Source: Advenella sp. FME57 (lineage in GTDB: Bacteria > Pseudomonadota > Gammaproteobacteria > Burkholderiales > Burkholderiaceae_B). Taken from it: a stretch of DNA of 64,000 nt. Made by a program: the position numbers and the translations under genes. Under the pieces are notes generated by a model. The model saw only the letters and a list, made by a program, of their open reading frames with translations. It did not search any database and had not been told where the DNA came from. The stretch covers positions 186,001-250,000 of the forward strand of contig NZ_JABUXU010000004.1 in the NCBI RefSeq assembly GCF_014897675.1. The letters run 5' to 3'. Shown piece by piece: positions 1 to 64,000 of the stretch. Position 1 is the stretch's first letter. Each line of letters opens with the position of its first letter.

Positions 1-404
1 CGTTCTTCATGTATCCACGTCAGGCGATGCAAATGATTGCGCTGGATGATCTTGGACGTATCAATGCTCAGATTCTCTGTCAGCCCGATCGCTATGCAGG
101 GCAGTCCTTGGAGCTATCTGGACAGGCCATTGTCGGCGACGATTTGGAGAGCGCCTTCTCCCATGCAGCGGGCCGTCCAATCCGCTATCAGCGGTTCCCG
201 GAGGAATTGCTGGCAACCAATGCCTTCCTGAGAGAGCTTACAGTGCTCGTCGATAATGGTGTGGTTTCGGGGGTTGCAGACATCCCCGCGCTAGAGCGCG
301 AATTCGGTCCAATGCTCACGCTGGAGCAATGGCTGTCAGGCCCGGGAAAAGCACTTTTTGAGGCGGCACTGAATGCTTCCAAGGTGGACATTGCGTTGCG
401 TTGA
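1..404 (+). CDS. NmrA-like NAD(P)-binding protein, C-terminal part (cut by window edge)
   Basis: The reading frame is already open at the first base, so only the C-terminal part (about 133 residues) is visible. The segment MIALDDLGRINAQIL followed by a short hydrophilic domain with GRPIRYQRFPEE is typical of the C-terminal half of NmrA/HSCARG-like atypical SDR proteins, which bind NAD(P) and act as redox sensors or reductases. The Rossmann N-terminus would lie to the left of the window. It converges on the MFS gene that follows. The family assignment is by eye; the substrate is unknown. Confidence 0.7.
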   Translation, partial: FFMYPRQAMQMIALDDLGRINAQILCQPDRYAGQSLELSGQAIVGDDLESAFSHAAGRPIRYQRFPEELLATNAFLRELTVLVDNGVVSGVADIPALEREFGPMLTLEQWLSGPGKALFEAALNASKVDIALR

Positions 405-611
405 TTGGTCTGGCCATTGGCGGCCAACTGCACCGCCTGGCACAGTCGTTCAGAGCGTTGGCGCCGAAGGTCTGCCATTATCATGGTTTTTATATCGTTT
501 TCGTGCAGCATGGCAAACGTGCGGCCAGATGCGATGGCCTTGGTTTGGGCGGTCTCGGCCCTAGGGTATCGCCGCCGACATTCACCCGATCTGGCGTATG
601 GTCCAGTGCCG

Positions 612-1958
612 CTAGGCGCGTTCCTCGGCAATGCGGCGCACCACCGTATCTCGGAAACGGATATTGTGCGGTATGGCGCAAATAATCAATATTGCAGTGA
701 CGACGCAAGCCAGCGCAATCACATATAAGCCCATCGACGCGCTACCCGTCACATCCTTGACCTTGCCGACCATGTAGGGCGCGATAATGCCGCCGATTTG
801 GCCGATGGAATTGATCAGGGCCAGGCTACCGGCTGCAGCGACACCGCTCATTATGCGGACCGGAAATACCCAGAATATGCCGAAAGAGGCAATGATGCCC
901 GTCGCGGCAATACTAAGGCCCAGCACCAACACCACGGTATTGTCCCAATAGATCGCACACAACACATAGCCGACGGCACCGGCCAGCGCACAGCCCGCCA
1001 GGTGCCAGCGGCGGTCGCCGGTATGGTCGGAACTTTTACCGATCAGGACCGTTCCGATAATCGCGGCGATGTAGGGCAGCGTCGTAATCAGGCCGATAAT
1101 CAGCGGGTCCGCCGTACCTGCCGTCTTGATAAGCTGCGGCATCCAGAAAAGTATGCCGTAGATTCCCATGCAAAGGCCGAGATAAATCAGCGAAAATAGA
1201 TAAATGACTGGTCGTTTCAACGCCTCGCGGAAAGAATGTGTGTTGTCGACTTTGGGATCCTTGCCAATCTCGCGTGCCAGCAGGGCTTTTTCCTTGGGGG
1301 ACAGCCATTTGGCATCTTCGATGCGATCATTGAAGGCGAACAACACTACGAAGCCCAGAATACACGAAGGGATTCCTTCGATCAGGAACAGCCATTGCCA
1401 GCCAGGCATGCCGTTGACGCCATCGAGCAGCTTTAGAATGGCACCGGAAATCGGGCCACCGATGATGCCGCACAACGCAATGGAGCCGAAAAACATATTG
1501 TTCATGCGTCCGCGGTAACTGGCGGGAAACCATTGTGTAAAGAAGTAGAGTACGCCTGGAACGAAGCCTGCCTCAAGCACTCCAAGCAGAAAGCGCAGCG
1601 CATAGAACGAGGTCTCGCTCTGAACGAACATCATGGCAGCCGAGGCGAGGCCCCAGGTAATCATGATCCGCGCGATCCATCGGCGCGCGCCTACTCGTGC
1701 CAGAATAATATTGCTTGGGATTTCGAAAAGGAGGTAACCGATGAAAAATATACTGGCGCCAAGCCCGTAAGCAGCTTCGCTCAGGCCCAACTGCGATTGC
1801 ATTTGCAATTTTGCAAAGCTGATATTGACGCGATCCAGATATGCCATGATAAAACAGGCAATGATCAGCGGTATGATTCGCCACGCAACTTTGCGCAGCA
1901 GATCTGCCTTTTCTTGCTCCTGCGGCTCAAGCGGTGCATCTACCCTCGTATTCGCCAT
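612..1958 (-). CDS. MFS transporter, anion:cation symporter (ACS) type
   Basis: This is a 448-residue inner-membrane protein with about 12 hydrophobic segments. The first one carries the ACS-family signature: IIPLIIACFIMAYLDRVNIS, then FAKLQMQ and GYLLFEIPSNIIL. Relatives import organic anions such as phthalate, tartrate, hydroxyphenylacetate or glucarate with protons. It starts with ATG behind AGGAGACAAAG. It follows an SDR gene and an iron-dependent alcohol dehydrogenase on the same strand, so it probably imports the substrate of those two enzymes. The ligand cannot be told from sequence alone. Confidence 0.88.
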   Translation of the reverse strand: MANTRVDAPLEPQEQEKADLLRKVAWRIIPLIIACFIMAYLDRVNISFAKLQMQSQLGLSEAAYGLGASIFFIGYLLFEIPSNIILARVGARRWIARIMITWGLASAAMMFVQSETSFYALRFLLGVLEAGFVPGVLYFFTQWFPASYRGRMNNMFFGSIALCGIIGGPISGAILKLLDGVNGMPGWQWLFLIEGIPSCILGFVVLFAFNDRIEDAKWLSPKEKALLAREIGKDPKVDNTHSFREALKRPVIYLFSLIYLGLCMGIYGILFWMPQLIKTAGTADPLIIGLITTLPYIAAIIGTVLIGKSSDHTGDRRWHLAGCALAGAVGYVLCAIYWDNTVVLVLGLSIAATGIIASFGIFWVFPVRIMSGVAAAGSLALINSIGQIGGIIAPYMVGKVKDVTGSASMGLYVIALACVVTAILIICAIPHNIRFRDTVVRRIAEERA

Positions 1959-2035
1959 CTTTGTCTCCTGATTTTAATAATTTGTGTCGCCAGTAACGCG
2001 TGGCGACCTGCATGAAATGGGTTTGCTTTTTTGTA

Positions 2036-2830
2036 TTACCCCCGTCCCACAAATGGCATTTTGGTGGCCATGACTGTCATAAACTGAACATTGGCCTCAA
2101 GCGGGAGACTGGCCATATGGACAATGGCATTGGCCGCGTGAACAACATCCATGGTCGGCTCCGGAATGGGCTCGCGGCTTGCCTGCAGCGCGCCCGTCTC
2201 CATGCGAGACACCATTTCGGTCGCTGCGTTGCCGAAATCCACTTGGCATACCGCGATATCGTATTTCCGGCCATCGAGCGCGCAGGCTTTCGTTAAGCCG
2301 CTAACTGCGTGCTTGCTGGCGGTATAGTCGGCTGACTGCAATCTAGGCACATGCGCCGACAACGAGCCGTTATTGATAATGCGGCCGCCTCGCGGCGTTT
2401 GCGTACTCATTTGCCGAAATGCTGCCTGCGTGCAAAGAAACGTGCCGGTGACATTCACGTCAAGCATCTGTTTCCAGTGTTCGTATGCCAGTTCTTCGAC
2501 AGACTTTCCCGCAACGCCGAGCCCGGCATTGTTAAATAGCATGTCGAGCCGACCAAAGGTACGCTGCGCAGAAGCGAATAGCTGGTCGACGGAAGACGGC
2601 TGAGTGACGTCCGTCGGTATGGCAATAGTCCGGATGTCGTGAGCCGAGAAAAACGTATCGCAGTCGCGGATTGTCGCTTCGAGAGTCTCCAGATGACGCC
2701 CGGCGAGGGCTACGCGCCATCCATCCGCCAATAATGCGCATGCTGTGGCCCTGCCTATGCCGCTTCCTGCTCCGGTGACAATGGCGACCCGATTATGGGG
2801 AACGTCACTTGAGTCCGGTTTGTCCCTCAT
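2036..2830 (-). CDS. SDR-family NAD(P)-dependent oxidoreductase
   Basis: This 264-residue classical short-chain dehydrogenase has the cofactor motif TGAGSGIG at residues 19-26, NNAG at 100-103, and a catalytic set Ser156, Tyr169 and Lys173 (YTASK). It is expected to be a soluble enzyme oxidising an alcohol or reducing a ketone. The start is ATG preceded by AGGAGTTGGAAAC. It sits between the MFS transporter and the iron-dependent alcohol dehydrogenase, probably in one operon. The substrate is unknown. Confidence 0.9.
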   Translation of the reverse strand: MRDKPDSSDVPHNRVAIVTGAGSGIGRATACALLADGWRVALAGRHLETLEATIRDCDTFFSAHDIRTIAIPTDVTQPSSVDQLFASAQRTFGRLDMLFNNAGLGVAGKSVEELAYEHWKQMLDVNVTGTFLCTQAAFRQMSTQTPRGGRIINNGSLSAHVPRLQSADYTASKHAVSGLTKACALDGRKYDIAVCQVDFGNAATEMVSRMETGALQASREPIPEPTMDVVHAANAIVHMASLPLEANVQFMTVMATKMPFVGRG

Positions 2831-2899
2831 GTTTCCAACTCCTTATTTATTATTTATGGCGCTGCCGCGCATTGCGTCGATGCATATGTCTGCGTCCTT

Positions 2900-4039
2900 C
2901 TACATTGACTCATTCAGCATCGCCATGTAATCTTCCACGGTCGCTTCCCGCGGATTGGTTTTATGGCTGTGGTCTGCAAGTGCGCCGTCAATGATCTTGG
3001 GAAAGAGCTCTCGCGTCACGCCAAGTTGGGCTAAAGTCGTGGGCAAGCCAAGTCGCTTGGTCAGATTCAAAACTTCATTGGCCAGCGAGCTTGCGTTTGC
3101 AAGCCCTATTGCGGCGGCGATGCGATCCAGTTTTCTTTCCTGCACCATTGTGGTCGCGGGCGCATTGAACTCAATGACCGAGGGCAGGAAAATAGCGTTC
3201 AGTGTCCCGTGGTGAAGCCGCGGGTTGATACCGCCAAGAGAGTGACTAAGGCTGTGTACACAGCCCAGGCCCTTTTGAAACGCCAGCGCACCTTGCATGC
3301 TTGCGCTCATCATGTTCAGTCGCGCGTCCCGATCTGCAGGGTTGCTGGTTGCCTGTTCAATGTGGCGCCACGCTCTGTTTAATCCGTCCAATGCAATACC
3401 GTCAGCAGGAGGATTAAATAGCGGAGACATAAACGTTTCAAGGCAATGCGCGATGGCGTCCATGCCAGTGGCTGCTGTCAATTGTGCAGGCAGTTTCATT
3501 GTCAGCTCCGGGTCGCAGATTGCCGTTTTCGGAACAATGAAAGGGGAAATGATGCCCACTTTTCTGCCATCGTCCAGAATCAGGATCGCGCCTCTGCCCA
3601 CTTCGCTACCTGTGCCCGCCGTGGTTGGGATCGCGATCACAGGGGCTGCGGCCGAGGTGATTTTACTGAGTCCGCCTTCAATAATGGCAAAGGTCTTGAG
3701 CGGCCCTTCATGCGTTGCGCATACTGCAACACCCTTGGCCAGGTCGATTGAGGATCCGCCTCCTATCGCTATGATTCCGTCGCATTCATTCTCGATAAAA
3801 GTCGCAACAGCCTTGCGCACGGCTTTTTCATTTGGATTGGGCGGGGTTTCATCGAAGACGGGTACGTTGTCCGGATCATTCAGATGAACTATAGCGGCTT
3901 CTAGCAGGCCTGCAGCCCGGATGCCCTGATCTGTGACGACCATGGGGCGTTTGATCCCGATGCGATCGCATTCCGCTTGTAATAAACGCACAGCGCCGAA
4001 GTCGAACTGAATATGAGTGAGATATTGGATGAGTGCCAT
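2900..4039 (-). CDS. Iron-containing alcohol dehydrogenase
   Basis: This group III, Fe-dependent alcohol dehydrogenase reads 379 residues from the internal ATG used here. The frame opens further upstream to an ATG at 4114, but the extra 25 residues (MNKRGHDQADTHAHVDFN...) do not resemble the family, whose first strand is the QYLTHIQFDFGA segment. The cofactor loop GGGSSIDLAKG, the motif TTAGTGSEV, and the metal-ligand regions DAIAHCLETF and HSLSHSLGG are all present. Family members include maleylacetate reductases, 1,3-propanediol and hydroxyacid-oxoacid dehydrogenases. It is the first gene of the minus-strand run ADH-SDR-MFS and is divergent from a LysR gene that is its likely regulator. Confidence 0.88.
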   Translation of the reverse strand: MALIQYLTHIQFDFGAVRLLQAECDRIGIKRPMVVTDQGIRAAGLLEAAIVHLNDPDNVPVFDETPPNPNEKAVRKAVATFIENECDGIIAIGGGSSIDLAKGVAVCATHEGPLKTFAIIEGGLSKITSAAAPVIAIPTTAGTGSEVGRGAILILDDGRKVGIISPFIVPKTAICDPELTMKLPAQLTAATGMDAIAHCLETFMSPLFNPPADGIALDGLNRAWRHIEQATSNPADRDARLNMMSASMQGALAFQKGLGCVHSLSHSLGGINPRLHHGTLNAIFLPSVIEFNAPATTMVQERKLDRIAAAIGLANASSLANEVLNLTKRLGLPTTLAQLGVTRELFPKIIDGALADHSHKTNPREATVEDYMAMLNESM

Positions 4040-4181
4040 CTGAATTAATAAAAAGTTATAATTGAAATCAACATGGGCATGGGTATCTGCCTGATCATGT
4101 CCCCGTTTGTTCATTGTTTTATGTATATTTTCCAGTCATTGTATGTGTGATGTTGATATGCGATGTACTGAAAACTGTTCA

Positions 4182-4198
4182 TACAGGTATAACCTGTA
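4182..4198. promoter_or_regulatory. Perfect inverted repeat, candidate LysR operator
   Basis: TACAGGT-ATA-ACCTGTA is a perfect 7-bp inverted repeat. It lies nine bases before the LysR start codon and between the divergent alcohol dehydrogenase and LysR genes. It has the size and dyad form of an LTTR recognition site (T-N11-A), which suggests autoregulation plus control of the ADH-SDR-MFS operon. Binding is inferred. Confidence 0.5.
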
Positions 4199-4206
4199 GT
4201 TAATCC

Positions 4207-5127
4207 ATGACACCCAATTTAACCTCTATTGCGTCCAGGCTGCATGTCAGGCACCTTCGTTTGTTGATCGCCATTTCAGAGCATGGCTCCCTGTTGGGGG
4301 CGGCAAATGAGGTGGCTATCAGCCAACCAGGCGCAAGCAAGGCGCTTCAGGAAATTGAAATCACATTTGGGGCTGCGCTTTTCAATAGAACCAACCGTGG
4401 CCTGGAGGCCAACGATTTAGGCTTATGCGTGTTGAAGTACGCAAGAATGATCTATACCGATCTTGGTCATTTGCGAAACGAACTGGATGCGATCCAGAAA
4501 GGAGATGGTGGCAGGGTTGCTGTCGGATGCATCATGGGTGCAATACCGTTGCTGACCGATGCCGTTGCCGATCTCATGCAGACCCATCCTGGCATGTCGG
4601 TGGAAATCGTTGAAGACACCAGCGCGGAACTTCTGAGCCTGATAGATTCTGGTCGGCTTGATATGGCGATATGCCGCACATCGGTCAGTAAAACACCGGA
4701 AATTTATGAGAGCGAGCATCTGCAACCGGAAGAACTGAGCGTCATTGCCAACTGTGATAATCCGTTTGCGCGTAGTGATCGCCTGACGCTTGAAGATCTG
4801 GCTCAATGTAAATGGATCGTGTACCGTGCCAATATGCCCATGCGGCTGTTGCTCGAGCGCGAATTTTATAATGCCGGGATTCGTTTCCCTGCCAATTTGC
4901 TTGAAACAACCTCTCCATTTGCAACCCTGGCGTTATTGAACAGAAATCCATCTTTTGTCGCCCTGGCTTCGACGGACGTTGCCTCGTTTTTTGTGCGCAA
5001 TAATCTGGTCAGGGTACTGCCGTTTGAATTCACGTTACGCAGTGAGCCTTATGAACTGGCCTATCGACGGGGCGCGCTGTTGTCTATCGGTGCAAAGTTA
5101 ATGAAAAACTGTCTGCTGCCTCAATAA
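4207..5127 (+). CDS. LysR-family transcriptional regulator
   Basis: This 306-residue regulator has an N-terminal winged helix (LRHLRLLIAISEHGSLLGAA, then ISQPGASKALQEIE) and a C-terminal periplasmic-binding-like effector domain. It is divergent from the ADH-SDR-MFS operon, the classic arrangement for an LTTR and its target. A perfect 17-bp dyad lies just before its start. The effector is probably the substrate or an intermediate of that operon. Confidence 0.92.
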   Translation: MTPNLTSIASRLHVRHLRLLIAISEHGSLLGAANEVAISQPGASKALQEIEITFGAALFNRTNRGLEANDLGLCVLKYARMIYTDLGHLRNELDAIQKGDGGRVAVGCIMGAIPLLTDAVADLMQTHPGMSVEIVEDTSAELLSLIDSGRLDMAICRTSVSKTPEIYESEHLQPEELSVIANCDNPFARSDRLTLEDLAQCKWIVYRANMPMRLLLEREFYNAGIRFPANLLETTSPFATLALLNRNPSFVALASTDVASFFVRNNLVRVLPFEFTLRSEPYELAYRRGALLSIGAKLMKNCLLPQ

Positions 5128-5343
5128 CCACGCACTTTCATACTCGTGCTACACGCACAGCGCGCGATCCATCATCCGATGATGTGCTTGCTGATAAGCA
5201 AGTCTATACTTATGAACGGCAGTCATCCGTTCATCGGCCGGCCCACTTAAATTAATTCAAGTGACATATTTTCAGGAATATTCGCGGCCCTACCAAATTG
5301 TGCAAACGCATATGGCTGGCATGCCTCATGCCATTCGGCTTTG

Positions 5344-6234
5344 CTAGCCGACGCCCACAGGCTCAGGTGCCTGTTCGAAGCACTCAATCAGCAACTCGGT
5401 CAGCACCCGTACCTTTCTTGCAGGATGTCTGCCTGGCGGGCGGATGACATATGCCGCCGCCGGTGGGGGTGGATAGCCTGTCATCACCGGCACAAGCGCG
5501 CCGCTGGCCACATGTTCTTGGGTGACGGCATCGGGGATCCAGGCGATGCCCAGCCCTGCCAATGCGGCGGCGGCTAACGCCGTGGCGTTGTCGGCCTTGA
5601 AGCGCCCTTGCGGGCGAACTGTGATGATCTTGTCGCCGTCCATAAGTTGCCAGGCTTCGGTGCCCTGCATAAGGGCCTGGTGGCCGATGAGTTCATCCGG
5701 CGTTTCGGGGGAACCGTGCGCTTTGATATAGTCCGGACTCGCAACCATCTTTCCATAGATCGGACCGATGCGTCTTGCGATCAGGTCAGAGTCCTTAAGG
5801 TAGCCAATCCGGATTGCACAATCAAAGCCTTCAGCCACCATATCAACGAAGCGATCACTGTAGGAGGCATGGATGTGAAGCTGCGGATGCAGTTGCGCCA
5901 TGCGCGCAAGAACGGGGGCCAGGTGATTCGGGCCGAAAGAAACCGGCACGGCAACTCGCAAGCGGCCGCAAAGCTCACCGGTGGGCAGGATCGTTTCCCT
6001 GGCTACGTCGATCTCGGCACACGCTCTGGCGGCATAGTCTCGGAAGGTGGCGCCGGCTTCCGTAAGCGCCGCGCCGCGGGTGGTTCGTGCAAGAAGCTGC
6101 ACGCTCAGGTCTGCCTCAAGCCGCAAGAGCCGCCGGCTGACGATTGACTTGGACACACCGAGCCGGCGCGCAGCGGGCGAAACGCCCCCGGCATCAGCAA
6201 CTTCGATGAATGTGCGCAGGTCTTCGATGTCCAA
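5344..6234 (-). CDS. LysR-family transcriptional regulator
   Basis: The N-terminus LDIEDLRTFIEVADAGG with GVSKSIVSRRLLRLE is the LysR winged helix, followed by a substrate-binding-like domain. I prefer a TTG start at 6234 (297 residues) because it puts the family's usual DIEDLRTF motif at the N-terminus and has GAAGAGGA upstream. An in-frame ATG at 6312 would add 26 atypical residues. The gene is divergent from an isochorismatase-family hydrolase, its likely target. The domain resembles the subgroup that controls oxidoreductases and small hydrolases. Confidence 0.9.
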   Translation of the reverse strand: MDIEDLRTFIEVADAGGVSPAARRLGVSKSIVSRRLLRLEADLSVQLLARTTRGAALTEAGATFRDYAARACAEIDVARETILPTGELCGRLRVAVPVSFGPNHLAPVLARMAQLHPQLHIHASYSDRFVDMVAEGFDCAIRIGYLKDSDLIARRIGPIYGKMVASPDYIKAHGSPETPDELIGHQALMQGTEAWQLMDGDKIITVRPQGRFKADNATALAAAALAGLGIAWIPDAVTQEHVASGALVPVMTGYPPPPAAAYVIRPPGRHPARKVRVLTELLIECFEQAPEPVGVG

Positions 6235-6377
6235 TTTGGCGTTCCTCTTCTCGCGACACAGTGTAGCACAAGGGATGACTACCGAATCCGCATCGCGAAT
6301 GCAAGAATCCATCCTGGTAGCGTCGCAATCGGCGCAAGCCTTCTCCTGAAACTGCCCTCATACACAAGGATATATTC

Positions 6378-7031
6378 ATGACATTTCGTAATGGCCTTGC
6401 CTCTTTGCTTCGTCCCGAAGACTCGGTACTCGTTCTGATCGACCATCAGCCTTACCAGCTTGCGAACCTGAACAGCCACGAACCACAGATGGTGGTCAAC
6501 AATGCGACAGCGCTGGCAAAGACCGCCAAAGCATTTGGCGTTCCCACCATCCTGACCAGCGTGATCGCTGATCGTGGCGGCCTCATCTTCCCACAAATCA
6601 CAAATGTATTCCCCGGTCAGGAGGTGATTGACCGCACGTTCATCAACACCTGGGAAGATAAAAAGGTAGTCGACGCCGTCAAGGATACGGGCCGCAAGCA
6701 ACTGATTATCGCGGGTCTGTGGACCGAAATCTGCGTGGCGATGCCGGCGATCCAGGCCGCAGGCGAAGGCTGGGATGTCACGGCCGTGACTGACGCTTCT
6801 GGCGGCACTTCAGTTGAAGCGCATGAGGTCGCGATCCAGCGCATGATCGCCGGCGGCGTGAACATGATGACCTGGCTGGCAGTGGCCTCCGAATGGCAGC
6901 GCGATTGGGCCCGCACCGAGCACGCCGCCGAGCTGAGCGAGGTGCTGATTCAGCATGTGGGTGGTAGCGGTATTGCGTTGTTGTGGGAGCAGCAATTGCT
7001 CAACACGCCGGTGCCCAAGACTAAAGGCTGA
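6378..7031 (+). CDS. Isochorismatase-family hydrolase (YcaC-like)
   Basis: This 217-residue cysteine hydrolase has the catalytic Asp22 in LVLIDHQPYQL and the nucleophilic Cys119 in GLWTEICVAMPA, preceded by the family's cis-peptide region. The closest resemblance is to YcaC-type proteins, whose physiological substrate is not settled. It starts with ATG behind AAGGA at good spacing. It is divergent from a LysR regulator and probably transcribed alone. Confidence 0.88.
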   Translation: MTFRNGLASLLRPEDSVLVLIDHQPYQLANLNSHEPQMVVNNATALAKTAKAFGVPTILTSVIADRGGLIFPQITNVFPGQEVIDRTFINTWEDKKVVDAVKDTGRKQLIIAGLWTEICVAMPAIQAAGEGWDVTAVTDASGGTSVEAHEVAIQRMIAGGVNMMTWLAVASEWQRDWARTEHAAELSEVLIQHVGGSGIALLWEQQLLNTPVPKTKG

Positions 7032-7155
7032 GTTGCAGGGGCGGCGCGTACCATGACCGATGCGCTGTAAACAATGGATGTCGGCCGGGCTGGCAGTGTC
7101 AAGCCGGCAGGTTCTGCCAATGATGGCCGGTATTTACTGGAAAATTGTCATTGGC

Positions 7156-7734
7156 CTATTGGCCGTTCTTGCGGGCACGGTGGGCGGCCGCTTTCATTCT
7201 GTTGCCGCAAGAGGCCATACTGCACCAGCGTCGCCGATGCGACTTGGTCAAATCGTGAAAGAATAATGTGCAGTCGTGCGCCTCACATTCTCGTACAAGT
7301 TGCAGATCTTCATTCGAAAGCAAGTGTACGAGCGCTTGTGCAACAGGTTCAAGCAGACTGGCTGCGTTCATGTTGTGCCGGTGTCTGACGATCTTGAATG
7401 TTCTGCTGGCGGCGTCCCACGCAAGTTCCTTCCTGGGGCGGCCCGCTTCCAATACCTGATTAATGACGGCGGCATCGGCCGAGCTGCCTGTTCTGGCGGC
7501 CAGGACCACCGCTTTGGCATTGTCCCTGAGCGCACGTGCGAGCTCAAGCAGGCCGGTTGGCGCGCTGCTGCAGTCATCCGGCAGCAACTGGGCGAGTCTG
7601 AGCCATTCGATCACACTGTGGTCGCTATCAAAGCAGTCGCAATGCCGTGGTCCCACACCATACTCGGTGTTAATGAAGTCGAGCGCAGGATTGTTTGCAA
7701 TAAATAATGGTGTTCCGCTGATGACAGAGGGCAT
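7156..7734 (-). CDS. CGNR zinc-finger protein with ABATE domain
   Basis: The N-terminus (GTPLFIANNPALDFINTEY) is the ABATE stress-sensing domain. The C-terminus carries CEAHDCTLFFHD, then RRRWCSMASCGNRMKAAAHR, the CGNR zinc-finger signature that gives the family its name; such proteins are treated as transcriptional regulators. I chose the ATG at 7734; a TTG at 7794 would add 20 residues. It is divergent from the exported alpha/beta hydrolase, which is its likely target. Confidence 0.85.
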   Translation of the reverse strand: MPSVISGTPLFIANNPALDFINTEYGVGPRHCDCFDSDHSVIEWLRLAQLLPDDCSSAPTGLLELARALRDNAKAVVLAARTGSSADAAVINQVLEAGRPRKELAWDAASRTFKIVRHRHNMNAASLLEPVAQALVHLLSNEDLQLVRECEAHDCTLFFHDLTKSHRRRWCSMASCGNRMKAAAHRARKNGQ

Positions 7735-7740
7735 GATTCG

Positions 7741-7816
7741 AGTAACCGGTAATTTATATGTTGACAGGATACTATAATCGCTGATAACCTTCAATCTATA
7801 CTTTTACAGGTTACTA
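7741..7816. promoter_or_regulatory. Divergent control region with spaced inverted repeat
   Basis: The region between the CGNR gene and the alpha/beta hydrolase holds AGTAACC near 7741 and its complement GGTTACT near 7809, each continued by GTAA/TTTAC. They are arms of a loose inverted repeat about 68 bp apart. TTGACA (7761) and TATAAT (7773) also occur here but are not correctly spaced for one promoter. The repeat could be the binding site of the CGNR protein; this is inference. Confidence 0.3.
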
Positions 7817-7827
7817 AGGAGCCAGTC

Positions 7828-8784
7828 ATGAAATCCACCAAATCGATTGCAGCCTCAGCCAGTGTCGCTGCGGCTTTGCTCACAGGACAAGCGCAGGCCG
7901 CAGACGCCCCCCTTTCTGCAAACCAACAGGTCCATTACCGTTACGAGCAGGTTGGCGACGTGAAGGTTTTCTATCGTGAAGCGGGCGATCCCGGTGCGCC
8001 GGCCATCTTGCTGCTGCATGGTTTCGCAGCGTCTTCGTATATGTGGCGCGACCTAATTGCGGCCCTCGCAGACAGGTATCACGTCATCGCGCCTGATTTG
8101 CCCGCCTTTGGATTCACAGAATCTCCTGAACGTGGCAAGTATGAGTATTCGTTTGCCAATATCACGAAAACGATTGAGCAGTTCACCACGCAGCTAAAGC
8201 TTGACCGCTACGCCCTCGCGGTGCACGACTATGGCGCACCCGTGGGCTGGCGTCTGGCTCTGGCTCATCCTGCCCGTATTACGGCGATCATCTCGCAAAA
8301 TGGAAATGCCTATGAAGAGGGTCTTGCCAAGGGCTGGGAACCGATCCGGAAGTATTGGCAAGCGCCTACCCAGGAAAACCGGAAGGCCCTGGCCGACTTT
8401 CCGACCCCGGAGTCAATCAAGTGGCAATATGTTGAAGGGGTGAGTGATGTGAGTGTCGTGGCGCCGGACAGCTATACGCTCGAAGGCGCGTTCATCAGTC
8501 GGCCAGGCATGGCAGACATACAGCTGGACTTGCTGTTGAACTATGCATCCAACGTCGAGAAATATCCCGAGTTCCAGGCCTACTTTCGCCAATATCAGCC
8601 GCCGTTGCTCGCAGTCTGGGGCAAAAACGACCCGTTTTTCCTGCCGGCGGGCGCCCAGGCATGGAAGCGTGACATCCCTGAAGCAGACGTTCGCTTTTAC
8701 GATACCGGTCACTTCGCACTGGAAACCCACGGCAAAGAAATTATTCCGGTCGTCCGCGCATTCCTGGACAAAAATGTAAAGTGA
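7828..8784 (+). CDS. Exported alpha/beta hydrolase with Asp nucleophile (haloalkane dehalogenase / epoxide hydrolase type)
   Basis: This 318-residue protein has a signal peptide (MKSTKSIAASASVAAALLTG, cut near Ala24-Ala25), so it probably acts in the periplasm. The oxyanion region is LLLHGFAASS (64-70). The nucleophile elbow reads AVHDYGAPVG, with Asp134 where lipases have Ser. The acid is probably Asp268 in GKNDPFF and the base His295 in TGHFALETH. An Asp nucleophile is typical of haloalkane dehalogenases, fluoroacetate dehalogenases and epoxide hydrolases, which pass through an ester intermediate. AAGGAG lies before the ATG. It is divergent from a CGNR regulator. Confidence 0.85.
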   Translation: MKSTKSIAASASVAAALLTGQAQAADAPLSANQQVHYRYEQVGDVKVFYREAGDPGAPAILLLHGFAASSYMWRDLIAALADRYHVIAPDLPAFGFTESPERGKYEYSFANITKTIEQFTTQLKLDRYALAVHDYGAPVGWRLALAHPARITAIISQNGNAYEEGLAKGWEPIRKYWQAPTQENRKALADFPTPESIKWQYVEGVSDVSVVAPDSYTLEGAFISRPGMADIQLDLLLNYASNVEKYPEFQAYFRQYQPPLLAVWGKNDPFFLPAGAQAWKRDIPEADVRFYDTGHFALETHGKEIIPVVRAFLDKNVK

Positions 8785-8889
8785 TTACGAGTGACGGCAG
8801 ACGCATTGCACACCACGGCAGTGCTGGCATAATCCGCAGCGTGCTGCGGATCATCGCTTGTCACCACAATGTCACCTCAGAGAAACCGT

Positions 8890-9609
8890 TCAGGCTGCCG
8901 TCACTTCCAGACCCCGTTGCACCGCCGGACGAGCAAGGCCACGGTCAAGCCAGGCCTGGACATGAGTAAAACGGTCGAAGCCAACAATCTCGCGCGCCTC
9001 GTAAAAGCCGATAAGATTGCGCACCCATCCGAGCAGAGATATGTCGGCGATGCTGTACTCTGCACCCATCACCCAGTCTCGTCCCGAGAGTTGCTTGTCA
9101 AGAACACCCAGCAGTCGCGCCGATTCGGTGGCATAGCGTTCAAGCGGGCGTTTGTCCTCATAGGCCTTGCCGGCAAATTTGTGGAAAAAGCCGAGTTGGC
9201 CGAACATCGGTCCCACGCCGCCCATTTGCCACATCAACCACTGGATGGTTTCGTAACGGGCGCTCGGATCAGCGGAAATAAACTGTCCTGTCTTGTCGGC
9301 AAGATAGAGCAAGATTGCACCCGACTCGAAAAGCGCCAGCGGTTTGCCGCCAGGTCCGTCGGGATCGTAGATGGCGGGAATCTTGCCATTGGGGTTTAGT
9401 GCGAGAAAGGCAGGATCGTGGCTTTCGTTCGCCGTAATATCGATCCGGTGCGGCTCGTAGGCAAGGCCTGTTTCTTCAAGCATGATGCCGGCCTTCACGC
9501 CATTGGGCGTTGGGGCGGAAAAAAGCTGCAGTCGATCGGGGTGCTGCGCGGGCCAGCGCGTGAAAATGGGATGATTGGGTGTCATTTTTCTGCCTTCGGT
9601 TGATTTCAT
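8890..9609 (-). CDS. Glutathione S-transferase family protein (YfcG/YghU-like)
   Basis: The 239 residues have an N-terminal thioredoxin-fold domain (LQLFSAPTPNGVKAGIMLEE, NPNGKIPAI, LFESGAILLYLADK) and a C-terminal helical domain (YSIADISLLGWVR). TPNGVK in place of a catalytic Tyr or Cys is typical of the nu-class, disulfide-bond oxidoreductase YfcG type, which uses glutathione or bound GSSG. The start is either this ATG (AAGG upstream) or an internal ATG at 9585 (GAAGG upstream). It lies alone on the minus strand, converging on the hydrolase gene. Confidence 0.88.
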   Translation of the reverse strand: MKSTEGRKMTPNHPIFTRWPAQHPDRLQLFSAPTPNGVKAGIMLEETGLAYEPHRIDITANESHDPAFLALNPNGKIPAIYDPDGPGGKPLALFESGAILLYLADKTGQFISADPSARYETIQWLMWQMGGVGPMFGQLGFFHKFAGKAYEDKRPLERYATESARLLGVLDKQLSGRDWVMGAEYSIADISLLGWVRNLIGFYEAREIVGFDRFTHVQAWLDRGLARPAVQRGLEVTAA

Positions 9610-10286
9610 CTGTAACCTTAAATCAAATGATTTTTCGTTTTAGCATTCCACTGCCTGAGCGGCATATGATCTTGCCGGCCTGCCGCGCAAATGCTCGCGG
9701 AACCTGGATGCCAAAACGCATTGCTCATGAACCGCGATGCCAGGTTTTGTTTATAGTATCCCGTTCACCAAATTACTTTGATTGGCCTGCTTTGGTATGC
9801 GTCGTAGTCTTGCATATAGTCCAGTACCCGTCAAGATAACAGGGTTGACCTGTTCTTACGCACATCCGAGACCGATACCCATGATAGACCAGGTGAAAAT
9901 CACATCAGTACAGGGTAAAAACTGACACTTACACGACCGGTCCTGGAAGGCAACTGGGAAGCCGTAACGAGTGAACGTACAGGAAGTTGCATTTAACTGA
10001 GGTATACAGGCAATCAGGCACGCTTGCTTTTGAGGCTCAGGGGCATTCTTGCGAGTGTTAACGATTTCCAAAACTGCTGTCCAGTCGGTATAGGCTCGAT
10101 ATCTTGCTAACTCCGATATGGTCCGCATCCCTTCTATTTTGACCGAAATCATATGCCGGAGCGCGTTCACCCCGTTGATGGCGGGCCTCTGCTGCTACAA
10201 TTGTCCCTTCCTTTCCGCCGTTTCCGCCATCTTGCCATCAGGCGAGCTGCCCGTCCGGCTCCTCGACCCGTCATCCTTGATCAACT
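9610..10286. other. Intergenic region without a recognised gene
   Basis: These roughly 680 bases separate the glutathione transferase from the ABC-F gene leader. Both strands have only short reading frames with unconvincing composition. No tRNA, repeat or mobile element was recognised. Part of it must be the leader or promoter region of the ABC-F gene. Confidence 0.4.
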
Positions 10287-10312
10287 CCCGGTCAGTCTCG
10301 GCTGGGTTTTTT
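10287..10312 (+). terminator. Terminator-like hairpin in the ABC-F leader
   Basis: CCCGGTC-AGTCTC-GGCTGGG can fold into a 7-bp stem (two G-T pairs) with a 6-base loop and is followed by six T residues. It sits 27 bases before the ABC-F start codon. No plus-strand gene ends nearby, so it may be an attenuator of the ABC-F gene or the end of a small transcript. Confidence 0.45.
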
Positions 10313-10339
10313 GTTTCCGAAAATGAAGATCTACCCTCA

Positions 10340-12013
10340 ATGATTATTCTCAAAAACGTGACCTTGCGTCGCGGCAGCAAAGTATTGCTCGACAAAACTT
10401 CCGTCACGCTCAATCCTGGTGAAAAGGTGGGGCTGGTCGGCCGCAATGGCGCGGGCAAGTCTTCATTATTCGCGGTGCTCAATGGCACGCTACATGAGGA
10501 TGGCGGCGAGTTTTCCATTCCATCGCAGTGGCGTATGTCGCAAGTGGCGCAGGACATGCCGGAAACCGAGCAGAGCGCAACAGACTTTGTGGTGGAGGGT
10601 GACACCATCCTGCTGGCCGCGCAAAACGAAGTTGCTGCATCCGAGGCTAGTGATGATGGTATGCGTATGGCGCACGCCTATATGGCCTTGCACGACGCCG
10701 GCGCCCACGATGCTGCTGCCCGTGCGCAGGCGCTTATTCTGGGTTTGGGCTTTAGCGTGGCCGAACTTGACCGGCCGGTAAACAGTTTTTCGGGCGGCTG
10801 GCGCATGCGCCTGCAATTGGCGCGGGCGCTCATGTGTCCATCGGACCTGCTGTTGCTTGATGAACCTACCAATCACCTGGATCTGGACGCCCTGGTGTGG
10901 CTGGAGGCCTGGCTCAAAAACTATGCCGGCACGATGGTTGTGATCAGCCATGACCGTGAGTTCCTGGATGCGATCACCAACGTGACGCTGCATATCGACA
11001 ATGGCACGCTGGTGCGCTACGGCGGCAATTACAGCAAGTTTGAAGACATGCGTGCCGAACAAATGTTGCTGCAACAGGCGGCGCACGCCAAGCAACAGGA
11101 AAAGGTTGCGCATCTGCAAAAATTCATTGACCGTTTCAAGGCGAAAGCCAGCAAGGCCAAGCAGGCGCAAAGCCGCGTCAAGGCACTCGAGCGCATGGAA
11201 AAGATCGCGCCCATGCTGGCCGATGCCGAGTTTCAGTTCGAATTCAAGGAGCCGCTCAGCATGCCCAACCCCATGCTGTCCATGACCGATGCCAGCTTTG
11301 GCTATCCGCCGCCCGAAGATGCACCGAACGATGCCAAGCCGACCGTCATCGTGCAGAACATCAACCGCTCTGTCCTGGCGGGGCAGCGCATCGGCATTCT
11401 TGGCGCCAACGGACAAGGCAAGTCTACATTCGTAAAAACCATTGCCGGCGCTTTGGAGGCGATCGCGGGCGAGATTATCCCTGGAAAAGGCCTGAATATC
11501 GGCTACTTTTCGCAGCAGGAACTGGATGTCTTACGGCCTGCCGACACCCCGCTGGAACACATGATCCGCCTGGTGCGCGACACGCCGGCCAGCATGCGCC
11601 CCAGCGCCATGGATTGTCGTGAACAGGGGCTGCGCAATTTCCTGGGCACCTTTAATTTCAGTGGTGATATGGTCAAGCAGTCTGTCGGCAGCATGAGCGG
11701 CGGTGAAAAAGCGCGCCTGGTGTTGTGCATGATTGTCTGGCAGCGCCCCAATTTTCTGCTGCTCGATGAACCGACCAACCACCTGGATCTGGCGACACGT
11801 GAGGCCCTGAGCGTTGCGCTGAACGAGTTCGAAGGTTCGGCGATGCTGGTCAGCCACGACCGCGCGCTGCTGCGTTCGGTCTGCGACGAGTTCTGGCTGG
11901 TGTCGCGCGGCGGCATGACAGACTTTGATGGTGACTTGGATGATTACCAGGTTTATCTATTGGAAGAGGCCAAGCGTCAGCGGGAAGCAGCAAGCTCGCG
12001 CAATGCGGGCTGA
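10340..12013 (+). CDS. ABC-F family ATPase, YheS-like
   Basis: This 557-residue soluble protein has two ABC domains and no membrane part. The first has NGAGKSSLFAVL, SGGWRMRLQLARAL and LLLLDEPTNHLDLD; the second has NGQGKSTFVKTI, SGGEKARLVL and LLLDEPTNHLDL. The linker between them (KFIDRFKAKASKAKQAQSR) is the arm that reaches the ribosomal P site in ABC-F proteins. MIILKNVTLRRGSKVLL matches the start of E. coli YheS (about 637 residues), but the long charged C-terminal coiled coil of YheS is missing here. The frame is open upstream to 10118, but the family match begins at this ATG. Confidence 0.93.
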   Translation: MIILKNVTLRRGSKVLLDKTSVTLNPGEKVGLVGRNGAGKSSLFAVLNGTLHEDGGEFSIPSQWRMSQVAQDMPETEQSATDFVVEGDTILLAAQNEVAASEASDDGMRMAHAYMALHDAGAHDAAARAQALILGLGFSVAELDRPVNSFSGGWRMRLQLARALMCPSDLLLLDEPTNHLDLDALVWLEAWLKNYAGTMVVISHDREFLDAITNVTLHIDNGTLVRYGGNYSKFEDMRAEQMLLQQAAHAKQQEKVAHLQKFIDRFKAKASKAKQAQSRVKALERMEKIAPMLADAEFQFEFKEPLSMPNPMLSMTDASFGYPPPEDAPNDAKPTVIVQNINRSVLAGQRIGILGANGQGKSTFVKTIAGALEAIAGEIIPGKGLNIGYFSQQELDVLRPADTPLEHMIRLVRDTPASMRPSAMDCREQGLRNFLGTFNFSGDMVKQSVGSMSGGEKARLVLCMIVWQRPNFLLLDEPTNHLDLATREALSVALNEFEGSAMLVSHDRALLRSVCDEFWLVSRGGMTDFDGDLDDYQVYLLEEAKRQREAASSRNAG

Positions 12014-12511
12014 TAGCTCGTCAAAGTGGGCCGTTCGCAGCGGTATAGAGAGCGGACCCACACCCGTAGACAGATGAGCACGATTTCCCGGTAACTGTGC
12101 TCCGGCGGCAAATTTCGCACCCGTTCCTCACGGGGCGAAATAACAATCGCAATAGTGGCAAATGTGATTGCCAGCTCAGTGGCAATTTAGGATCAATCCA
12201 TGAAATCCCGGACCTGAACGCAGACACCTGTCACTGGATATTCAATGTTCAAGACTCGGCATCGCCGTCTCGGGTCGTATCGAACGCGCTCGCTACTTGT
12301 CTTGCAGAACAGAATAACGCCAATAAGTCCTGCAGGCATCCGTGTCATTTATTAGTACGCCATATGCATCGACGGATGCCAGAATCAGCGTAACTATTGC
12401 CTTCCCATTTTTCAATCAGTCTCAATGTCTTCGACCGCATAGCCTGACGACCAACCTTTAATAAATTTGCAAGTGCGGCTTCATGCCGGGTCTTCTATTC
12501 ATCGTTCGAGC
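12014..12511. other. Intergenic region upstream of the carboxylase operon
   Basis: About 500 bases contain no recognisable gene on either strand. Short reading frames here have no family features. The promoter of the following operon begins at 12512. Confidence 0.4.
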
Positions 12512-12539
12512 TTGACAATTCATTTTGCTCGGCTATAGA
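12512..12539 (+). promoter_or_regulatory. Sigma-70 promoter of the Bug/carboxylase operon
   Basis: TTGACA at 12512-12517 and TATAGA at 12534-12539 are separated by 16 bases, a good sigma-70 pair. It lies about 90 bases before the first start codon at 12631. The -10 box runs straight into an IclR-type operator candidate (next entry). Confidence 0.65.
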
Positions 12540-12556
12540 ATAGAACGCATGTTTCG
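12540..12556. promoter_or_regulatory. IclR-type operator candidate, site 1
   Basis: TAGAACGCATGTTTCG matches 11 of 16 bases of TAGAACGATCGTTCTG, a form merged by eye from the two sites upstream of the aldehyde dehydrogenase. Like the site at 23420, it starts directly after the -10 hexamer, over the expected transcription start. This is consistent with repression by the IclR protein encoded at 25991; binding is inferred. Confidence 0.5.
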
Positions 12557-12630
12557 TCAGGCATAACAGTATGAAACTGCATGACAGCGGGAATTTTCAG
12601 CCCGACTGATAAATAAAAAAGGAGACACGT

Positions 12631-13614
12631 ATGCATTGCAAGCTTGTTATTGCAGCTATAACTGCAATTTCTACTTTGACAGCAGTACCCTTGGCTCGCG
12701 CCGCAGATTATCCGAGCCAGCCAGTACGCTTGGTCGTAGGATTTAGTCCCGGTAGTACCATAGATACCGTTTCGAGAATCATTGCCGAAGGTTTGTCCCG
12801 TAAGCTAAAGACAAACTTCGTCGTAGAAAACAAGACCGGTGCAAATGGCATACTTGCAGCGACGGCAGTGGCCCAGGCGAAGCCGGATGGATACACTTTG
12901 CTCGTGAGCAACTCCAGTTCCATCACTGTCAATCCATTACTGTACAAAAATCTTGGCTATCAGCCATTAGAAGATTTAGCGCCTATCAGTACGGTTCTGT
13001 CCGTGCCATTTGTGCTTGCAATCAATCCTGAGAATCCTCGCACCAAGGATATCAATAGTGTGAAAGATCTCGTGAGCAAGGCCAAGGCCGAGCCGGACCA
13101 GGTTACCTATGGTTCTGCTGGAAACGGAAACCTGATGCATCTGGCAGGGGCCCAGCTGGCAACCATGTCTTCCACGCAAATGGTGCATATTCCCTATCGC
13201 GGTGCTGCGCCTATGGAAACCGCGCTGCTTAGCCAGGAGATTGATTTTGGGTTCGATACATTAAGCGGTGTTCATCTTATGAAATCGGGAAAACTCAAGC
13301 CTCTTGCCGTATCCACCAAGGAGCGTTGGCGCGATTTGCCGGATGTCCCGGCGGTGGCCGAAGCAGGCTTTCCCGACTTTGATATTTCCTTCTGGGTTGG
13401 CACATTTGCGCCGGCAGGAACGCCGCCGGAAATCATCGAACGCTTAAATCGCGAGATTGCCGCTGTTGTTCAGGACCCTGAAATCAAAAAGCGCCTTATG
13501 CCTCAAGGGAATATCCTGACCCAGTCTTCTGAGGCGTTCATCAGCAAAATCAAGGCGGAGCTCGGAACAAACAGCGACTTGATTAAACGAGCAAATATTA
13601 AAGTTGAAAAATAA
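12631..13614 (+). CDS. Bug-family (TctC-like) periplasmic solute-binding protein
   Basis: The 327 residues start with a signal peptide (MHCKLVIAAITAISTLTAVP, then ARA). The mature part has the Bug hallmarks YPSQPVRLVVGFSPGSTIDT, NKTGANGILA and VPYRG-like IPYRGAAPMETALLS. Such proteins capture small carboxylates for tripartite tricarboxylate transporters, but no TctA/TctB gene is adjacent. It is the first gene of a plus-strand operon with the carboxylase genes, which suggests that its ligand is the pathway substrate. RBS GGAG lies before the ATG. Confidence 0.92.
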   Translation: MHCKLVIAAITAISTLTAVPLARAADYPSQPVRLVVGFSPGSTIDTVSRIIAEGLSRKLKTNFVVENKTGANGILAATAVAQAKPDGYTLLVSNSSSITVNPLLYKNLGYQPLEDLAPISTVLSVPFVLAINPENPRTKDINSVKDLVSKAKAEPDQVTYGSAGNGNLMHLAGAQLATMSSTQMVHIPYRGAAPMETALLSQEIDFGFDTLSGVHLMKSGKLKPLAVSTKERWRDLPDVPAVAEAGFPDFDISFWVGTFAPAGTPPEIIERLNREIAAVVQDPEIKKRLMPQGNILTQSSEAFISKIKAELGTNSDLIKRANIKVEK

Positions 13615-13643
13615 TAGCCCCATACGGGCGAGTGGAGTTGTAT

Positions 13644-15191
13644 ATGGTTTGGGATAAAGAGCTGGATGAACTGGCGCTCAGAACAAGGCTGTCAGAGCAA
13701 ATGGGGGGCGAAGATAAAGTCGCCAGGCATAGAGCCAACGGTAGATTGCCTGTCAGAGAGCGGATTAAAAAACTGGTTGATGCTGGCTCGTTCCAGGAGG
13801 TAGGGCACTTGGCCGGTACAGGACGATACGACTCACATGGCCGTCTCATTGGGTTTGTACCGTCAAATTTTTTAACGGGTAGAGCGCGTATAGATTCCCG
13901 ACCCGTGGTGTTGGCCGCAGATGATTTCACCGTGCGCGGTGGTGCAAACGATGGATCTGTAGGTGACAAGCTTATGGCGTCAGAGACTATGGCGCGAGAT
14001 CTTCAACTGCCTCTGATTCGCCTGGTAGACGGCACTGGAGGCGGCGGTTCGGTAAAGAATATTGAAGATAAGGGTCATGCATTACTGCCAAAGCTACGTA
14101 TGTGGCCCGCGATGGCGCAGAACCTGGCAACAGTTCCTGTCGTTTCAATGGCTCTGGGTTCGGTAGCCGGCTTAGGCGCCGCAAGGGTAACAACAAGCCA
14201 TTATTCGATTATGGTGAAAAATACCTCACAAATGTTCATTGCCGGGCCGCCCGTGGTCGCCAGAATCGGCCAGAAACTGGAAAAAAACGAACTGGGCGGC
14301 AGTGCCATTCACACCCGTAATGGCGTCTGTGATGATGAAGTGAACAGCGAAGAAGAGGCGTTTGAAAAAACACGCCGTTTTCTTTCCTATATGCCGCGTT
14401 CCGTATTTGAACTGCCACCACGCACCGAAGAAATACCTCCCGCCTCAGAGGACTTCGAGTGGCTCCGTTCGGTTGTTCCTCAAGATAATCGTTCCGTGTA
14501 CAAAATGCGGCCCATTGTAAATGCTTTGGTAGACGAAGCGTCGTTCATGGAAATCGGAGCACGCTGGGGACGCCCATTAATTACCGGTCTAGCGCGGATT
14601 AAAGGGTTGCCTATTGTGATAATCGCCAGCGACCCATATTACTATGGCGGCGCCTGGGACAAACAAGCTTCCGAGAAATTCGTGCGCATGCTTGACTTGG
14701 CTGAATTATTTCATTTGCCCGTCGTTAACTTTGTTGATGTGCCCGGTTTTCAGATTGGGTTGGCTGCCGAGAAAGAAGGCGCCATGCGCTACGGAGTACG
14801 CGCTTTAACGGCGGTTGCACAATCGACCGTACCTTGGTGTACCTTTATCGTGCGCAAAGCGTTTGGCGTTGCAGCCGGCGGCCATCAGAGCGACGGACGT
14901 TTCAATTTCAGGTATGCCTGGCCATCAGCGCAATGGGGTTCGCTGCCTGTCGAGGGCGGATTAGAGGTCGCTTACAAAAGCGAACTGGAAGCCGCCGATA
15001 AGCCCGAAGAGAAATTGATTGAAATAGAAGAGCGTGTACGAGCACTGACTTCGCCATTCCGAAGTGCAGAGGCATTTGTTATTGAAAACGTGGTCGATCC
15101 GATTAACACCCGCGCATTGCTGGAAGAGTTTGTGGATGTCGTGGCACCAATATTGAAGCCCGGTCCCAGATCGTTTGGCTATCGTCCTTGA
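13644..15191 (+). CDS. Biotin-dependent acyl-CoA carboxylase, carboxyltransferase subunit
   Basis: This 515-residue carboxyltransferase joins the N- and C-terminal crotonase-like halves, as in propionyl-CoA and methylcrotonyl-CoA carboxylase beta subunits. It moves CO2 from carboxybiotin to an acyl-CoA. The N-terminus has the usual RLPVRERIKKLVDAGSF-like segment; the second half has FVDVPGFQIGLAAEKEGA. The ATG at 13644 is preceded by GGAG, better than the GTG at 13632. The biotin carboxylase and BCCP follow, giving a complete three-gene enzyme. The acyl-CoA substrate is not clear from sequence. Confidence 0.9.
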   Translation: MVWDKELDELALRTRLSEQMGGEDKVARHRANGRLPVRERIKKLVDAGSFQEVGHLAGTGRYDSHGRLIGFVPSNFLTGRARIDSRPVVLAADDFTVRGGANDGSVGDKLMASETMARDLQLPLIRLVDGTGGGGSVKNIEDKGHALLPKLRMWPAMAQNLATVPVVSMALGSVAGLGAARVTTSHYSIMVKNTSQMFIAGPPVVARIGQKLEKNELGGSAIHTRNGVCDDEVNSEEEAFEKTRRFLSYMPRSVFELPPRTEEIPPASEDFEWLRSVVPQDNRSVYKMRPIVNALVDEASFMEIGARWGRPLITGLARIKGLPIVIIASDPYYYGGAWDKQASEKFVRMLDLAELFHLPVVNFVDVPGFQIGLAAEKEGAMRYGVRALTAVAQSTVPWCTFIVRKAFGVAAGGHQSDGRFNFRYAWPSAQWGSLPVEGGLEVAYKSELEAADKPEEKLIEIEERVRALTSPFRSAEAFVIENVVDPINTRALLEEFVDVVAPILKPGPRSFGYRP

Positions 15192-15202
15192 GGTAAGCAC
15201 AG

Positions 15203-16567
15203 ATGAGCGAACAGCATTTGCGCAAGGTACTAGTGGCCAACAGAGCAGCCGTGGCGCAACGAGTCATACGTGCCCTGCGTGAACTGGGCATAAAATCGGT
15301 GGCGGTCTATTCAGAGGCAGACCGCGACCTGCCTTACTGGAAAGACGCAGACGAGGCACACTTGATCGGACCGGCTGCTGCACAGGAAAGTTACCTGAAT
15401 ACAAAGGCAATTTTGGATGTCGCCAAACGCAGTGGTGCGGATGCTATTCACCCTGGTTACGGCTTCTTGTCAGAAAACGCCGATTTTGCGGAGCAAGTAC
15501 AAGCAGAAGGCATGATATTCATCGGGCCAAGTCCGAAATTTATTCGAGAGCTTGGCCACAAGTCTCAGGCCAGAGCGCTGATGAGCCGGCATGGCATGCC
15601 CATGGCTCGCAGTTCCGGCGTCTTGCCGTCACTGGAGGCGGCTCTTGTTGCCATTAAGGATATTGGCTATCCCGTATTGCTCAAGCCAGCGGGCGGGGGT
15701 GGCGGAATCGGTATGATCCCAATCCGTCGTGAGCAAGACGTTGAAAAATCGTGGCAGCAAGCGAGCACCCTGGCACAGCGATTCTTTTCTCAGGCTGATC
15801 TGTTTGTGGAGCAGCTCATTGAAACGCCGCGGCACATCGAGTTCCAATTCCTGGCCGATCGCTACGGAAATGCCCGTTGCATATTTGAAAGAGACTGCTC
15901 AACGCAAAGACGCCATCAGAAAGTAATAGAGGAAGCACCGGCGCCAGCACTGGCGCGAAGCACCATCGACGCGATGGCGAGCAGACTGGAGACGATACTT
16001 TCCACGCTCCAATATGATGTGATCGGTACGGTTGAAATGCTGTACACACCGCAGTCGGGCTTTGTATTCCTGGAGGTAAATACGCGTCTACAGGTCGAAC
16101 ATGCGGTAACTGAGGCGGTTACAGGGATCGATTTGGTCCATGCACAAATACGGCTCGCAGCGGGGGCCAGGCTAAAAGATGTACTGCCTGAACAAGCTGT
16201 TCTGAAAGGGCACGCCATTGAAGCTCGCGTGTATGCCGAGGATCCGATACGATTTTTTCCGTCGCCTGGTCTTCTGACAGTCTTTGAGCCGCCCGTGCAT
16301 ACGCAGGTACGGGTCGAAACTGGATACCGCAGCGGAACTCGGGTATCCAGTCACTACGATCCCATGTTGGCCAAGGTCATTGCATGGGGCAATGATCGAG
16401 ATGCTGCAATAGACAACTTAATTGCCGCGCTGGAAGACTTCAGAATAGAAGGCGTAAAACATAATATCCCATTTATACAAAATGTCCTCTCACATCACGG
16501 CTTCAGGCGAGGTCAGGTATCTACGGATATGCTGAGGCAAATTCAACAAACCACAATTACAAGCTAG
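15203..16567 (+). CDS. Biotin carboxylase subunit of acyl-CoA carboxylase
   Basis: This 454-residue ATP-grasp enzyme carboxylates biotin on the carrier protein. It starts with KVLVANRAAVAQRVIRALRE, has DAIHPGYGFLSENADFA, the glycine-rich loop KPAGGGGGIGMI, ERDCSTQRRHQKVIEEAPAP, and FLEVNTRLQVEHAVTE. It ends after the biotin carboxylase domain, so the carrier is a separate protein. The usual ANRGEIA is ANRAAVA here. It lies 11 bases after the carboxyltransferase and before the BCCP. Confidence 0.93.
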   Translation: MSEQHLRKVLVANRAAVAQRVIRALRELGIKSVAVYSEADRDLPYWKDADEAHLIGPAAAQESYLNTKAILDVAKRSGADAIHPGYGFLSENADFAEQVQAEGMIFIGPSPKFIRELGHKSQARALMSRHGMPMARSSGVLPSLEAALVAIKDIGYPVLLKPAGGGGGIGMIPIRREQDVEKSWQQASTLAQRFFSQADLFVEQLIETPRHIEFQFLADRYGNARCIFERDCSTQRRHQKVIEEAPAPALARSTIDAMASRLETILSTLQYDVIGTVEMLYTPQSGFVFLEVNTRLQVEHAVTEAVTGIDLVHAQIRLAAGARLKDVLPEQAVLKGHAIEARVYAEDPIRFFPSPGLLTVFEPPVHTQVRVETGYRSGTRVSSHYDPMLAKVIAWGNDRDAAIDNLIAALEDFRIEGVKHNIPFIQNVLSHHGFRRGQVSTDMLRQIQQTTITS

Positions 16568-16619
16568 ATAGGGCAGTTGGCAAGGCCTATCAGCAATCAC
16601 TAATGTCGAGGAAACTAAT

Positions 16620-16835
16620 ATGAAATATCTGGAATCGTCAGTAGCAGGTCGAATAATCAGCATTCAACTGCAAGTCGGACAAAGCGTAACGGAGGGAGAC
16701 GAAATAGCAATCATTGAATCGATGAAGATGGAACTTCCTGTCGAAGCGGAGCATTCCGGCACGGTGATCAGAGTGTTGGCAGCTACGGGAGACGAGGTTG
16801 ACGAAGCACAGGCTTTGGCAGAAATCGAAGAATGA
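16620..16835 (+). CDS. Minimal biotin carboxyl carrier protein
   Basis: The 71 residues are just the biotinyl domain. The biotin attachment site is IIESMKMELPVEA with Lys36. It would shuttle CO2 between the biotin carboxylase and carboxyltransferase encoded upstream. Its start follows GAGGAAACTAAT, and its stop overlaps the next start (ATGA), which indicates translational coupling. Confidence 0.92.
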   Translation: MKYLESSVAGRIISIQLQVGQSVTEGDEIAIIESMKMELPVEAEHSGTVIRVLAATGDEVDEAQALAEIEE

Positions 16836-18928
16836 CTATGATTACAACTGAAATACGACATTTCGAGGACACCGCTGTTGCCGTCATAAGCATTGACAAT
16901 CCGCCGGTCAATAGCCTGGGCAGTCAGTTAAGAGTGCAACTAGGTGAAGCACTGACGTCAACGATAGCTGATCCATTGGTCCAGGCAATTGTATTAACCG
17001 GCACAGGACGATTTTTTTCTGGTGGTGCTGATATCCGCGAATTCAATACGCCAAAGACGGGAGTGCGGCCTGTACTCAGAGAGATTATTTCAATCATCGA
17101 AAATGCAGCCAAGCCTGTTGTAGCAGCCATCAATGGCATCGCTTTGGGCGGCGGCTTGGAGCTGACCCTGGGGTGTCATGGACGCGTTGTTTCGAAAGAG
17201 GCGAAATTGGGCCTACCGGAGGTCAAACTGGGGGTGCTGCCCGGCGCGGGCGGGACACAGAGACTGCCGCGGCTGGTCGGTGTGTCCGCGGCTTTGGATA
17301 TCATTGTGGGCGGGGAGCCATTGACAGCCGATCAGGCGCAGGCCTGTGGCCTGGTCGACCAGGTAGCGACGGGCAATCTACAGGATGATGCGTGCGCCTA
17401 TGCTGTCTCGATTGTACAGGGAACGCGCGCTCGATCGCGTATTGACCCAGCGCCGCTTGACGAGCCTGTGGATGAAGCGATCTTTGATAACGCCAGGCAA
17501 AAGGCACAGCGAAAGTATCGCGGGTGCACGGCGCCCTTGGCATGTATAGAATGCGTCGCAAAGTGCCTTTCCGCGGATCTTTCATCGGGGCTGGCCTATG
17601 AGGCAGAGCAGTTCGCCCGGCTCGTCAATGGTGAGCAATCCAAAGCGTTGCGGCATATCTTTTTTGCTGAAAGGAAAGCGGTCAAGCGAGTTGCCATGGG
17701 CGGGCCTTCCCTTACCATTCGCAAGGTCGGTGTTGTGGGTGCTGGCACCATGGGTGGCGGCATCGCAATGAGTCTGGCCAATGCCGGCATTCCGGTTATG
17801 TTGCTCGAGCAGTCTGATGCTGCCATCAAGAAAGGTTGGGAGACGATCCAGCACAATTTTGCAGGCAATGTCAAACGAGGTCGTTTCACCGAGAGTCAGG
17901 TGCAGCAACGGCTACAGTTGATTGGGCGGACAACAAGGTATGAAGATCTGTCAGACTCAGACCTGATTATCGAAGCGGCGTTCGAGGATATGGCGGTGAA
18001 AAAGGAAATTTTCACTCGTTTGGATTCGGTATGCCAGTCGGACGCGATTCTGGCATCGAATACCTCCAGACTGGATATTGACGAAATTGCCGCGGTGACT
18101 TCTCGTAGAGACAAAATCCTGGGCATGCACTTTTTCAGTCCTGCAAATGTCATGAGATTGCTGGAGGTTGTCAAAGGTGCTCATACTTCCAACCAGGTCA
18201 TCGATGCCGTATTCGAATTGGCGGGAAAGATAGACAAAACGCCCGTGCTTGTGGGGGTTTGCGACGGCTTCGTCGGCAATCGCATGATCAGCCATTACAC
18301 GCGTGAAGCCTATTTTCTTTTGGAGGAAGGAGCCAGCCCTGCTCAAATTGACGGTGCATTACGCAGTTTCGGTATGGCGATGGGACCTCTGCAGATGCAG
18401 GACATGGCGGGGCTGGACATCAGCTGGGCGGCAAGGAAACGTCAGGCTGGAACCCGTTCCCCTGATCTTCGTTACTCCTGCGTTGCGGACCGGATCTGCG
18501 AGATGGGACGATTTGGCCAGAAAACAGGTTCAGGATTCTATCGTTACGAACCGGGTAGTCGCAAGCCCTTGCCTGATCCCGAAATTGATTTGTTGATTGC
18601 ACTCTGCGCACAGGAAGCGGGTATTATTCGGCGCGATATTTCAGATCAGGAGATTATCGCACGCACCATCTACGCCCTGGTCAATGAAGGCGCGAAAATT
18701 GTGCAGGACCAGATAGCGCAGCGGCCTTCTGACATCGATGTGGTCTATGTCGCTGGATATGGCTTCCCGATTTTTCGCGGTGGGCCCATGTTCTATGCGG
18801 ATACTATCGGCTTGCCGACAGTGCTTGAGACCATTAAAGAGTTTCACGAACGATTCGGCGATTACTGGTCGCCCGCGCCATTGCTGACGCAGCTGGCACA
18901 AAACGGTGGAAAATTTTCAGATCTGTAA
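16832..18928 (+). CDS. Enoyl-CoA hydratase / 3-hydroxyacyl-CoA dehydrogenase fusion
   Basis: This 698-residue FadB/FadJ-like fusion has an N-terminal crotonase domain with both catalytic Glu motifs ([13 protein letters not shown] and [20 protein letters not shown]). A dehydrogenase domain follows, with the NAD motif [32 protein letters not shown] and [17 protein letters not shown]. It should hydrate an enoyl-CoA and oxidise the 3-hydroxyacyl-CoA. It overlaps the BCCP gene by four bases, so carboxylation and hydration are probably coupled steps. It could equally work in reverse or on a branched dicarboxyl-CoA. Confidence 0.92.
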
Positions 18929-18980
18929 GTCACATACCGGAAGTATGGCAGATAACGAGCAGATTCAATAAGGAGCAACT

Positions 18981-19370
18981 ATGGCGTTTGAGAACAAAGG
19001 CCCTGAAGCCTACTACTTCGAACGGCTTGAACAGGGAATATTTGAAATACAGCAATGCGCCGGCTGCGGCAAACACCAATTCTATCCGAGAATCCTGTGT
19101 GTCCATTGTGGTGGAAGCGAATTAATCTGGAACAAGCCCTCAGGTACAGGGACCGTATATTCATACAGCATCGTGCGGCGTAAGCCTGAAGCAGGCGGCG
19201 ATTACAACGTTGTCCTGATTGATCTGGAAGAGGGGGTAAGGCTTATGAGTTCGATTGACAACCGTGTTGCAACAGATATTCATATAGGACAGAAAGTGCA
19301 GGCCCGGATAGTGCATCGCGATGGTGCCGGTGTCGTTGTGTTTGATGCTGTGGAGGCCACCCATGCTTGA
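18981..19370 (+). CDS. DUF35 zinc-ribbon / OB-fold partner protein
   Basis: The 129 residues hold a rubredoxin-like zinc ribbon (Cys26-x2-Cys29 and Cys40-x2-Cys43, in CAGCGKHQFYPRILCVHCGG) followed by an OB-fold. DUF35 proteins bind thiolase-like partners and help position the acyl-CoA. The thiolase-like gene starts inside this gene's last codons, the classical pair arrangement. AAGGAG precedes the ATG. Confidence 0.9.
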   Translation: MAFENKGPEAYYFERLEQGIFEIQQCAGCGKHQFYPRILCVHCGGSELIWNKPSGTGTVYSYSIVRRKPEAGGDYNVVLIDLEEGVRLMSSIDNRVATDIHIGQKVQARIVHRDGAGVVVFDAVEATHA

Positions 19371-20529
19371 TTCGATACGTGGCAAGGTAGCTATTGCAGG
19401 GGTAGGCGTAGCCGGTCTGGGCGAGGCACATGGTTACACCGAAATGGAGTTGTTGGCTCAGGCAGCAACCAAAGCGGTCGCCAATGCCGGCCTCACTATG
19501 TCCGACATAGATGGAATTGCAACTTGCAGTTCCTCTGCAACCATGTGGGTAATGCCTACTATTGAATATCTGGGGCTGCGTCCGAAGTTCATCGAAAGCA
19601 CCATGTTAGGCGGATCCAGCTTCCTGGCACATCTTCTGCCTGCGATGCAGGCCATTGCCTCCGGACAATGTAACGTAGTACTGGTATGTTATGGAAGCAC
19701 ACAGCGCACAGCAACCTTCGGTCGCAAAGAAGGGGTAAAAGCACGGGCACTGCTGGATCCTCAGCCTTACGAGCAGCCGTACAAACCACTGTCTCCCATT
19801 ACCTCATACGCGCTTGCTGCTCAGCGACATATGTACCAATACGGAACAACCAGGCGTCAGTTGGCGGAAGTGGCTGTTGCCGCCAGAAAATGGGCTCAGC
19901 TCAATCCAGAAGCGTTTATGCGCGACCCAATGGGCATTGACGAGGTCCTGGCGGCACGCATGATCTCTGACCCATTGTCCGTCAGGGATTGTTGTCTGGT
20001 CACTGATGGCGCCGGGGCCTACGTGCTAATGGCGGCAGACCGGGCTCGCGATCTTCCTGTTAAACCAGTGTATGTGCTCGGTAGCGCTACCGCGGTATGG
20101 AATCGACAGGTTTCTTCCATGCATGATCTTGCGGTAACGGCTGCTTCGGAATCAGGGCCTCGCGCAATGCAAATGGCGGGTGTTGATCACAAAGACATAG
20201 ATTTGATCCAGCTTTATGACGCCTTTACGATCAATGTGCTTCTGTTTCTGGAAGACCTGGGCTTTTGTGCCAAAGGAGAAGGGGGCAATTTTGTTGAGAA
20301 TGGCGGCATAGCGCCGGGCGGTCATACTCCGGTTAATACCAATGGCGGTGGGCTTTCTTGTGTTCATCCCGGTATGTATGGCATCTTTACGCTTATCGAA
20401 GCGGTGCGTCAGCTTCGCGGCGAAGGCGGGGAGCGTCAGATTCCATCGGCCAGCATTGCACTTGTTCACGGCAATGGAGGAACATTGTCAAGTCAATCGA
20501 CGGCTATCCTGGGGAGCGTGCGGCCTTGA
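19363..20529 (+). CDS. Thiolase-like protein without the usual nucleophilic Cys (DUF35 partner, Ltp2-like)
   Basis: This 388-residue thiolase-fold protein begins KVAIAGVGVAGLGEAHGYTE. Where thiolases have the acyl-accepting Cys, this protein reads ESTMLGGSSFLAHL (residues 78-91), without Cys. It keeps LIQLYDAFT (Tyr285), FLEDLGFC, and NTNGGGLSCVHPGMYG (Cys333, His335). In the Ltp2 type, a thiolase-like protein with a DUF35 partner performs a retro-aldol cleavage of a 3-hydroxyacyl-CoA rather than thiolysis; I infer a similar role. GGAGGCCACCC lies before the ATG, and it overlaps the DUF35 gene by 8 bases. Confidence 0.87.
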   Translation: MLDSIRGKVAIAGVGVAGLGEAHGYTEMELLAQAATKAVANAGLTMSDIDGIATCSSSATMWVMPTIEYLGLRPKFIESTMLGGSSFLAHLLPAMQAIASGQCNVVLVCYGSTQRTATFGRKEGVKARALLDPQPYEQPYKPLSPITSYALAAQRHMYQYGTTRRQLAEVAVAARKWAQLNPEAFMRDPMGIDEVLAARMISDPLSVRDCCLVTDGAGAYVLMAADRARDLPVKPVYVLGSATAVWNRQVSSMHDLAVTAASESGPRAMQMAGVDHKDIDLIQLYDAFTINVLLFLEDLGFCAKGEGGNFVENGGIAPGGHTPVNTNGGGLSCVHPGMYGIFTLIEAVRQLRGEGGERQIPSASIALVHGNGGTLSSQSTAILGSVRP

Positions 20530-20573
20530 CCACCATACAGGTCGATACGACACCCCATCAATCAGGGACAAAA

Positions 20574-21266
20574 ATGCTTAACAAAACCTTCGCCGACCTG
20601 GAAACAGCAGTGGCAGATGTGCATGATGGCGCGACCATACTTATTGGCGGGTTTGGCGCTTCGGGTGTTCCGACGGAGCTTATTTGCGCTCTCCTGGATC
20701 AAGGTGCACGGGACCTGACTATCGTGAACAATAATGCGGGCAATGGTCCAATAGGTCTAAGTCAGTTAATCGAGGCTGGACGAGTGAGTAAAATGATATG
20801 TTCATTCGCACGCTCGTCCAACAAACTGCAGCCTAATGCCAGCGCATTCGCGGATGCCTATCGTGCAAAGCGTATCGCGCTTGAATGTGTCCCTCAAGGC
20901 ACGATGGCCGAGCGAATGCGCGCAGCAGGATCCGGATTGGGGCCTTTTTATACACCGACGTCGTATGGCACCGCCCTGGCAGAGGGCAAGGAAGTCCGGG
21001 TGGAAGATGGTGTAGGTTATGTGCTGGAACACCCGCTGAAAGGCGATTTTGCGTTCATTAAGGCCCAATATGGCGATCGTTGGGGGAACTTGACCTATCG
21101 CTATGCCGGTCGCAATTTCGGCCCCATCATGGCCATGGCGGCAACAACTACTATTGCACAGGTAGACAGTATTCTTCCCTTGGGAGAACTTCCGCCAGAA
21201 CAAATAGTAACGCCGGGAATATTCGTTAAGCGGATTATCGAAGTCAAGAGAGATCATCATGTATAA
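20574..21266 (+). CDS. CoA-transferase subunit A
   Basis: This 230-residue alpha subunit of a family I 3-oxoacid CoA-transferase has DGATILIGGFGASGVPTELI near the N-terminus and the usual AKRIALECVPQGTMAERMRA and GTALAEGKE segments. It swaps CoA between an acyl-CoA and a free carboxylate, probably activating the imported substrate. The frame is open to 20358, but AGGGA precedes the ATG at 20574, where the family match begins. It overlaps subunit B by 8 bases. Confidence 0.9.
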   Translation: MLNKTFADLETAVADVHDGATILIGGFGASGVPTELICALLDQGARDLTIVNNNAGNGPIGLSQLIEAGRVSKMICSFARSSNKLQPNASAFADAYRAKRIALECVPQGTMAERMRAAGSGLGPFYTPTSYGTALAEGKEVRVEDGVGYVLEHPLKGDFAFIKAQYGDRWGNLTYRYAGRNFGPIMAMAATTTIAQVDSILPLGELPPEQIVTPGIFVKRIIEVKRDHHV

Positions 21267-21918
21267 GAAATTATCGCGCGCTGACATCGCCAGATTGGTT
21301 GCCGCTGATATACCCGACGGCTGTTACGTTAACCTGGGCATCGGTATTCCTACCCTGATAGCCCAATATCTGCCAGATGACAGAGAGGTCATTCTGCACA
21401 CGGAAAACGGCATCGTAGGGATGGGGCCGGGAGATAGTGATGCGCCGCTGGATTTGGATTTGATCAACGCCAGCAAGGAGCCCGTTACGATTATTCCGGG
21501 CTCGTCGATCACAGACCACGCAACCTCCTTCGCGATGATGCGTGGAGGCCATATCGACTTGACGGTATTAGGCGCCTTTCAGGTTTCTGCCCTTGGAGAC
21601 CTTGCCAACTGGGACACAGGACGCGCCGATGCTATTCCTGCAGTTGGCGGAGCCATGGATTTAGTAGTGGGTGCAAAGAAAGTGTATGTAACCATGGAGC
21701 ATGTAACGCGAGAAGGCGAACCGAAGATAGTGCACGACTGCAATTACCCGTTAACAGGTAAGTCGGTTGTAGACAGGATATATACAGATTTGGCCATTAT
21801 AGATATCACCAACGATGGATTGCTGGTGTCTGCAATGGTTCAAGGGTTAACTTTTGAGAACTTGCAGTCTTTAACAGCGGCGCCGCTGCAATTGGCCAAA
21901 GATGTTGTTACGCTGTAA
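21259..21918 (+). CDS. CoA-transferase subunit B
   Basis: This 219-residue beta subunit has YVNLGIGIPTLIAQYLP and the catalytic-glutamate region HTENGIVGMGP, followed by GGHIDLTVLGAFQVS. It pairs with the subunit encoded immediately upstream. It is the last gene of the operon that begins with the Bug receptor at 12631. Confidence 0.92.
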   Translation: MYKKLSRADIARLVAADIPDGCYVNLGIGIPTLIAQYLPDDREVILHTENGIVGMGPGDSDAPLDLDLINASKEPVTIIPGSSITDHATSFAMMRGGHIDLTVLGAFQVSALGDLANWDTGRADAIPAVGGAMDLVVGAKKVYVTMEHVTREGEPKIVHDCNYPLTGKSVVDRIYTDLAIIDITNDGLLVSAMVQGLTFENLQSLTAAPLQLAKDVVTL

Positions 21919-22248
21919 GCGCTATGGATCGCATTGCGAACTGTTGAATCAAAGCGCACGGGGACACTATCATGCCCCGCACGCTGGCCGTTATTCAAGA
22001 TTTAGAAGACAATTCGTAGAGAAACGATCGGTATAGAGCCAGACGTCGATTTGTGTCATCCTTGCATGGCACAATTTCGCTGACATAAACGTCAGGAATT
22101 GTCCTCATGGTCCCGGTTCGGGCTATATATCGACATACGTCAAATGAAGCAGCCAGCCAGTAGCCAAAGTCACAAAAATTTCATTTGCTATTGTCACTAT
22201 TTCAACTGGCATGGCGCATTGTTTGCTGGTCAATAAAACAAGCAGGCT
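21919..22248. other. Intergenic region between converging operons
   Basis: These 330 bases separate the CoA-transferase operon from the converging Bug gene. A short hairpin (CGGGG at 21959, CCCCG at 21975) lies just after the last gene but lacks a T-run, so termination there is uncertain. Nothing else was recognised. Confidence 0.35.
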
Positions 22249-23217
22249 TCAATCGACGCGGGCGCCAGAGATCTTCACGGCCTGGGCCCATTGGTCGGCT
22301 TCCGACACTACATAGTCTCCGAATTGCTCGGCGCTTAAGTCCATCATCTGGCCTCCCATGTCTTCTATGCGCTTCGCGAAGGTGGCATCGGAGGCAACCT
22401 TGGCAGATGCGGCATGCAGTTTCTTCTGGATATCGGCATCCATGCCGGCTGGACCGAATATACCGAACCAGGTTGCAGCATTGAAATCCTTTAACCCGGC
22501 TTCAGCCATCGTGGGCACATCCTTGATGGCGTCAATCCGTGTCGGGTTGGCAATGGCGATTGCATGTAGTTTACCGGACTGAATTTGCGGCAGTGCGGCA
22601 GATAAGGTGATGAAAGCCGATTGTACTTGCCCTGCGAGCATATCGGTAATAAGGGGAGCATCGCCGCGATAAGGCACGTGTACGAAGTTGGCCCCGGTCT
22701 TGTTCTGAAACATCGCTTGCGCCAGATGCTGCGGCGAACCATTGCCAGGCGAACCTACCGTAATCCCGTTCTTGCTATTTTTTGCGTTACTGATGTACTC
22801 GTCCAGAGACTGTACTTTGTAATTGGGGCTCGTTACAAGCACGATAGGAATCCTGGCAATCAAATGGATAGGCGCGAAATCCTTTATAGGATCATAGCTC
22901 AGCTTGCTATATAAGCTTGCGCTAATGGTGTGAGCTGCAGTAGTTGTATAAAGGGTGTAGCCATCCGCAGGAGCGCGGGCAACACTGCTGGCCGCCAGGG
23001 TTGTTCCTGCGCCAGGTCGGTTCACCGCAACCACCGGTTGTCCAAGATCTTCGGGCAATTTACTTATGACCATGCGAGCAATAACATCTGTCGCTCCACC
23101 TGCGGCATAGGGAATAACCATTTCAATTGGTTTATTGGGATAGTCGCTCGCATATGAAGCAGGGGATATGGCCAAAATCGATAGGCTGGTGGCAATTAGT
23201 AAGGTATTAAAGTTCAT
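22249..23217 (-). CDS. Bug-family (TctC-like) periplasmic solute-binding protein
   Basis: The 322 residues start with a signal peptide (MNFNTLLIATSLSILAISPA, then SYA), followed by YPNKPIEMVIPYAAGGATD, NRPGAGTTLAASSVARAPAD and VPYRGDAPLITDMLAGQ. Members bind small carboxylates in the periplasm. It has no adjacent TctA/B and is transcribed away from the aldehyde dehydrogenase operon across a shared control region with two operator-like palindromes. RBS AGGAGAGACAGG precedes the ATG. Confidence 0.92.
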   Translation of the reverse strand: MNFNTLLIATSLSILAISPASYASDYPNKPIEMVIPYAAGGATDVIARMVISKLPEDLGQPVVAVNRPGAGTTLAASSVARAPADGYTLYTTTAAHTISASLYSKLSYDPIKDFAPIHLIARIPIVLVTSPNYKVQSLDEYISNAKNSKNGITVGSPGNGSPQHLAQAMFQNKTGANFVHVPYRGDAPLITDMLAGQVQSAFITLSAALPQIQSGKLHAIAIANPTRIDAIKDVPTMAEAGLKDFNAATWFGIFGPAGMDADIQKKLHAASAKVASDATFAKRIEDMGGQMMDLSAEQFGDYVVSEADQWAQAVKISGARVD

Positions 23218-23283
23218 CCTGTCTCTCCTATGTTTATGTCAACACGAACCTGGTTAATTACGGTTGCGTTTTAAATGTGCAAA

Positions 23284-23331
23284 CATCATAATGATAAAAT
23301 AGAACTAGTGTTCTGTTTTATCATTATGATG
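23284..23331. promoter_or_regulatory. 48-bp near-perfect palindrome (operator candidate, site 2)
   Basis: Two 24-base arms, 23284-23307 and 23308-23331, are complementary at 21 positions. The core is AATAGAACTAGTGTTCTGTT, flanked on both sides by CATCATAATGATAAA. It lies between the divergent Bug and aldehyde dehydrogenase genes and abuts a possible -35 box (TTGCAC) of the Bug gene. The core matches the operator at 23420. There is no T-run, so it is not a typical terminator. Confidence 0.6.
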
Positions 23332-23385
23332 AGTAGATAAACTATTTGCAAGTAATGAATAAAGGATGAAGTTGATCGCTGATCC

Positions 23386-23415
23386 TTGACAAGCACGTAT
23401 CTCTGATAAGATAAT
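23386..23415 (+). promoter_or_regulatory. Sigma-70 promoter of the aldehyde dehydrogenase operon
   Basis: TTGACA at 23386-23391 and GATAAT at 23410-23415 are separated by 18 bases. It lies 57 bases upstream of the chosen start codon. An operator-like palindrome follows directly. Confidence 0.6.
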
Positions 23416-23419
23416 AAAA

Positions 23420-23435
23420 TAGAATGATCGTTCTG
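23420..23435. promoter_or_regulatory. IclR-type operator candidate, site 3
   Basis: TAGAATGATCGTTCTG is an imperfect dyad centred 120 bases from the centre of the 48-bp palindrome and lies directly after the -10 box. This is the same geometry as the site at 12540. A half-site, GTTCTGTT, also occurs at 25936-25943, before the IclR gene itself. Confidence 0.55.
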
Positions 23436-23471
23436 TTAAACGGAACGTTTTTAAAACAATGGAGTGAGTTG

Positions 23472-24947
23472 ATGGCACAGCAGACGGATTTAATCCTCAA
23501 AGCCTTTCTGATAAATGGTCAATGGGTTTCCCATGAACAGGATTCTTTTGAATCTATCAATCCTGCTACAGGCCAGGTGAACTACCGGCTGTCAACGGCA
23601 AATAAAGCGGACGTTGACCTGGCTGTGCATACTGCCAAAGTTGCCGTCCAGCAGCCTTCCTGGTGCGATATGCTGCCGCACGTAAGAGCGCAAATTCTTA
23701 ATCGACTGGCCGCTCTGATTACTGAACGTGCTGAGGATTTTGCGCGCTTGCAGATGCTGGAGAACGGCAAAGTCTGGACCGAATGCAAGAACCAGGCCAC
23801 AAGTGCAGCGGCCACGTTTCGTTATTATGCCGGGGTATGCGAAACGCTCGGCGCCGAAGTGACGCCCTCGCGTGGCAACTATCTCTCCATGGTCACTTAC
23901 GAACCTTATGGTGTCGTGGCTGCAATTACGCCCTGGAATTCGCCGCTGACGATGGAGGCGCAAAAAGTGGCGCCTGCTCTGGCAGCAGGTAACGCAGTTA
24001 TTCTGAAACCATCCGAAGTGACGCCTTCTGCCGCTTTACTGTTGGGTGAGCTGGGTCTGGCTGCCGGCCTGCCGCCTGGCATTCTGAACGTACTGACCGG
24101 GCATGGGGCAATCACGGGCAAGGCGCTGGTCGAACATCCCGGTGTACGTATGGTGTCGTTTACCGGGGGTACCGCCAGCGGGCGTGCCATCGGCATGGTC
24201 GCTGCTGATCGGATTATCCCTGTTGCCCTGGAATTAGGCGGTAAGTCGCCGCATATCGTATTTGATGACGCGAATCTGGAGGCTGCGGTCGAGGGTGTTG
24301 TCGGCGGTATTTTTGAAGGGAGCGGGCAATCCTGCGTAGCAGGCTCGCGCCTGTTCGTTCAGCGTGGGGTATATGACAAGCTGCTGGAAATACTCATTGA
24401 ACGGACTAAACGCATCAAGGTTGGTTTTCCAGAAGACGAAAGCGTTGAAATGGGTCCGTTGGCCACCTTTGCTCACCGGGAGCGCATCGAACAAATGGTA
24501 GATAGTGCGCGACAAGAAGGAGGTCATATAGTTCTGGGTGGCAAGCGCCCCGAGCAGCCTGAGCTAACGCAAGGGGCTTTCTATCTGCCTACGATCATTA
24601 CCGGACTGAACAATCAGAACACATGTGTGCGTGAAGAAATCTTCGGGCCTGTGCTGTGTGTTCTGCCGTTTGAAGATGAAAAGGACTTGATCAGGCAAGC
24701 GAATGACAGCATGTATGGCCTGGCATCCGGTATATGGACGTCCAACTACCAACGTGCCTGGCAGGTGGCTCGTGCATTGGAAACCGGGCTGGTGTGGATC
24801 AATACTTACAAGCAGCTCTCGATTTCAACGCCTTTCGGCGGATTCAAAAATAGCGGTATCGGCCGCGAAAAAGGTATAAACGGCGTACGTATCTATCAGC
24901 AAAGCAAGGGAATCTATTGGAGCATGGATCCGCGCAATTTGCCCTGA
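23472..24947 (+). CDS. NAD(P)-dependent aldehyde dehydrogenase
   Basis: This 491-residue ALDH-superfamily enzyme has Asn156 (ITPWNSPLT), Lys179 (LKPSE), the general base Glu254 (LELGGKSP) and the nucleophile Cys288 (GQSCVAGSR). It oxidises an aldehyde or semialdehyde to the acid. The start is the ATG behind GGAGTGAGTTG; an earlier in-frame start at 23424 falls inside the operator. It is followed by a 3-hydroxyisobutyrate-dehydrogenase-like gene and an IclR gene. The aldehyde may come from the retro-aldolase-like pair encoded at 19 kb. Confidence 0.92.
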   Translation: MAQQTDLILKAFLINGQWVSHEQDSFESINPATGQVNYRLSTANKADVDLAVHTAKVAVQQPSWCDMLPHVRAQILNRLAALITERAEDFARLQMLENGKVWTECKNQATSAAATFRYYAGVCETLGAEVTPSRGNYLSMVTYEPYGVVAAITPWNSPLTMEAQKVAPALAAGNAVILKPSEVTPSAALLLGELGLAAGLPPGILNVLTGHGAITGKALVEHPGVRMVSFTGGTASGRAIGMVAADRIIPVALELGGKSPHIVFDDANLEAAVEGVVGGIFEGSGQSCVAGSRLFVQRGVYDKLLEILIERTKRIKVGFPEDESVEMGPLATFAHRERIEQMVDSARQEGGHIVLGGKRPEQPELTQGAFYLPTIITGLNNQNTCVREEIFGPVLCVLPFEDEKDLIRQANDSMYGLASGIWTSNYQRAWQVARALETGLVWINTYKQLSISTPFGGFKNSGIGREKGINGVRIYQQSKGIYWSMDPRNLP

Positions 24948-24991
24948 ACGCCATCCAAAAACATTGACAATTGCAATAAAGAAGGAACACC

Positions 24992-25879
24992 ATGTCTACA
25001 TTCAAAACTATTGGCTTCATTGGAGTCGGCGTGATGGGAGAGCCGATTTGCCGCCATCTGGCGCAAAAGTCGGGCCGTCCCGTGCTGGCGAACGACCGTG
25101 ATGAAGCACCATTGGAACGGCTTGCCCAATTTGGCGTGCGCAAAGCATCGGTAGCAGATATTGCTGCTTCTGCGGATATTATTTTCATGTCATTGCCGTC
25201 AGGTGAGATCGTTCGCGACGTGGTCGAAGGCCAGGCCGGTAGCGGATTGCTCAGTTTGTGCCGCCCTGACCAAGTGGTGGTTGATCTGAGCACTTCGCCA
25301 GTACCGCTGACACGTGAGTTGGCAGACAAGTTTGCAAAACGAAAAATCCACTTTGCCGATGCGCCTGTGATGCGCACACGAGCTGCCGCCGAGGCAGGAT
25401 CGCTGGCAGTGCCCGTCGGCGCCGACAGTGCACTGTTTGAGCGTATCCGGCCGTTACTCGACATGTTTGCAACCGATATTACCTATGGTGGTGACGTTGG
25501 GGCGGGACAGGTCATCAAGATCCTGAACAACATGGTGCTGTATGAAACGGTGCAGGCACTTGCCGAAGCCCGGGCTATCGGTGCTCGCGCCGGTGTAGAT
25601 CCCGAGACGCTATTTAAGGCCATGTCTACAGGCTCTGCCGATAGCTTCGCTTTACGCAATCACGGCATGAAGTCCATCGTGCCACAAGTATTCCCTGAAC
25701 GCGCCTTCCCGGTGACATACGCGCGCAAGGATCTGCAATATGCGGTTGCCCTGGCAGACTCAGTGAACGTCGACGCAAGTGGCGCCAGGAATGTGATTGC
25801 CAGTTTCGATGCTGCGATCGCGCAGGGCCATGGCGACAAATATGCGCCAGCCATCAGCCTTGTGCTGGAAAAGAACTGA
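24992..25879 (+). CDS. NAD-binding oxidoreductase, 3-hydroxyisobutyrate dehydrogenase family
   Basis: This 295-residue beta-hydroxyacid dehydrogenase has the cofactor motif GFIGVGVMGEPI (GVGVMG at 11-16) and the catalytic Lys176 in GAGQVIKILNN. The substrate loop reads DAPVMRTRAAAEAGSL instead of the common DAPVSGG form, so the substrate probably differs from 3-hydroxyisobutyrate. It lies 44 bases after the aldehyde dehydrogenase with GAAGGAACACC before its ATG, so the two are probably co-transcribed. Together they would turn a hydroxy acid into an aldehyde and then an acid. Confidence 0.9.
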   Translation: MSTFKTIGFIGVGVMGEPICRHLAQKSGRPVLANDRDEAPLERLAQFGVRKASVADIAASADIIFMSLPSGEIVRDVVEGQAGSGLLSLCRPDQVVVDLSTSPVPLTRELADKFAKRKIHFADAPVMRTRAAAEAGSLAVPVGADSALFERIRPLLDMFATDITYGGDVGAGQVIKILNNMVLYETVQALAEARAIGARAGVDPETLFKAMSTGSADSFALRNHGMKSIVPQVFPERAFPVTYARKDLQYAVALADSVNVDASGARNVIASFDAAIAQGHGDKYAPAISLVLEKN

Positions 25880-25990
25880 TTATTTCCAATGAAATGAGAC
25901 AGATAGCATCGCCGATCGCGGCATGGCGTCGGGTCGTTCTGTTATGGCATAATACTGTACTCATCATTGGGGTATACGGTTAGACAGATT

Positions 25991-26695
25991 ATGGATGCCA
26001 ATCAATCATCAGAAAACGGAGTTGCTGCCGTCGATCGCGCAATCGCTATCTTGCAGGCGATGACTACTCAAGCAACGCCTATGGCTCTGGCAGACCTTGC
26101 GCGCAGTACCGGTTTATACAAAAGCACGTTATTGCGCCTGATCGCATCACTTGAAAAAGCCTCGCTTATTGCCAGGCGTGCCGATGGCAGTTATGTGCTT
26201 GGCCCTTATGCTTATCAATTGGGCCGGGCATACGAGGCTACCCATCATTTGGTCGAAGTTCTCCGGCCTATTTTGGCCGAGCTGGTCGCGCAAGACACAG
26301 AGAGTGCGTCTTTCCATGTGTATGACAGCAGCAATGCCCGGCTTTGTCTTTTGCGAATCGACTCTCATCATTCGACGCTGGATCGTATTGATGCGGGCGA
26401 CTTGCTCCCGCTGGATCGTGGCGCGGCCGGCAAGCTGATTACGCGGTTTCGCAGTACCGGCCTGGCACCAAAGCTGTCCAATGTCACTGCAGTATCTTTG
26501 GGCGAACGCGATTCAAATTGTGCTGCAGTCGCTGTCGCTGTGTTTGGCCCGGGCAATCAGATTGTCGGCGCCATATCGCTGTCGGGCCCGAAAGAGCGTT
26601 TCACGAACAAGGCAATTAGCAAAATGACCAAACAGGCTCTTATTGCTGCCTCGGAAGCTACGCAGTTGCTGGGCGGACATTGGCCTGGGTCCTGA
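25991..26695 (+). CDS. IclR-family transcriptional regulator
   Basis: The 234 residues have an N-terminal winged helix (AVDRAIAILQAMTT, LADLARSTGLYKSTLLRLI) and a C-terminal effector domain (GPYAYQLGRAYEATHH, LLPLDRGAAGKLITRF, CAAVAVAVFGPGNQIVGAISL). I use the ATG at 25991 rather than the TTG at 25967. It lies behind the ALDH and dehydrogenase genes. The similar palindromes at 12540, 23284 and 23420, plus a half-site just upstream, make it the likely regulator of the whole 12.6-26 kb island. Confidence 0.92.
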   Translation: MDANQSSENGVAAVDRAIAILQAMTTQATPMALADLARSTGLYKSTLLRLIASLEKASLIARRADGSYVLGPYAYQLGRAYEATHHLVEVLRPILAELVAQDTESASFHVYDSSNARLCLLRIDSHHSTLDRIDAGDLLPLDRGAAGKLITRFRSTGLAPKLSNVTAVSLGERDSNCAAVAVAVFGPGNQIVGAISLSGPKERFTNKAISKMTKQALIAASEATQLLGGHWPGS

Positions 26696-26746
26696 GCCCT
26701 GAGCACAATGCGTTCGCTTTTTTTCTGGGGACGTCAGCCACGCAGT

Positions 26747-26932
26747 TTATGCCGATGCAATCGCTGCGATTTCCACCTTTATTCGTGAGTCTGCCAGTCG
26801 TGCTTCCGAGCAAACCCGGGCTGGCGGATAGGCAGGATCTATCCACTTATCGTAAACGAGATTGAACGCGTCAAAATCGAAAATCGCGGCCAGATAAACG
26901 TCTACTTTAAACTTCGAATCCTGCAATTTCAC
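26747..26932 (-). pseudogene. Remnant of a RidA-family gene (C-terminal part)
   Basis: The minus strand reads about 58 residues, including VDVYLAAIFDFDAFNLVYDK, then PAYPPARVCSEARLADSRIK and VEIAAIASA before a stop. That is the C-terminal half of a RidA/YjgF/UK114 enamine deaminase, whose full length is about 130 residues. No N-terminal half is readable upstream on the minus strand, where the region instead becomes the LacI gene's leader. It is therefore a decayed fragment, probably left by a rearrangement between the IclR and LacI modules. Confidence 0.7.
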
Positions 26933-26981
26933 AATTGATGTAAAAAGCCATTAAAATCATGCTTGCCATCTTCGCTTAATG

Positions 26982-26993
26982 TGAAACGTCTCG
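26982..26993. promoter_or_regulatory. Weak LacI-type operator candidate (autoregulation)
   Basis: TGAAACGTCTCG matches GGAAACGTTTCC at 9 of 12 bases. It lies 126 bases before the LacI start codon, where an autoregulatory site would be expected. It is the weakest of the sites in this module. Confidence 0.3.
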
Positions 26994-27118
26994 GTAAGTG
27001 TTGGCTTTCACAACATAAGCGATCAGTTGCGTATCTGGCAATAATGATAATGCGTCATTATTGATGTCCTGTTTCAGATCCCTGCCACTACACGTTTACT
27101 TCAATAAAGGTTGTTTTG

Positions 27119-28144
27119 ATGAAAGCCCGCGTCACTATTCGCGAAGTTGCCAAGGAAGCCGACGTTTCGCTGGGTACCGCCTCCAGAGCTATAAATCGAA
27201 GCGGGCGGGTCAGCGAAAAGGCAATTATTGCGGTAGAGAAAGCGGCACGCAAACTTGGCTATGAGCCCGATGCTGTTGCTCGCAGCATGCGTACTCGTTC
27301 TACCCGTGTAGTAGGTATTTTGGTTTCTGACTTGGCCAATCCGCTATATGCAGCCATGATTACTGCGGCCGAGACAGCCTTTCAGGCAGCGGGCTATTCT
27401 CTTTTGGTGGCAAGCACGCATAACGAAACAAAAAGGGAAAAAGCGCTCATTGATTTGTTTCGGGCGCGTCGCGTAGACGGCCTGATACTGGGACCGTGCC
27501 AGACCGAATCCATGGATGTCATTAACAGGCTCATGTCCGACATGCCCGTAGTGGCGCTTGACCGGGATTTTGGCGACTCGGCCACGGGTGTCCATGTCGA
27601 TCACTATAACGGCGCACTCGAGGCGACTCGTTACCTGTTGGATTTGGGACATAGAAATATTGCCTTGATGACGCCGGGCAGCGATCTGAGGCCAGGTCGG
27701 GAACGTATTGCCGGTTTCTCTGACGCTTTTAAAGAACGAGGGCTTGAGCCGGCATCACAACTGATCCGGTCAGCAAAATCATCCATGGAGTTCGCATTCA
27801 GTGACGCGCTATCACTACTCTCGGGTAAAGACCGGCCGACCGCATTTCTTTGTTTAGGGACGCGCATTCTCGCCGGAGTACTTCAGGCATTGCGTCATTG
27901 CGGACACCAGGTCCCTCATGAGACAAGTGTGATCAGCATTGGTGATACCGATTTATCACAATTGTTTACTCCATCCATTACGGCACTGAACTGGGATCTG
28001 AATATTGTCGGTACTGTTGCAGCGCAGTTATTGCTCAAGCAACTTGACCGGGAAACCAAAAGCGAGCCTGAACGGATCGTTATCACTACACGCCTTATGC
28101 CACGAGAATCCTGCGGTCCTGTTCAGATGCCAATTCGGGGATGA
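27119..28144 (+). CDS. LacI-family transcriptional regulator
   Basis: The 341 residues start with the LacI helix-turn-helix (VTIREVAKEADVSLGTASRA, then INRSGRVSEKA) and continue with a periplasmic-binding-like sensor domain (VGILVSDLANPLYAAMITAA, MPVVALDRDF, RIAGFSDAF). The ATG is preceded by AAAGG at 8 bases. It heads a module of a Bug receptor and four catabolic genes; GGAAACGTTTCC-like dyads occur before each transcription unit. It is probably a repressor released by the pathway substrate or an intermediate. Confidence 0.93.
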   Translation: MKARVTIREVAKEADVSLGTASRAINRSGRVSEKAIIAVEKAARKLGYEPDAVARSMRTRSTRVVGILVSDLANPLYAAMITAAETAFQAAGYSLLVASTHNETKREKALIDLFRARRVDGLILGPCQTESMDVINRLMSDMPVVALDRDFGDSATGVHVDHYNGALEATRYLLDLGHRNIALMTPGSDLRPGRERIAGFSDAFKERGLEPASQLIRSAKSSMEFAFSDALSLLSGKDRPTAFLCLGTRILAGVLQALRHCGHQVPHETSVISIGDTDLSQLFTPSITALNWDLNIVGTVAAQLLLKQLDRETKSEPERIVITTRLMPRESCGPVQMPIRG

Positions 28145-28325
28145 TGAGTGGTGTCTGCATTGCCCGAGTGTAGGCTTCAGGATTTCTGACTCGTGCACAA
28201 CGGTGATGTTTGCGCCAATGGGCCTTGCGGATTCACATGATTATTGAACAGATGAGTATCTTAAACACAATACGCTATGGATAATGCCATTGCCATGCAG
28301 TCTGGTTTTTTTGATTATAAAAAAA

Positions 28326-28337
28326 GGAAACGATTCC
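28326..28337. promoter_or_regulatory. LacI-type operator candidate, site A
   Basis: GGAAACGATTCC is a near-perfect 12-base dyad of the GalR/LacI type with a central CG. It lies 317 bases before the Bug start codon. Confidence 0.5.
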
Positions 28338-28488
28338 ATTATATTATAAAATTGCCAGTTATCTAGTGGTAATCCCGGCTCAAATCATAGATCATCATCT
28401 GTTACCCTATTCGAAAATTTGATAATAATCGGTGTCCTAGAGGTATATCCGCGTAACACAATTGCGTCTAATGGAAAAAGAATATAAA

Positions 28489-28504
28489 ATGTAAACGTTT
28501 CCAT
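28489..28504. promoter_or_regulatory. LacI-type operator candidate, site B
   Basis: ATGTAAACGTTTCCAT is a 16-base dyad with a single mismatch (T/G). It is one of the best matches to GGAAACGTTTCC in the module and lies 150 bases before the Bug start codon. Confidence 0.6.
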
Positions 28505-28654
28505 TTTGTGGGGGCGTAGTGAAATCACAAAACAGCCAGCACCAATTATTCAGCCTGTCATTTCTGGAATGCATTCCATCAAGCGGAGCAATAATATGAA
28601 CGACCACACCGGCTGCACAATAATTTTTAAGTGTTGAGATAACAGGAGAGACAA

Positions 28655-29614
28655 GTGAGACTTTTTCCATATGCATTCTGCTTAGCGGCCTTAATGGTTA
28701 CTTCATCGGCTCAGGCTGACACGTACCCGGACCGCCCCATACGCATGCTTTTGCCATTCTCGGCAGGAGGCGGCGGCGACATACTCGGCCGTATTATTGC
28801 CGAGCAATTTGCAGCACAACTTGGAAAGCCGGTGGTGGTGGAAAACAAGCCCGGCGCTGGGGGGACGATTGGTATCGCGGATGTTGCCAGAGCAAAGCCA
28901 GATGGCTATACCATTACGATTGGCGGAATGACTACGCATGTGCTGTCTCCGCATGTTTACACCAAGATTGCCTATGATCCTGTCAAAGATTTCACCTCCC
29001 TGGGTGTGATCGGCTCGTCTTCGATTGTGATGATTGCGAATAGTGATTTTCCGGCAAGCAATCTTGCGGGTGTGAAATCACTTAACGATTCCAGCAAGGA
29101 ACCCTTACAGTATGCTAGTTGGGGGCGAGGTTCCACCGGCCATTTTTGCGGTGAAGTGCTGGCTCAAAAAATGGGAATCAAGTTGGCGCATGTGCCATAT
29201 AAGGGCACGGCGCAACTGGCGAACGATATCCTGGGCGGCCATATCTCCGTTGGATTTGTCGATATGGTTACAGCGACGCCCTATGTACAAGGCGGCAAAG
29301 TCAAAGCCCTCGCGGTCTGTACTCAACGCTCTCCCAGCCTGCCGGATGTTGCCAGTTACAAGGAACAGGGAGTGGACTTTGACCGGGAATTGAACTGGGC
29401 AATGTATGTGCCAGCCGGTACACCTGCGCCAATTGTGGACAAATTGTCTAAAACACTCGAACAAACACTTGCACAGCCAGCTATCCAGAAGAAATTGCTG
29501 GGCCTGGGCATCACCGCCAAATATGTCTCGGGTGAAAATCACACCAAGGCTATGGTTGCAGATGCGAAGGTGTGGGAAGATATCGCCAAGCAAGCCGGTA
29601 TTGAAGCGCAATAG
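28655..29614 (+). CDS. Bug-family (TctC-like) periplasmic solute-binding protein
   Basis: The 319 residues have a signal peptide (MRLFPYAFCLAALMVTSSAQ, cut near AQA), then YPDRPIRMLLPFSAGGGGD, NKPGAGGTIGIADVARAKPD and VPYKGTAQLANDILGG. The start is GTG behind AGGAGAGACAA. It has two LacI-type operators upstream and stands alone between the LacI gene and the converging SDR gene. No TctA/B is near. It presumably captures the substrate degraded by the neighbouring SDR/VOC/cupin genes. Confidence 0.92.
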   Translation: MRLFPYAFCLAALMVTSSAQADTYPDRPIRMLLPFSAGGGGDILGRIIAEQFAAQLGKPVVVENKPGAGGTIGIADVARAKPDGYTITIGGMTTHVLSPHVYTKIAYDPVKDFTSLGVIGSSSIVMIANSDFPASNLAGVKSLNDSSKEPLQYASWGRGSTGHFCGEVLAQKMGIKLAHVPYKGTAQLANDILGGHISVGFVDMVTATPYVQGGKVKALAVCTQRSPSLPDVASYKEQGVDFDRELNWAMYVPAGTPAPIVDKLSKTLEQTLAQPAIQKKLLGLGITAKYVSGENHTKAMVADAKVWEDIAKQAGIEAQ

Positions 29615-29623
29615 AAAAATTAA

Positions 29624-29655
29624 TCCGGTCTCGTCAATGTGATGATGAGACCGGA
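29624..29655. terminator. Bidirectional terminator hairpin
   Basis: TCCGGTCTCGTCA and TGATGAGACCGGA form a 13-base stem with one mismatch and a 6-base loop. It lies between the converging Bug (+) and SDR (-) genes. Read on the minus strand it is followed by ATTAATTTTTC, so it best serves the SDR/VOC operon and may also stop Bug transcripts. Confidence 0.6.
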
Positions 29656-29717
29656 CAATATATTCTGAATAATGGCGTAACGGTTTTCTATGTCAATGCC
29701 ACCTTTGCTCTATCGCT

Positions 29718-30494
29718 CTAGCGCAGCAGCTTCCAGCCGCCGTCAACGACAAACTCGGCGCCTGTTATATACCGGGCCTCGTCCGAGGCCAGATAGTAAA
29801 TAAGATTGGCCACATCTTCGGGGGTGCCTTTTGCTCCCATGGGCGTACGGTCGGCTGTGGTGGGTATGTTCTGTGTATTGTTTTGCCTGGCTCGCGCTGA
29901 TTTTTGCGTCAGGATATCGTCCAGCATTTTCGTTTCGATGCGTCCCGGGTGTACCGAATTGCATCTAACGGTATTGTTGCCCATGCTGGCAAACAACGCT
30001 ACAGACTTGGTCAGTTGCGTGACGGCTCCTTTACTGGCGCCATAGGCGACGCTTTGCGTTGTTGGATAGTACGCGCCCACTGAGGACAAGTTTACAATTG
30101 CTCCACTGCCTTGTTTTCGCATCAGCTTAACGGCTTCGCGGCAACCGAGGAAAGTCCCGTCCAGATTGACTGCAAGCACACGATGCCACTCGTCAAGCGT
30201 AGTGCTCTCGAGCGAACCGTTTAACACATCGCCCACAATTCCGGCGGCGTTGACCAGCACATCCAGAGATGTAAAAGATGACTCTATTTTCTGAAACAGA
30301 GAAATCCATTGTGATTCCGATGTTACGTCCAGACAATGGAAATGTACCTGATCTGACGGCGTATAGCTCGCTGGTTCTTGCATGTCCGCGATAATAACTG
30401 TTGCTCCTTCAGATACAAATTTTTTGCACGCCGCGGCGCCAATGCCGTTGCTGCCCCCGGTAATTAATACCACCTTATCTTTCGTCGTTTTCAC
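29718..30494 (-). CDS. SDR-family NAD(P)-dependent oxidoreductase
   Basis: This classical short-chain dehydrogenase reads 258 residues from a GTG at 30494. Motifs are TGGSNGIG (12-19), NAAG near 82, catalytic Tyr151 and Lys155 (YGASK), and the C-terminal YITGAEFVVDGGWKLL. The frame is open upstream to 30596, but that extension overlaps the VOC gene and does not look like SDR sequence; the GTG lies 28 bases after the VOC stop. It is co-transcribed with the VOC gene and probably oxidises a hydroxylated intermediate. Confidence 0.88.
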   Translation of the reverse strand: MKTTKDKVVLITGGSNGIGAAACKKFVSEGATVIIADMQEPASYTPSDQVHFHCLDVTSESQWISLFQKIESSFTSLDVLVNAAGIVGDVLNGSLESTTLDEWHRVLAVNLDGTFLGCREAVKLMRKQGSGAIVNLSSVGAYYPTTQSVAYGASKGAVTQLTKSVALFASMGNNTVRCNSVHPGRIETKMLDDILTQKSARARQNNTQNIPTTADRTPMGAKGTPEDVANLIYYLASDEARYITGAEFVVDGGWKLLR

Positions 30495-30522
30495 AATTAT
30501 CTTACTTATATAGTCTGAAGGG

Positions 30523-31056
30523 TTAGTCGATTCGGATAACGGATTCTTCGCCATCCCAATTTGTATGCGCTTCGGCGATCTTCGCAAAGTATTCACCCTT
30601 GCCGCCGGTCATTTCGGACAACTCAATAATGTTACCCGGCATGTCCGGATGCAGTAGATACGCAAATCTTCCCCGTCCTTCCCCCATCCTTCCGGCGTGC
30701 CCTTCTTCGTATCCCTGGGCAAGTAATTTATTTCTGTGTTGATCAAAGTGATCAAAGGTCCAGTACGCCACGTGCTGGATACCCTCGGCTCCGGTGCCAA
30801 GGAAATCCAAATACAACGAAGGAGCATTGTTGCGTTGCTGGATCAACTCCAATTGAATGCCGCCCGAATTTGCCAGGGCGATAGACAATTCTGGAAGGGC
30901 AGATGGCTTACCGTAATAAGAAAATTCAGTTGTGTTTACCTTTTTTTTGTAGAACCAGGGACCTACACCGAGTATCTTGCTCCAATGCGCCATTGCTGTC
31001 TCAATATCCCGTACTACCAGACCGATTTGCCTTACATCACCCATTACCTTGGCCAT
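30523..31056 (-). CDS. VOC-family (glyoxalase/bleomycin-resistance fold) protein
   Basis: The 177 residues match the vicinal-oxygen-chelate fold: DVRQIGLVVRDIETAMAHWS at the N-terminus, GIQLELIQ in the middle, GIQHVAYWTFD opening the second module, and GNIIELSEMTGG at the end. These give His/Glu metal ligands. It resembles methylmalonyl-CoA-epimerase-like or lactoylglutathione-lyase-like VOC enzymes of catabolic clusters. The start is ATG behind AGGAGTGCAAGGA. It is the first gene of the minus-strand pair VOC-SDR and is divergent from the SnoaL-like gene. Confidence 0.85.
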   Translation of the reverse strand: MAKVMGDVRQIGLVVRDIETAMAHWSKILGVGPWFYKKKVNTTEFSYYGKPSALPELSIALANSGGIQLELIQQRNNAPSLYLDFLGTGAEGIQHVAYWTFDHFDQHRNKLLAQGYEEGHAGRMGEGRGRFAYLLHPDMPGNIIELSEMTGGKGEYFAKIAEAHTNWDGEESVIRID

Positions 31057-31079
31057 TCCTTGCACTCCTGATTGTTTTC

Positions 31080-31107
31080 AAATAAAATAGAAACGTTTCT
31101 TTTATTT
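31080..31107. promoter_or_regulatory. LacI-type operator candidate, site C
   Basis: AGAAACGTTTCT at 31089-31100 is a perfect 12-base dyad, flanked by AAATAAAA on the left and TTTATTT on the right. It lies 33 bases upstream of the VOC start codon. Confidence 0.6.
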
Positions 31108-31189
31108 CAATATAACAAGTTTGATTATATATTTCAATATAGTAATTACCTTTATATAAATTCCCGAAATATCGATCTTATAATTTTGT

Positions 31190-31201
31190 GGAAACGTTAT
31201 T
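31190..31201. promoter_or_regulatory. LacI-type operator candidate, site D
   Basis: GGAAACGTTATT keeps the left half and CG centre of the motif. Its centre is 101 bases from site C, and it lies before the SnoaL-like gene, close to a TATAAT at 31179-31184 that could be its -10 box. Confidence 0.45.
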
Positions 31202-31304
31202 ACTCTATCGCAATTTATGTCGCAACTTTTAATGTGACAACTACCGGTTCGGCTTCAATCCACTGGCCGCTGAACACCCTTTTTAGAAAATGGAGAAGTA
31301 CATC

Positions 31305-31769
31305 ATGTCGGACGCATCAGTTTTGGACGCTTCAGTATCAGACGCCTTGCAGCAAACCCGTATCAAGACCGTAATAGATCACATGGCGATGGAGTGTGTA
31401 CATGACTGGGATGCGGTGATCGCTACTTTTGAACATCCACGCTATGAAATGCATGGCAGTGGCATGGTCTACGACGGCGAGAAGGACGTACGCGGCTATT
31501 TTGAATCTTCCCGGATTCCGTTCCCGGATCTGACCAATGAAATCATTACGATAGCCGCAGCTGACGATACTGTCCTTGTGGAGTTTTACCTCAAGGGCAC
31601 CCATCTGGGTGTATTGACAATCGATGGTCGCAACTACGAACCCACAGGTAGAAAAATGCATGTTCGCATGGCCGCGACATTTGAATTTGCAACTGGCTCA
31701 GACAAGATTGTTTGCGAGCGACCTTATACATCACAGGATGCAAAACTGCGCTCGCTTGGCTTGATTTGA
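31305..31769 (+). CDS. SnoaL-like / NTF2-fold polyketide-cyclase-type protein
   Basis: The 154 residues resemble the NTF2 cone fold of SnoaL-type cyclases and small hydratases: HDWDAVIATFEHPRYEMHG, DGEKDVRGYFESSRIPFPD, VLVEFYLKGTHLG and GRKMHVRMAATFEF. Their members act as cyclases, isomerases or hydrolases on small ring compounds; the exact reaction cannot be told. The ATG at 31305 follows GGAG. It is co-oriented with the cupin dioxygenase downstream. Confidence 0.8.
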   Translation: MSDASVLDASVSDALQQTRIKTVIDHMAMECVHDWDAVIATFEHPRYEMHGSGMVYDGEKDVRGYFESSRIPFPDLTNEIITIAAADDTVLVEFYLKGTHLGVLTIDGRNYEPTGRKMHVRMAATFEFATGSDKIVCERPYTSQDAKLRSLGLI

Positions 31770-31899
31770 CTGAATATTTAAATGCAGTGAACTTGCCGAT
31801 AGGTGTGCAACACGCCGCGAGTTCTGTATGAAGTTCCAATTCGGGTATGAGAGTGCTACTGCAAGCCCTTGGAAAATATCCACACACGAGGAGATACAC

Positions 31900-32403
31900 A
31901 TGTCTTTACCAGAAGTTGTCACAAAGCAGGAGCGTTTACTTACGCTCAACATCAATGAGGGCGTGGAGCTGCCTGGGTCTGCTCCGGGATCGACCATTAT
32001 TCCGTTGTTCCTTGATCGTGAAAATGGAGTGTGGGTATTGTATGGAAAATTCAACCCAGGCACCCAACTACCTACCCATTTTCATACCGGCGTGGTTCAC
32101 TTTTACACAACCAAGGGTGAATGGCATTATCTGGAGTATCCCGATGATCCTCAAAAGGCAGGAAGCTATCTTTATGAACCGGGCGGTTCGGTCCATACTT
32201 TCTGTGTGCCCAAGGACGCGAAGGAAGCCGCCGAAGGTTTCATGGTCGTTTACGGGGCTAACATCAATTTTATAGATGGCGAGTTTATTGGCATTCGCGA
32301 CGCCGGGGCAATAGAGGAATCTATTCTCGAAACTGCACGAAAACAGGGGATTCCTATTCCTAAATATATCCGGCCCAAGGGTGGTGCTGAATTTACCAGA
32401 TAG
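31900..32403 (+). CDS. Cupin-fold dioxygenase (2,4'-dihydroxyacetophenone dioxygenase-like)
   Basis: The 167 residues form a single cupin domain. Metal-ligand candidates are His60 and His62 in PTHFHTGVVHFYTTKGEWHY, and His99 in GGSVHTF. The layout and the C-terminal GANINFIDGEF segment recall 2,4'-dihydroxyacetophenone dioxygenase, an Fe enzyme that cleaves the C-C bond next to an aryl ketone. The ATG at 31900 is preceded by GAGGAGATACAC. It ends the plus-strand unit of the LacI module; a ring or ketone-cleaving role is inferred. Confidence 0.8.
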   Translation: MSLPEVVTKQERLLTLNINEGVELPGSAPGSTIIPLFLDRENGVWVLYGKFNPGTQLPTHFHTGVVHFYTTKGEWHYLEYPDDPQKAGSYLYEPGGSVHTFCVPKDAKEAAEGFMVVYGANINFIDGEFIGIRDAGAIEESILETARKQGIPIPKYIRPKGGAEFTR

Positions 32404-32915
32404 CCAATGAAGGCAGGGGATATCACTGCATCTGTGACATTTCCTGTTTCATCATTCAAATTGCAAATCATGATAACGTACTGTTGAAAGCACCGTCTCG
32501 GCAGTTCGGCCATGAGTCAGTGCGCATGTAAATTGGAAATGGCTAGTACTTAAAAATCAGTAAAAAAAGAAGAGCGATTGGCCGTTGAGTTCATTTTGAG
32601 ACGGCATTCCTAGCGGGAGAGCCCCGATATAAACTGATCTATAGCGCGAGGTGCCCATCACGCTGCCGCCTTACGTATAGTGTTGACCCAGATGTTTTCT
32701 GATGGTTTCTCAGGAACCATTTATTGAGCCATGCTCTCGAAACGGGAGATCGCTGCCTTCGCACGATAAGTGTCTGGAGGATAGGTACAATGGTTTTGTC
32801 TGGTTAACAGCGACTGACTAAAATCAGGGTAACTGCTACTGCTCCGGACTTGCCGATTGATCGGCAATCCGCCAGCATCTAGCCAGCCATTTTCCATTAA
32901 TATGAAACTCGACAC
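32404..32915. other. Intergenic region without recognised gene
   Basis: About 510 bases lie between the cupin gene and the FAD oxidoreductase. A minus-strand frame of 64 codons (32721-32915) ends in YPPDTYRAKAAISRFESMAQ, but I recognise no family and see no convincing ribosome binding site. It could be a decayed gene end. Confidence 0.35.
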
Positions 32916-34262
32916 ATGAACGCCTTCCCTTTCTCAGAAACAGATCCCATTGTCTACGCAGGCCCGCCGCCGAAAGCGTCGGATGTCGTGATCATCGGCG
33001 GCGGCATTATTGGCATTACAACTGCCATTTTCCTTGCCCAGCATAATGTGGCGGTAACCGTGCTGGAAAAGGGCCGCATCGCGGCCGAGCAGTCGTCGCG
33101 AAACTGGGGCTGGATTCGAAAGCAGGGCAGGGATGAGGACGAACTGCCCATCATGATCGAGGCGGCACGGCTATGGCCGCAACTGGTGCAGGAGTGTGGA
33201 GAAGATATCGGACTTCGGCAAACCGGCGTGACCTATCTGGCCAGCTCTGACAAGGAAATGGCCGAGTTCGACGCGTTCATCAAGATCGCTGCTGCACACG
33301 ACATGGATACCCGGATGCTCGGCGCAGACGATGTCTCAGAGCTGATCAAAGGCATGTCCGGTGCATTCAAGGGCGCGATGATCACGCCTTCGGATATGCG
33401 GGCCGAACCCTCGCTGGCTGTTCCGGCCCTGGCCAGACTTGCACGTAGCAAGGGAGTAACGATTGTCGAGAACTGCGCGGCCAGGACGCTTGAGACAGCG
33501 GCTGGCAGCATCGCCGGGGTATGGAGCGAGCAGGGGTATATCGCTACGTCATCCGTCCTGCTGGCGGGGGGCGCGTGGTCGTCGCTCTTTTTGAAAAAAC
33601 ATGGCATTTCTATTCCCCAGCTTTCGGTCAAGGCAACTGTCGCGGCAACGCTACCGATGCCCGAGTTCCATGCCGGCGCGGCAGTAGAAAAACACATCGC
33701 TTTTCGATGCAGGATGGATGGTGGCTATACGCTGGCGCCCGCAGGCAGCCACCGGCTTTATCTTGGACCGGATAGTTTGCGGCATGCCGCGAAATATTTT
33801 CCGGCCTTGAAAGCCGACCCGCTGGGAACCCGTTATGCGCTCTGGGCGCCGGTCGGATATCCCGACGGCTGGACGACCCCTCGTGACTGGGCGCCCGACA
33901 TGCCCAGCCCTTTTGAGAGCATGCGCGTGCTCAATCCAGCTCCCGATGCCTCTGACCTTCGTTCAATCGAGCGAGGATTCAAGCGGCTTTTCCCTCAGAT
34001 GGAGCATGTTCGTTTCCAAAAGAGCTGGGCCGGGATGATTGATCTCATGCCCGATACCGTTCCCATTGTTGACTGGGTGCCTACTCATCCTGGTCTTGTT
34101 GTTGCGACAGGGATGAGTGGTCATGGATTTGGCATCGGGCCTGGCATGGGCCGCATTATTTCAGATATGATCCAGGGCAACGACGTCGGGCATAACCTGC
34201 ATCGCTTTCGGTTTTCCCGTTTTACCGATGGGAGCCCGATTCGGCTGGGCACGTCACTTTAG
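32916..34262 (+). CDS. FAD-dependent amino-acid/amine oxidoreductase (DadA-like)
   Basis: The 448 residues have the FAD dinucleotide motif VVIIGGGIIGITTAIFLAQ near residues 24-42, then VLEKGRIAAEQSSRNWGWIR, typical of the DAO family (D-amino acid dehydrogenases, glycine oxidase, sarcosine oxidase). The C-terminal GMSGHGFGIGPGMGRIISDM completes the FAD site. It would oxidise a small amino acid or amine. It converges on glpK and has no obvious operon partners. Confidence 0.88.
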   Translation: MNAFPFSETDPIVYAGPPPKASDVVIIGGGIIGITTAIFLAQHNVAVTVLEKGRIAAEQSSRNWGWIRKQGRDEDELPIMIEAARLWPQLVQECGEDIGLRQTGVTYLASSDKEMAEFDAFIKIAAAHDMDTRMLGADDVSELIKGMSGAFKGAMITPSDMRAEPSLAVPALARLARSKGVTIVENCAARTLETAAGSIAGVWSEQGYIATSSVLLAGGAWSSLFLKKHGISIPQLSVKATVAATLPMPEFHAGAAVEKHIAFRCRMDGGYTLAPAGSHRLYLGPDSLRHAAKYFPALKADPLGTRYALWAPVGYPDGWTTPRDWAPDMPSPFESMRVLNPAPDASDLRSIERGFKRLFPQMEHVRFQKSWAGMIDLMPDTVPIVDWVPTHPGLVVATGMSGHGFGIGPGMGRIISDMIQGNDVGHNLHRFRFSRFTDGSPIRLGTSL

Positions 34263-34308
34263 CAACGGCAGAAGCCAATTACGTTCTTGAGAACCGGCAG
34301 CGGCGCCA

Positions 34309-35814
34309 TCACGACTGTGTTTCAAGCATCGTAGCTTGCTGCACCGCATGCTCCCACTGCTGCATCAGCGCCTGGGCCCGCTCACGGCCCTGGGTGGGAT
34401 GAAAGCGCCTCTCGGCGCGCCACAGATGGGAGATCTCCTCGGTGTCGGCATAGACGCCGCTGGAAAGCCCGGCTAGATAGGCCGCGCCCAGCGCGGTGGT
34501 TTCGACGCAGGCGGGGCGCACCACGGGAATGCCCAGCAGGTCTGCCTGGAACTGCATGAGCAGATCGTTGACGCAAGCGCCACCATCAACCCGTAACTCG
34601 CTTACGGGCTGGCCACCGGCATCGGTCGCGTCGCGGCTCATCGCCGTAAGCAGCGCAGCGCTCTGATAGGCGATAGATTCCAGCGCTGCGCGGGCGATAT
34701 GGGCCAGCGTCGTGCCGCGGGTGATGCCGGTGATGGTGCCGCGCGCATCCGGCTGCCAGTAGGGGGCGCCCAGGCCGGTAAAGGCAGGCACCATCATCAC
34801 GCCGCCCGAGTCGGGTACGCTTTCGGCAAGTTGCTGCACTTGGCCGCTGTGTTCAATGGCGCGCAGGCCGTCGCGCAACCACTGCACTACAGCACCGCCG
34901 ACAAAGACGCTGCCTTCGAGCGCATATTCGGGTGTTGTATGGGGTTGGGCCGCACTGGTGGTCAGCAGGCCGTTGTGCGAGGCCTGGAACACGTCTCCCG
35001 TATGCATCAGCATGAAGCAACCGGTGCCATAGGTGTTCTTGGCCATGCCCGCTGAAAAGCAGGCCTGGCCGAACAGTGCGCTTTGCTGGTCGCCGGCCAC
35101 GCCGCCGATGGCGATGGCGCTGCCGAGCACCTGGGCATCGGTACGACCAAAGTCGCTACTGGACGCTTGCACTTCGGGCAGCAGCGAGCGGGGGATATTC
35201 AATAGCGCCAACAATTGCTCGTCCCACTGGTTGGTGTGCACGTTAAACAGCATGGTGCGGCTCGCATTGCTCACATCGGTTACATGTCGGCGGCCTGCGG
35301 TCAGTTGCCAAATAAGCCAGCTGTCTACGGTGCCAAAGGCCAATTCACCCCGCTCGGCCGCAGCGCGCGCGCCGGGCACATTGTCAAGCAGCCACTGCAG
35401 CTTGGTGCCGGAAAAATAAGCATCCACCAGCAGGCCGGTCTTGGCCTGAATTGTTGCTGCATAACCCTGTTCGCGCAGTTGCGCGCAAGCCGGCTCGGCA
35501 CGACGATCCTGCCAGACAATCGCATGGTGCACGGGTTCGCCGGTAGCGCGATTCCATAGCACCGTGGTTTCGCGCTGGTTGGTTATGCCTACAGCACGCA
35601 CATCGGCTGCGGCGACGCCGGCCTTGGCCAGTGTCTCGCGTGCGGTGGCCAGTTGGGTGCGCCAGATCTCCCGCGGGTCGTGTTCGACCCAGCCGGGGCG
35701 CGGGTAAATCTGCGACAGTTCCATTTGCGCCTGGGCGACACAATGGCCTTTGGCGTCAAAGAGAATGCTGCGCGAGCTGGAGGTGCCCTGGTCCAGGGCA
35801 AGTAAATAGGTCAT
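34309..35814 (-). CDS. glpK: Glycerol kinase
   Basis: This 501-residue FGGY-family kinase matches glycerol kinase along its length: [47 protein letters not shown], and [13 protein letters not shown]. It phosphorylates glycerol to glycerol-3-phosphate. It lies next to glpR on the same strand; glpD lies 10 kb away behind the PhyH/ABC-transporter cluster. No glycerol facilitator gene is seen here. Confidence 0.95.
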
Positions 35815-35995
35815 GGGTGATCTCTACGAAAAAGAAGCAGCTGCGCTCGTCAGTGTCCGACTCCGATATCTAAGCGATACGAATCGTTGAAATAGAGCGC
35901 GAGCAGCTTCCGACATTGGTTCTGGTTTTTTTGGGTATGAAGTATGAATTTGGGCTACACCAACAAGGCGTGGACTGATCAGGGCGAGTGGCTAC

Positions 35996-36760
35996 TTATT
36001 GGGCTACGATGCATTGCACGCCGGCCTCTTGCAGTAGTGCAGGAAATGGCTCGGGCGGCGGCATATTGGTAAATAGCCGGTGTACCTGATCCATGCGCGC
36101 CAGCTCCACCATGGCCTGGCGATGGAACTTGCTGTGGTCGGCAGCAAGCCAGACTTCGCGCGATTGGGCAATAATGGCCTGGGCCACCTTAACTTCGCGC
36201 AAATCGAAGTCACGCAAGGTGCCATCCTGCTCGATTCCCGAGATGCCAATGACGCCGATGTCTACCCGGAACTGCCGCATGAAGTCTACGGCGGTTTCAC
36301 CGACGATACCGTGGTCCAGGGAACGAACCACGCCGCCGGAGACAATGACTTCGCAATCGGGATTATCGGCCAGAATGGCCGCTACGTTCAGGTTGTTGGT
36401 GATGACCCTCAAGGCGCGATGACGCAACAGTTCCCGTGCGATGGCCTCGGTGGTTGTGCCGATGTTCAGAATAAGCGAACACCCTTCGGGAATGGCCTTT
36501 GCCACTTCACGTGCAATGGCTCGCTTTGGCTCTTCATTGAACAGCCGGCGTTGCAGATAGGCAATATTCTCAGTGGTCGATTCCGGTATGCGTACTCCGC
36601 CGTGATAGCGGGTCAGCACGCCTGTTTCGGCCAGCTGTTTGACGTCCCGGCGAACAGTTTGCAGTGTGACTCCGAATCGATCAGCCAGCGCTTCGACAGA
36701 CATAGACCCTTGTCGTCGGACTTCATCGATCAACTGATCCTGGCGAGGATTTGCACTCAT
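35996..36760 (-). CDS. glpR: DeoR/GlpR-family repressor of glycerol metabolism
   Basis: The 254 residues have the DeoR-type helix-turn-helix (DQLIDEVRRQGSMSVEALAD, then RFGVTLQTVRRDVKQL) and the sugar-phosphate-binding domain (GCSLILNIGTTTEAIARELL, VIVSGGVVRSLDHGIVG). Its place beside glpK and the presence of GlpR-type half-sites in its promoter region support a GlpR role with glycerol-3-phosphate as inducer. It is divergent from the PhyH operon. Confidence 0.88.
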   Translation of the reverse strand: MSANPRQDQLIDEVRRQGSMSVEALADRFGVTLQTVRRDVKQLAETGVLTRYHGGVRIPESTTENIAYLQRRLFNEEPKRAIAREVAKAIPEGCSLILNIGTTTEAIARELLRHRALRVITNNLNVAAILADNPDCEVIVSGGVVRSLDHGIVGETAVDFMRQFRVDIGVIGISGIEQDGTLRDFDLREVKVAQAIIAQSREVWLAADHSKFHRQAMVELARMDQVHRLFTNMPPPEPFPALLQEAGVQCIVAQ

Positions 36761-36856
36761 GAATAATGCCTAAAGGAAAATATGTATAGCCTAAAGGAAA
36801 AAAAAAGAATAAACCATAGGGATAACCATTATGAAAATTGATATACATCAAGGACA

Positions 36857-36912
36857 AAAACGAACATAATAGAAAATAAGAAATCAATATAGAAAACACT
36901 TGTGTTCGTTTT
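36857..36912. promoter_or_regulatory. Paired GlpR-type half-sites before the PhyH operon
   Basis: AAAACGAACA (36857-36866) and TGTTCGTTTT (36903-36912) are perfect 10-base inverted arms 36 bases apart. The first, read as TATGTTCGTT, fits the E. coli GlpR half-site WATGTTCGWT at all ten positions; TGTGTTCGTT at 36901 fits at nine. They lie between glpR and the first PhyH gene, the second only 20 bases before its ATG. This supports GlpR control of the PhyH-ligase-ABC cluster. Confidence 0.6.
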
Positions 36913-36932
36913 AACTATTTGTACCGTCACAG

Positions 36933-37775
36933 ATGACCCCAACCCCTGAACAACTGATTGAATGCAAGCAACGCTTTGACCGCGATGGCTATGTGGTGCT
37001 TGAAAGCCTGATCGCACCGGCCCATGTCGAGCGGCTGAAAGAGGCCTTGCTGTCCGTTGAAGCGCACCACGGTTTTGGATACGCAAAAACTTCGTTTGAA
37101 GGGCTCAAGACTGTTCGCATTAATAATTTGCTGGCTTATGACGAGGCTTTCTGGGACGTTCCCCTGCAGCCATCGGTACTGGCGCTTGCCGAGTCGCTGC
37201 TTGATCGCGAGCTGCTGCTCTCTTCCCTGTGCTCGCTGACTATGGGGCCGGGTCAGACCGCACAACCGCTGCACGAGGATACACAGCAACTGGCGCTGCC
37301 GCGTCCGCGCCCGCCGCTTGCAGTCAATGCAATGTGGGCGTTGAGTGATTTTACCGAAGCCAATGGTGCGACCCGTATCGTGCCAGGCAGCCATAAGCTG
37401 GATCATGCGCCCGCGTACGGGATTGAAGTGCAAACCGTTGCAGCGACCATGCCTGCCGGCAGCGTGATGCTGTTTGACAGCGCCTTGTGGCATAAAGGCG
37501 GCGCCAATACGACCGATGAGCGTCGCTATGCGCTCTCGTGCTATTACTGTGCGGGCTGGATGCGTCAGCAGGAGAACCTGCTATTGGGTATTCCCCGCGA
37601 AACGGCCGCAAAATTTCCGCGCCGCCTGCAGGAGTTATGTGGCTACGGGATATACAAGGGCCAATACGGTCATATCGAAAACAATGATCCGATCGAACTG
37701 CTGGGCCAGGAAGGCCGCCCCACGGTGTGGGAAGCGACGGATCGCAAGTTGCAACGACGCCAAGCACAAAGCTGA
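36933..37775 (+). CDS. Phytanoyl-CoA dioxygenase (PhyH)-family oxygenase
   Basis: This 280-residue Fe(II)/2-oxoglutarate oxygenase has the facial triad His114 and Asp116 (QPLHEDTQ) plus His187 (SALWHKGG), with Arg197/198 (DERRYAL) as the likely 2-oxoglutarate anchor. The NGATRIVPGSHKL motif is typical of the family. Such enzymes hydroxylate, or oxidatively remove groups from, an unactivated carbon. It is the first gene of the plus-strand run behind GlpR-type sites and is followed two bases later by an acyl-CoA ligase. Its substrate is unknown. Confidence 0.9.
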   Translation: MTPTPEQLIECKQRFDRDGYVVLESLIAPAHVERLKEALLSVEAHHGFGYAKTSFEGLKTVRINNLLAYDEAFWDVPLQPSVLALAESLLDRELLLSSLCSLTMGPGQTAQPLHEDTQQLALPRPRPPLAVNAMWALSDFTEANGATRIVPGSHKLDHAPAYGIEVQTVAATMPAGSVMLFDSALWHKGGANTTDERRYALSCYYCAGWMRQQENLLLGIPRETAAKFPRRLQELCGYGIYKGQYGHIENNDPIELLGQEGRPTVWEATDRKLQRRQAQS

Positions 37776-37777
37776 TC

Positions 37778-39304
37778 ATGACGGCTCCAAACGCACTGCA
37801 GGGGATTCCTGCGTCGGTCGTACATCTGCTGCGCGATGCCGCGCAAGATTATCCCCGGCATTGGGCCTTGCGCTTCGAGGGGCAACGCCTTTGCTACGCT
37901 GACTATGCAGGTATCGTTGGCGCACTGGCGCAGGAGCTGCGTTCCACGGTGGCGCCCGGCGAGCGGGTAGGACTGTTGCTGCAAAACTCGCTTGATCTGG
38001 CGATCGTCACCTTTGCTGTCCATGCCCTGAGGGCGCAGGTTGTTGCGCTCAATCCGGGCTACGGTGAACGTGAATTGCAGGCGATGCTGGCCGATGCCGA
38101 TGTGTGTCTGCTCATCGTCGATGACAGCGTGCGTGTGGATCTGCCAACGGTTTGCAGCTTGCCTGTTGAACGCATCCTGCAGACGGGCAGCAGCGGTTAC
38201 AGTTTTTTGCGCTTGCTCGATTCACAAAGACCGTTGCCGCAGGATTTGCCTGGCCACGCCGATCTGGCAACGTTGCAATACACCGGTGGCACCACCGGCC
38301 AGCCCAAGGGCGTAGATATTTCGCATGGTCATCTTGCAGCTAATTTGCTGCAGCGCGAGGCCCGTCTGTCGACGCGGCCGGGCCAGGAGGTGGTGCTATG
38401 CCCCATGCCGCTGTTTCATGTATCGGCCGTGGCGATGTGTCTGCATTTAAGTGCCTTTGCCGCGTCCGAACTGCTTATCCAGCGGCGCTTTGACGCCAGG
38501 GCCGCCGTACATGCACTGGTGCATGAGGGGGTGACCTTGATGTCGGGGGCGCCCGCCATTTTTCATGATCTTCTGCGCCAGCCTGATATCGAGCAGGTTA
38601 AAGCAGGCACGCTGCGCGCCTGCTTTAGCGGTGCGGCGGCATTGCCTGAACGCACGCTGAGGGAATTTGAACGGCTGACCGGTTGCCCGATTTATGAGGG
38701 CTATGGACAAAGCGAAGCTGGCCCCTGTCTTACCTACAATCCGGTGCAAGGTGTGCGCAAGCCTGGTTCCGTCGGCCTGCCTGTGCCTGGCTGCGAGCTG
38801 CGCATTGTTGATGAACAGGGCAATAATGTACCCATAGGTGCGGTGGGCGAAATTTGCGTACGAGGGCCACAGGTGATGGCCGGCTATCGCAATCGACCCG
38901 ATCTGACACAGCAGGTATTGCGGGATGGGTGGCTCTATACCGGTGATCTGGCAAGCCAGGATGAGGACGGCTATGTGTTCATCCAAGGCCGTTGCCAGGA
39001 AACGATCAATGTTGGCGGATTCAAGGTGTATCCGCTGGAAGTTGAGCAGACGCTGCGCGCGTGCGCGAGCGTGGGCGACTGCGCAGCGTTCGGCGTACCT
39101 GATGAGCGCCTTGGTCAGGTAGTTCACGCCTGGGTTACGCCTGCCCCAGGTTGCGCGCCCAATGAACAGGCGCTGCGCGCATATTGCGCGTCGCAACTTG
39201 CGCATTACAAAACACCCAGACGCATTGCCATTACCGACGCGCTTCCGCGTACGGCTGTGGGCAAGCTTGCGCGCAAGGAACTTAAACCCGTTGGCGCGCC
39301 ATGA
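37778..39304 (+). CDS. AMP-dependent acyl-CoA synthetase/ligase
   Basis: This 508-residue ANL-family adenylating enzyme has the phosphate-binding loop TLQYTGGTTGQPKGV (166-179), YEGYGQSEAGP, YTGDLASQDEDGYVFIQGR and the catalytic Lys496 in RTAVGKLARKEL. It activates a carboxylate as acyl-AMP and then acyl-CoA. It begins right after the PhyH stop and precedes a second PhyH gene, so oxygenation and CoA activation are linked in one operon. The acid substrate is unknown. Confidence 0.92.
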   Translation: MTAPNALQGIPASVVHLLRDAAQDYPRHWALRFEGQRLCYADYAGIVGALAQELRSTVAPGERVGLLLQNSLDLAIVTFAVHALRAQVVALNPGYGERELQAMLADADVCLLIVDDSVRVDLPTVCSLPVERILQTGSSGYSFLRLLDSQRPLPQDLPGHADLATLQYTGGTTGQPKGVDISHGHLAANLLQREARLSTRPGQEVVLCPMPLFHVSAVAMCLHLSAFAASELLIQRRFDARAAVHALVHEGVTLMSGAPAIFHDLLRQPDIEQVKAGTLRACFSGAAALPERTLREFERLTGCPIYEGYGQSEAGPCLTYNPVQGVRKPGSVGLPVPGCELRIVDEQGNNVPIGAVGEICVRGPQVMAGYRNRPDLTQQVLRDGWLYTGDLASQDEDGYVFIQGRCQETINVGGFKVYPLEVEQTLRACASVGDCAAFGVPDERLGQVVHAWVTPAPGCAPNEQALRAYCASQLAHYKTPRRIAITDALPRTAVGKLARKELKPVGAP

Positions 39305-39340
39305 TCGCGCCGCGTTTTGCAACATAACAAAGGAAGACAG

Positions 39341-40273
39341 ATGCTGAAGAATATCGATATGGACAAGCTCAAGCACCAGCTCGCCGAAGACGGCTATGCG
39401 GTGGTTGAAAACGTGCTTGACCAGGACCAGTTGGAGCGCATTCGCGAAGTTGTCGCCAAGCGCATGGCGCATGAGCTGGCCAATCCGCTGCCACTCGATG
39501 ATGAGAAGCATGAAGACGACGAAGAAATTCGCGCTTACTATAAAAAACACTATACCGTCAGTGACGCCGAAGCCGAGCGCATGGTGGCGCGTATTCACCA
39601 GTACCGTCGCGACAACGCCGGCGCGCGCTGGCCCATGCCGATCAGCAAGGTTTCTAAAAATTTCCTGCACCTGCCTACGTTGTTCGATAACGACAATTCG
39701 CAGCGCGTCTGGAACCTGCTTACTAAAGAGCCGGAACTCATTCCCCTGATCGAGCACCCGGTTGTGTTGCCGATGGTGCAGCATATGATGGGTGAAGACT
39801 GTAACCTGCACGATTTCCAGTCCACCAGCATCGGCCCGCAAACCGGTGGTGGTGCATGGCACGTGGATGCGCCGCTGGGCCAGATTGCCGAGCCGCTGCC
39901 AGAGTTTCCGCTGACGCTGCAAAACGTCTGGATGCTGGATGACTTTACTGCCGATAATGGCGCGACACGCGTGATGCCAGGCAGTCACAAGTTGCGCAAG
40001 TCGCCGCCGTGGGGCAGCGATCCGCTGGAAGGCGAAGTCACGCTGACCGCGCCAGCCGGTTCCGTCGCAATATGGCTATCGAACACCTGGCACCGTTCAG
40101 GCTCGAATCATACCGATGCCAAGCGTCGCGCCATCCTGTGCAACTACAACGTGTCCTGGTTGCGCTTTTTCGCGGACTTTACGTCCACGCTGCCGCCAGA
40201 AGTGATTCCTACGCTGTCAGAGCGTGCCAAGTACCTGCTGGGTTTTGGTGCTTGTGCTCCGAAAATTCGTTGA
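39341..40273 (+). CDS. Phytanoyl-CoA dioxygenase (PhyH)-family oxygenase, second copy
   Basis: The 310 residues have the triad His174 and Asp176 (GAWHVDAPLG) plus His251 (SNTWHRSG), with Arg262/263 (AKRRAIL) as 2-oxoglutarate ligand candidates. NGATRVMPGSHKLRK is the family signature. It differs strongly from the first PhyH protein and is longer at the N-terminus, so the two are not a recent duplication and probably act on different intermediates. The ATG at 39341 follows GGAAGACAG. Confidence 0.9.
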   Translation: MLKNIDMDKLKHQLAEDGYAVVENVLDQDQLERIREVVAKRMAHELANPLPLDDEKHEDDEEIRAYYKKHYTVSDAEAERMVARIHQYRRDNAGARWPMPISKVSKNFLHLPTLFDNDNSQRVWNLLTKEPELIPLIEHPVVLPMVQHMMGEDCNLHDFQSTSIGPQTGGGAWHVDAPLGQIAEPLPEFPLTLQNVWMLDDFTADNGATRVMPGSHKLRKSPPWGSDPLEGEVTLTAPAGSVAIWLSNTWHRSGSNHTDAKRRAILCNYNVSWLRFFADFTSTLPPEVIPTLSERAKYLLGFGACAPKIR

Positions 40274-40283
40274 TTGCCTACTC

Positions 40284-41513
40284 ATGCAGAAATACAACGT
40301 CAGTATTGATCTGAAACGCCCCGACCTCGCGGGCGGGCAAGTCCATGGCTATTGCGCGCCGCAATTTTTGCCTGTGCTGGACGCATTCGTCGAAAATTTT
40401 GACGGTGACATCGAGCATGGCGCATCTCTGGCCGTCGAACAGGGCGGACAGACCGTGATCGATGTCTGGGGCGGTTTTGCGGACTTGCCGACACAACGCC
40501 CGTGGCAGCAGGATACGGTTGGCGTGGTGTTCTCCAATACGAAGGCGGCAACGGCCTTGTGTGCGCACATCCTGGCCGATGGTGGTGCACTGGATATTGA
40601 CCAGCGCGTTGCACACTACTGGCCCGAATTTGCCGCACAAGGCAAGGGTGACGTTACCGTGCGCATGTTGTTGGACCATTCGGCAGGCGTGCCTGCGCTT
40701 CGGCAGATGCTGCCTGACGGCGCGGTATTTGACTGGACCGAGATGAGCACGCGCCTTGCCAACGAGGCGCCGTACTGGAAGCCGGGAACCAGCGTGGGCT
40801 ACCATGGCCTGACGTTTGGCTGGCTGGTGGGTGAAGTGGTGCGACGCGTTGCCGGACAGTCGCTAGGGCACTTCTTCCAGGAGCGTGTTGCGAGGCCATT
40901 GGGCTTGGATTTCTGGATAGGCCTGCCCGAAAGCGAAGAGCCAAGAGTGGCCAAAATTATGCCGGCCAGGCCAGCGGAGCAGCCGCGCAATGCGTTTGAG
41001 CAGGCCATTGCGACCGCGCCCGAGAGCATCAGCAATCTGTATTTTCGCAATACGGGTGGCTGGCGGCCCAGCGGTTTCAATTCGCGCCAGGGCCATGCCG
41101 CCGAAATTGGTGCGGCCGGCGGCATCACCAACGCACGTTCTTTGGCCCGCATGTACAGTGCGCTGTCACTGGGCGGCGAGCGCAACGGCGTGCGCGTGAT
41201 CGGGCATGCAACGCTTGAACGTGCTGCCGAGGTTTCATCGGCAACCAACGAAGACTTGTGTCTGCTGGTGCCGACACGCTTTGCAGCCGGCTTTATGCGC
41301 AGTATGGATAACCGTGCACGCGGGCTGGACAGCGCCAGTTTCGGACGTGATGCTTTTGGCCACGTCGGGGCGGGTGGGTCACTGGGTTTTGCCAGTGAGC
41401 AACATCGCATCGGCTTTGGCTACACAATGAATCACATGGGAGCGGGCGTGCTGCTTAACGCGCGCGCCGATCGGCTGACGCAAGCCTTGTATGGCGTATT
41501 GGCCCGGTCATAA
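40284..41513 (+). CDS. Serine hydrolase of the beta-lactamase / family VIII esterase type
   Basis: The 409 residues hold the class C beta-lactamase fold. The nucleophile motif is Ser84-x-x-Lys87 (VFSNTKAAT), Tyr173 (VGYHGLTFGWLVGEV) is the likely base, and HVGAGGSLGFA near the C-terminus forms the third element. Proteins like EstB hydrolyse small esters or amides. No signal peptide is visible, so it is probably cytoplasmic. Placement between the PhyH genes and the ABC importer suggests it opens an ester or amide of the imported compound. Confidence 0.88.
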   Translation: MQKYNVSIDLKRPDLAGGQVHGYCAPQFLPVLDAFVENFDGDIEHGASLAVEQGGQTVIDVWGGFADLPTQRPWQQDTVGVVFSNTKAATALCAHILADGGALDIDQRVAHYWPEFAAQGKGDVTVRMLLDHSAGVPALRQMLPDGAVFDWTEMSTRLANEAPYWKPGTSVGYHGLTFGWLVGEVVRRVAGQSLGHFFQERVARPLGLDFWIGLPESEEPRVAKIMPARPAEQPRNAFEQAIATAPESISNLYFRNTGGWRPSGFNSRQGHAAEIGAAGGITNARSLARMYSALSLGGERNGVRVIGHATLERAAEVSSATNEDLCLLVPTRFAAGFMRSMDNRARGLDSASFGRDAFGHVGAGGSLGFASEQHRIGFGYTMNHMGAGVLLNARADRLTQALYGVLARS

Positions 41514-41557
41514 ATTTGTAGACATTCTTTTTTAAAAATCAGCAGGAGACATGGTTC

Positions 41558-42808
41558 ATGACCACTCGTAAAAATTTTATCGTTCGCGCCTGCCTTACCG
41601 GCGCGCTTGCAATGCTTGGCGTAAGTGCTGCACATGCGGCAGATCCGGTCAAAATCGGCTATCTGATTCCGCTGTCGGGCAGCGCTGCTGCGTCGATCGG
41701 CCGTGATATGTCGCGTGCGACGCATCTGGCAGTAAAGCATATCAATGAAAGTGGCGGCATCAAATCGCTGGGCGGCGCCCAGTTAAAGCTGCTGGAGTCC
41801 GACACCAGGGGCGATCCGAAAGTGGCGCTGACTGAAACCGAAAGACTGATCACGCGTGAAAAAGTGCCTGTTTTGCTTGGTGCGTTCCAGAGCGGTACCA
41901 CCTTTCCGGCCACAGCCGTGGCTGAAAAGTATAGTGTGCCTTGGGTGGTAGACCTGGCAGGCAAGGGCGAAATTACCGAACGCGGCTTCAAATACGTTTT
42001 CCGTGCCACTCAGGTGCCGGCCGCTGCCAATGCAGAAGGTATGGCTGATTTTGTTGCCTACGCCAGCAAGGCGACCGGCAAGCCGGCAAAAACTGTGGCC
42101 ATGGTCTATGAAAACACCGATTGGGGCCAGGACATGGCCAATACACTGCGCAAGAAGTTCAAGGAACAAGGCGTGGAAATCGTACTGGACGAAGGCTATC
42201 CGCCCAACAGCCCCGACCTGCGTCCGCTGGTCCTGAAAATCAAGGGTCGCAAGCCTGACGTTGTCACGGTCACTTCATACGCTGCCGACGCCGTGCAACT
42301 GCACAAGCTGCTGGCGCAAATGCGCGTGTCGGCCATGGGATACATCGGCAGCGCAGGCGGCCAGATCGACAGCGGCTTTCTACCGCAAGTGGGCAAGGGT
42401 CCTGCCAAGGGCGTGTTCACGACCAACGGCTGGGCAGGATACGAGTCTGCCGTTACCACGCCTTTTGCCAAGAAGTTCTGGGATGAATTTACCGGGACGT
42501 ACAAAGCCGAACCCAATGAATTGTCTGTGAGCGCCTATGGTGCGGTGTGGGTGATCAAAGATGCGCTGGAGCGCGCCGGCAAGGCCGAGCCGCAAGCCAT
42601 CCGTGATGCGCTTGCCACAACCAGCATCAAGGGGACCGATCTGAACAAGCTGCTTGGCTACGACATTGTGATTGATGAGAAGGGTCAGAACCCGCTCAAA
42701 AAATTCGTGGTGCAGCAGATCACGCCCGAGGGAGAATACCGCACCATCTGGCCGGAAGATCTGGCGTCCAAGACCTACAAAATGGTCTGGCCTGCCGCCA
42801 CTTACTGA
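41558..42808 (+). CDS. Branched-chain-amino-acid-type ABC transporter, periplasmic binding protein
   Basis: The 416 residues carry a signal peptide (MTTRKNFIVRACLTGALAML, cut after HAA or AHA) and a type I binding-protein fold: VKIGYLIPLSGSAAASIGRD, GAFQSGTTFPATAVAEKY, GWAGYESAV. It belongs to the LivK/UrtA/amide-binding group and captures the imported ligand. Four transporter genes follow, completing a LIV-type importer. Because the catabolic genes just upstream act on organic acids, the ligand is probably not an ordinary branched-chain amino acid. Confidence 0.92.
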   Translation: MTTRKNFIVRACLTGALAMLGVSAAHAADPVKIGYLIPLSGSAAASIGRDMSRATHLAVKHINESGGIKSLGGAQLKLLESDTRGDPKVALTETERLITREKVPVLLGAFQSGTTFPATAVAEKYSVPWVVDLAGKGEITERGFKYVFRATQVPAAANAEGMADFVAYASKATGKPAKTVAMVYENTDWGQDMANTLRKKFKEQGVEIVLDEGYPPNSPDLRPLVLKIKGRKPDVVTVTSYAADAVQLHKLLAQMRVSAMGYIGSAGGQIDSGFLPQVGKGPAKGVFTTNGWAGYESAVTTPFAKKFWDEFTGTYKAEPNELSVSAYGAVWVIKDALERAGKAEPQAIRDALATTSIKGTDLNKLLGYDIVIDEKGQNPLKKFVVQQITPEGEYRTIWPEDLASKTYKMVWPAATY

Positions 42809-42894
42809 TCAGGACTCTGGTCATCGCTTTGTCGGCTGCCGCCTGATTTGACATCACCGGCAGTCCGCTTTTTTCAAATACGTGAGGATTCGCT

Positions 42895-43773
42895 TTGAGC
42901 ATTTATCTTCAAGCATTGCTCGGTGGCATTGCCACCGGAGCAGTATATGGTCTGATCGCGCTTGGGCTGAGCCTGCAGTTTGGCGTGATGAAGATCATCA
43001 ATTTCGCGCACGGCTCGTTCCTGATGGTCGCGATGTACGTGACCTACTACACCTGTACCAATTTCGGCCTGCACCCGCTGGCGGCGGCGCCCATCGCGGC
43101 CGTTGTCCTGTTTTTTGTGGGATGGGCGTGTCAGCGCTTTTTCATCGATGGCATCTATCGCAAGGAATCTTCGCGTGAGCCTATCGGCGTGCTGATCTTC
43201 ACGACCGGTCTGTGGATCTTTCTGGATTATTTCGCGCTCGCGCTGCTGGGACCCGACAGCCGGATGATTGACAGTCCCTGGTCCAACGAGGTGGTGATCA
43301 TGGGTGACCTCATATTCACGTATCCGCAGATTGCCGGCTTTGTGATTGCTGCGCTTGTCACCATCGGGCTGGTTGCCTTTATGCGCTATACGGCGCTGGG
43401 CCGCGCCATTCGAGCAACGGGCCAGGACCGCGAGGCAGCCAGCGTGCTGGGTATCGACAGCAAGCGTGTCTACCAGCTGTCCTTTGCTATCGGCCTTGGC
43501 GTACTGGGTATTGCAGGCGCGCTGCTTTTGCCCATGTATCCGGTCAACCCCTTCGTTGGCGACATCTTTGGCATGCGTGCCTTCGTGATCGTGGTGCTGG
43601 GCGGGATCGGCTCGATCGCTGGTGCTTTCTGGGGCGGGATTATCGTGGGCATTCTTGAATCCGTGGGCAGCCAGGTAATTCCGGTTACCTATGCTGAAGC
43701 GCTGATTTTCCTGCTGTTCCTGGGCGTGATGTATTTCCGTCCGAGCGGATTGTTTGGCGTGGAGAAAGAATGA
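42895..43773 (+). CDS. LIV-type ABC transporter permease (LivH-like)
   Basis: The 292 residues have about eight membrane segments. GVMKIINFAHGSFLMVAMYV is the LivH signature, and GALLLPMYPVNPFVGDIFGM and GGIGSIAGAFWGGIIVGI the conserved C-terminal parts. The start is TTG behind GTGAGGATTCG. It forms the transmembrane pore together with the LivM-like protein, whose start overlaps its stop. Confidence 0.93.
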   Translation: MSIYLQALLGGIATGAVYGLIALGLSLQFGVMKIINFAHGSFLMVAMYVTYYTCTNFGLHPLAAAPIAAVVLFFVGWACQRFFIDGIYRKESSREPIGVLIFTTGLWIFLDYFALALLGPDSRMIDSPWSNEVVIMGDLIFTYPQIAGFVIAALVTIGLVAFMRYTALGRAIRATGQDREAASVLGIDSKRVYQLSFAIGLGVLGIAGALLLPMYPVNPFVGDIFGMRAFVIVVLGGIGSIAGAFWGGIIVGILESVGSQVIPVTYAEALIFLLFLGVMYFRPSGLFGVEKE

Positions 43774-44753
43774 TGACAGTGCAAGGTTCAAAACATTCAT
43801 CGCTATGGGGCGCGCTCATTGCCGTGCTGGCGATTGCGCCGTTGTTTACCGGCAGCCAGTACGTGCTGTCGATCGCGGTCATGACACTGCTGTATGCCTA
43901 TCTGGCGTTGTCCTGGAATGTGCTGGGCGGTATCGCCGGACAGCTCTCACTGGGACATTCAGCGTACTTTGGCATTGGCGCGTATGCCTCGACCTGGTTC
44001 TTCGTCAATATGGGCATCAGTCCCTGGATCGGCATGTGGATTGGTGCGGCATTGGCCATTGTTGCGGCGGTGATCGTGGGAATGTCGAGCTTGCATTTGC
44101 GTGGCGCATACTTTGCGCTTGCCACCATTGCCTCGGCCATGGTGATCAAAACGCTGGTGGAAAATGCCGATGACCTGCTCGGCGGCCCACGCGGAATGGA
44201 AGTAACACTGTTGCGCGATGCGCCGTGGCAATTCCAATCGACCAGCAAAGAGTTCTACTATGTGATCGCGCTGGTATTTGTGGTGCTGGCCTTAGTTATC
44301 AACTGGCGCATCCTGCGCAGTCGTTATGGTTACTACCTGGCTGCCGTGCGCAACGACCAGGACGCGGCATTGGCGCTAGGCGTGCCCACCACACGCTATA
44401 AGCTTTATGCCGCGATGATCAGCGCAGCCATGACCGCTATCGGCGGCACATTCTACGCCCAATTCGTGCTGTTCGTCAGCCCGGACAAGGTGTTCGGCGC
44501 GAACCTGGGCGTGGTGATTGCGGTGGTTTGCATCATCGGCGGCCGGGGTACGCTGTGGGGTCCGGTATTGGGCGCATTGTTGCTGTTGCCAAGCGAAGAG
44601 CTGGCCCGCTCATTCTCCGGGGGCCTTCTGGGGGCGGATATGATGCTCTACGGCTTGCTGCTGATGCTGGTGATCTGGTATGAGCCACGCGGCCTGGTCG
44701 CGATCTTTCAGCGCTGGTTCAAGCGGCCGGTCAAGCAGGGAGTAACGAAATGA
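43770..44753 (+). CDS. LIV-type ABC transporter permease (LivM-like)
   Basis: This 327-residue inner-membrane permease has WNVLGGIAGQLSLGHSAYFG and the conserved RNDQDAALALGVPTTRYKL coupling loop for the ATPases. It overlaps the LivH-like and LivG-like genes by four bases each (ATGA), so the subunits are translationally coupled. Confidence 0.93.
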   Translation: MMTVQGSKHSSLWGALIAVLAIAPLFTGSQYVLSIAVMTLLYAYLALSWNVLGGIAGQLSLGHSAYFGIGAYASTWFFVNMGISPWIGMWIGAALAIVAAVIVGMSSLHLRGAYFALATIASAMVIKTLVENADDLLGGPRGMEVTLLRDAPWQFQSTSKEFYYVIALVFVVLALVINWRILRSRYGYYLAAVRNDQDAALALGVPTTRYKLYAAMISAAMTAIGGTFYAQFVLFVSPDKVFGANLGVVIAVVCIIGGRGTLWGPVLGALLLLPSEELARSFSGGLLGADMMLYGLLLMLVIWYEPRGLVAIFQRWFKRPVKQGVTK

Positions 44754-45481
44754 CAAGCACGACACTGCTGGAATTTGACGGCGTGGGCAAAAGCTTTGGT
44801 GGCCTGCGCGCAATCGATAATGTAAGTTTCAAGGTCAATGATGGCGAGATTGTCGGATTGATCGGCCCCAATGGCGCCGGCAAGACCACACTATTTTCCA
44901 TGGCCTCCGGATTTCTGAAGCCAACCGACGGACAAATCCGTTTCCAAGGCAAACGCGTGGACGGGTTTGATCCTCCGCATATCTGCCGTGCCGGCCTTGT
45001 GCGCACATTCCAGATCGTCAAGCCGTTTGGCGAGATGACTGTGATAGAAAACGCCATGGTTGGTGCATTTTTGCACCATGCCAGGCCACAAGACGCACGC
45101 GAGGTGGCTGCCAGGGTGTTGCAGCAGGTCGGGCTGGGCGCCCGTCAGGAGCAGGTTGCCAAAACGCTGACGCTATCGGGCCGCAAGCGGCTTGAAGTGG
45201 CCAAGGCGCTGGCTACACATCCGAAACTGCTGTTGCTCGACGAAGTGATGGCTGGCCTGACCAGTGTCGAGACTGCCGAAATGCTGGAGTTGATTCAAAG
45301 CCTGCGCGCATCGGGCGTGAGCATTCTGGTCATTGAACACAATATGAAGGCAGTGATGAGCCTGTCGAACAAGATCGTGGTTATTCAGTACGGTAAAAAG
45401 ATTGCGGAAGGGACACCGGTAGAGGTTGCCAACGATCCGCAAGTGATCTCTGCATACCTGGGAGGCGAGCATGCTGCTTGA
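44750..45481 (+). CDS. LIV-type ABC transporter ATPase (LivG-like)
   Basis: This 243-residue ATPase has Walker A GPNGAGKTTLF, signature TLSGRKRLEVAKALA, Walker B LLLLDEVMAGL and the His switch VIEHNMKAVM. The signature (LSGRK for LSGGQ) and DEV for DEP are variants seen in one subgroup of LivG-like ATPases. It pairs with the LivF-like ATPase to energise uptake. Confidence 0.93.
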   Translation: MTSTTLLEFDGVGKSFGGLRAIDNVSFKVNDGEIVGLIGPNGAGKTTLFSMASGFLKPTDGQIRFQGKRVDGFDPPHICRAGLVRTFQIVKPFGEMTVIENAMVGAFLHHARPQDAREVAARVLQQVGLGARQEQVAKTLTLSGRKRLEVAKALATHPKLLLLDEVMAGLTSVETAEMLELIQSLRASGVSILVIEHNMKAVMSLSNKIVVIQYGKKIAEGTPVEVANDPQVISAYLGGEHAA

Positions 45482-46178
45482 TGTGAACGACGTAAGTTCG
45501 GGCTATGGCGATGTGCAGGTTCTCAATGGCATCAATATCAATGTGAAAGAGGGCGAGATTGTCAGTATTGTTGGCGCCAATGGCGCAGGCAAGACGACGC
45601 TGATTCGCGCCATCATGGGCACCTTGCCGGTCACCAAGGGGCAGATTCATTTTGGCGGCAAGCGCATTGACGGCCAGGAATCGCACCTGATTGCGCGGGC
45701 CGGCATTGCCCAGGTGATGGAAGGGCGTCGCCTGTTTGGCCATATGGAAGTGGAAGACAATCTGCTGGTTGGTGGAGATATTCTGAACGATAAGGCGCAG
45801 CAGCGCCAAAACCTGGAATGGATCTACAGCATGTTCCCGCGTCTGAAGGAGCGTCGCCGCCAACTGGCGCGCTCGTTCAGTGGCGGGGAGCAGCAGATGC
45901 TGGCCATCGGCCGGGCGTTGATGACCTCGCCCAGGTTGTTGTTGCTGGACGAGCCTTCCATCGGCCTGGCACCCATTATGGTCAAGGATATTTTTGAAAA
46001 ACTGCCCCTGATCCAGGGTCGCGGCGTCACGATTTTGCTGGTCGAACAGGATGTGCACCGCTCGCTCAGCATATCGGGCCGCGGGTATGTCATGGAACAT
46101 GGCGAAATTGTCCTGGCCGGTACGGGGCAGGAGCTACTCAATAACGAGCGCCTGCGGCAAGCCTATATGGGTATCTGA
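45471..46178 (+). CDS. LIV-type ABC transporter ATPase (LivF-like)
   Basis: This 235-residue ATPase has Walker A GANGAGKTTLIRAI, the signature FSGGEQQMLAIGRALM and Walker B LLLLDEPSIGLAP, the standard LivF features. It overlaps the LivG-like gene by 11 bases and is the last gene of the importer. A strong hairpin follows. Confidence 0.93.
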   Translation: MLLDVNDVSSGYGDVQVLNGININVKEGEIVSIVGANGAGKTTLIRAIMGTLPVTKGQIHFGGKRIDGQESHLIARAGIAQVMEGRRLFGHMEVEDNLLVGGDILNDKAQQRQNLEWIYSMFPRLKERRRQLARSFSGGEQQMLAIGRALMTSPRLLLLDEPSIGLAPIMVKDIFEKLPLIQGRGVTILLVEQDVHRSLSISGRGYVMEHGEIVLAGTGQELLNNERLRQAYMGI

Positions 46179-46219
46179 CCGTCTGCGCGTGTTCATATAC
46201 AAAAAGTCTGTTCGCACGC

Positions 46220-46250
46220 CGCAGCACCGATGCGAAGTATCGGTGCTGCG
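46220..46250. terminator. Perfect 12-bp hairpin after the ABC transporter
   Basis: CGCAGCACCGAT and ATCGGTGCTGCG form a perfect 12-base stem around a 7-base loop (GCGAAGT), 41 bases after the livF-like stop. No T-run follows on either strand, so it may slow or process transcripts rather than terminate them. It lies between the importer and glpD. Confidence 0.5.
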
Positions 46251-46424
46251 AACCATATGCTGCGCGCGAAACGCAAAACAAGAGAGTGGGCGAGGTGACG
46301 AAGGCTGGAAAAATCGGATGGGTTTTTTACACGCCGATGCATTAACTTCAGACTGTTTGCAATGATGTGCGCGGCTTGCCACGCACAAGACATAGTTACC
46401 TAATAACCTGGCCATTGATGTCGT

Positions 46425-48029
46425 ATGACTGTTGAATTAAATACTTTGCCGTTGAAAACCGGGCGTGCCCAATTGCTGGCCCGCCTGGCTGAACCCAAAA
46501 CCTATGACCTGGCGGTCATCGGTGGCGGTGCGACTGGCCTGGGTGTGGCGCTGGATGCAGCTGCCCGCGGCTTTTCGGTGGTGTTGCTGGAGTCGCATGA
46601 CTTTGCCAAAGGCACCTCGTCACGGGCGACCAAACTCGTGCACGGCGGTGTGCGCTATCTGGCACAGGGCAATATCGCGCTGGTACGTGAGGCGCTGCAC
46701 GAGCGTGCCACGCTGCTGCACAATGCACCGCATATTGCGCAGCCTCTGGCTTTCGTCATGCCCTCGTATAAGCTGCTGGACACGCCGTTCTACGGCATTG
46801 GCCTCAAGGCATACGACGCGCTGGCGGGCAAGGCCGGCCTGGGGAACACCCAGTTTCTGAGCACTCGCCAGACACGAGCGCTGTTGCCTACTGTACAGCC
46901 GCAAGGGCTCAAGGGTGGCGTCAAATACTGGGACGGGCAGTTCGACGATGCCCGGCTGGCGCTGGCGCTGGCTCGAACGGCAGCACGCCATGGCGCACTG
47001 CTATTGAACTACTGCCCGGTTACGAAACTGATTCACGACAACGGGCGCGTGGCAGGGCTGGTGTGCGAAGATGGTGACTCGGGCTGCAGCTACCAGGTAC
47101 GCGCAAGATGTGTGGTCAACGCTACCGGTCCGTGGGTGGATGCCTTACGTGAGATGGACGGCGCCGAATCGGGTCGCGCCACCCGACCCATTGTTGCCCC
47201 CAGCCAGGGCGTGCATGTGGTGGTGGACCGGGACTTTATGCCTGGCGACCATGCGCTGCTGGTGCCCAAGACGGCAGACGGCCGGGTGCTATTTGCCGTG
47301 CCATGGCTGGGCAAGGTCATTCTTGGCACCACGGACACGCCACGTCACGACCTGGCCCGCGAGCCGGCGCCCTTCCAGGCCGAACTGGACTTTATCCTGA
47401 GCGAGGCGGGGCATTACCTGAACCGTCGTCCCACTATGGCCGACGTGCGTAGTATGTGGGTGGGTCTGCGCCCGCTGGCCCGGCCCCAGGGCGACGATGG
47501 CGAAAATACCAAGGGTATCAGCCGAGAACATACTGTACTCACCAGCGCCTCTGGCATGGTGACAGTCACGGGTGGCAAATGGACAACTTACCGTGCCATG
47601 GCCGAGGATGTCCTGCAAGCATGCTTTACCGCGGGAGCGTTGCCCACCCGTGCGGGCGGGGTCACTGTAAATTTGCCACTGGTTGGCGCGCCACCCGACG
47701 GGACCACGCAGCACAATATGCATATGCCGCAGGGCCTGCATTCCTACGGCAGCGAGGCCGCTGTCGTAAACGCGCTGCCCGGTGCCGACCGCTGGCTGAC
47801 CGACGGCCTGAGCGAGGCCATGGTGCGTTTTGCCGTTAGCCACGAGTATGCCTGCACCGTGGAGGATGTCCTGGCGCGACGCTCGCGCTTGTTGTTCCTT
47901 GACGCCAGGCAGGCCGCGGCTGTCGCCCCGCAGGTCGCTGCCATCCTGCAGCAAGCGCTGCAGCAGGATGAAGTGGGACTGCCGGCGTTTCTGGCACTGA
48001 CACAACAGTATATGGGTCAGAATGATTGA
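46425..48029 (+). CDS. glpD: Glycerol-3-phosphate dehydrogenase, aerobic type
   Basis: This 534-residue FAD enzyme of the inner membrane surface oxidises glycerol-3-phosphate to dihydroxyacetone phosphate and passes electrons to quinone. It has the FAD motif LAVIGGGATGLGVALDAAAR, KGTSSRATKLVHGGVRYL, and KGGVKYWDGQFDDARL. It completes the glycerol pathway with glpK, although the PhyH/ABC cluster sits between them. No clear GlpR dyad is visible right before it. Confidence 0.95.
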   Translation: MTVELNTLPLKTGRAQLLARLAEPKTYDLAVIGGGATGLGVALDAAARGFSVVLLESHDFAKGTSSRATKLVHGGVRYLAQGNIALVREALHERATLLHNAPHIAQPLAFVMPSYKLLDTPFYGIGLKAYDALAGKAGLGNTQFLSTRQTRALLPTVQPQGLKGGVKYWDGQFDDARLALALARTAARHGALLLNYCPVTKLIHDNGRVAGLVCEDGDSGCSYQVRARCVVNATGPWVDALREMDGAESGRATRPIVAPSQGVHVVVDRDFMPGDHALLVPKTADGRVLFAVPWLGKVILGTTDTPRHDLAREPAPFQAELDFILSEAGHYLNRRPTMADVRSMWVGLRPLARPQGDDGENTKGISREHTVLTSASGMVTVTGGKWTTYRAMAEDVLQACFTAGALPTRAGGVTVNLPLVGAPPDGTTQHNMHMPQGLHSYGSEAAVVNALPGADRWLTDGLSEAMVRFAVSHEYACTVEDVLARRSRLLFLDARQAAAVAPQVAAILQQALQQDEVGLPAFLALTQQYMGQND

Positions 48030-48046
48030 GCTTTTGCATAAAGCTC
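48028..48046 (+). terminator. Weak hairpin at the end of glpD
   Basis: GAGCTTT-TGCAT-AAAGCTC forms a 7-base stem that overlaps the glpD stop codon. Only GATTGTCT follows, so it is a poor terminator at best. Confidence 0.25.
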
Positions 48047-48582
48047 GATTGTCTCGGCGCTTGCGCTGTCCCTGTCGCAGTACATATGGGCTACAGCAAA
48101 CACACTGACAACTTCAGATCTCCTGAACAAGCAATGCGATATCGACATGGCGGCACACCTATGGGGTGACACCAATTTACAAATCGCGGAGCATTTCTCC
48201 GACAAGCAAGGTTCCAATACTGACAATGATGGTGCCATGTGTTCGAAGTACAGTGTATTAGCCTCGTTTATGAACAATGGGCCGTTGCCACTGAAAAAGC
48301 CGACCGCTGCTGCACGCTTCTTTTGGCGCCTCACGTTGCGCGCCGGAATGAAATGGCACGATGCCTGGCCGGGTAATTTCAACATGCCCGGGCAGCCACC
48401 CCTTATGGTGGCCAGATCTCTGTCGTGAGGCTGCACTTTATTCATCTTGCTTAGAACAAGTAATACGCTCGAAGCCCGCAATCGCTGGCATGCGTCAACC
48501 CAAGCGCTGACCCGTGCGTCCACGTTCAAACACTGCCAGAAGACATTTCCGACCTCCCGAACTTATCGGCTTATCGCTGAAG
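48047..48582. other. Unexplained region between glpD and the terminator
   Basis: These 536 bases hold reading frames on both strands (for example 48147-48428 plus and 48017-48529 minus), but none has a recognisable family, a good ribosome binding site or normal codon use. It could be a decayed gene or a non-coding transcript ending at the next feature. Confidence 0.35.
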
Positions 48583-48605
48583 AAAAACCTGCATTGCGGG
48601 TTTTT
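48583..48605 (+). terminator. Intrinsic terminator
   Basis: AAAAACCTGC-ATT-GCGGGTTTTT forms a 10-base stem with one G-T pair, a 3-base loop and a run of T, a typical bidirectional terminator. It lies 554 bases after glpD, far from any recognised gene end, just before a promoter for the tct operon. Confidence 0.6.
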
Positions 48606-48621
48606 ACCTATTTTATAGTGG

Positions 48622-48650
48622 TTGTAAATGCAGCAACTCTTGTGTATTCT
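48622..48650 (+). promoter_or_regulatory. Possible sigma-70 promoter of the tct operon
   Basis: TTGTAA (48622-48627) and TATTCT (48645-48650) are separated by 17 bases. It lies just after the terminator and about 180 bases before the tctC start codon. Confidence 0.4.
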
Positions 48651-48828
48651 GAGCTTTGCTCGACGCCGGTCAGGCGCAGTAGCTGGCTCTAATGGTGCTA
48701 TTTAAAGCGACAGGAGCCCCAATTAATATTCTAGCGGCTTCACTCCATTCGGTCGTTCTCTGCTACCAGGGACGGGACAAGCACATCGCAACTGCGAGGA
48801 GGTCGTATAAAAAGGAGACACCATCCAT

Positions 48829-49815
48829 ATGAAAAGCTTAAAAAACAAGTTGCAGCGAGCGTGCGCATTCGCTTTATTTGCAACCAGCATATTGCTATTG
48901 CCGTTTGTGGCGCGCGCCGATGATTTTCCGACCAAGCCTATTACCATTGTGGCTCATACCGCTGCGGGTTCGTCGACGGACCTGTTTGCACGAGAGCTCG
49001 CCCAGGCAGCGACCCCAATTTTTGGCAAACCCGTGGTTGTCGTTAACAGACCGGGCGGAAGTGGTGCAACTCAAATGGCGCTCATTAGCTCAGCGGCACC
49101 GGATGGGTATACCGTAGGGGTGAACACCAGTTCTCACGTCACGGCGATGCTGACGAACCTGAAGGGGACTTACACTCCGGCGGATTTTTCGTGGATTGTA
49201 CTCAATCAGATCGATCCCTATATTCTCGCCGTCCATGCTGATAGTCCATATAAATCACTTAAAGACTTGGTTGAGGCGGCAAAAGGAGGGCAACGAGTGA
49301 AGATAGGAGGATATGGTGCAGTGGGTGCCTCCCACAATATCGCAGTACAAATATTCGCCGACAAGGCTGATATGCCTGTTACCTGGGTCAGTTACCCCGG
49401 TTCGGGAGATGCCGCGACTGCTGTATTAGGCAAACATATCGATGCTGTCAGTATCAACCCGGGCGGTACGCTCGCCTTCGTGGCCGCAGGACGCATAAAG
49501 ATTCTAGGGGTGATGAGTGACAGTCGGGTCAGCAGTCTTCCTGATGTCCCGACTTACGCAGAGGCGGGTTATGACGTCGATACCTCCTGGAAACAGATAC
49601 GAGGCCTGTACGGCCCGAAAGACATGCCTGAAGATATTCAGAAAAAATTGGCTGATGGCTTCCGTAAAGCCATGGAGACGCCGCGTTTTAAAGAGTATAT
49701 GAAGCGTTCTGCCCTGGAAGCCGGTGATCTGGGCCCCGGCGAGTACCGAAGCTTCATTGACGATGCCACGAAAAAAACACAACAATGGTTAACCAAACTG
49801 GGAATTACCCAATGA
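48829..49815 (+). CDS. tctC: Tripartite tricarboxylate transporter receptor (TctC/Bug)
   Basis: The 328 residues have a signal peptide (to about RADDF) and the Bug motifs FPTKPITIVAHTAAGSSTD, NRPGGSGATQMALISSAAPD and VSYPGSGDAATAVLGK. It captures a carboxylate for the TctB/TctA membrane complex encoded directly downstream. The loop normally VPYRG is VSYPG here, hinting at a different ligand. AAAGGAG lies upstream of the ATG. Its stop overlaps the tctB start. Confidence 0.93.
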   Translation: MKSLKNKLQRACAFALFATSILLLPFVARADDFPTKPITIVAHTAAGSSTDLFARELAQAATPIFGKPVVVVNRPGGSGATQMALISSAAPDGYTVGVNTSSHVTAMLTNLKGTYTPADFSWIVLNQIDPYILAVHADSPYKSLKDLVEAAKGGQRVKIGGYGAVGASHNIAVQIFADKADMPVTWVSYPGSGDAATAVLGKHIDAVSINPGGTLAFVAAGRIKILGVMSDSRVSSLPDVPTYAEAGYDVDTSWKQIRGLYGPKDMPEDIQKKLADGFRKAMETPRFKEYMKRSALEAGDLGPGEYRSFIDDATKKTQQWLTKLGITQ

Positions 49816-50303
49816 GTCCGGAGCTGACCAATTCATCGGATAAAGCGCCCGCTGTGCTGATGTTAAACGGGAGGGTTGCGCTGGTTGTTGTGGCACTGCT
49901 TAGTTTGTGCTGCTTTACCTGGATGGCCTGGCAGAGTACGGCTTTTCCTGCGGCGTTTAATAGCGCGGAAGTGGGCGCAGCTCGGGTGCCACTTATTGCT
50001 TGCACCGGTGGAATTCTGACCAGCATCGGATTGATCGTACACGCGATCCGTCGAAAGTTCGACAGCATGGCAACTATTGCCATACGAAAGCCGTTAGGCG
50101 TTTTGGTCGCGTTAGCGCTGACAATTCTATGGGTTTGGGGGATGCCTCATATAGGGTTTTATCTTGCTTCGGTCGTCGTCGTGCCGCTCATCATGCTGGC
50201 CGGGGGAGAACGACGTCCGATGATGCTGGTGCTATCAACAATTGGTTTCGTTGTATTCGTGCATGTGTGCTTCTCTTTTCTGCTGGACATCGAGTTTCCT
50301 TAG
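49812..50303 (+). CDS. tctB: Tripartite tricarboxylate transporter small membrane subunit (TctB)
   Basis: This 163-residue protein has four hydrophobic segments, including VALVVVALLSLCCFTWMAWQ and VLVALALTILWVWGM, and matches TctB in size and place. It is needed with TctA for sodium or proton coupled uptake. The ATG overlaps the tctC stop (ATGA). Confidence 0.87.
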   Translation: MSPELTNSSDKAPAVLMLNGRVALVVVALLSLCCFTWMAWQSTAFPAAFNSAEVGAARVPLIACTGGILTSIGLIVHAIRRKFDSMATIAIRKPLGVLVALALTILWVWGMPHIGFYLASVVVVPLIMLAGGERRPMMLVLSTIGFVVFVHVCFSFLLDIEFP

Positions 50304-50312
50304 GAGTTTGCT

Positions 50313-51794
50313 TTGATAGAGAGTCTTGTTACAGGGTTCGGGCTGGTGCTCCACCCTTATGTCCTACTTGCGCTGTTCGGCGGAACGATAGTCGGATACA
50401 TTATCGGAGCAATGCCAGGCCTGGGGCCAAGCCTGGGAGTTGCGCTTTTGGTTCCGTTCACCTATGGTGTTGATCCGGTGGTAGCGATGGTGGGTTTGGT
50501 AGGCCTCTATATGGCTGCTGAATACGCAGGGGCAGTAACCGCAGTCATATTGAATACCCCGGGTACGGCAGCAGCAGTAGCAACAGCCTGGGACGGGTAC
50601 CCGATGGCAAAAAAGGGCGAGGCAGGGTGGGCTTTGCACGTGTCAATCATCAGTTCAGGTATTGGTGCCCTGCTCAGTGCGATTCTTTTGATTGGTACAG
50701 CCATACCGCTTTCCGAGTTTGCCTTGAGATTCGGTCCGCCGGAATATTTTGCGCTTGCGCTCTTTGGCCTCAGCTTGGTTACAAGTCTCGGCGGCAGCTC
50801 GGTTCTTCGCGGGCTGCTCTCTTTATTCCTCGGAGTCGCAATAGCAGTCATCGGTATGGATCCTGTCACCGGGATCCCGCGATTTGCTATTACCTCAGAG
50901 TTCTTTGAAGGAATCCCCTTGGTGCCAATGCTGCTGGGCTTATATGCCGTGTCCGAAGCATTGTACATGCTGGAGGGATCTACTGCCAAAACGCTGAAGG
51001 TGACCATAGGGAACGTGTTGTCCCTGCACTTGTCTCGCTACCGTCCCTTGATGGGGACAATTTTGCGAAGCTCGGGCATCGGATACTTTATTGGTGTTAT
51101 ACCTGGCGCCGGTGCTTCGATCGCTTCCTTGATTGCTTATAGCCATGCCAAACGACGCAATGGAAACAATGAGCCGGCTTTCGGAGAGGGTAATCCGGCG
51201 GGTGTTGCCGCGTCGGAGGCGGCCAACAACGCCGCAGTTTCGGGCGCACTGGCGCCCTTGCTTGCCCTGGGTGTTCCGGGCTCTGCTACTGCGGCGGTCT
51301 TAATCGGTGCATTAATGATTCAGGGTATCCAGCCTGGCCCTATGCTGTTTGTGAACAACCCTGAGATTCCTTATTCAGTCTTTGCCTCTATTCTTATCGG
51401 CACTCCACTTATGGTTATTGTGGGCTTGCTGGGTGCCAGGCTTTGGGTGAAGGTAACGGCAGTCCCGCAATCACTTCTGGCAGCACTTGTCATTGGTATA
51501 TCGATCGTTGGCGCCTTTGCTTCTACTAACTCGATGTTTCCGGTGTATGTCACGCTGGTTTTCGGCATCATCGGTTATGTTCTTCGCAAGGTGGATATCC
51601 CGACCGCTCCGATTGTTCTCGCGCTTGTGCTCGTTCCCATGGCGGAGGCCAATTACCGCAGGGCGCTTGTCGTAGCCGACGGCAGTCACACCATTTTCTT
51701 TCTAAGTCCGATCAGTCTTGTCCTTCTGCTTGCTGCTGCCTCTTCGTTTCTGGTGCCATTGATCAAGAGATACCGGCAATCAAGAAAGAATTGA
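50313..51794 (+). CDS. tctA: Tripartite tricarboxylate transporter large permease (TctA)
   Basis: This 493-residue inner-membrane permease has about 11 hydrophobic segments. The TctA signatures GYIIGAMPGLGPSLGVALLV and EAANNAAVSGALAPLLALG (with PGSATAAVLIGAL) are clear. The start is TTG behind TAGGAGTTTGC. With TctC and TctB it makes the only complete TTT system in the window. Confidence 0.94.
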   Translation: MIESLVTGFGLVLHPYVLLALFGGTIVGYIIGAMPGLGPSLGVALLVPFTYGVDPVVAMVGLVGLYMAAEYAGAVTAVILNTPGTAAAVATAWDGYPMAKKGEAGWALHVSIISSGIGALLSAILLIGTAIPLSEFALRFGPPEYFALALFGLSLVTSLGGSSVLRGLLSLFLGVAIAVIGMDPVTGIPRFAITSEFFEGIPLVPMLLGLYAVSEALYMLEGSTAKTLKVTIGNVLSLHLSRYRPLMGTILRSSGIGYFIGVIPGAGASIASLIAYSHAKRRNGNNEPAFGEGNPAGVAASEAANNAAVSGALAPLLALGVPGSATAAVLIGALMIQGIQPGPMLFVNNPEIPYSVFASILIGTPLMVIVGLLGARLWVKVTAVPQSLLAALVIGISIVGAFASTNSMFPVYVTLVFGIIGYVLRKVDIPTAPIVLALVLVPMAEANYRRALVVADGSHTIFFLSPISLVLLLAAASSFLVPLIKRYRQSRKN

Positions 51795-51932
51795 CAGTTG
51801 ACGTTGGCTGTGGAAACATTCCCTGCGAAGCAGACCCACGTAGCCAGTATCGGTCCGCTGCTGCTTTGCGCCGTTATCTATACCAGATGCTGGCGTCAGC
51901 TTTGCAGGGTAATCTGCGTGGTCGGCAAGTAG

Positions 51933-51952
51933 CCCGCTGCAGAGCGGGTTTT
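51933..51952 (+). terminator. Intrinsic terminator of the tct operon
   Basis: CCCGCT-GCAG-AGCGGG forms a 6-base stem with a 4-base loop followed by TTTT. It lies 138 bases after the tctA stop and before the TrmB-family gene. Confidence 0.6.
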
Positions 51953-52064
51953 CACCGACAGCAGGAAAAATCGTTTCTGGCAATGTACAATTATTTAATT
52001 AATTAAACAGCCTTTACATGTACGTGTCCACGAGACATTAAGGTATCGCTCAAAGGGGTATAAT

Positions 52065-52973
52065 TTGCACCGATCGCAAGACTCCAGTAGTCCGTTACTG
52101 GCTAGTGATAACAATATGATTGCTGATCTCAAGTCTCTAGGCTTCACAGAGTATGAAGCAAAGATCTATCTTGAGACGTTGATGGCTGTGGGGGTGCCCA
52201 AAACAGCCTATGAAATATCAAAGGCGTCGGGGGTTCCTCGCTCTAACACCTATAGCGCCTTGGAGGCGCTTGCACGCAAGGGCGCTGTATTGCCAGTTAC
52301 GGAGAATCCGACATGCTATGTGGCTGCAAATCCCAGAAGCATGCTCGAATCGCTTGCTACCCAGACGGCGACGACCTGTAATCGTGCGGCGGCGAATCTT
52401 GAGCGACTTGCACCAAAGGTAGAGAACCAATATGTCTGGATTCTGCGGGGAGAAGAGAGTACTTCGGCTGAAATAGACAAGCTTCTCGCCTCGGCGACTA
52501 CGTCGATTTGGATTAAGGCTTCTGACAGTGTATTGCGGAACCATGCGGCCGCGCTAAAAAAAGCTGCGCGCAAGAAGGGTATGCGTGTGATGATCGTACT
52601 GTTCGGTAAAGATAAATCTGAATTCGAATATAGCCCAAACTGTCGTGTGTACATTCACGAAAACGACGGAACCAGAATGGGGAAAGCAGATAACCTTTTC
52701 ACGATTGTCATTGACTTTAACGAGATGATTACGGTGAACGCGTCCGACCAGTATGTTGGGGCCCGTACCCGAAGTCCTGCTATTGTCACCATGGCGTCGT
52801 CTCTGATTCGGCACGATTACTATATGGCCGAGATTTTCCTCAAATTCGGTGACCAGATAACTGAAGAATTCGGCCGCTATCTCGCCAAGTTGCGGCTGGA
52901 TGCTTACACGCCCGAACAGGCCGCCTCATTTTACGAGAATACCGGCATGGAGCGCACGACCAAAGACAACTGA
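52065..52973 (+). CDS. TrmB-family transcriptional regulator
   Basis: The N-terminus (LKSLGFTEYEAKIYLETLMA, then SKASGVPRSNTYSALEAL) is the TrmB winged helix, followed by a phospholipase-D-like effector-domain (EESTSAEIDKLLASATTSIW). TrmB proteins are best known from archaea as sugar-responsive regulators and are less common in proteobacteria. I use a TTG at 52065 with AAAGGGG upstream (302 residues); if the TATAAT at 52059 is a -10 box, the ATG at 52116 would be the start. It probably controls the surrounding tct and carboxylase genes. Confidence 0.87.
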   Translation: MHRSQDSSSPLLASDNNMIADLKSLGFTEYEAKIYLETLMAVGVPKTAYEISKASGVPRSNTYSALEALARKGAVLPVTENPTCYVAANPRSMLESLATQTATTCNRAAANLERLAPKVENQYVWILRGEESTSAEIDKLLASATTSIWIKASDSVLRNHAAALKKAARKKGMRVMIVLFGKDKSEFEYSPNCRVYIHENDGTRMGKADNLFTIVIDFNEMITVNASDQYVGARTRSPAIVTMASSLIRHDYYMAEIFLKFGDQITEEFGRYLAKLRLDAYTPEQAASFYENTGMERTTKDN

Positions 52974-53081
52974 TATGCCTGGTAGTGAAGCACCGTTGTG
53001 GTCGATTGCATCGTCCGGACGCCTTGGCTGTACGCAACGGTGTGGCTATATTCAGCATATTAGGGCGGCTGCATGCGTTAT

Positions 53082-53957
53082 CTACAAGATAATTTCAGCC
53101 AGCATATTGACCCGTCCATCCTCTTCCCGCGCCCAAGCCTCTATTTTGCCATCGCCAAGCCGCAGGCCTTCGATAAAAAATGGACGGTCTACGAAAAGTG
53201 GCTTGACTGCCTTGAAGGTGAACTGCTTGCATCGGGTAACACCAGCCGCCACTAAAGCATGGTTTAACACCAGCGTCGCAATGAGCTGACCCTGTACGAT
53301 GATAGCCGGATACTTCTCCACATTCCGCGTATAGTCTGCATCGTAATGAATACGATGGCTGTTGAACGTGACAGCAGAGTAGCGGAACAATTCCGTGGCA
53401 TTGAGTTTTTCTGGAACCGACCAATCGGAACCAGACTTGGCTCTTAGCGTGAAAATATCGTCATCATAGTCCTGATGGTCTCTGTAAACAACGGTTTGTT
53501 CTTCCTCACGAAGCAGGCGACCTTCCTGCGTGTATCTATTATTAATCCCAAGAAATATCATCTCACCCGATTTGCCCGTTTTGGTGTCAATGCTGGAAAT
53601 AGTTGCAGTTCTATCGACTTGTTTGCCGACCTGCAGGTCATGGTGATAAGTAATGACGCTTTTTGCCCACATCCGTCTCGCTTGCGGTAACGGTGGAATG
53701 AATTTGCCGCGCTTGGGGTGACCGTCTAAGTCTACCTCTGGCTGCGGAACGGCTGGGACGAAGTAAAGCCAGTGACCGCAGGGGTGTATTCCGCCCAGCA
53801 AGTCAACGGTCGGTACGTTCGAACGGCCGCCGATAAGGCTGGCAAGGCCATTAAGCGGCCACTGCTCTATTATTTCCTTCGCGATGTGTTGCCGACCCTT
53901 CCAGTCTTCAATATTGCCTTGCATGGCGTGGCTGTCAGGCTCATGTGTTCGGGTCAT
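53082..53957 (-). CDS. Hotdog-fold acyl-CoA hydratase, mesaconyl-C4-CoA hydratase-like
   Basis: The 291 residues have two hotdog-like parts in the FAS1/HTD2-like arrangement. The N-terminal part contains PPLPQARRMWAKSVITYHHD, and the C-terminal part FRYSAVTFNSHRIHYDADYT, which supplies the Asp/His catalytic features of MaoC-type hydratases. Homologues hydrate mesaconyl-C4-CoA or similar enoyl-CoA. The frame extends upstream to 54380, but AGGAGATTACCC directly precedes the ATG at 53957. A CitE-like lyase in the same region fits a hydrate-then-cleave route. Confidence 0.83.
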   Translation of the reverse strand: MTRTHEPDSHAMQGNIEDWKGRQHIAKEIIEQWPLNGLASLIGGRSNVPTVDLLGGIHPCGHWLYFVPAVPQPEVDLDGHPKRGKFIPPLPQARRMWAKSVITYHHDLQVGKQVDRTATISSIDTKTGKSGEMIFLGINNRYTQEGRLLREEEQTVVYRDHQDYDDDIFTLRAKSGSDWSVPEKLNATELFRYSAVTFNSHRIHYDADYTRNVEKYPAIIVQGQLIATLVLNHALVAAGVTRCKQFTFKAVKPLFVDRPFFIEGLRLGDGKIEAWAREEDGRVNMLAEIIL

Positions 53958-53993
53958 GGGTAATCTCCTAATTTGGTTGTTGTGATTGCAACT

Positions 53994-54022
53994 ACTATAA
54001 ATTTTCGATATGATGTTGTCAA
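53994..54022 (-). promoter_or_regulatory. Sigma-70 promoter of the hydratase gene
   Basis: On the minus strand TTGACA (54017-54022) and TATAGT (53994-53999) are separated by 17 bases, a near-consensus promoter. It drives the hydratase gene 37 bases downstream and overlaps the divergent region with the BCCP gene. Confidence 0.7.
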
Positions 54023-54095
54023 GCACGCTGGCAAAAGCACTCTTGGTGATCCTGCCAGAGACGTGCAAACATAAACGACAAACTGGATGGAGACC

Positions 54096-54317
54096 ATGGC
54101 AATAGTAGATATCAAGACCGAGATAACGGGCAACGTGTGGAAGATTGTTCAACAAGTCGGATCGCACGTTGAGGAAGATGAGCCGATCATGATCCTGGAG
54201 TCCATGAAAATGGAGATTCCTGTCATAGCGGTAGAAAGCGGCATCGTAAAAGAGATTCTCATTCAAGAAGGGGAAACGGTTACCGAAGGAACGGTCGTGG
54301 CCCGCATCGAGGCATAA
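54096..54317 (+). CDS. Biotin carboxyl carrier protein (second set)
   Basis: The 73 residues form a single biotinyl domain with the site ILESMKMEIPV (biotin Lys38). It serves the biotin carboxylase that follows at once and the carboxyltransferase at 58.7 kb. An upstream in-frame ATG at 54087 would add three residues. It is distinct in sequence from the carrier at 16.6 kb. Confidence 0.92.
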   Translation: MAIVDIKTEITGNVWKIVQQVGSHVEEDEPIMILESMKMEIPVIAVESGIVKEILIQEGETVTEGTVVARIEA

Positions 54318-54327
54318 GGAGTGCGAA

Positions 54328-55707
54328 ATGCTTAAAAAGGTCCTGATTGCCAATAGGGGAGAAATCGCCTGCCGTGTCATACGCGCATGCCAAACGTTGG
54401 GGGTCGCCTCTGTGGCCGTATATTCGGATGTCGATGCCGACTCGCCGCATGTTCGTCTGGCTGACGAGAGTGTACATATCGGCCCAGCAAGAAGTGCGTT
54501 GAGCTATCTGGATAGCGCCAAAATTCTGGACGCAGCCCGACTCACAGGAGCAGACGCGGTGCATCCAGGTTACGGTTTTCTTGCCGAAAATTGCGAATTT
54601 GCCACGGCGGTTATTGCACAAGGCTTGACGTGGATCGGTCCTCGTCCTGAGTCCATCAGAGAGATGGGCAACAAGCAAAATGCGCGTGAACTCGCGATTA
54701 AGGCCGGCGTGCCCGTTGTGCCTGGTACAGGCCGGCTGGATGCTGCCAACCCTGAGGCGCTGCAAGCGCAAGCAGAATCCGTCGGATTTCCTTTGCTGGT
54801 GAAAGCGGCTGCCGGAGGCGGCGGCATTGGTATGCGTCAGGTTTTCGAGCCTTCAAAACTCATTGCAGCGGCAGCGGCGACGCAATCGCAGGCCAAATCG
54901 GCCTTTGGGAGCGACGAAATTTTTCTGGAGAGATTCATTCCATGCGCGCGTCATGTGGAAGTGCAGATTTTTGGCTTTGACTCCACTGCAGTGCATATGT
55001 ATGAGCGTGATTGCTCCTTGCAGCGTCGCTTTCAGAAAGTCATCGAAGAGGCACCGGCGCCGGACATTCCACTGGCCGTCCGGAAAAAAATGCAGAAAGC
55101 AGCGATTGACCTGGCTGTGTCCGTAGGATATCAAGGTGCAGGAACGGTCGAGTTCATTTTTGATGTCAATACGAAGGAGTTCTTTTTCCTGGAAATGAAT
55201 ACCCGGATCCAGGTTGAGCATCCTGTGACGGAAATGATTACCGGTCTGGATCTGGTCGCCATGCAGCTTCAATACGCAGGTGGCGTGTTAAAGGCCATGG
55301 GGCAGGATGAGATACGGTCAAGTGGCCACGCGATCGAATGCCGCCTGTACGCTGAAAATCCCGAGAAGAATTTCATGCCTTCCCCGGGCCAATTGAGCGT
55401 GTTTGACCTGTCGGCGGTCGACTCAGCGCAGATCCGAATCGAAACTGGCTATGAGCAGGGCGGCGAAATTACGCCTTTCTATGATCCCATGGTTGCCAAA
55501 ATCGTCGCCTATGGCGCGGATCGGTCGCAGGCTATCGAGATAATGCTTCGTGCATTGGCAGGTGTAAGGATAGAAGGTATAAAAACCAACCTTGATTTTC
55601 TTGTTGCCTGCATGAAGAATGCATCTTTCCGCGAGGGACGGGTCAGTACAGGGTTTATCGAAGAGCACAAGGATTCCTTGTTGCCGGCACGCGCGAAAGC
55701 GGCCTAG
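54328..55707 (+). CDS. Biotin carboxylase subunit (second set)
   Basis: This 459-residue ATP-grasp enzyme has LKKVLIANRGEIACRVIRAC at the start, VHPGYGFLAENCEFA, the Gly-rich loop KAAAGGGGIGMRQV, ERDCSLQRRFQKVIEEAPAP and FLEMNTRIQVEHPVTEMITG. It carboxylates the biotin of the carrier protein encoded 10 bases upstream. It is a paralogue of, but clearly different from, the protein at 15.2 kb. Confidence 0.94.
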   Translation: MLKKVLIANRGEIACRVIRACQTLGVASVAVYSDVDADSPHVRLADESVHIGPARSALSYLDSAKILDAARLTGADAVHPGYGFLAENCEFATAVIAQGLTWIGPRPESIREMGNKQNARELAIKAGVPVVPGTGRLDAANPEALQAQAESVGFPLLVKAAAGGGGIGMRQVFEPSKLIAAAAATQSQAKSAFGSDEIFLERFIPCARHVEVQIFGFDSTAVHMYERDCSLQRRFQKVIEEAPAPDIPLAVRKKMQKAAIDLAVSVGYQGAGTVEFIFDVNTKEFFFLEMNTRIQVEHPVTEMITGLDLVAMQLQYAGGVLKAMGQDEIRSSGHAIECRLYAENPEKNFMPSPGQLSVFDLSAVDSAQIRIETGYEQGGEITPFYDPMVAKIVAYGADRSQAIEIMLRALAGVRIEGIKTNLDFLVACMKNASFREGRVSTGFIEEHKDSLLPARAKAA

Positions 55708-55851
55708 AGCTCAGGAAGAGGCGCGTATGATGAAAAGATCCCTATTAGTCCGATGCCCGGCATGCTTGCTATGGCGCGTTTCGTCCGTTTCCCAGGCTCT
55801 GGTAAAACCCGGGCTGCGTTTCCCCAACGTCGCTCTATGCGCTGCCTTGAC

Positions 55852-56598
55852 ATGGATTTACTGATCGCCGCTTTCATTGGCGTATCCGTTCTTGCCACTG
55901 GTTTTATTTCAGGGGCCTTCGGCATGGCAGGCGGAATGATATTGATGGGTGCGCTTCTGCTTGTTCTGCCCGTGCCAACGGCAATGGTGCTGCACGGTGT
56001 GACGCAGATGACCTCCAACGGGTGGCGTGCCGTTGTTTGGCGGCGCTATGCGGATTTCCAGGTGTTCCTGCGCTTTACCGGCGGTTTGCTGGCGGCCTGT
56101 GCCCTGTTTTTTTTCGTAAGTTACGTGCCTGATCGCGCCACTGTCCTGATTTGCCTGGGTTGCGTGCCCTTTCTGGTCATGCTGGTGCCACCCCGGTGGA
56201 TTCCTCAGGCAGATCGCCCATTTGGGGCTGAGATTTGCGGTTTTCTTAACGCCTTACTTCAATTTGTGGCGGGCGTGTCCGGTCCGGTGCTGGACGCCTT
56301 TTTCATTCGTTCCGAATTTGACCGGCGTACTGTTGTCGCCACTAAAGCGGTCTGCCAGACGGGGGCGCACTTCGCGAAGTTGATCTATTTTCTCCATGCC
56401 GGCAATACGCTGGGCGGCGAGGGCATCCATGCGTGGGTCTTTGGACTTTGCATTCTTATGGCTGTAGCGGGTACAACGCTAAGCCGCAGTATTCTGGAAA
56501 AGCTATCGGATGCCCAGTTCCGACGATGGACCAAGTTCATTCTTATCGTGATCGGGGGGGTCTATCTGGCACAGGGAATTTATCTTTTGTTCAGATAA
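55852..56598 (+). CDS. TauE/SafE-family membrane permease
   Basis: The 248 residues are highly hydrophobic, with the family's twin motifs GAFGMAGGMILMGALLL near the start and KAVCQTGAHFAKLIYFLHAG in the second half. TauE/SafE proteins export or import small organic anions such as sulfoacetate or sulfite. I use the ATG at 55852, where the first membrane helix starts; an in-frame ATG at 55753 would add 33 atypical residues. In this cluster it may move a pathway acid. Confidence 0.85.
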   Translation: MDLLIAAFIGVSVLATGFISGAFGMAGGMILMGALLLVLPVPTAMVLHGVTQMTSNGWRAVVWRRYADFQVFLRFTGGLLAACALFFFVSYVPDRATVLICLGCVPFLVMLVPPRWIPQADRPFGAEICGFLNALLQFVAGVSGPVLDAFFIRSEFDRRTVVATKAVCQTGAHFAKLIYFLHAGNTLGGEGIHAWVFGLCILMAVAGTTLSRSILEKLSDAQFRRWTKFILIVIGGVYLAQGIYLLFR

Positions 56599-56651
56599 AA
56601 CAGCGGAGGACTGGTCCGGCTTACGGCCCCGTCCACTGCTTCGCAATTCAC

Positions 56652-57515
56652 CTATACCTCAGGACTGTAATCCCGCAGCCGTCTCTCGGCAATTTCGAGG
56701 TGAAGTCGCTCGACCATAACGCCATCCAGATTGATAACGCCTTTGCCGGCATTCTCAGGTTGTGCATAAGCCTGCACAATACGCCTCCAGTTTTCTAGTT
56801 CCTCGGCAGTGGGGCTGAAGCATAGATTAACGGTTTCCACCTGGAGCGGATGGATAATTGTCTTGCCGCTCATGCCCATCGCTTTGGCGATTTCAGATTC
56901 CGCCTTCAGGGCGTCAAGGTCATGAATGTTATTCAACACACCGTCGATAACCGGGATATTGAATGACTTAGCGACGAGTGTAACATGTGCCAGCCACGGT
57001 ATAAGATTGCTACGCGCAGGGCCTGGGTCAATATCGCTGTCCTTGATCAGGTCATTGGTACCGAGTACCAGACATTCAACACCATCGGTCAACCCATTTT
57101 CGACAATGTGCTCCAGCTTCAGAATGCCGATCGGGTTTTCGACCATACACCAAATTCTGGTTGATTCGGATCCACCATTGCCAAGCTTTTCGCGGGCTAG
57201 CCTGGGAATATTCGGGTGAACGACTTTGGGTAGCAGTACGGCGTCAGGCTGCGCTGTCGTGACCATATCCAAATCCAGGTCCCAGAATTCTGTATCGCGG
57301 CCATTGATCCGGACCACGACATATTTGCCATGAAGTTCATCGCGATTATCTTGCAAGAACCGTGACAGGGTTTCCGTGGCCTGCGCCTTGCGTTCATGCA
57401 GAACGCTGTCTTCAAGATCAAAAATCACTGCATCGACCGGTAACGTCGCGGCTTTATGCATGGCTTTTTCATTGATTCCGGGGACATACAGCACACTACG
57501 CAATTTTCGTTTCAT
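56652..57515 (-). CDS. CitE-like CoA-ester lyase (malyl-/citramalyl-CoA lyase type)
   Basis: This 287-residue TIM-barrel enzyme of the HpcH/CitE superfamily has VPGINEKAMHKAATLPVDAV, IFDLEDSV with Mg-binding acids, VVRINGRDTEFW, and MVENPIGILKLEHIV. Relatives split L-malyl-CoA, beta-methylmalyl-CoA or citramalyl-CoA into an acyl-CoA and a 2-oxoacid. With the mesaconyl-CoA-hydratase-like gene, citramalyl-CoA cleavage to acetyl-CoA plus pyruvate is one possibility; this is inference. It is divergent from the enolase-superfamily gene. Confidence 0.88.
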   Translation of the reverse strand: MKRKLRSVLYVPGINEKAMHKAATLPVDAVIFDLEDSVLHERKAQATETLSRFLQDNRDELHGKYVVVRINGRDTEFWDLDLDMVTTAQPDAVLLPKVVHPNIPRLAREKLGNGGSESTRIWCMVENPIGILKLEHIVENGLTDGVECLVLGTNDLIKDSDIDPGPARSNLIPWLAHVTLVAKSFNIPVIDGVLNNIHDLDALKAESEIAKAMGMSGKTIIHPLQVETVNLCFSPTAEELENWRRIVQAYAQPENAGKGVINLDGVMVERLHLEIAERRLRDYSPEV

Positions 57516-57558
57516 GACTTTCCTCTCTTTTTCACGCTCTTGTATTTAACTATATGTT

Positions 57559-57568
57559 AGTTTAAACT
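57559..57568. promoter_or_regulatory. Perfect dyad in the lyase/enolase divergent region
   Basis: AGTTTAAACT is a perfect 10-base palindrome between the divergent CitE-like and enolase-superfamily genes. It sits in the -35 region of a minus-strand TATAGT box (57547-57552) that lacks a good -35 hexamer. It may be the site of an activator such as the TrmB protein; this is speculative. Confidence 0.3.
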
Positions 57569-57604
57569 TTAGTGGTAATAATGACAACCACTAAAGGAAT
57601 TGCA

Positions 57605-58681
57605 TTGGGAGACATAACGAAAGCAACACTGCGATGGCTTCGGCTGCCGCTATATCAGCCTTACAGGCTTTCATATCGCACCTTTACCGAGTTTGAGCCG
57701 TTTGTTCTGGAGCTGGAGCATGCGGACGGCAGGCGGTCATTTTCCGACGCTCACGTCTCGCCGGGCTCGAGTGCCGAAACCCGGGAAGGTGCATGGGCAT
57801 ATTGCCAGCAACGCCTCGCCCAATTGCGAGACAAGAGCATCGATCAATTCAGAAGCGATGTCGTGGCGCATCTGGATCAAAGCAAGGTCGCTACCACACT
57901 GCTTATGACAGCCATTGAGTGCCTGGAAAGAAGTGAATGGTTAAGTATTGAGCGCGATAGGGACCTTGAGCTCATCGTTCCGATCAATGCGACGGACGAG
58001 GCCGGGATAGAGCGCGAGGTGGACCAATTGCTTTACGAAGGATTCACCACTTTCAAGGTGAAAGTGGGCAAGGATGTGGAGGCGGACATCGTGCGCGCCA
58101 ATACGACGCTTCGTCTGCTTGACGGTCGGGCGACCATTCGTCTGGACGCGAACAGGGCGTATTCCAGACAAGAAGCCATTCGATTCACCCAGGGCCTCAG
58201 GTATGCCGGTGTGGAGCTCTTTGAACAACCCTGCGGTGCAGATAGCTGGGACGACAATGCGGCTGTAGCACGCGAAAGCCCGGTTCCCTTGATGCTTGAT
58301 GAACCCATATGCAGCATCGCTGACATCGAGCGGGCCGCGGCTATTGAGAACGTGCGCTTTTGCAAAGTCAAACTAAAACGCTTTGGTAGCTTGCAGGCCC
58401 TGGCCGATGGTATCCAGCGTATCCATGACCATGACATGCTAGCCGTCCTGGGCGATGGTTTAGGCAGCGAAATCAATAACTGGATGGAAGCCACAATCGC
58501 TGCGCGCCTTATCAAGACCAAGGGAGAGTTCAATGGGTTTCTGAAGCATAAGGACAAGCTGTTTCGAAACCCTATGCCATTTAGCCAGGGAAAAATCCAG
58601 TTGCAGGCCGGCTATACGCCAAGACTTGATGACGAGGCGATAGAACGTCTCACGGTCGAAAAACACATTGTCGAATATTGA
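57605..58681 (+). CDS. Enolase-superfamily enzyme (muconate lactonising / mandelate racemase type)
   Basis: The protein has the MLE-type set: the KxK motif (KVKVGKD), metal ligands in LDANRAYS, ELFEQPC and LMLDEP, then VRFCKVKLKRFG and GDGLGSEI. It would abstract a proton next to a carboxylate for racemisation, elimination or lactonisation. I prefer a TTG at 57605 behind AAAGG, which begins just before the first strand (ITKATLRWLRLPL) and gives 358 residues; an ATG at 57581 and a GTG at 57572 have no ribosome binding site. It starts the operon with the carboxyltransferase and CoA ligase. Confidence 0.85.
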   Translation: MGDITKATLRWLRLPLYQPYRLSYRTFTEFEPFVLELEHADGRRSFSDAHVSPGSSAETREGAWAYCQQRLAQLRDKSIDQFRSDVVAHLDQSKVATTLLMTAIECLERSEWLSIERDRDLELIVPINATDEAGIEREVDQLLYEGFTTFKVKVGKDVEADIVRANTTLRLLDGRATIRLDANRAYSRQEAIRFTQGLRYAGVELFEQPCGADSWDDNAAVARESPVPLMLDEPICSIADIERAAAIENVRFCKVKLKRFGSLQALADGIQRIHDHDMLAVLGDGLGSEINNWMEATIAARLIKTKGEFNGFLKHKDKLFRNPMPFSQGKIQLQAGYTPRLDDEAIERLTVEKHIVEY

Positions 58682-58693
58682 GGACTAAAGCAA

Positions 58694-60226
58694 ATGAAGC
58701 ATAGTGAGTTGATGAATGAATTGGACAAAAGACGCAATGCCGCCGCTGGGATGGGGGGAGAGCGAAAGCTTGAAAAACGTCGAGAATCGGGAGATCTTAA
58801 CGCACAGGAACGTTTGGATCAGCTGGTCGATCCGGGAAGCTTTTTTGAGGTTGGCCTGCTGGGCGCCTCGGCATTTGAGCAGGATAAGGATGTAACTCCC
58901 CGCGATGGCAAGATTGTCGGCTTCGGAAAGATAGACGGACGGCATGCGGGCGTCGTGGTCAATGATTTCACCACCAAGGGAGCATCGACCAGTACGACAA
59001 ACTCAAAAAAAATGGGGTATATCCGCAAAACCTGCAATGAGCGAGGTATCCCGTTTGTTCATATCGGAGAGTCCACTGGAGCGCGGCTACCCGACGCGAT
59101 GGGGTCAAAAGGCATGGGGCAGATGCTGGGCAATGACACGACTCAATTTCGACGCGTTCGCGACGTGCCGTGGGCGTCTGCGGCACTCAATACGTCTTTT
59201 GGTTCGTCTGCGTGGCTATGTTGCTGCTCCGATTTCGCGGTGATGAAGAAAGGCTCCATTATGTCGGTCTCCAGCCCGCGTCTGGTATCAATGGCGATCG
59301 GCGAAAAAGTCGATCTGGAAGAGTTGGGTGGATGGCGCCTGCATGCAGAACAGACGGGCCTCATTGATTACTTTGTCGATAGCGATGAAGAAGCAATGAC
59401 GGCAATTCGAACATTCCTGTCCTATATGCCCGCCAACGCGAAAGAGCTATCACCAAGGACAGTGGTGGCCGAAGACGCTGTCTCTGATCAGGAAGCCATT
59501 CTGGACGTTATTCCGGAGAGTCGGACTCAGGTGTACAACATGAAAAAAATCCTGGAGATTGTTTTCGATAAAGGCAGCATCATGGAGTTGAAGGCCCGTT
59601 TTGGCAAGTCGCTGGTCACTTGCCTGGCAAGGTTGGACGGTCGCGTGGTCGGGGTCATCGCCAACAACCCGCTTACGGGCGGAGGCGCGCTTTCCGCAGA
59701 GGCGTGCCGCAAGGCGATCGATTTTACGGTCTTGTGCGACAGTTTTAACATACCTCTGATCAGGTTTGTAGACACGCCTGGGTTCGTGGTGGGTACTGAA
59801 GCGGAACGCAAAGGCGCACCAGGCCAGATTATGAATTTCATGAATGCCACCTGCCTGACAACGGTTCCGCAAATTACGGTTTTATGCCGCAAAGCGTATG
59901 GACGAGCCTACGTGGCCATGGGTGGGGGTGCGCATAACGATACGATGGTCGCCTGGCCTATGGCTGAAGTCAGCTTCATGGATCCTGTTTTTGCCACCAA
60001 CATTGTTCACAATCGAACCGCTAAAGACGATGGCTTTGAAGAGGCGCTGGCGCATATCCAAAAAGATCTTGAGATTTGGGACATGGCCAGGATTTTCTCG
60101 GCCCACGATGTCATAAAACCGCAGGAAACACGATCATTCATGATCAAGATGCTTCAGGTGCAGGAGCGCCGGCTGTCTGGCGGCGTCGGCGAAAGAATAA
60201 TGCGCAGCTGGCCGACCAGCTTTTGA
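58694..60226 (+). CDS. Acyl-CoA carboxylase, carboxyltransferase subunit (second set)
   Basis: This 510-residue carboxyltransferase has both crotonase-like halves: LNAQERLDQLVDPGSFFEVG at the front, HIGESTGARLPDAMGSKGMG in the first half, and FVDTPGFVVGTEAERKGAPG in the second. It acts on an acyl-CoA with the biotin carboxylase and carrier at 54 kb. It differs strongly from the carboxyltransferase at 13.6 kb, so the two enzymes probably have different substrates. It lies between the enolase-superfamily enzyme and the CoA ligase. Confidence 0.92.
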   Translation: MKHSELMNELDKRRNAAAGMGGERKLEKRRESGDLNAQERLDQLVDPGSFFEVGLLGASAFEQDKDVTPRDGKIVGFGKIDGRHAGVVVNDFTTKGASTSTTNSKKMGYIRKTCNERGIPFVHIGESTGARLPDAMGSKGMGQMLGNDTTQFRRVRDVPWASAALNTSFGSSAWLCCCSDFAVMKKGSIMSVSSPRLVSMAIGEKVDLEELGGWRLHAEQTGLIDYFVDSDEEAMTAIRTFLSYMPANAKELSPRTVVAEDAVSDQEAILDVIPESRTQVYNMKKILEIVFDKGSIMELKARFGKSLVTCLARLDGRVVGVIANNPLTGGGALSAEACRKAIDFTVLCDSFNIPLIRFVDTPGFVVGTEAERKGAPGQIMNFMNATCLTTVPQITVLCRKAYGRAYVAMGGGAHNDTMVAWPMAEVSFMDPVFATNIVHNRTAKDDGFEEALAHIQKDLEIWDMARIFSAHDVIKPQETRSFMIKMLQVQERRLSGGVGERIMRSWPTSF

Positions 60227-60262
60227 TTGTCCACTGCTATTAACAGAACAAGGAGCGCGCTA

Positions 60263-62461
60263 GTGAATCCAGTAAGTTTGAATGAGAAGGCCGGCAAGGA
60301 GCTTCTCGCGCAGTTCGGCATTGATACGCCACAATCGTTCGTTGCAGACAACGCTCAGGATGCGCGCAAGCGCGTCGGTACCCTTCGGGCGCCCTATGTA
60401 GTCAAGGTTGTGTCGGGAGACATCCTGCATAAATCCGATGCGGGGGGCGTTACGCTGGGCCTCCAGACCGCGGAGCAGGTTGCAGAAGCGATTGATCGCA
60501 TGAGCTGCTTGCCCGCCATCGTTGACGCCCGGATCGAGGGCTGGCTGGTCGAGGAGATGGTTCCGCCTGGTTTGGAAATTGCAATTGGCGGATTCTATGA
60601 TCCTCAATTTGGCCCGCTCATCATGCTCGGTGCAGGCGGGATATACATTGAGCTATTGAAGGATGTCACGTTTCGTCTGTGCCCTGTCTCGGAGGATGAC
60701 GCCCGCAATATGGTAGACGGGTTACAAAGTGCCAGGCTCTTTGATGGTTTCCGTGGGGGAGACACCTACGATAGGGAGATGGTGGTACAGGCTCTGATGA
60801 AAATCGGCGGCGAGTCCGGGTTGTTCATGACGCACCAGGAAGAGATCGAGGAAATTGATATTAATCCTCTGATTCACACAGGCGACAGGCTGGTGGCGGT
60901 AGACGCCAGATTCATTTCCCGGAAAGCCGACCGCGTGATGCTCCCACACGGTGGAGCGCGCAGCGATCAGGAAGTACTGGAACATTTCAGGCCGCTATTT
61001 TTCCCGAAGACAGTGGCGGTTCTGGGCGCGTCAACGAAGGACGTGACGATCGCCAACACCTTTATCCGCCGTCTGCGCGAGTTCGGGTTTGACGGGGACA
61101 TTTACCCGATACATCCCAAAGCGCAAGAGATTGAGGGGGTCAAGGCGTATCCCAGCCTCGCAGATGCGCCGGCATGTGTCGACTATACCTACGTCGCCAT
61201 TGGCGCCGAGCGCATTTGTTCATCGATTGACGTTGCTCCGGGAAAATGCCGCTTCGTCCAGATCATCAGTTCAGGTTTCGAAGACACCGAGGAGGGGAAA
61301 CGGGGGCAAGCCCGATTGCTTGAAACGGCCAGCAAGGGAGGGATTCGCCTGCTGGGTCCGAACTGCCTGGGGACTTATTCGCCGGCAGGCCGACTCACCT
61401 TTCCAAAGGATGCGCCAACTGAAGCAGGAGTCATTGGCGTCGTCTCGCAGTCGGGTGGGCTTTCTACCGATATTATCAAGCGTGGTCAGTGGCGCGGCCT
61501 GCGCTTTAGCGGGCTGGCAACAATTGGAAATAGTGTCGACGTCAAACCTGTTGAGCTTCTTCGCTACTACCTTGCCGATCCTGCGACCAAGGCGATAGGA
61601 ATGTATATTGAAGACGTCAAAAACGGGCGCGAACTCTTCGAAGTGCTTCACGCAGCACCGAACCCGAAACCGGTAGTGATTCTTCGCGGAGGTGCCACGC
61701 AGCAGGGTCAGCTTGCTGCCCAGTCCCATACGGGTGCTTTGGCTTCGGGACAGGAAGCATGGGAAGCGCTTGCGAAACAAACGATAGTCGAACTCGTGGA
61801 CACCGTAGACGAGTTCATTAACTTGCTATTAGCGTTGCAGTTCCTTGCATTGCGAAAAATGACCCCCACGACAGATGTGGTGCTGTTTGGTAATGGAGGA
61901 GGATCCAGCGTCCTTGGCGCAGACGCTTTTGCCCGTTCCGGACTCAATGTCGCGCCCTTTGCGTCACAAGTAGTGCAGGACCTGGAGGCGCTGGGTTTCC
62001 CGCCTGGCACGAGTGTCCTGAATCCGATTGATACCCCTGTGAGAAGCCTGCAGGAGAAGGATGGATTCATCGCAAAAGAAATTCTGGATATTGTTTATGA
62101 GAAGGCAAAGCCTCACGCCATCGCAATGCATCTGAACCTGGCTGCTTTTGTCGGCCGCGGGACCAGTAATCCGCTAGCCAACCTGATTTCCGTGATCACC
62201 GAGGTACGGTCGGAACGGGGCGACAATACTCATTTTCTGCTTGCGCTCAGAAGCGACCGGTCTGAAGCTCTGGACGCCATGCGCCGCGAGTATATCGAGA
62301 TCGCACGACAAGCCGGCATTGCGGTCTATGATGAAGTCATAGATATGGCGCGAGTGCTTCGGGCCGTGAGCAATCTGGAGGAACGATTCATCGCTCGCGC
62401 ACAAGCGCAAACAAACCCAAACGCGTTTGGGTCATCCCGGGCCGCAGCCTTGGTTGAGTAG
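60263..62461 (+). CDS. ADP-forming acyl-CoA synthetase (fused, ATP-grasp first)
   Basis: The 732 residues join an N-terminal ATP-grasp domain (VSLNEKAGKELLAQFGIDTP, VVSGDILHKSDAGGVTLGLQ) to a CoA-binding and ligase part (VAVLGASTKDVTIANTFIRR, LGPNCLGTYSPAG, QSHTGALASGQEAW with the likely phosphorylated His). It makes acyl-CoA with ATP to ADP plus phosphate. The GTG start follows AAGGAG. It would activate the imported acid for carboxylation. The domain order is the reverse of the more common CoA-binding-first form. Confidence 0.92.
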   Translation: MNPVSLNEKAGKELLAQFGIDTPQSFVADNAQDARKRVGTLRAPYVVKVVSGDILHKSDAGGVTLGLQTAEQVAEAIDRMSCLPAIVDARIEGWLVEEMVPPGLEIAIGGFYDPQFGPLIMLGAGGIYIELLKDVTFRLCPVSEDDARNMVDGLQSARLFDGFRGGDTYDREMVVQALMKIGGESGLFMTHQEEIEEIDINPLIHTGDRLVAVDARFISRKADRVMLPHGGARSDQEVLEHFRPLFFPKTVAVLGASTKDVTIANTFIRRLREFGFDGDIYPIHPKAQEIEGVKAYPSLADAPACVDYTYVAIGAERICSSIDVAPGKCRFVQIISSGFEDTEEGKRGQARLLETASKGGIRLLGPNCLGTYSPAGRLTFPKDAPTEAGVIGVVSQSGGLSTDIIKRGQWRGLRFSGLATIGNSVDVKPVELLRYYLADPATKAIGMYIEDVKNGRELFEVLHAAPNPKPVVILRGGATQQGQLAAQSHTGALASGQEAWEALAKQTIVELVDTVDEFINLLLALQFLALRKMTPTTDVVLFGNGGGSSVLGADAFARSGLNVAPFASQVVQDLEALGFPPGTSVLNPIDTPVRSLQEKDGFIAKEILDIVYEKAKPHAIAMHLNLAAFVGRGTSNPLANLISVITEVRSERGDNTHFLLALRSDRSEALDAMRREYIEIARQAGIAVYDEVIDMARVLRAVSNLEERFIARAQAQTNPNAFGSSRAAALVE

Positions 62462-62466
62462 ACTTA

Positions 62467-62533
62467 CCCGACCCCCGGCCTTGCTCTCAGCGTGAACTAC
62501 CGAGAGTGGGGTCGGGGCTATTGTCTTTTGAAC
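62467..62533 (+). terminator. Terminator after the CoA synthetase
   Basis: CCCGACCCC (62467-62475) pairs with GGGGTCGGG (62508-62516). The 32-base interior has a second small stem (CTCTC/GAGAG). A T-rich tail (ATTGTCTTTTG) follows. It closes the enolase-carboxyltransferase-synthetase operon. Confidence 0.6.
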
Positions 62534-62809
62534 TAAGTGGCAGGCTCATGATCGCCATAAGATCCGGAGTGTCTTCATTAGATTGCGGCACCGCGTAGCA
62601 ATGTTGCAGCATGAAATCCGTTCTTTTTAAGAGTGCCACCATGTGGCAGAACTGAAGCCCTATATCGAGTAATGGCTAAGTGTAGCTGCGACCGTACATT
62701 GCCCATTGTGCATCTGCACCATGTTGGCCGCTGAGTTGTTCGTAATCCAGTAAGAGATCTCCGATGAGGTTCTTTCTGTGTTCTTGGACATGGCCAGTAG
62801 CAAGTCCGA

Positions 62810-63316
62810 TCACGTCGCTTCCCCGCCTTCATATTGAACCAGGATATGCCATTCGGCGTAGACCGATGGTCGCGGCGCATTCTCGGCGTTTACCGTGACC
62901 TCCCAGGTACAGCGGGCATGCGCGGGTTTTGTTTCGGTCACCTGTGTCAATGCAAAACTGGCCGATACCCGCGATCCTGCCACAACCGGGGCGGTGAAGC
63001 GGATCTTGTCGAAACCATAATTCAATGCCATGACAGCGCCGGGAAAGGCCATGCAACTTGTCTGCCAGTAGGTCAGCAGCGACAGTACGAGAAAACCGTG
63101 TGCAATGGTGTGCTGGGACGGTGACTGCGTCTTGGCCCGCTCCGGGTCTACATGAATCCACTGGTGATCGTGCGTCACGTGCGCAAATCGATTAATCATC
63201 TCCTGCTCAATGAGCAGCGGTGCCGATGCGATCGCCGGCTGCCCGACAAATCGGTCAAGTGCGGCAACGCAATCGAATTTCTGTATGGCGCAAGCGCTGG
63301 AGGGGGCAGTTGTCAT
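62810..63316 (-). CDS. MaoC-family (R)-enoyl-CoA hydratase
   Basis: This 168-residue hotdog-fold protein has the hydratase dyad Asp50 and His55 in HVTHDHQWIHVDPERAK, followed by TIAHGFLVLSLLTYWQ. It hydrates 2-enoyl-CoA to (R)-3-hydroxyacyl-CoA in fatty-acid-like metabolism. It shares the strand with the SDR to its right, whose expected product is the oxidised 3-oxoacyl-CoA. Together they look like a beta-oxidation-like pair. Confidence 0.9.
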   Translation of the reverse strand: MTTAPSSACAIQKFDCVAALDRFVGQPAIASAPLLIEQEMINRFAHVTHDHQWIHVDPERAKTQSPSQHTIAHGFLVLSLLTYWQTSCMAFPGAVMALNYGFDKIRFTAPVVAGSRVSASFALTQVTETKPAHARCTWEVTVNAENAPRPSVYAEWHILVQYEGGEAT

Positions 63317-63418
63317 GGCAAGAATATCAGTAAGCAGAGCGCAGTGGGCGCTGCGCAGATTTTGGCGCAGGCGGCAGTCAGGCTCTCTGCGGGCTGGACG
63401 AATGGCTTGTCTTTACTT

Positions 63419-64000
63419 TTAACTGACAGAGTCTGACGACGCAGTGCGCGTCGTTGGCCCGCGTGTCCGGCTGTATGCCTGCGCCTTGGCAATTTCGTGG
63501 CGTAACTGGTCGAATCCGGTGGCTGGGACCGTTTCGTTCTGGCGATCGGCAATGTCTTCAAGCCGATCCAGCAACACGTCGGCCGAGCGTTCGCTCTCGT
63601 TCAGATATATGCCATGTGTCATGGTGATGTTCGCCTGTTCAACGCTGCCAGCTCCTGCCATCAGGATGGTGCGGTTGGGGGCGTTCTCTGCGACAAGCGC
63701 AACCAGGGCCGGGCTGACCGATGCCGGCGACAGCATGTCCAGGGTTTGCTGCTCCAGCAGCCCCGCTGTCATGGCTGTGGCTGCCGTGGGGGCAAGGCAG
63801 TTCACATGCACGCCATTGCGTTCGCCTTCCTGCGCCAGTGTCTGCATCAGGCCGACCAGCGCCATTTTGGCGGCACCGTAGTTGGCCTGCCCGAAATTAC
63901 CGTAAAGTCCCGAAGAAGAGGTCGTCATCACGATACGGCCATAGTTCTGATCGCGCATCCTGTTCCACACGGCATGGGTGCAGTGTACCGACCCCATCAG
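63419..64000 (-). CDS. SDR-family 3-hydroxyacyl-CoA dehydrogenase (cut by window edge)
   Basis: The frame is open through the last base, so about 193 C-terminal residues are visible. RIVMTTSSSGLYGNFGQANY with GAAKMALVGLMQTLAQEGER carries the catalytic Ser, Tyr and Lys of classical SDRs; the sequence resembles the dehydrogenase domain of MFE-2-type (17beta-HSD4) enzymes. The C-terminal extension after the SDR core is longer than usual. It probably oxidises the (R)-3-hydroxyacyl-CoA made by the MaoC hydratase downstream. Confidence 0.85.
   Translation of the reverse strand: MMGSVHCTHAVWNRMRDQNYGRIVMTTSSSGLYGNFGQANYGAAKMALVGLMQTLAQEGERNGVHVNCLAPTAATAMTAGLLEQQTLDMLSPASVSPALVALVAENAPNRTILMAGAGSVEQANITMTHGIYLNESERSADVLLDRLEDIADRQNETVPATGFDQLRHEIAKAQAYSRTRGPTTRTASSDSVS

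Follow-up and report, generated by a model that had tools for sequence, protein, structure and literature searches.

Operons in which a LIV-type importer is accompanied by a CoA ligase serve aromatic or aliphatic acids, and phytanoyl-CoA alpha-oxidation relies on a ligase, PhyH and a 2-hydroxyacyl-CoA lyase. To our knowledge, the glp regulon of E. coli and Pseudomonas includes no PhyH protein, ligase, esterase or LIV importer. In P. aeruginosa, the AraC-type regulator GliR (PA3027) is divergent from the operon PA3026-PA3024, which encodes a predicted glycerol kinase and a GlpD homologue; the system is of limited spread and its precise role is left open in the passages that describe it (PMC8151288). 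A PhyH gene is also named in a diuron transcriptome, which, from the passage concerned (PMC11192067), could not be placed in the module described below.

Composition of the locus

In Advenella sp. FME57, within a stretch of 64,000 nucleotides (hereafter the window), we have identified a nine-gene plus-strand set (36933-46178) between glpK/glpR and glpD. The order is PhyH1, acyl-CoA ligase, PhyH2, a family VIII-type hydrolase and a five-gene LIV-type importer, with genes that overlap or are separated by at most 86 bp (Table 1). The open reading frames and their families match the unbroken run noticed earlier from the sequence, and literature searches found no paper on the nine-gene set, in agreement with the earlier note, which knew of no described pathway with it.

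Table 1. Features of the module and its glp flanks (cassette gene starts adjusted by eye)
Feature	Position in window	Strand	Remarks
accessory glpK, divergent, upstream	34309..35814	-	TIGR01311 701.5 bits
glpR, DeoR-family regulator, divergent	35996..36760	-	PRK10906 264.5 bits
putative GlpR operator, inverted pair AAAACGAACA-N36-TGTTCGTTTT	36857..36912		
PhyH1, Fe/2-oxoglutarate dioxygenase family protein	36933..37775	+	Pfam PhyH 1.5e-31
acyl-CoA ligase (ANL family)	37778..39304	+	AMP-binding 4.8e-83; ATG internal to listed ORF
PhyH2, Fe/2-oxoglutarate dioxygenase family protein	39341..40273	+	Pfam PhyH 1.6e-26; TTG 39317 is an alternative start
family VIII-type (beta-lactamase-fold) esterase	40284..41513	+	Beta-lactamase 5.4e-67
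LIV-type substrate-binding protein	41558..42808	+	Peripla_BP_6 3.1e-60
LivH-type permease	42895..43773	+	BPD_transp_2
LivM-type permease	43770..44753	+	BPD_transp_2
LivG-type ATPase	44750..45481	+	ABC_tran and BCA_ABC_TP_C
LivF-type ATPase	45471..46178	+	named from ORF sequence and conserved place beside livG (15/15 loci)
accessory GlpD-family FAD oxidoreductase, downstream	46425..48029	+	DAO and DAO_C; PRK12266 310 bits

The PhyH domain covers most of both oxygenases (110.8 and 94.3 bits against a cut-off of 22). The HxD motif of PhyH1 is kept in 15/15 loci and the WHVD motif of PhyH2 is present in every aligned row; in both proteins, every aligned row also has the distal His (within WHRS..R in PhyH2) followed 11 residues on by an Arg. 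We take HxD and the distal His to be the metal motif, and the Arg the 2-oxoglutarate residue, in both enzymes. The presence of the metal Asp speaks against a halogenase, and that role was rejected. The PDB relatives of the two proteins are mixed, the names of most being presumably those of natural-product oxygenases; no ether-cleaving enzyme was recognised among these matches, and the phytanoyl-CoA dioxygenase structure 2a1x is a weak match to PhyH1 (5.2e-4). Matches at 34-41%, found in further genomes and on four plasmids, were set aside as paralogues, and an orphan PhyH1 relative (65%) in genome G855 lies amid housekeeping genes and is uninformative on function. The ligase carries the TGGTTG.PKG and GK motifs, and its top-scoring solved enzymes are a fatty-acyl-CoA synthase and feruloyl-, oxalate- and malonyl-CoA synthetases.

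The hydrolase belongs to the beta-lactamase-fold family with an SxxK and a Tyr motif; SNTK and YHG, which we take to be these catalytic motifs, are present in 14/14 loci that have the gene. Its five top-scoring solved structures (272 to 149 bits) all bear names of esterases or hydrolases, with the carboxylesterases 8j5v and 5gmx and the fenoxaprop-p-ethyl hydrolase 7y3z among the best, whereas class C lactamases score at most 50 bits. No signal peptide was evident by eye. The importer is complete, with a binding protein, two permeases and two ATPases. In the alignment, 15/15 binding proteins have Ala at a position occupied by Glu in 4n0q and by Asp in 4gnr, and their closest solved relative, 8wch, has Ala too. 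The acidic residue at this position, which we take to hold the amino group in LivJ/LivK, would mark an alpha-amino-acid LIV/HAAT importer; import of alpha-amino acids was judged unlikely because Ala replaces it throughout. The families of ligase, hydrolase and importer are all broad. Structure predictions from nine-row alignments were too poor to use for PhyH1 (mean pLDDT 46.8) and the binding protein (43.8), so the substrate pockets could not be read.

Distribution and linkage to glycerol genes

A partial sampling of genomes yielded 15 distinct loci (L010 and L037 being one record) that carry eight or nine of the genes: all nine in 14 loci, and eight in Lacisediminimonas. Ten of the 15 have no glp gene in the fetched stretch of about 20 kb, and 11 have a divergent AraC-type regulator. 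Flanks of nine loci share only one family, and weakly (31-32% identity, G024 versus G056), in a comparison of ORFs of at least 120 residues with glp and cassette genes left out and the L013/L039 pairs not in the output. Since no glp gene was found near so many loci and an AraC-type regulator accompanies most, the nine genes are one conserved, self-contained module, whose origin seems to lie outside the glp regulon.

The glp genes of the window form a second, accessory set. A further glpK lies on C29 of the genome and a further GlpD-like gene, 37% identical to the window gene, on C20; both the window GlpD-family gene and glpR score under the curated cut-offs of their best models (360 and 331 bits, respectively). 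The window glpR is matched at E 1e-80 or better in 3/10 Advenella, and G115, a closely related Advenella, carries a glpK of this type but lacks the cassette. The earlier description of the cluster as inserted in the glycerol regulon holds as regards the glp flanks, which are an accessory set; an origin of the module in that regulon is not supported.

Glp genes adjoin five of the 15 loci, in three of six lineages by our own grouping. Three Advenella loci have glpK-glpR upstream and the accessory glpD downstream, and the G1037 locus has glpR, a different glpD and, downstream, glpK; the two glpD types are 35% identical and score 310 versus 773 bits to PRK12266. In Lacisediminimonas, the sole glpK found (E 1e-80) shares 4 bases with the monoglyceride-lipase-like gene that ends the operon, and a MIP-family facilitator was not found in the genome. 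glpK was present in 11/11 cassette genomes examined (7/7, three Advenella and G1037) versus 26/50 genomes of the order. Conservation beside glp genes in relatives had been proposed as a test beforehand; most relatives lack the linkage and three lineages have it.

In a glpK tree of 41 sequences (hits with an internal stop or under about 420 residues omitted, together with the Advenella copies of G040 and G150 and second copies of G071 and G134), the cassette-linked label changes at least three times. The cassette tree covers 14/15 loci (without L039) and eight genes, the hydrolase having been excluded for its absence from the Lacisediminimonas locus; a branch with 100/100 support parts G1037 from Advenella, and the placement of Lacisediminimonas is weakly supported (74/78). 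Together the trees favour a glp linkage that arose repeatedly, although the three changes in the glpK tree may instead represent one gain and two losses.

Ahead of the first cassette gene lies a perfect 10-bp inverted pair, AAAACGAACA/TGTTCGTTTT, and any such pair occurred in only 5/1000 dinucleotide shuffles of the 172-bp glpR-PhyH1 gap. The sequence TGTTCGTTT is found three times in the whole window against 0.51 expected, two of the three inside this gap. Looser half-site searches of the window, with mismatches allowed, gave counts near chance and not above it (9 found versus 12.3 expected; 9 versus 7.2). WATKYTCGWW, which we take to be the E. coli GlpR half-site consensus and to which the half-site here is presumably close, occurs seven times against 3.5 expected, a number reached in 7/100 shuffles, with one occurrence in the gap. 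By eye, only looser TGTTCA/TGTTCG cores were seen upstream of the window glpD and none before glpK. TGTTCGTW is present twice per upstream region in 4/4 GlpR-linked loci and not at all in the 11 AraC-linked ones, a comparison in which the GlpR-linked loci come from two lineages only and the AraC-linked genomes are not base-composition-matched. The GlpR-type half-sites noted before the first gene are seen here as a perfect inverted pair and a core that tracks GlpR in two lineages, and the pair is a putative GlpR operator.

A proposed pathway and its alternatives

Taken together, the comparisons point, with a probability of about 0.52, to a rare, patchily spread, probably horizontally transferred module that would catabolise a small carboxylic compound conjugated to glycerol, an acylglycerol-type ester being the likeliest. 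Release of glycerol from it is suggested by comparative genomics, because the operon appears to have become linked to glycerol genes more than once. Counting against this reading are the ten loci where no adjacent glp gene was found and the Advenella G115, with its cassette-free glpK of the linked type. The nature of the bond is addressed by Lacisediminimonas, where the family VIII gene is absent and the lipase-like protein has mainly monoacylglycerol lipases as named PDB relatives; a presumed ester hydrolase, of two kinds overall, is thus found at each of the 15 loci. Since the lipase-like gene lies at the operon end rather than in the place of the family VIII gene, we infer, rather than observe, that it does the same job. 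Its presence in an operon without the family VIII gene favours an ester over an amide, so that of the "ester- or amide-containing compound" put forward earlier the first half is preferred. Similarly, of the two products named there, glycerol is favoured by the three lineages and the half-sites, and glycerol-3-phosphate would appear only later, through GlpK.

In the proposed pathway, the LIV-type importer would take up the conjugate, a free alpha-amino acid being an unlikely ligand, and the family VIII-type esterase, or the lipase-like protein in Lacisediminimonas, would cleave it to yield glycerol plus an organic acid. Glycerol would then be converted to DHAP by GlpK and GlpD, whose genes adjoin the module in Advenella and G1037 and are, at least in part, located away from it in the other hosts. 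The ligase would turn the freed acid into an acyl-CoA, and the two Fe/2-oxoglutarate oxygenases would hydroxylate the acid or acyl-CoA, after which ordinary oxidation could follow. Glycerol-3-phosphate may free GlpR from the candidate operators before the first gene, and the module would therefore be induced by its own product. Switching in most hosts is probably done by the AraC-type regulator, whose place GlpR takes in Advenella and G1037, in what looks like a regulator replacement (AraC to GlpR).

Perhaps the compound contains no glycerol at all, and the glp adjacency reflects a shared accessory region or the use of glycerol-3-phosphate as a carbon-state signal. The ten loci where no adjacent glp gene was found and the accessory nature of the Advenella glp set would suit this; nonetheless, we hold it to be unlikely, if a serious candidate, given three lineages with differing glp genes and orders, the one Lacisediminimonas glpK found overlapping into the operon, and half-sites that track GlpR. 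The glp linkage, for its part, fits any release of glycerol, including that from a glyceryl ether or another non-ester adduct. There, one of the PhyH enzymes would hydroxylate the carbon beside the ether oxygen, and collapse of the hemiacetal would free glycerol (or glyceraldehyde/DHA), with the esterase first trimming an acyl group and the ligase handling the freed acid. In favour of such a route, Fe/2OG enzymes are well known to carry out O-dealkylation (TfdA), and it would give a job to the two conserved oxygenases, whose metal and 2-oxoglutarate residues are intact. It offers no special reason, however, for an ester hydrolase in all 15 loci, let alone of two kinds, and the PhyH matches in the PDB include no recognised ether-cleaving enzyme; we consider it improbable.

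Glyceryl-betaine head groups, in which glycerol is ether-linked to an amino acid-like betaine, illustrate a further option, a quaternary-amine or betaine substrate. Importer, oxygenases and glp genes would all be used, the importer for the zwitterion and the oxygenases for demethylation or ether cleavage, but the Ala in 15/15 binding proteins at the acidic LivJ/LivK position and the lack of a clear role for the CoA ligase make it very improbable. A slim chance is also given to a more far-reaching possibility, namely that one of the PhyH enzymes acts on the part of the molecule bearing glycerol, cleaving or opening it, which would amount to a new oxygenase-dependent route for glyceryl conjugates, repeatedly captured by GlpR control, in which freed glycerol induces uptake of its precursor.

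The proposed glycerol-linked reading makes a testable pathway of what was an anonymous oxygenase-ligase-importer operon, in that its repeated capture by glycerol genes points to one of its products. It would also limit the substrates worth testing on two uncharacterised oxygenases. Moreover, candidate operators found only where GlpR is would make the locus an apparent case of AraC-to-GlpR replacement.

Relation to described systems

With the glp regulon of E. coli and Pseudomonas the locus shares a GlpR-type regulator, kinase and dehydrogenase; it differs in that an accessory glp copy here flanks another module. The GliR system, as far as the passages of PMC8151288 portray it, is similar in its divergent AraC-type regulator, predicted glycerol kinase, GlpD homologue and limited spread, and unlike in that neither importer, PhyH, CoA ligase nor ester hydrolase is mentioned there as part of the operon. 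Phytanoyl-CoA alpha-oxidation likewise places a ligase beside PhyH, with a lyase that the module lacks. Finally, the LIV importer/CoA-ligase operons have in common with the module a binding protein of the Peripla_BP_6 group, a five-gene importer and a ligase, to which the module adds two PhyH oxygenases and a link to glycerol.

Cassette arrangement and distribution

The host genome of the window (G000, Advenella; 4.74 Mb in 59 contigs) is close to A. incenata, as its PhyH2 is 98% identical to the copy of A. incenata DSM 23814. The unbroken plus-strand run described in the earlier note, with two PhyH genes, a ligase, a hydrolase and a LIV-type importer between glpK/glpR and glpD, was confirmed. 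Spacing of the genes across this cassette is operon-like, and the catalytic motifs of its enzymes are unbroken in the aligned copies. Promoter-like and terminator-like matches over 34000–48500 stayed around chance (7 against 6.2 in shuffled sequences and 17 against 15.2, respectively). PhyH1 and PhyH2 share DhiD (8zyb) as top PDB match, on which no publication was found. A DAO-family gene adjoins window-type glpK, or lies some kb off, also in A. incenata and in two further Advenella genomes, G134 and G115.

Features of the window and of the compared loci
Feature	Location	Strand	Content or context
DAO-family oxidoreductase	window 32916–34262		adjoins glpK
glpK, glpR	window 34309–35814, 35996–36760	-	upstream of cassette, divergent
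Cassette	window 36933–46178	+	PhyH1, acyl-CoA ligase, PhyH2, family VIII-type hydrolase, LIV-type binding protein, two permeases, two ATPases (second putative)
PhyH1	window 36933–37775	+	
PhyH2	window 39341–40273	+	
GlpD-family gene	window 46425–48029	+	downstream of cassette
TctC, TctB, TctA	window 48829–51794	+	tripartite tricarboxylate transporter set after glpD
Second Advenella glpK	L062:8018–9484		
Orphan PhyH1 relative (G855)	L043:13429–14331		amid housekeeping genes
Genes beyond the Lacisediminimonas AraC gene	L011:70–4537		ligase, acyl-CoA dehydrogenase, thiolase-like and OB-fold genes, by eye

When window proteins were compared by tblastn with the fetched loci, counting a locus with at least eight of the nine genes, 15 distinct cassette loci were obtained. 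They belong to Advenella (the window, A. incenata and G134), five named Achromobacter species, G199 (probably Achromobacter, its glpK being nearly identical to that of the A. xylosoxidans genome), three further genomes of the window host's family (G024, G056 and G110), Lacisediminimonas profundi, in which the family VIII gene is absent, G1037, whose host is from the Lacisediminimonas family, and Azospirillum halopraeferens, whose cassette ends with PhyH2 and the hydrolase. The nine genes are a module, and a rare one. In genome samples that partly overlap, 7 of the 200 genomes from the family, the window's own among them, carry a PhyH1 match at E 1e-30 or better. With orthologue level set at 65% identity or more, the order genomes held only the own copy (2/399 at E 1e-40, the other match at 35%), and the phylum genomes held besides it only the 65% identical orphan gene of G855 (5/398 at E 1e-40, the other three at 34–40%). 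PhyH1 was found in two of 195 genomes of the Lacisediminimonas family, Lacisediminimonas among them, and in one of 82 of the Azospirillum family, the already known host. Comparison of nine of the 15 loci revealed no further neighbour common to lineages, save one weak G024/G056 match. PhyH2 relatives of about 51–59% identity occur without the cassette in Poribacteria, planctomycete, actinomycete and chloroflexi MAGs (L018–L031), a few of them with nothing more nearby than faint similarity to the ligase, PhyH1 or ATPase (26–33%).

Recurrent linkage to glycerol genes

In Advenella, glpK and glpR upstream of the cassette and glpD downstream are all accessory: window-type glpK is present in 4/10 genomes (88–100%), window-type glpR at E 1e-80 in 3/10 and window-type glpD in three of the six examined, and a second glpK type (66–69%) is present in 9/10. 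G115 has window-type glpK and lacks PhyH1. Around the second glpK no window glpR or glpD match was found within the 19 kb fetched; the sole MIP-family gene found in the Advenella genome is on another contig. G1037 has the order glpR (62%), a full GlpD (PRK12266, 773 bits; 35% to window GlpD), the entire cassette and then glpK (57%). In Lacisediminimonas, an AraC gene, the cassette minus its family VIII gene, a Hydrolase_4 protein and glpK follow one another; the Hydrolase_4 gene overlaps glpK, the only one found in that genome, by 4 bases, and its product has two unnamed alpha/beta hydrolases and then monoacylglycerol lipases as top PDB matches. No MIP-family protein was found in this genome, the completeness of which is not stated. 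Overall, a glpK turned up in 11 of 11 cassette genomes checked for one, versus 26 of 50 order genomes, many of them small.

The glpK tree requires at least three changes of the cassette-linked label, where three changes may equal one gain and two losses. In the cassette tree, a 100/100 branch (SH-aLRT/bootstrap) splits G1037 from Advenella, G1037 is grouped weakly with G024, G056 and G110 (72/76), and Lacisediminimonas weakly with Achromobacter (74/78). Both trees together argue for at least two, and probably three, independent linkages. A rough estimate, as opposed to a calculated value, puts chance adjacency near 0.4% per lineage (four flanking slots, about four glp genes, about 4300 genes), and linkage in three of six lineages is therefore unlikely by chance.

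Apparent regulator swap and half-sites

The neighbourhood comparison proposed in the earlier note gave a divided answer: glp linkage recurs in Advenella, G1037 and Lacisediminimonas, but in 10 of the 15 loci no adjacent glp gene was found. An AraC-type gene lies divergent to phyH1 in 11 of the 15 loci. The Lacisediminimonas protein carries HTH_18 and AraC_binding_2, and the remaining ones were recognised by similarity to it (42–53%). The Advenella loci (all three) and G1037 gave no hit to this protein; a divergent glpR stands there instead, in G1037 divergent to a glpD that precedes phyH1.

The 300 bp preceding the first gene were scanned in all 15 loci for TGTTCGTW or its complement. The half-sites claimed before the first gene hold in exact form, occurring twice in 4/4 GlpR-linked loci and in 0/11 AraC-linked ones, yet their count is near chance once mismatches are tolerated. 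Both copies in A. incenata and in G1037 are the only ones within the 19.9-kb locus, and both TGTTCGTTTT arms are conserved in all three Advenella. As the four GlpR-linked loci represent two lineages only and the relaxed count is near chance, it is position and conservation that carry the argument. The AraC-type protein appears to have been swapped for GlpR at the cassette, and putative operators occur only in the GlpR-linked loci. In E. coli, GlpR is released by G3P (PMC5493358).

Proposed function and known systems

The interpretation in the earlier note is partly supported: recurrent glp linkage strengthens its glycerol connection, and the chemistry stays hypothetical. The simplest account of the repeated association with glp genes is that glycerol is a product of the pathway. 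Two unrelated putative ester hydrolases, one of the monoglyceride-lipase group, in otherwise alike operons point to an ester of glycerol as substrate. This would be brought in by the LIV-type importer, after which the ester hydrolase would free glycerol, and the acid set free would undergo CoA activation by the ligase and hydroxylation by the PhyH enzymes. The steps may run in another order, and the oxygenases may use the acid, its acyl-CoA or the intact conjugate. The genes beyond the Lacisediminimonas AraC gene, for which blast matched the ligase only (29%), could possibly serve this acid part. Because the Lacisediminimonas glycerol kinase lies in the operon and a facilitator was not found, we infer that glycerol is probably formed intracellularly after import; glycerol also crosses by diffusion. 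In LivJ and LivK, an acidic residue holds the amino group of the ligand. At the position occupied by Glu or Asp in two solved LIV proteins, the binding protein of the cassette carries Ala, so that an alpha-amino acid is an improbable ligand.

No published account of the nine-gene set was found in open-access literature. In P. aeruginosa, the AraC-type GliR is described as activating an operon whose genes include a predicted glycerol kinase and a homologue of GlpD; the source leaves the precise role of this operon open (PMC8151288). An AraC-type regulator, a glycerol kinase gene and a GlpD-family gene are each found at some of the cassette loci too.
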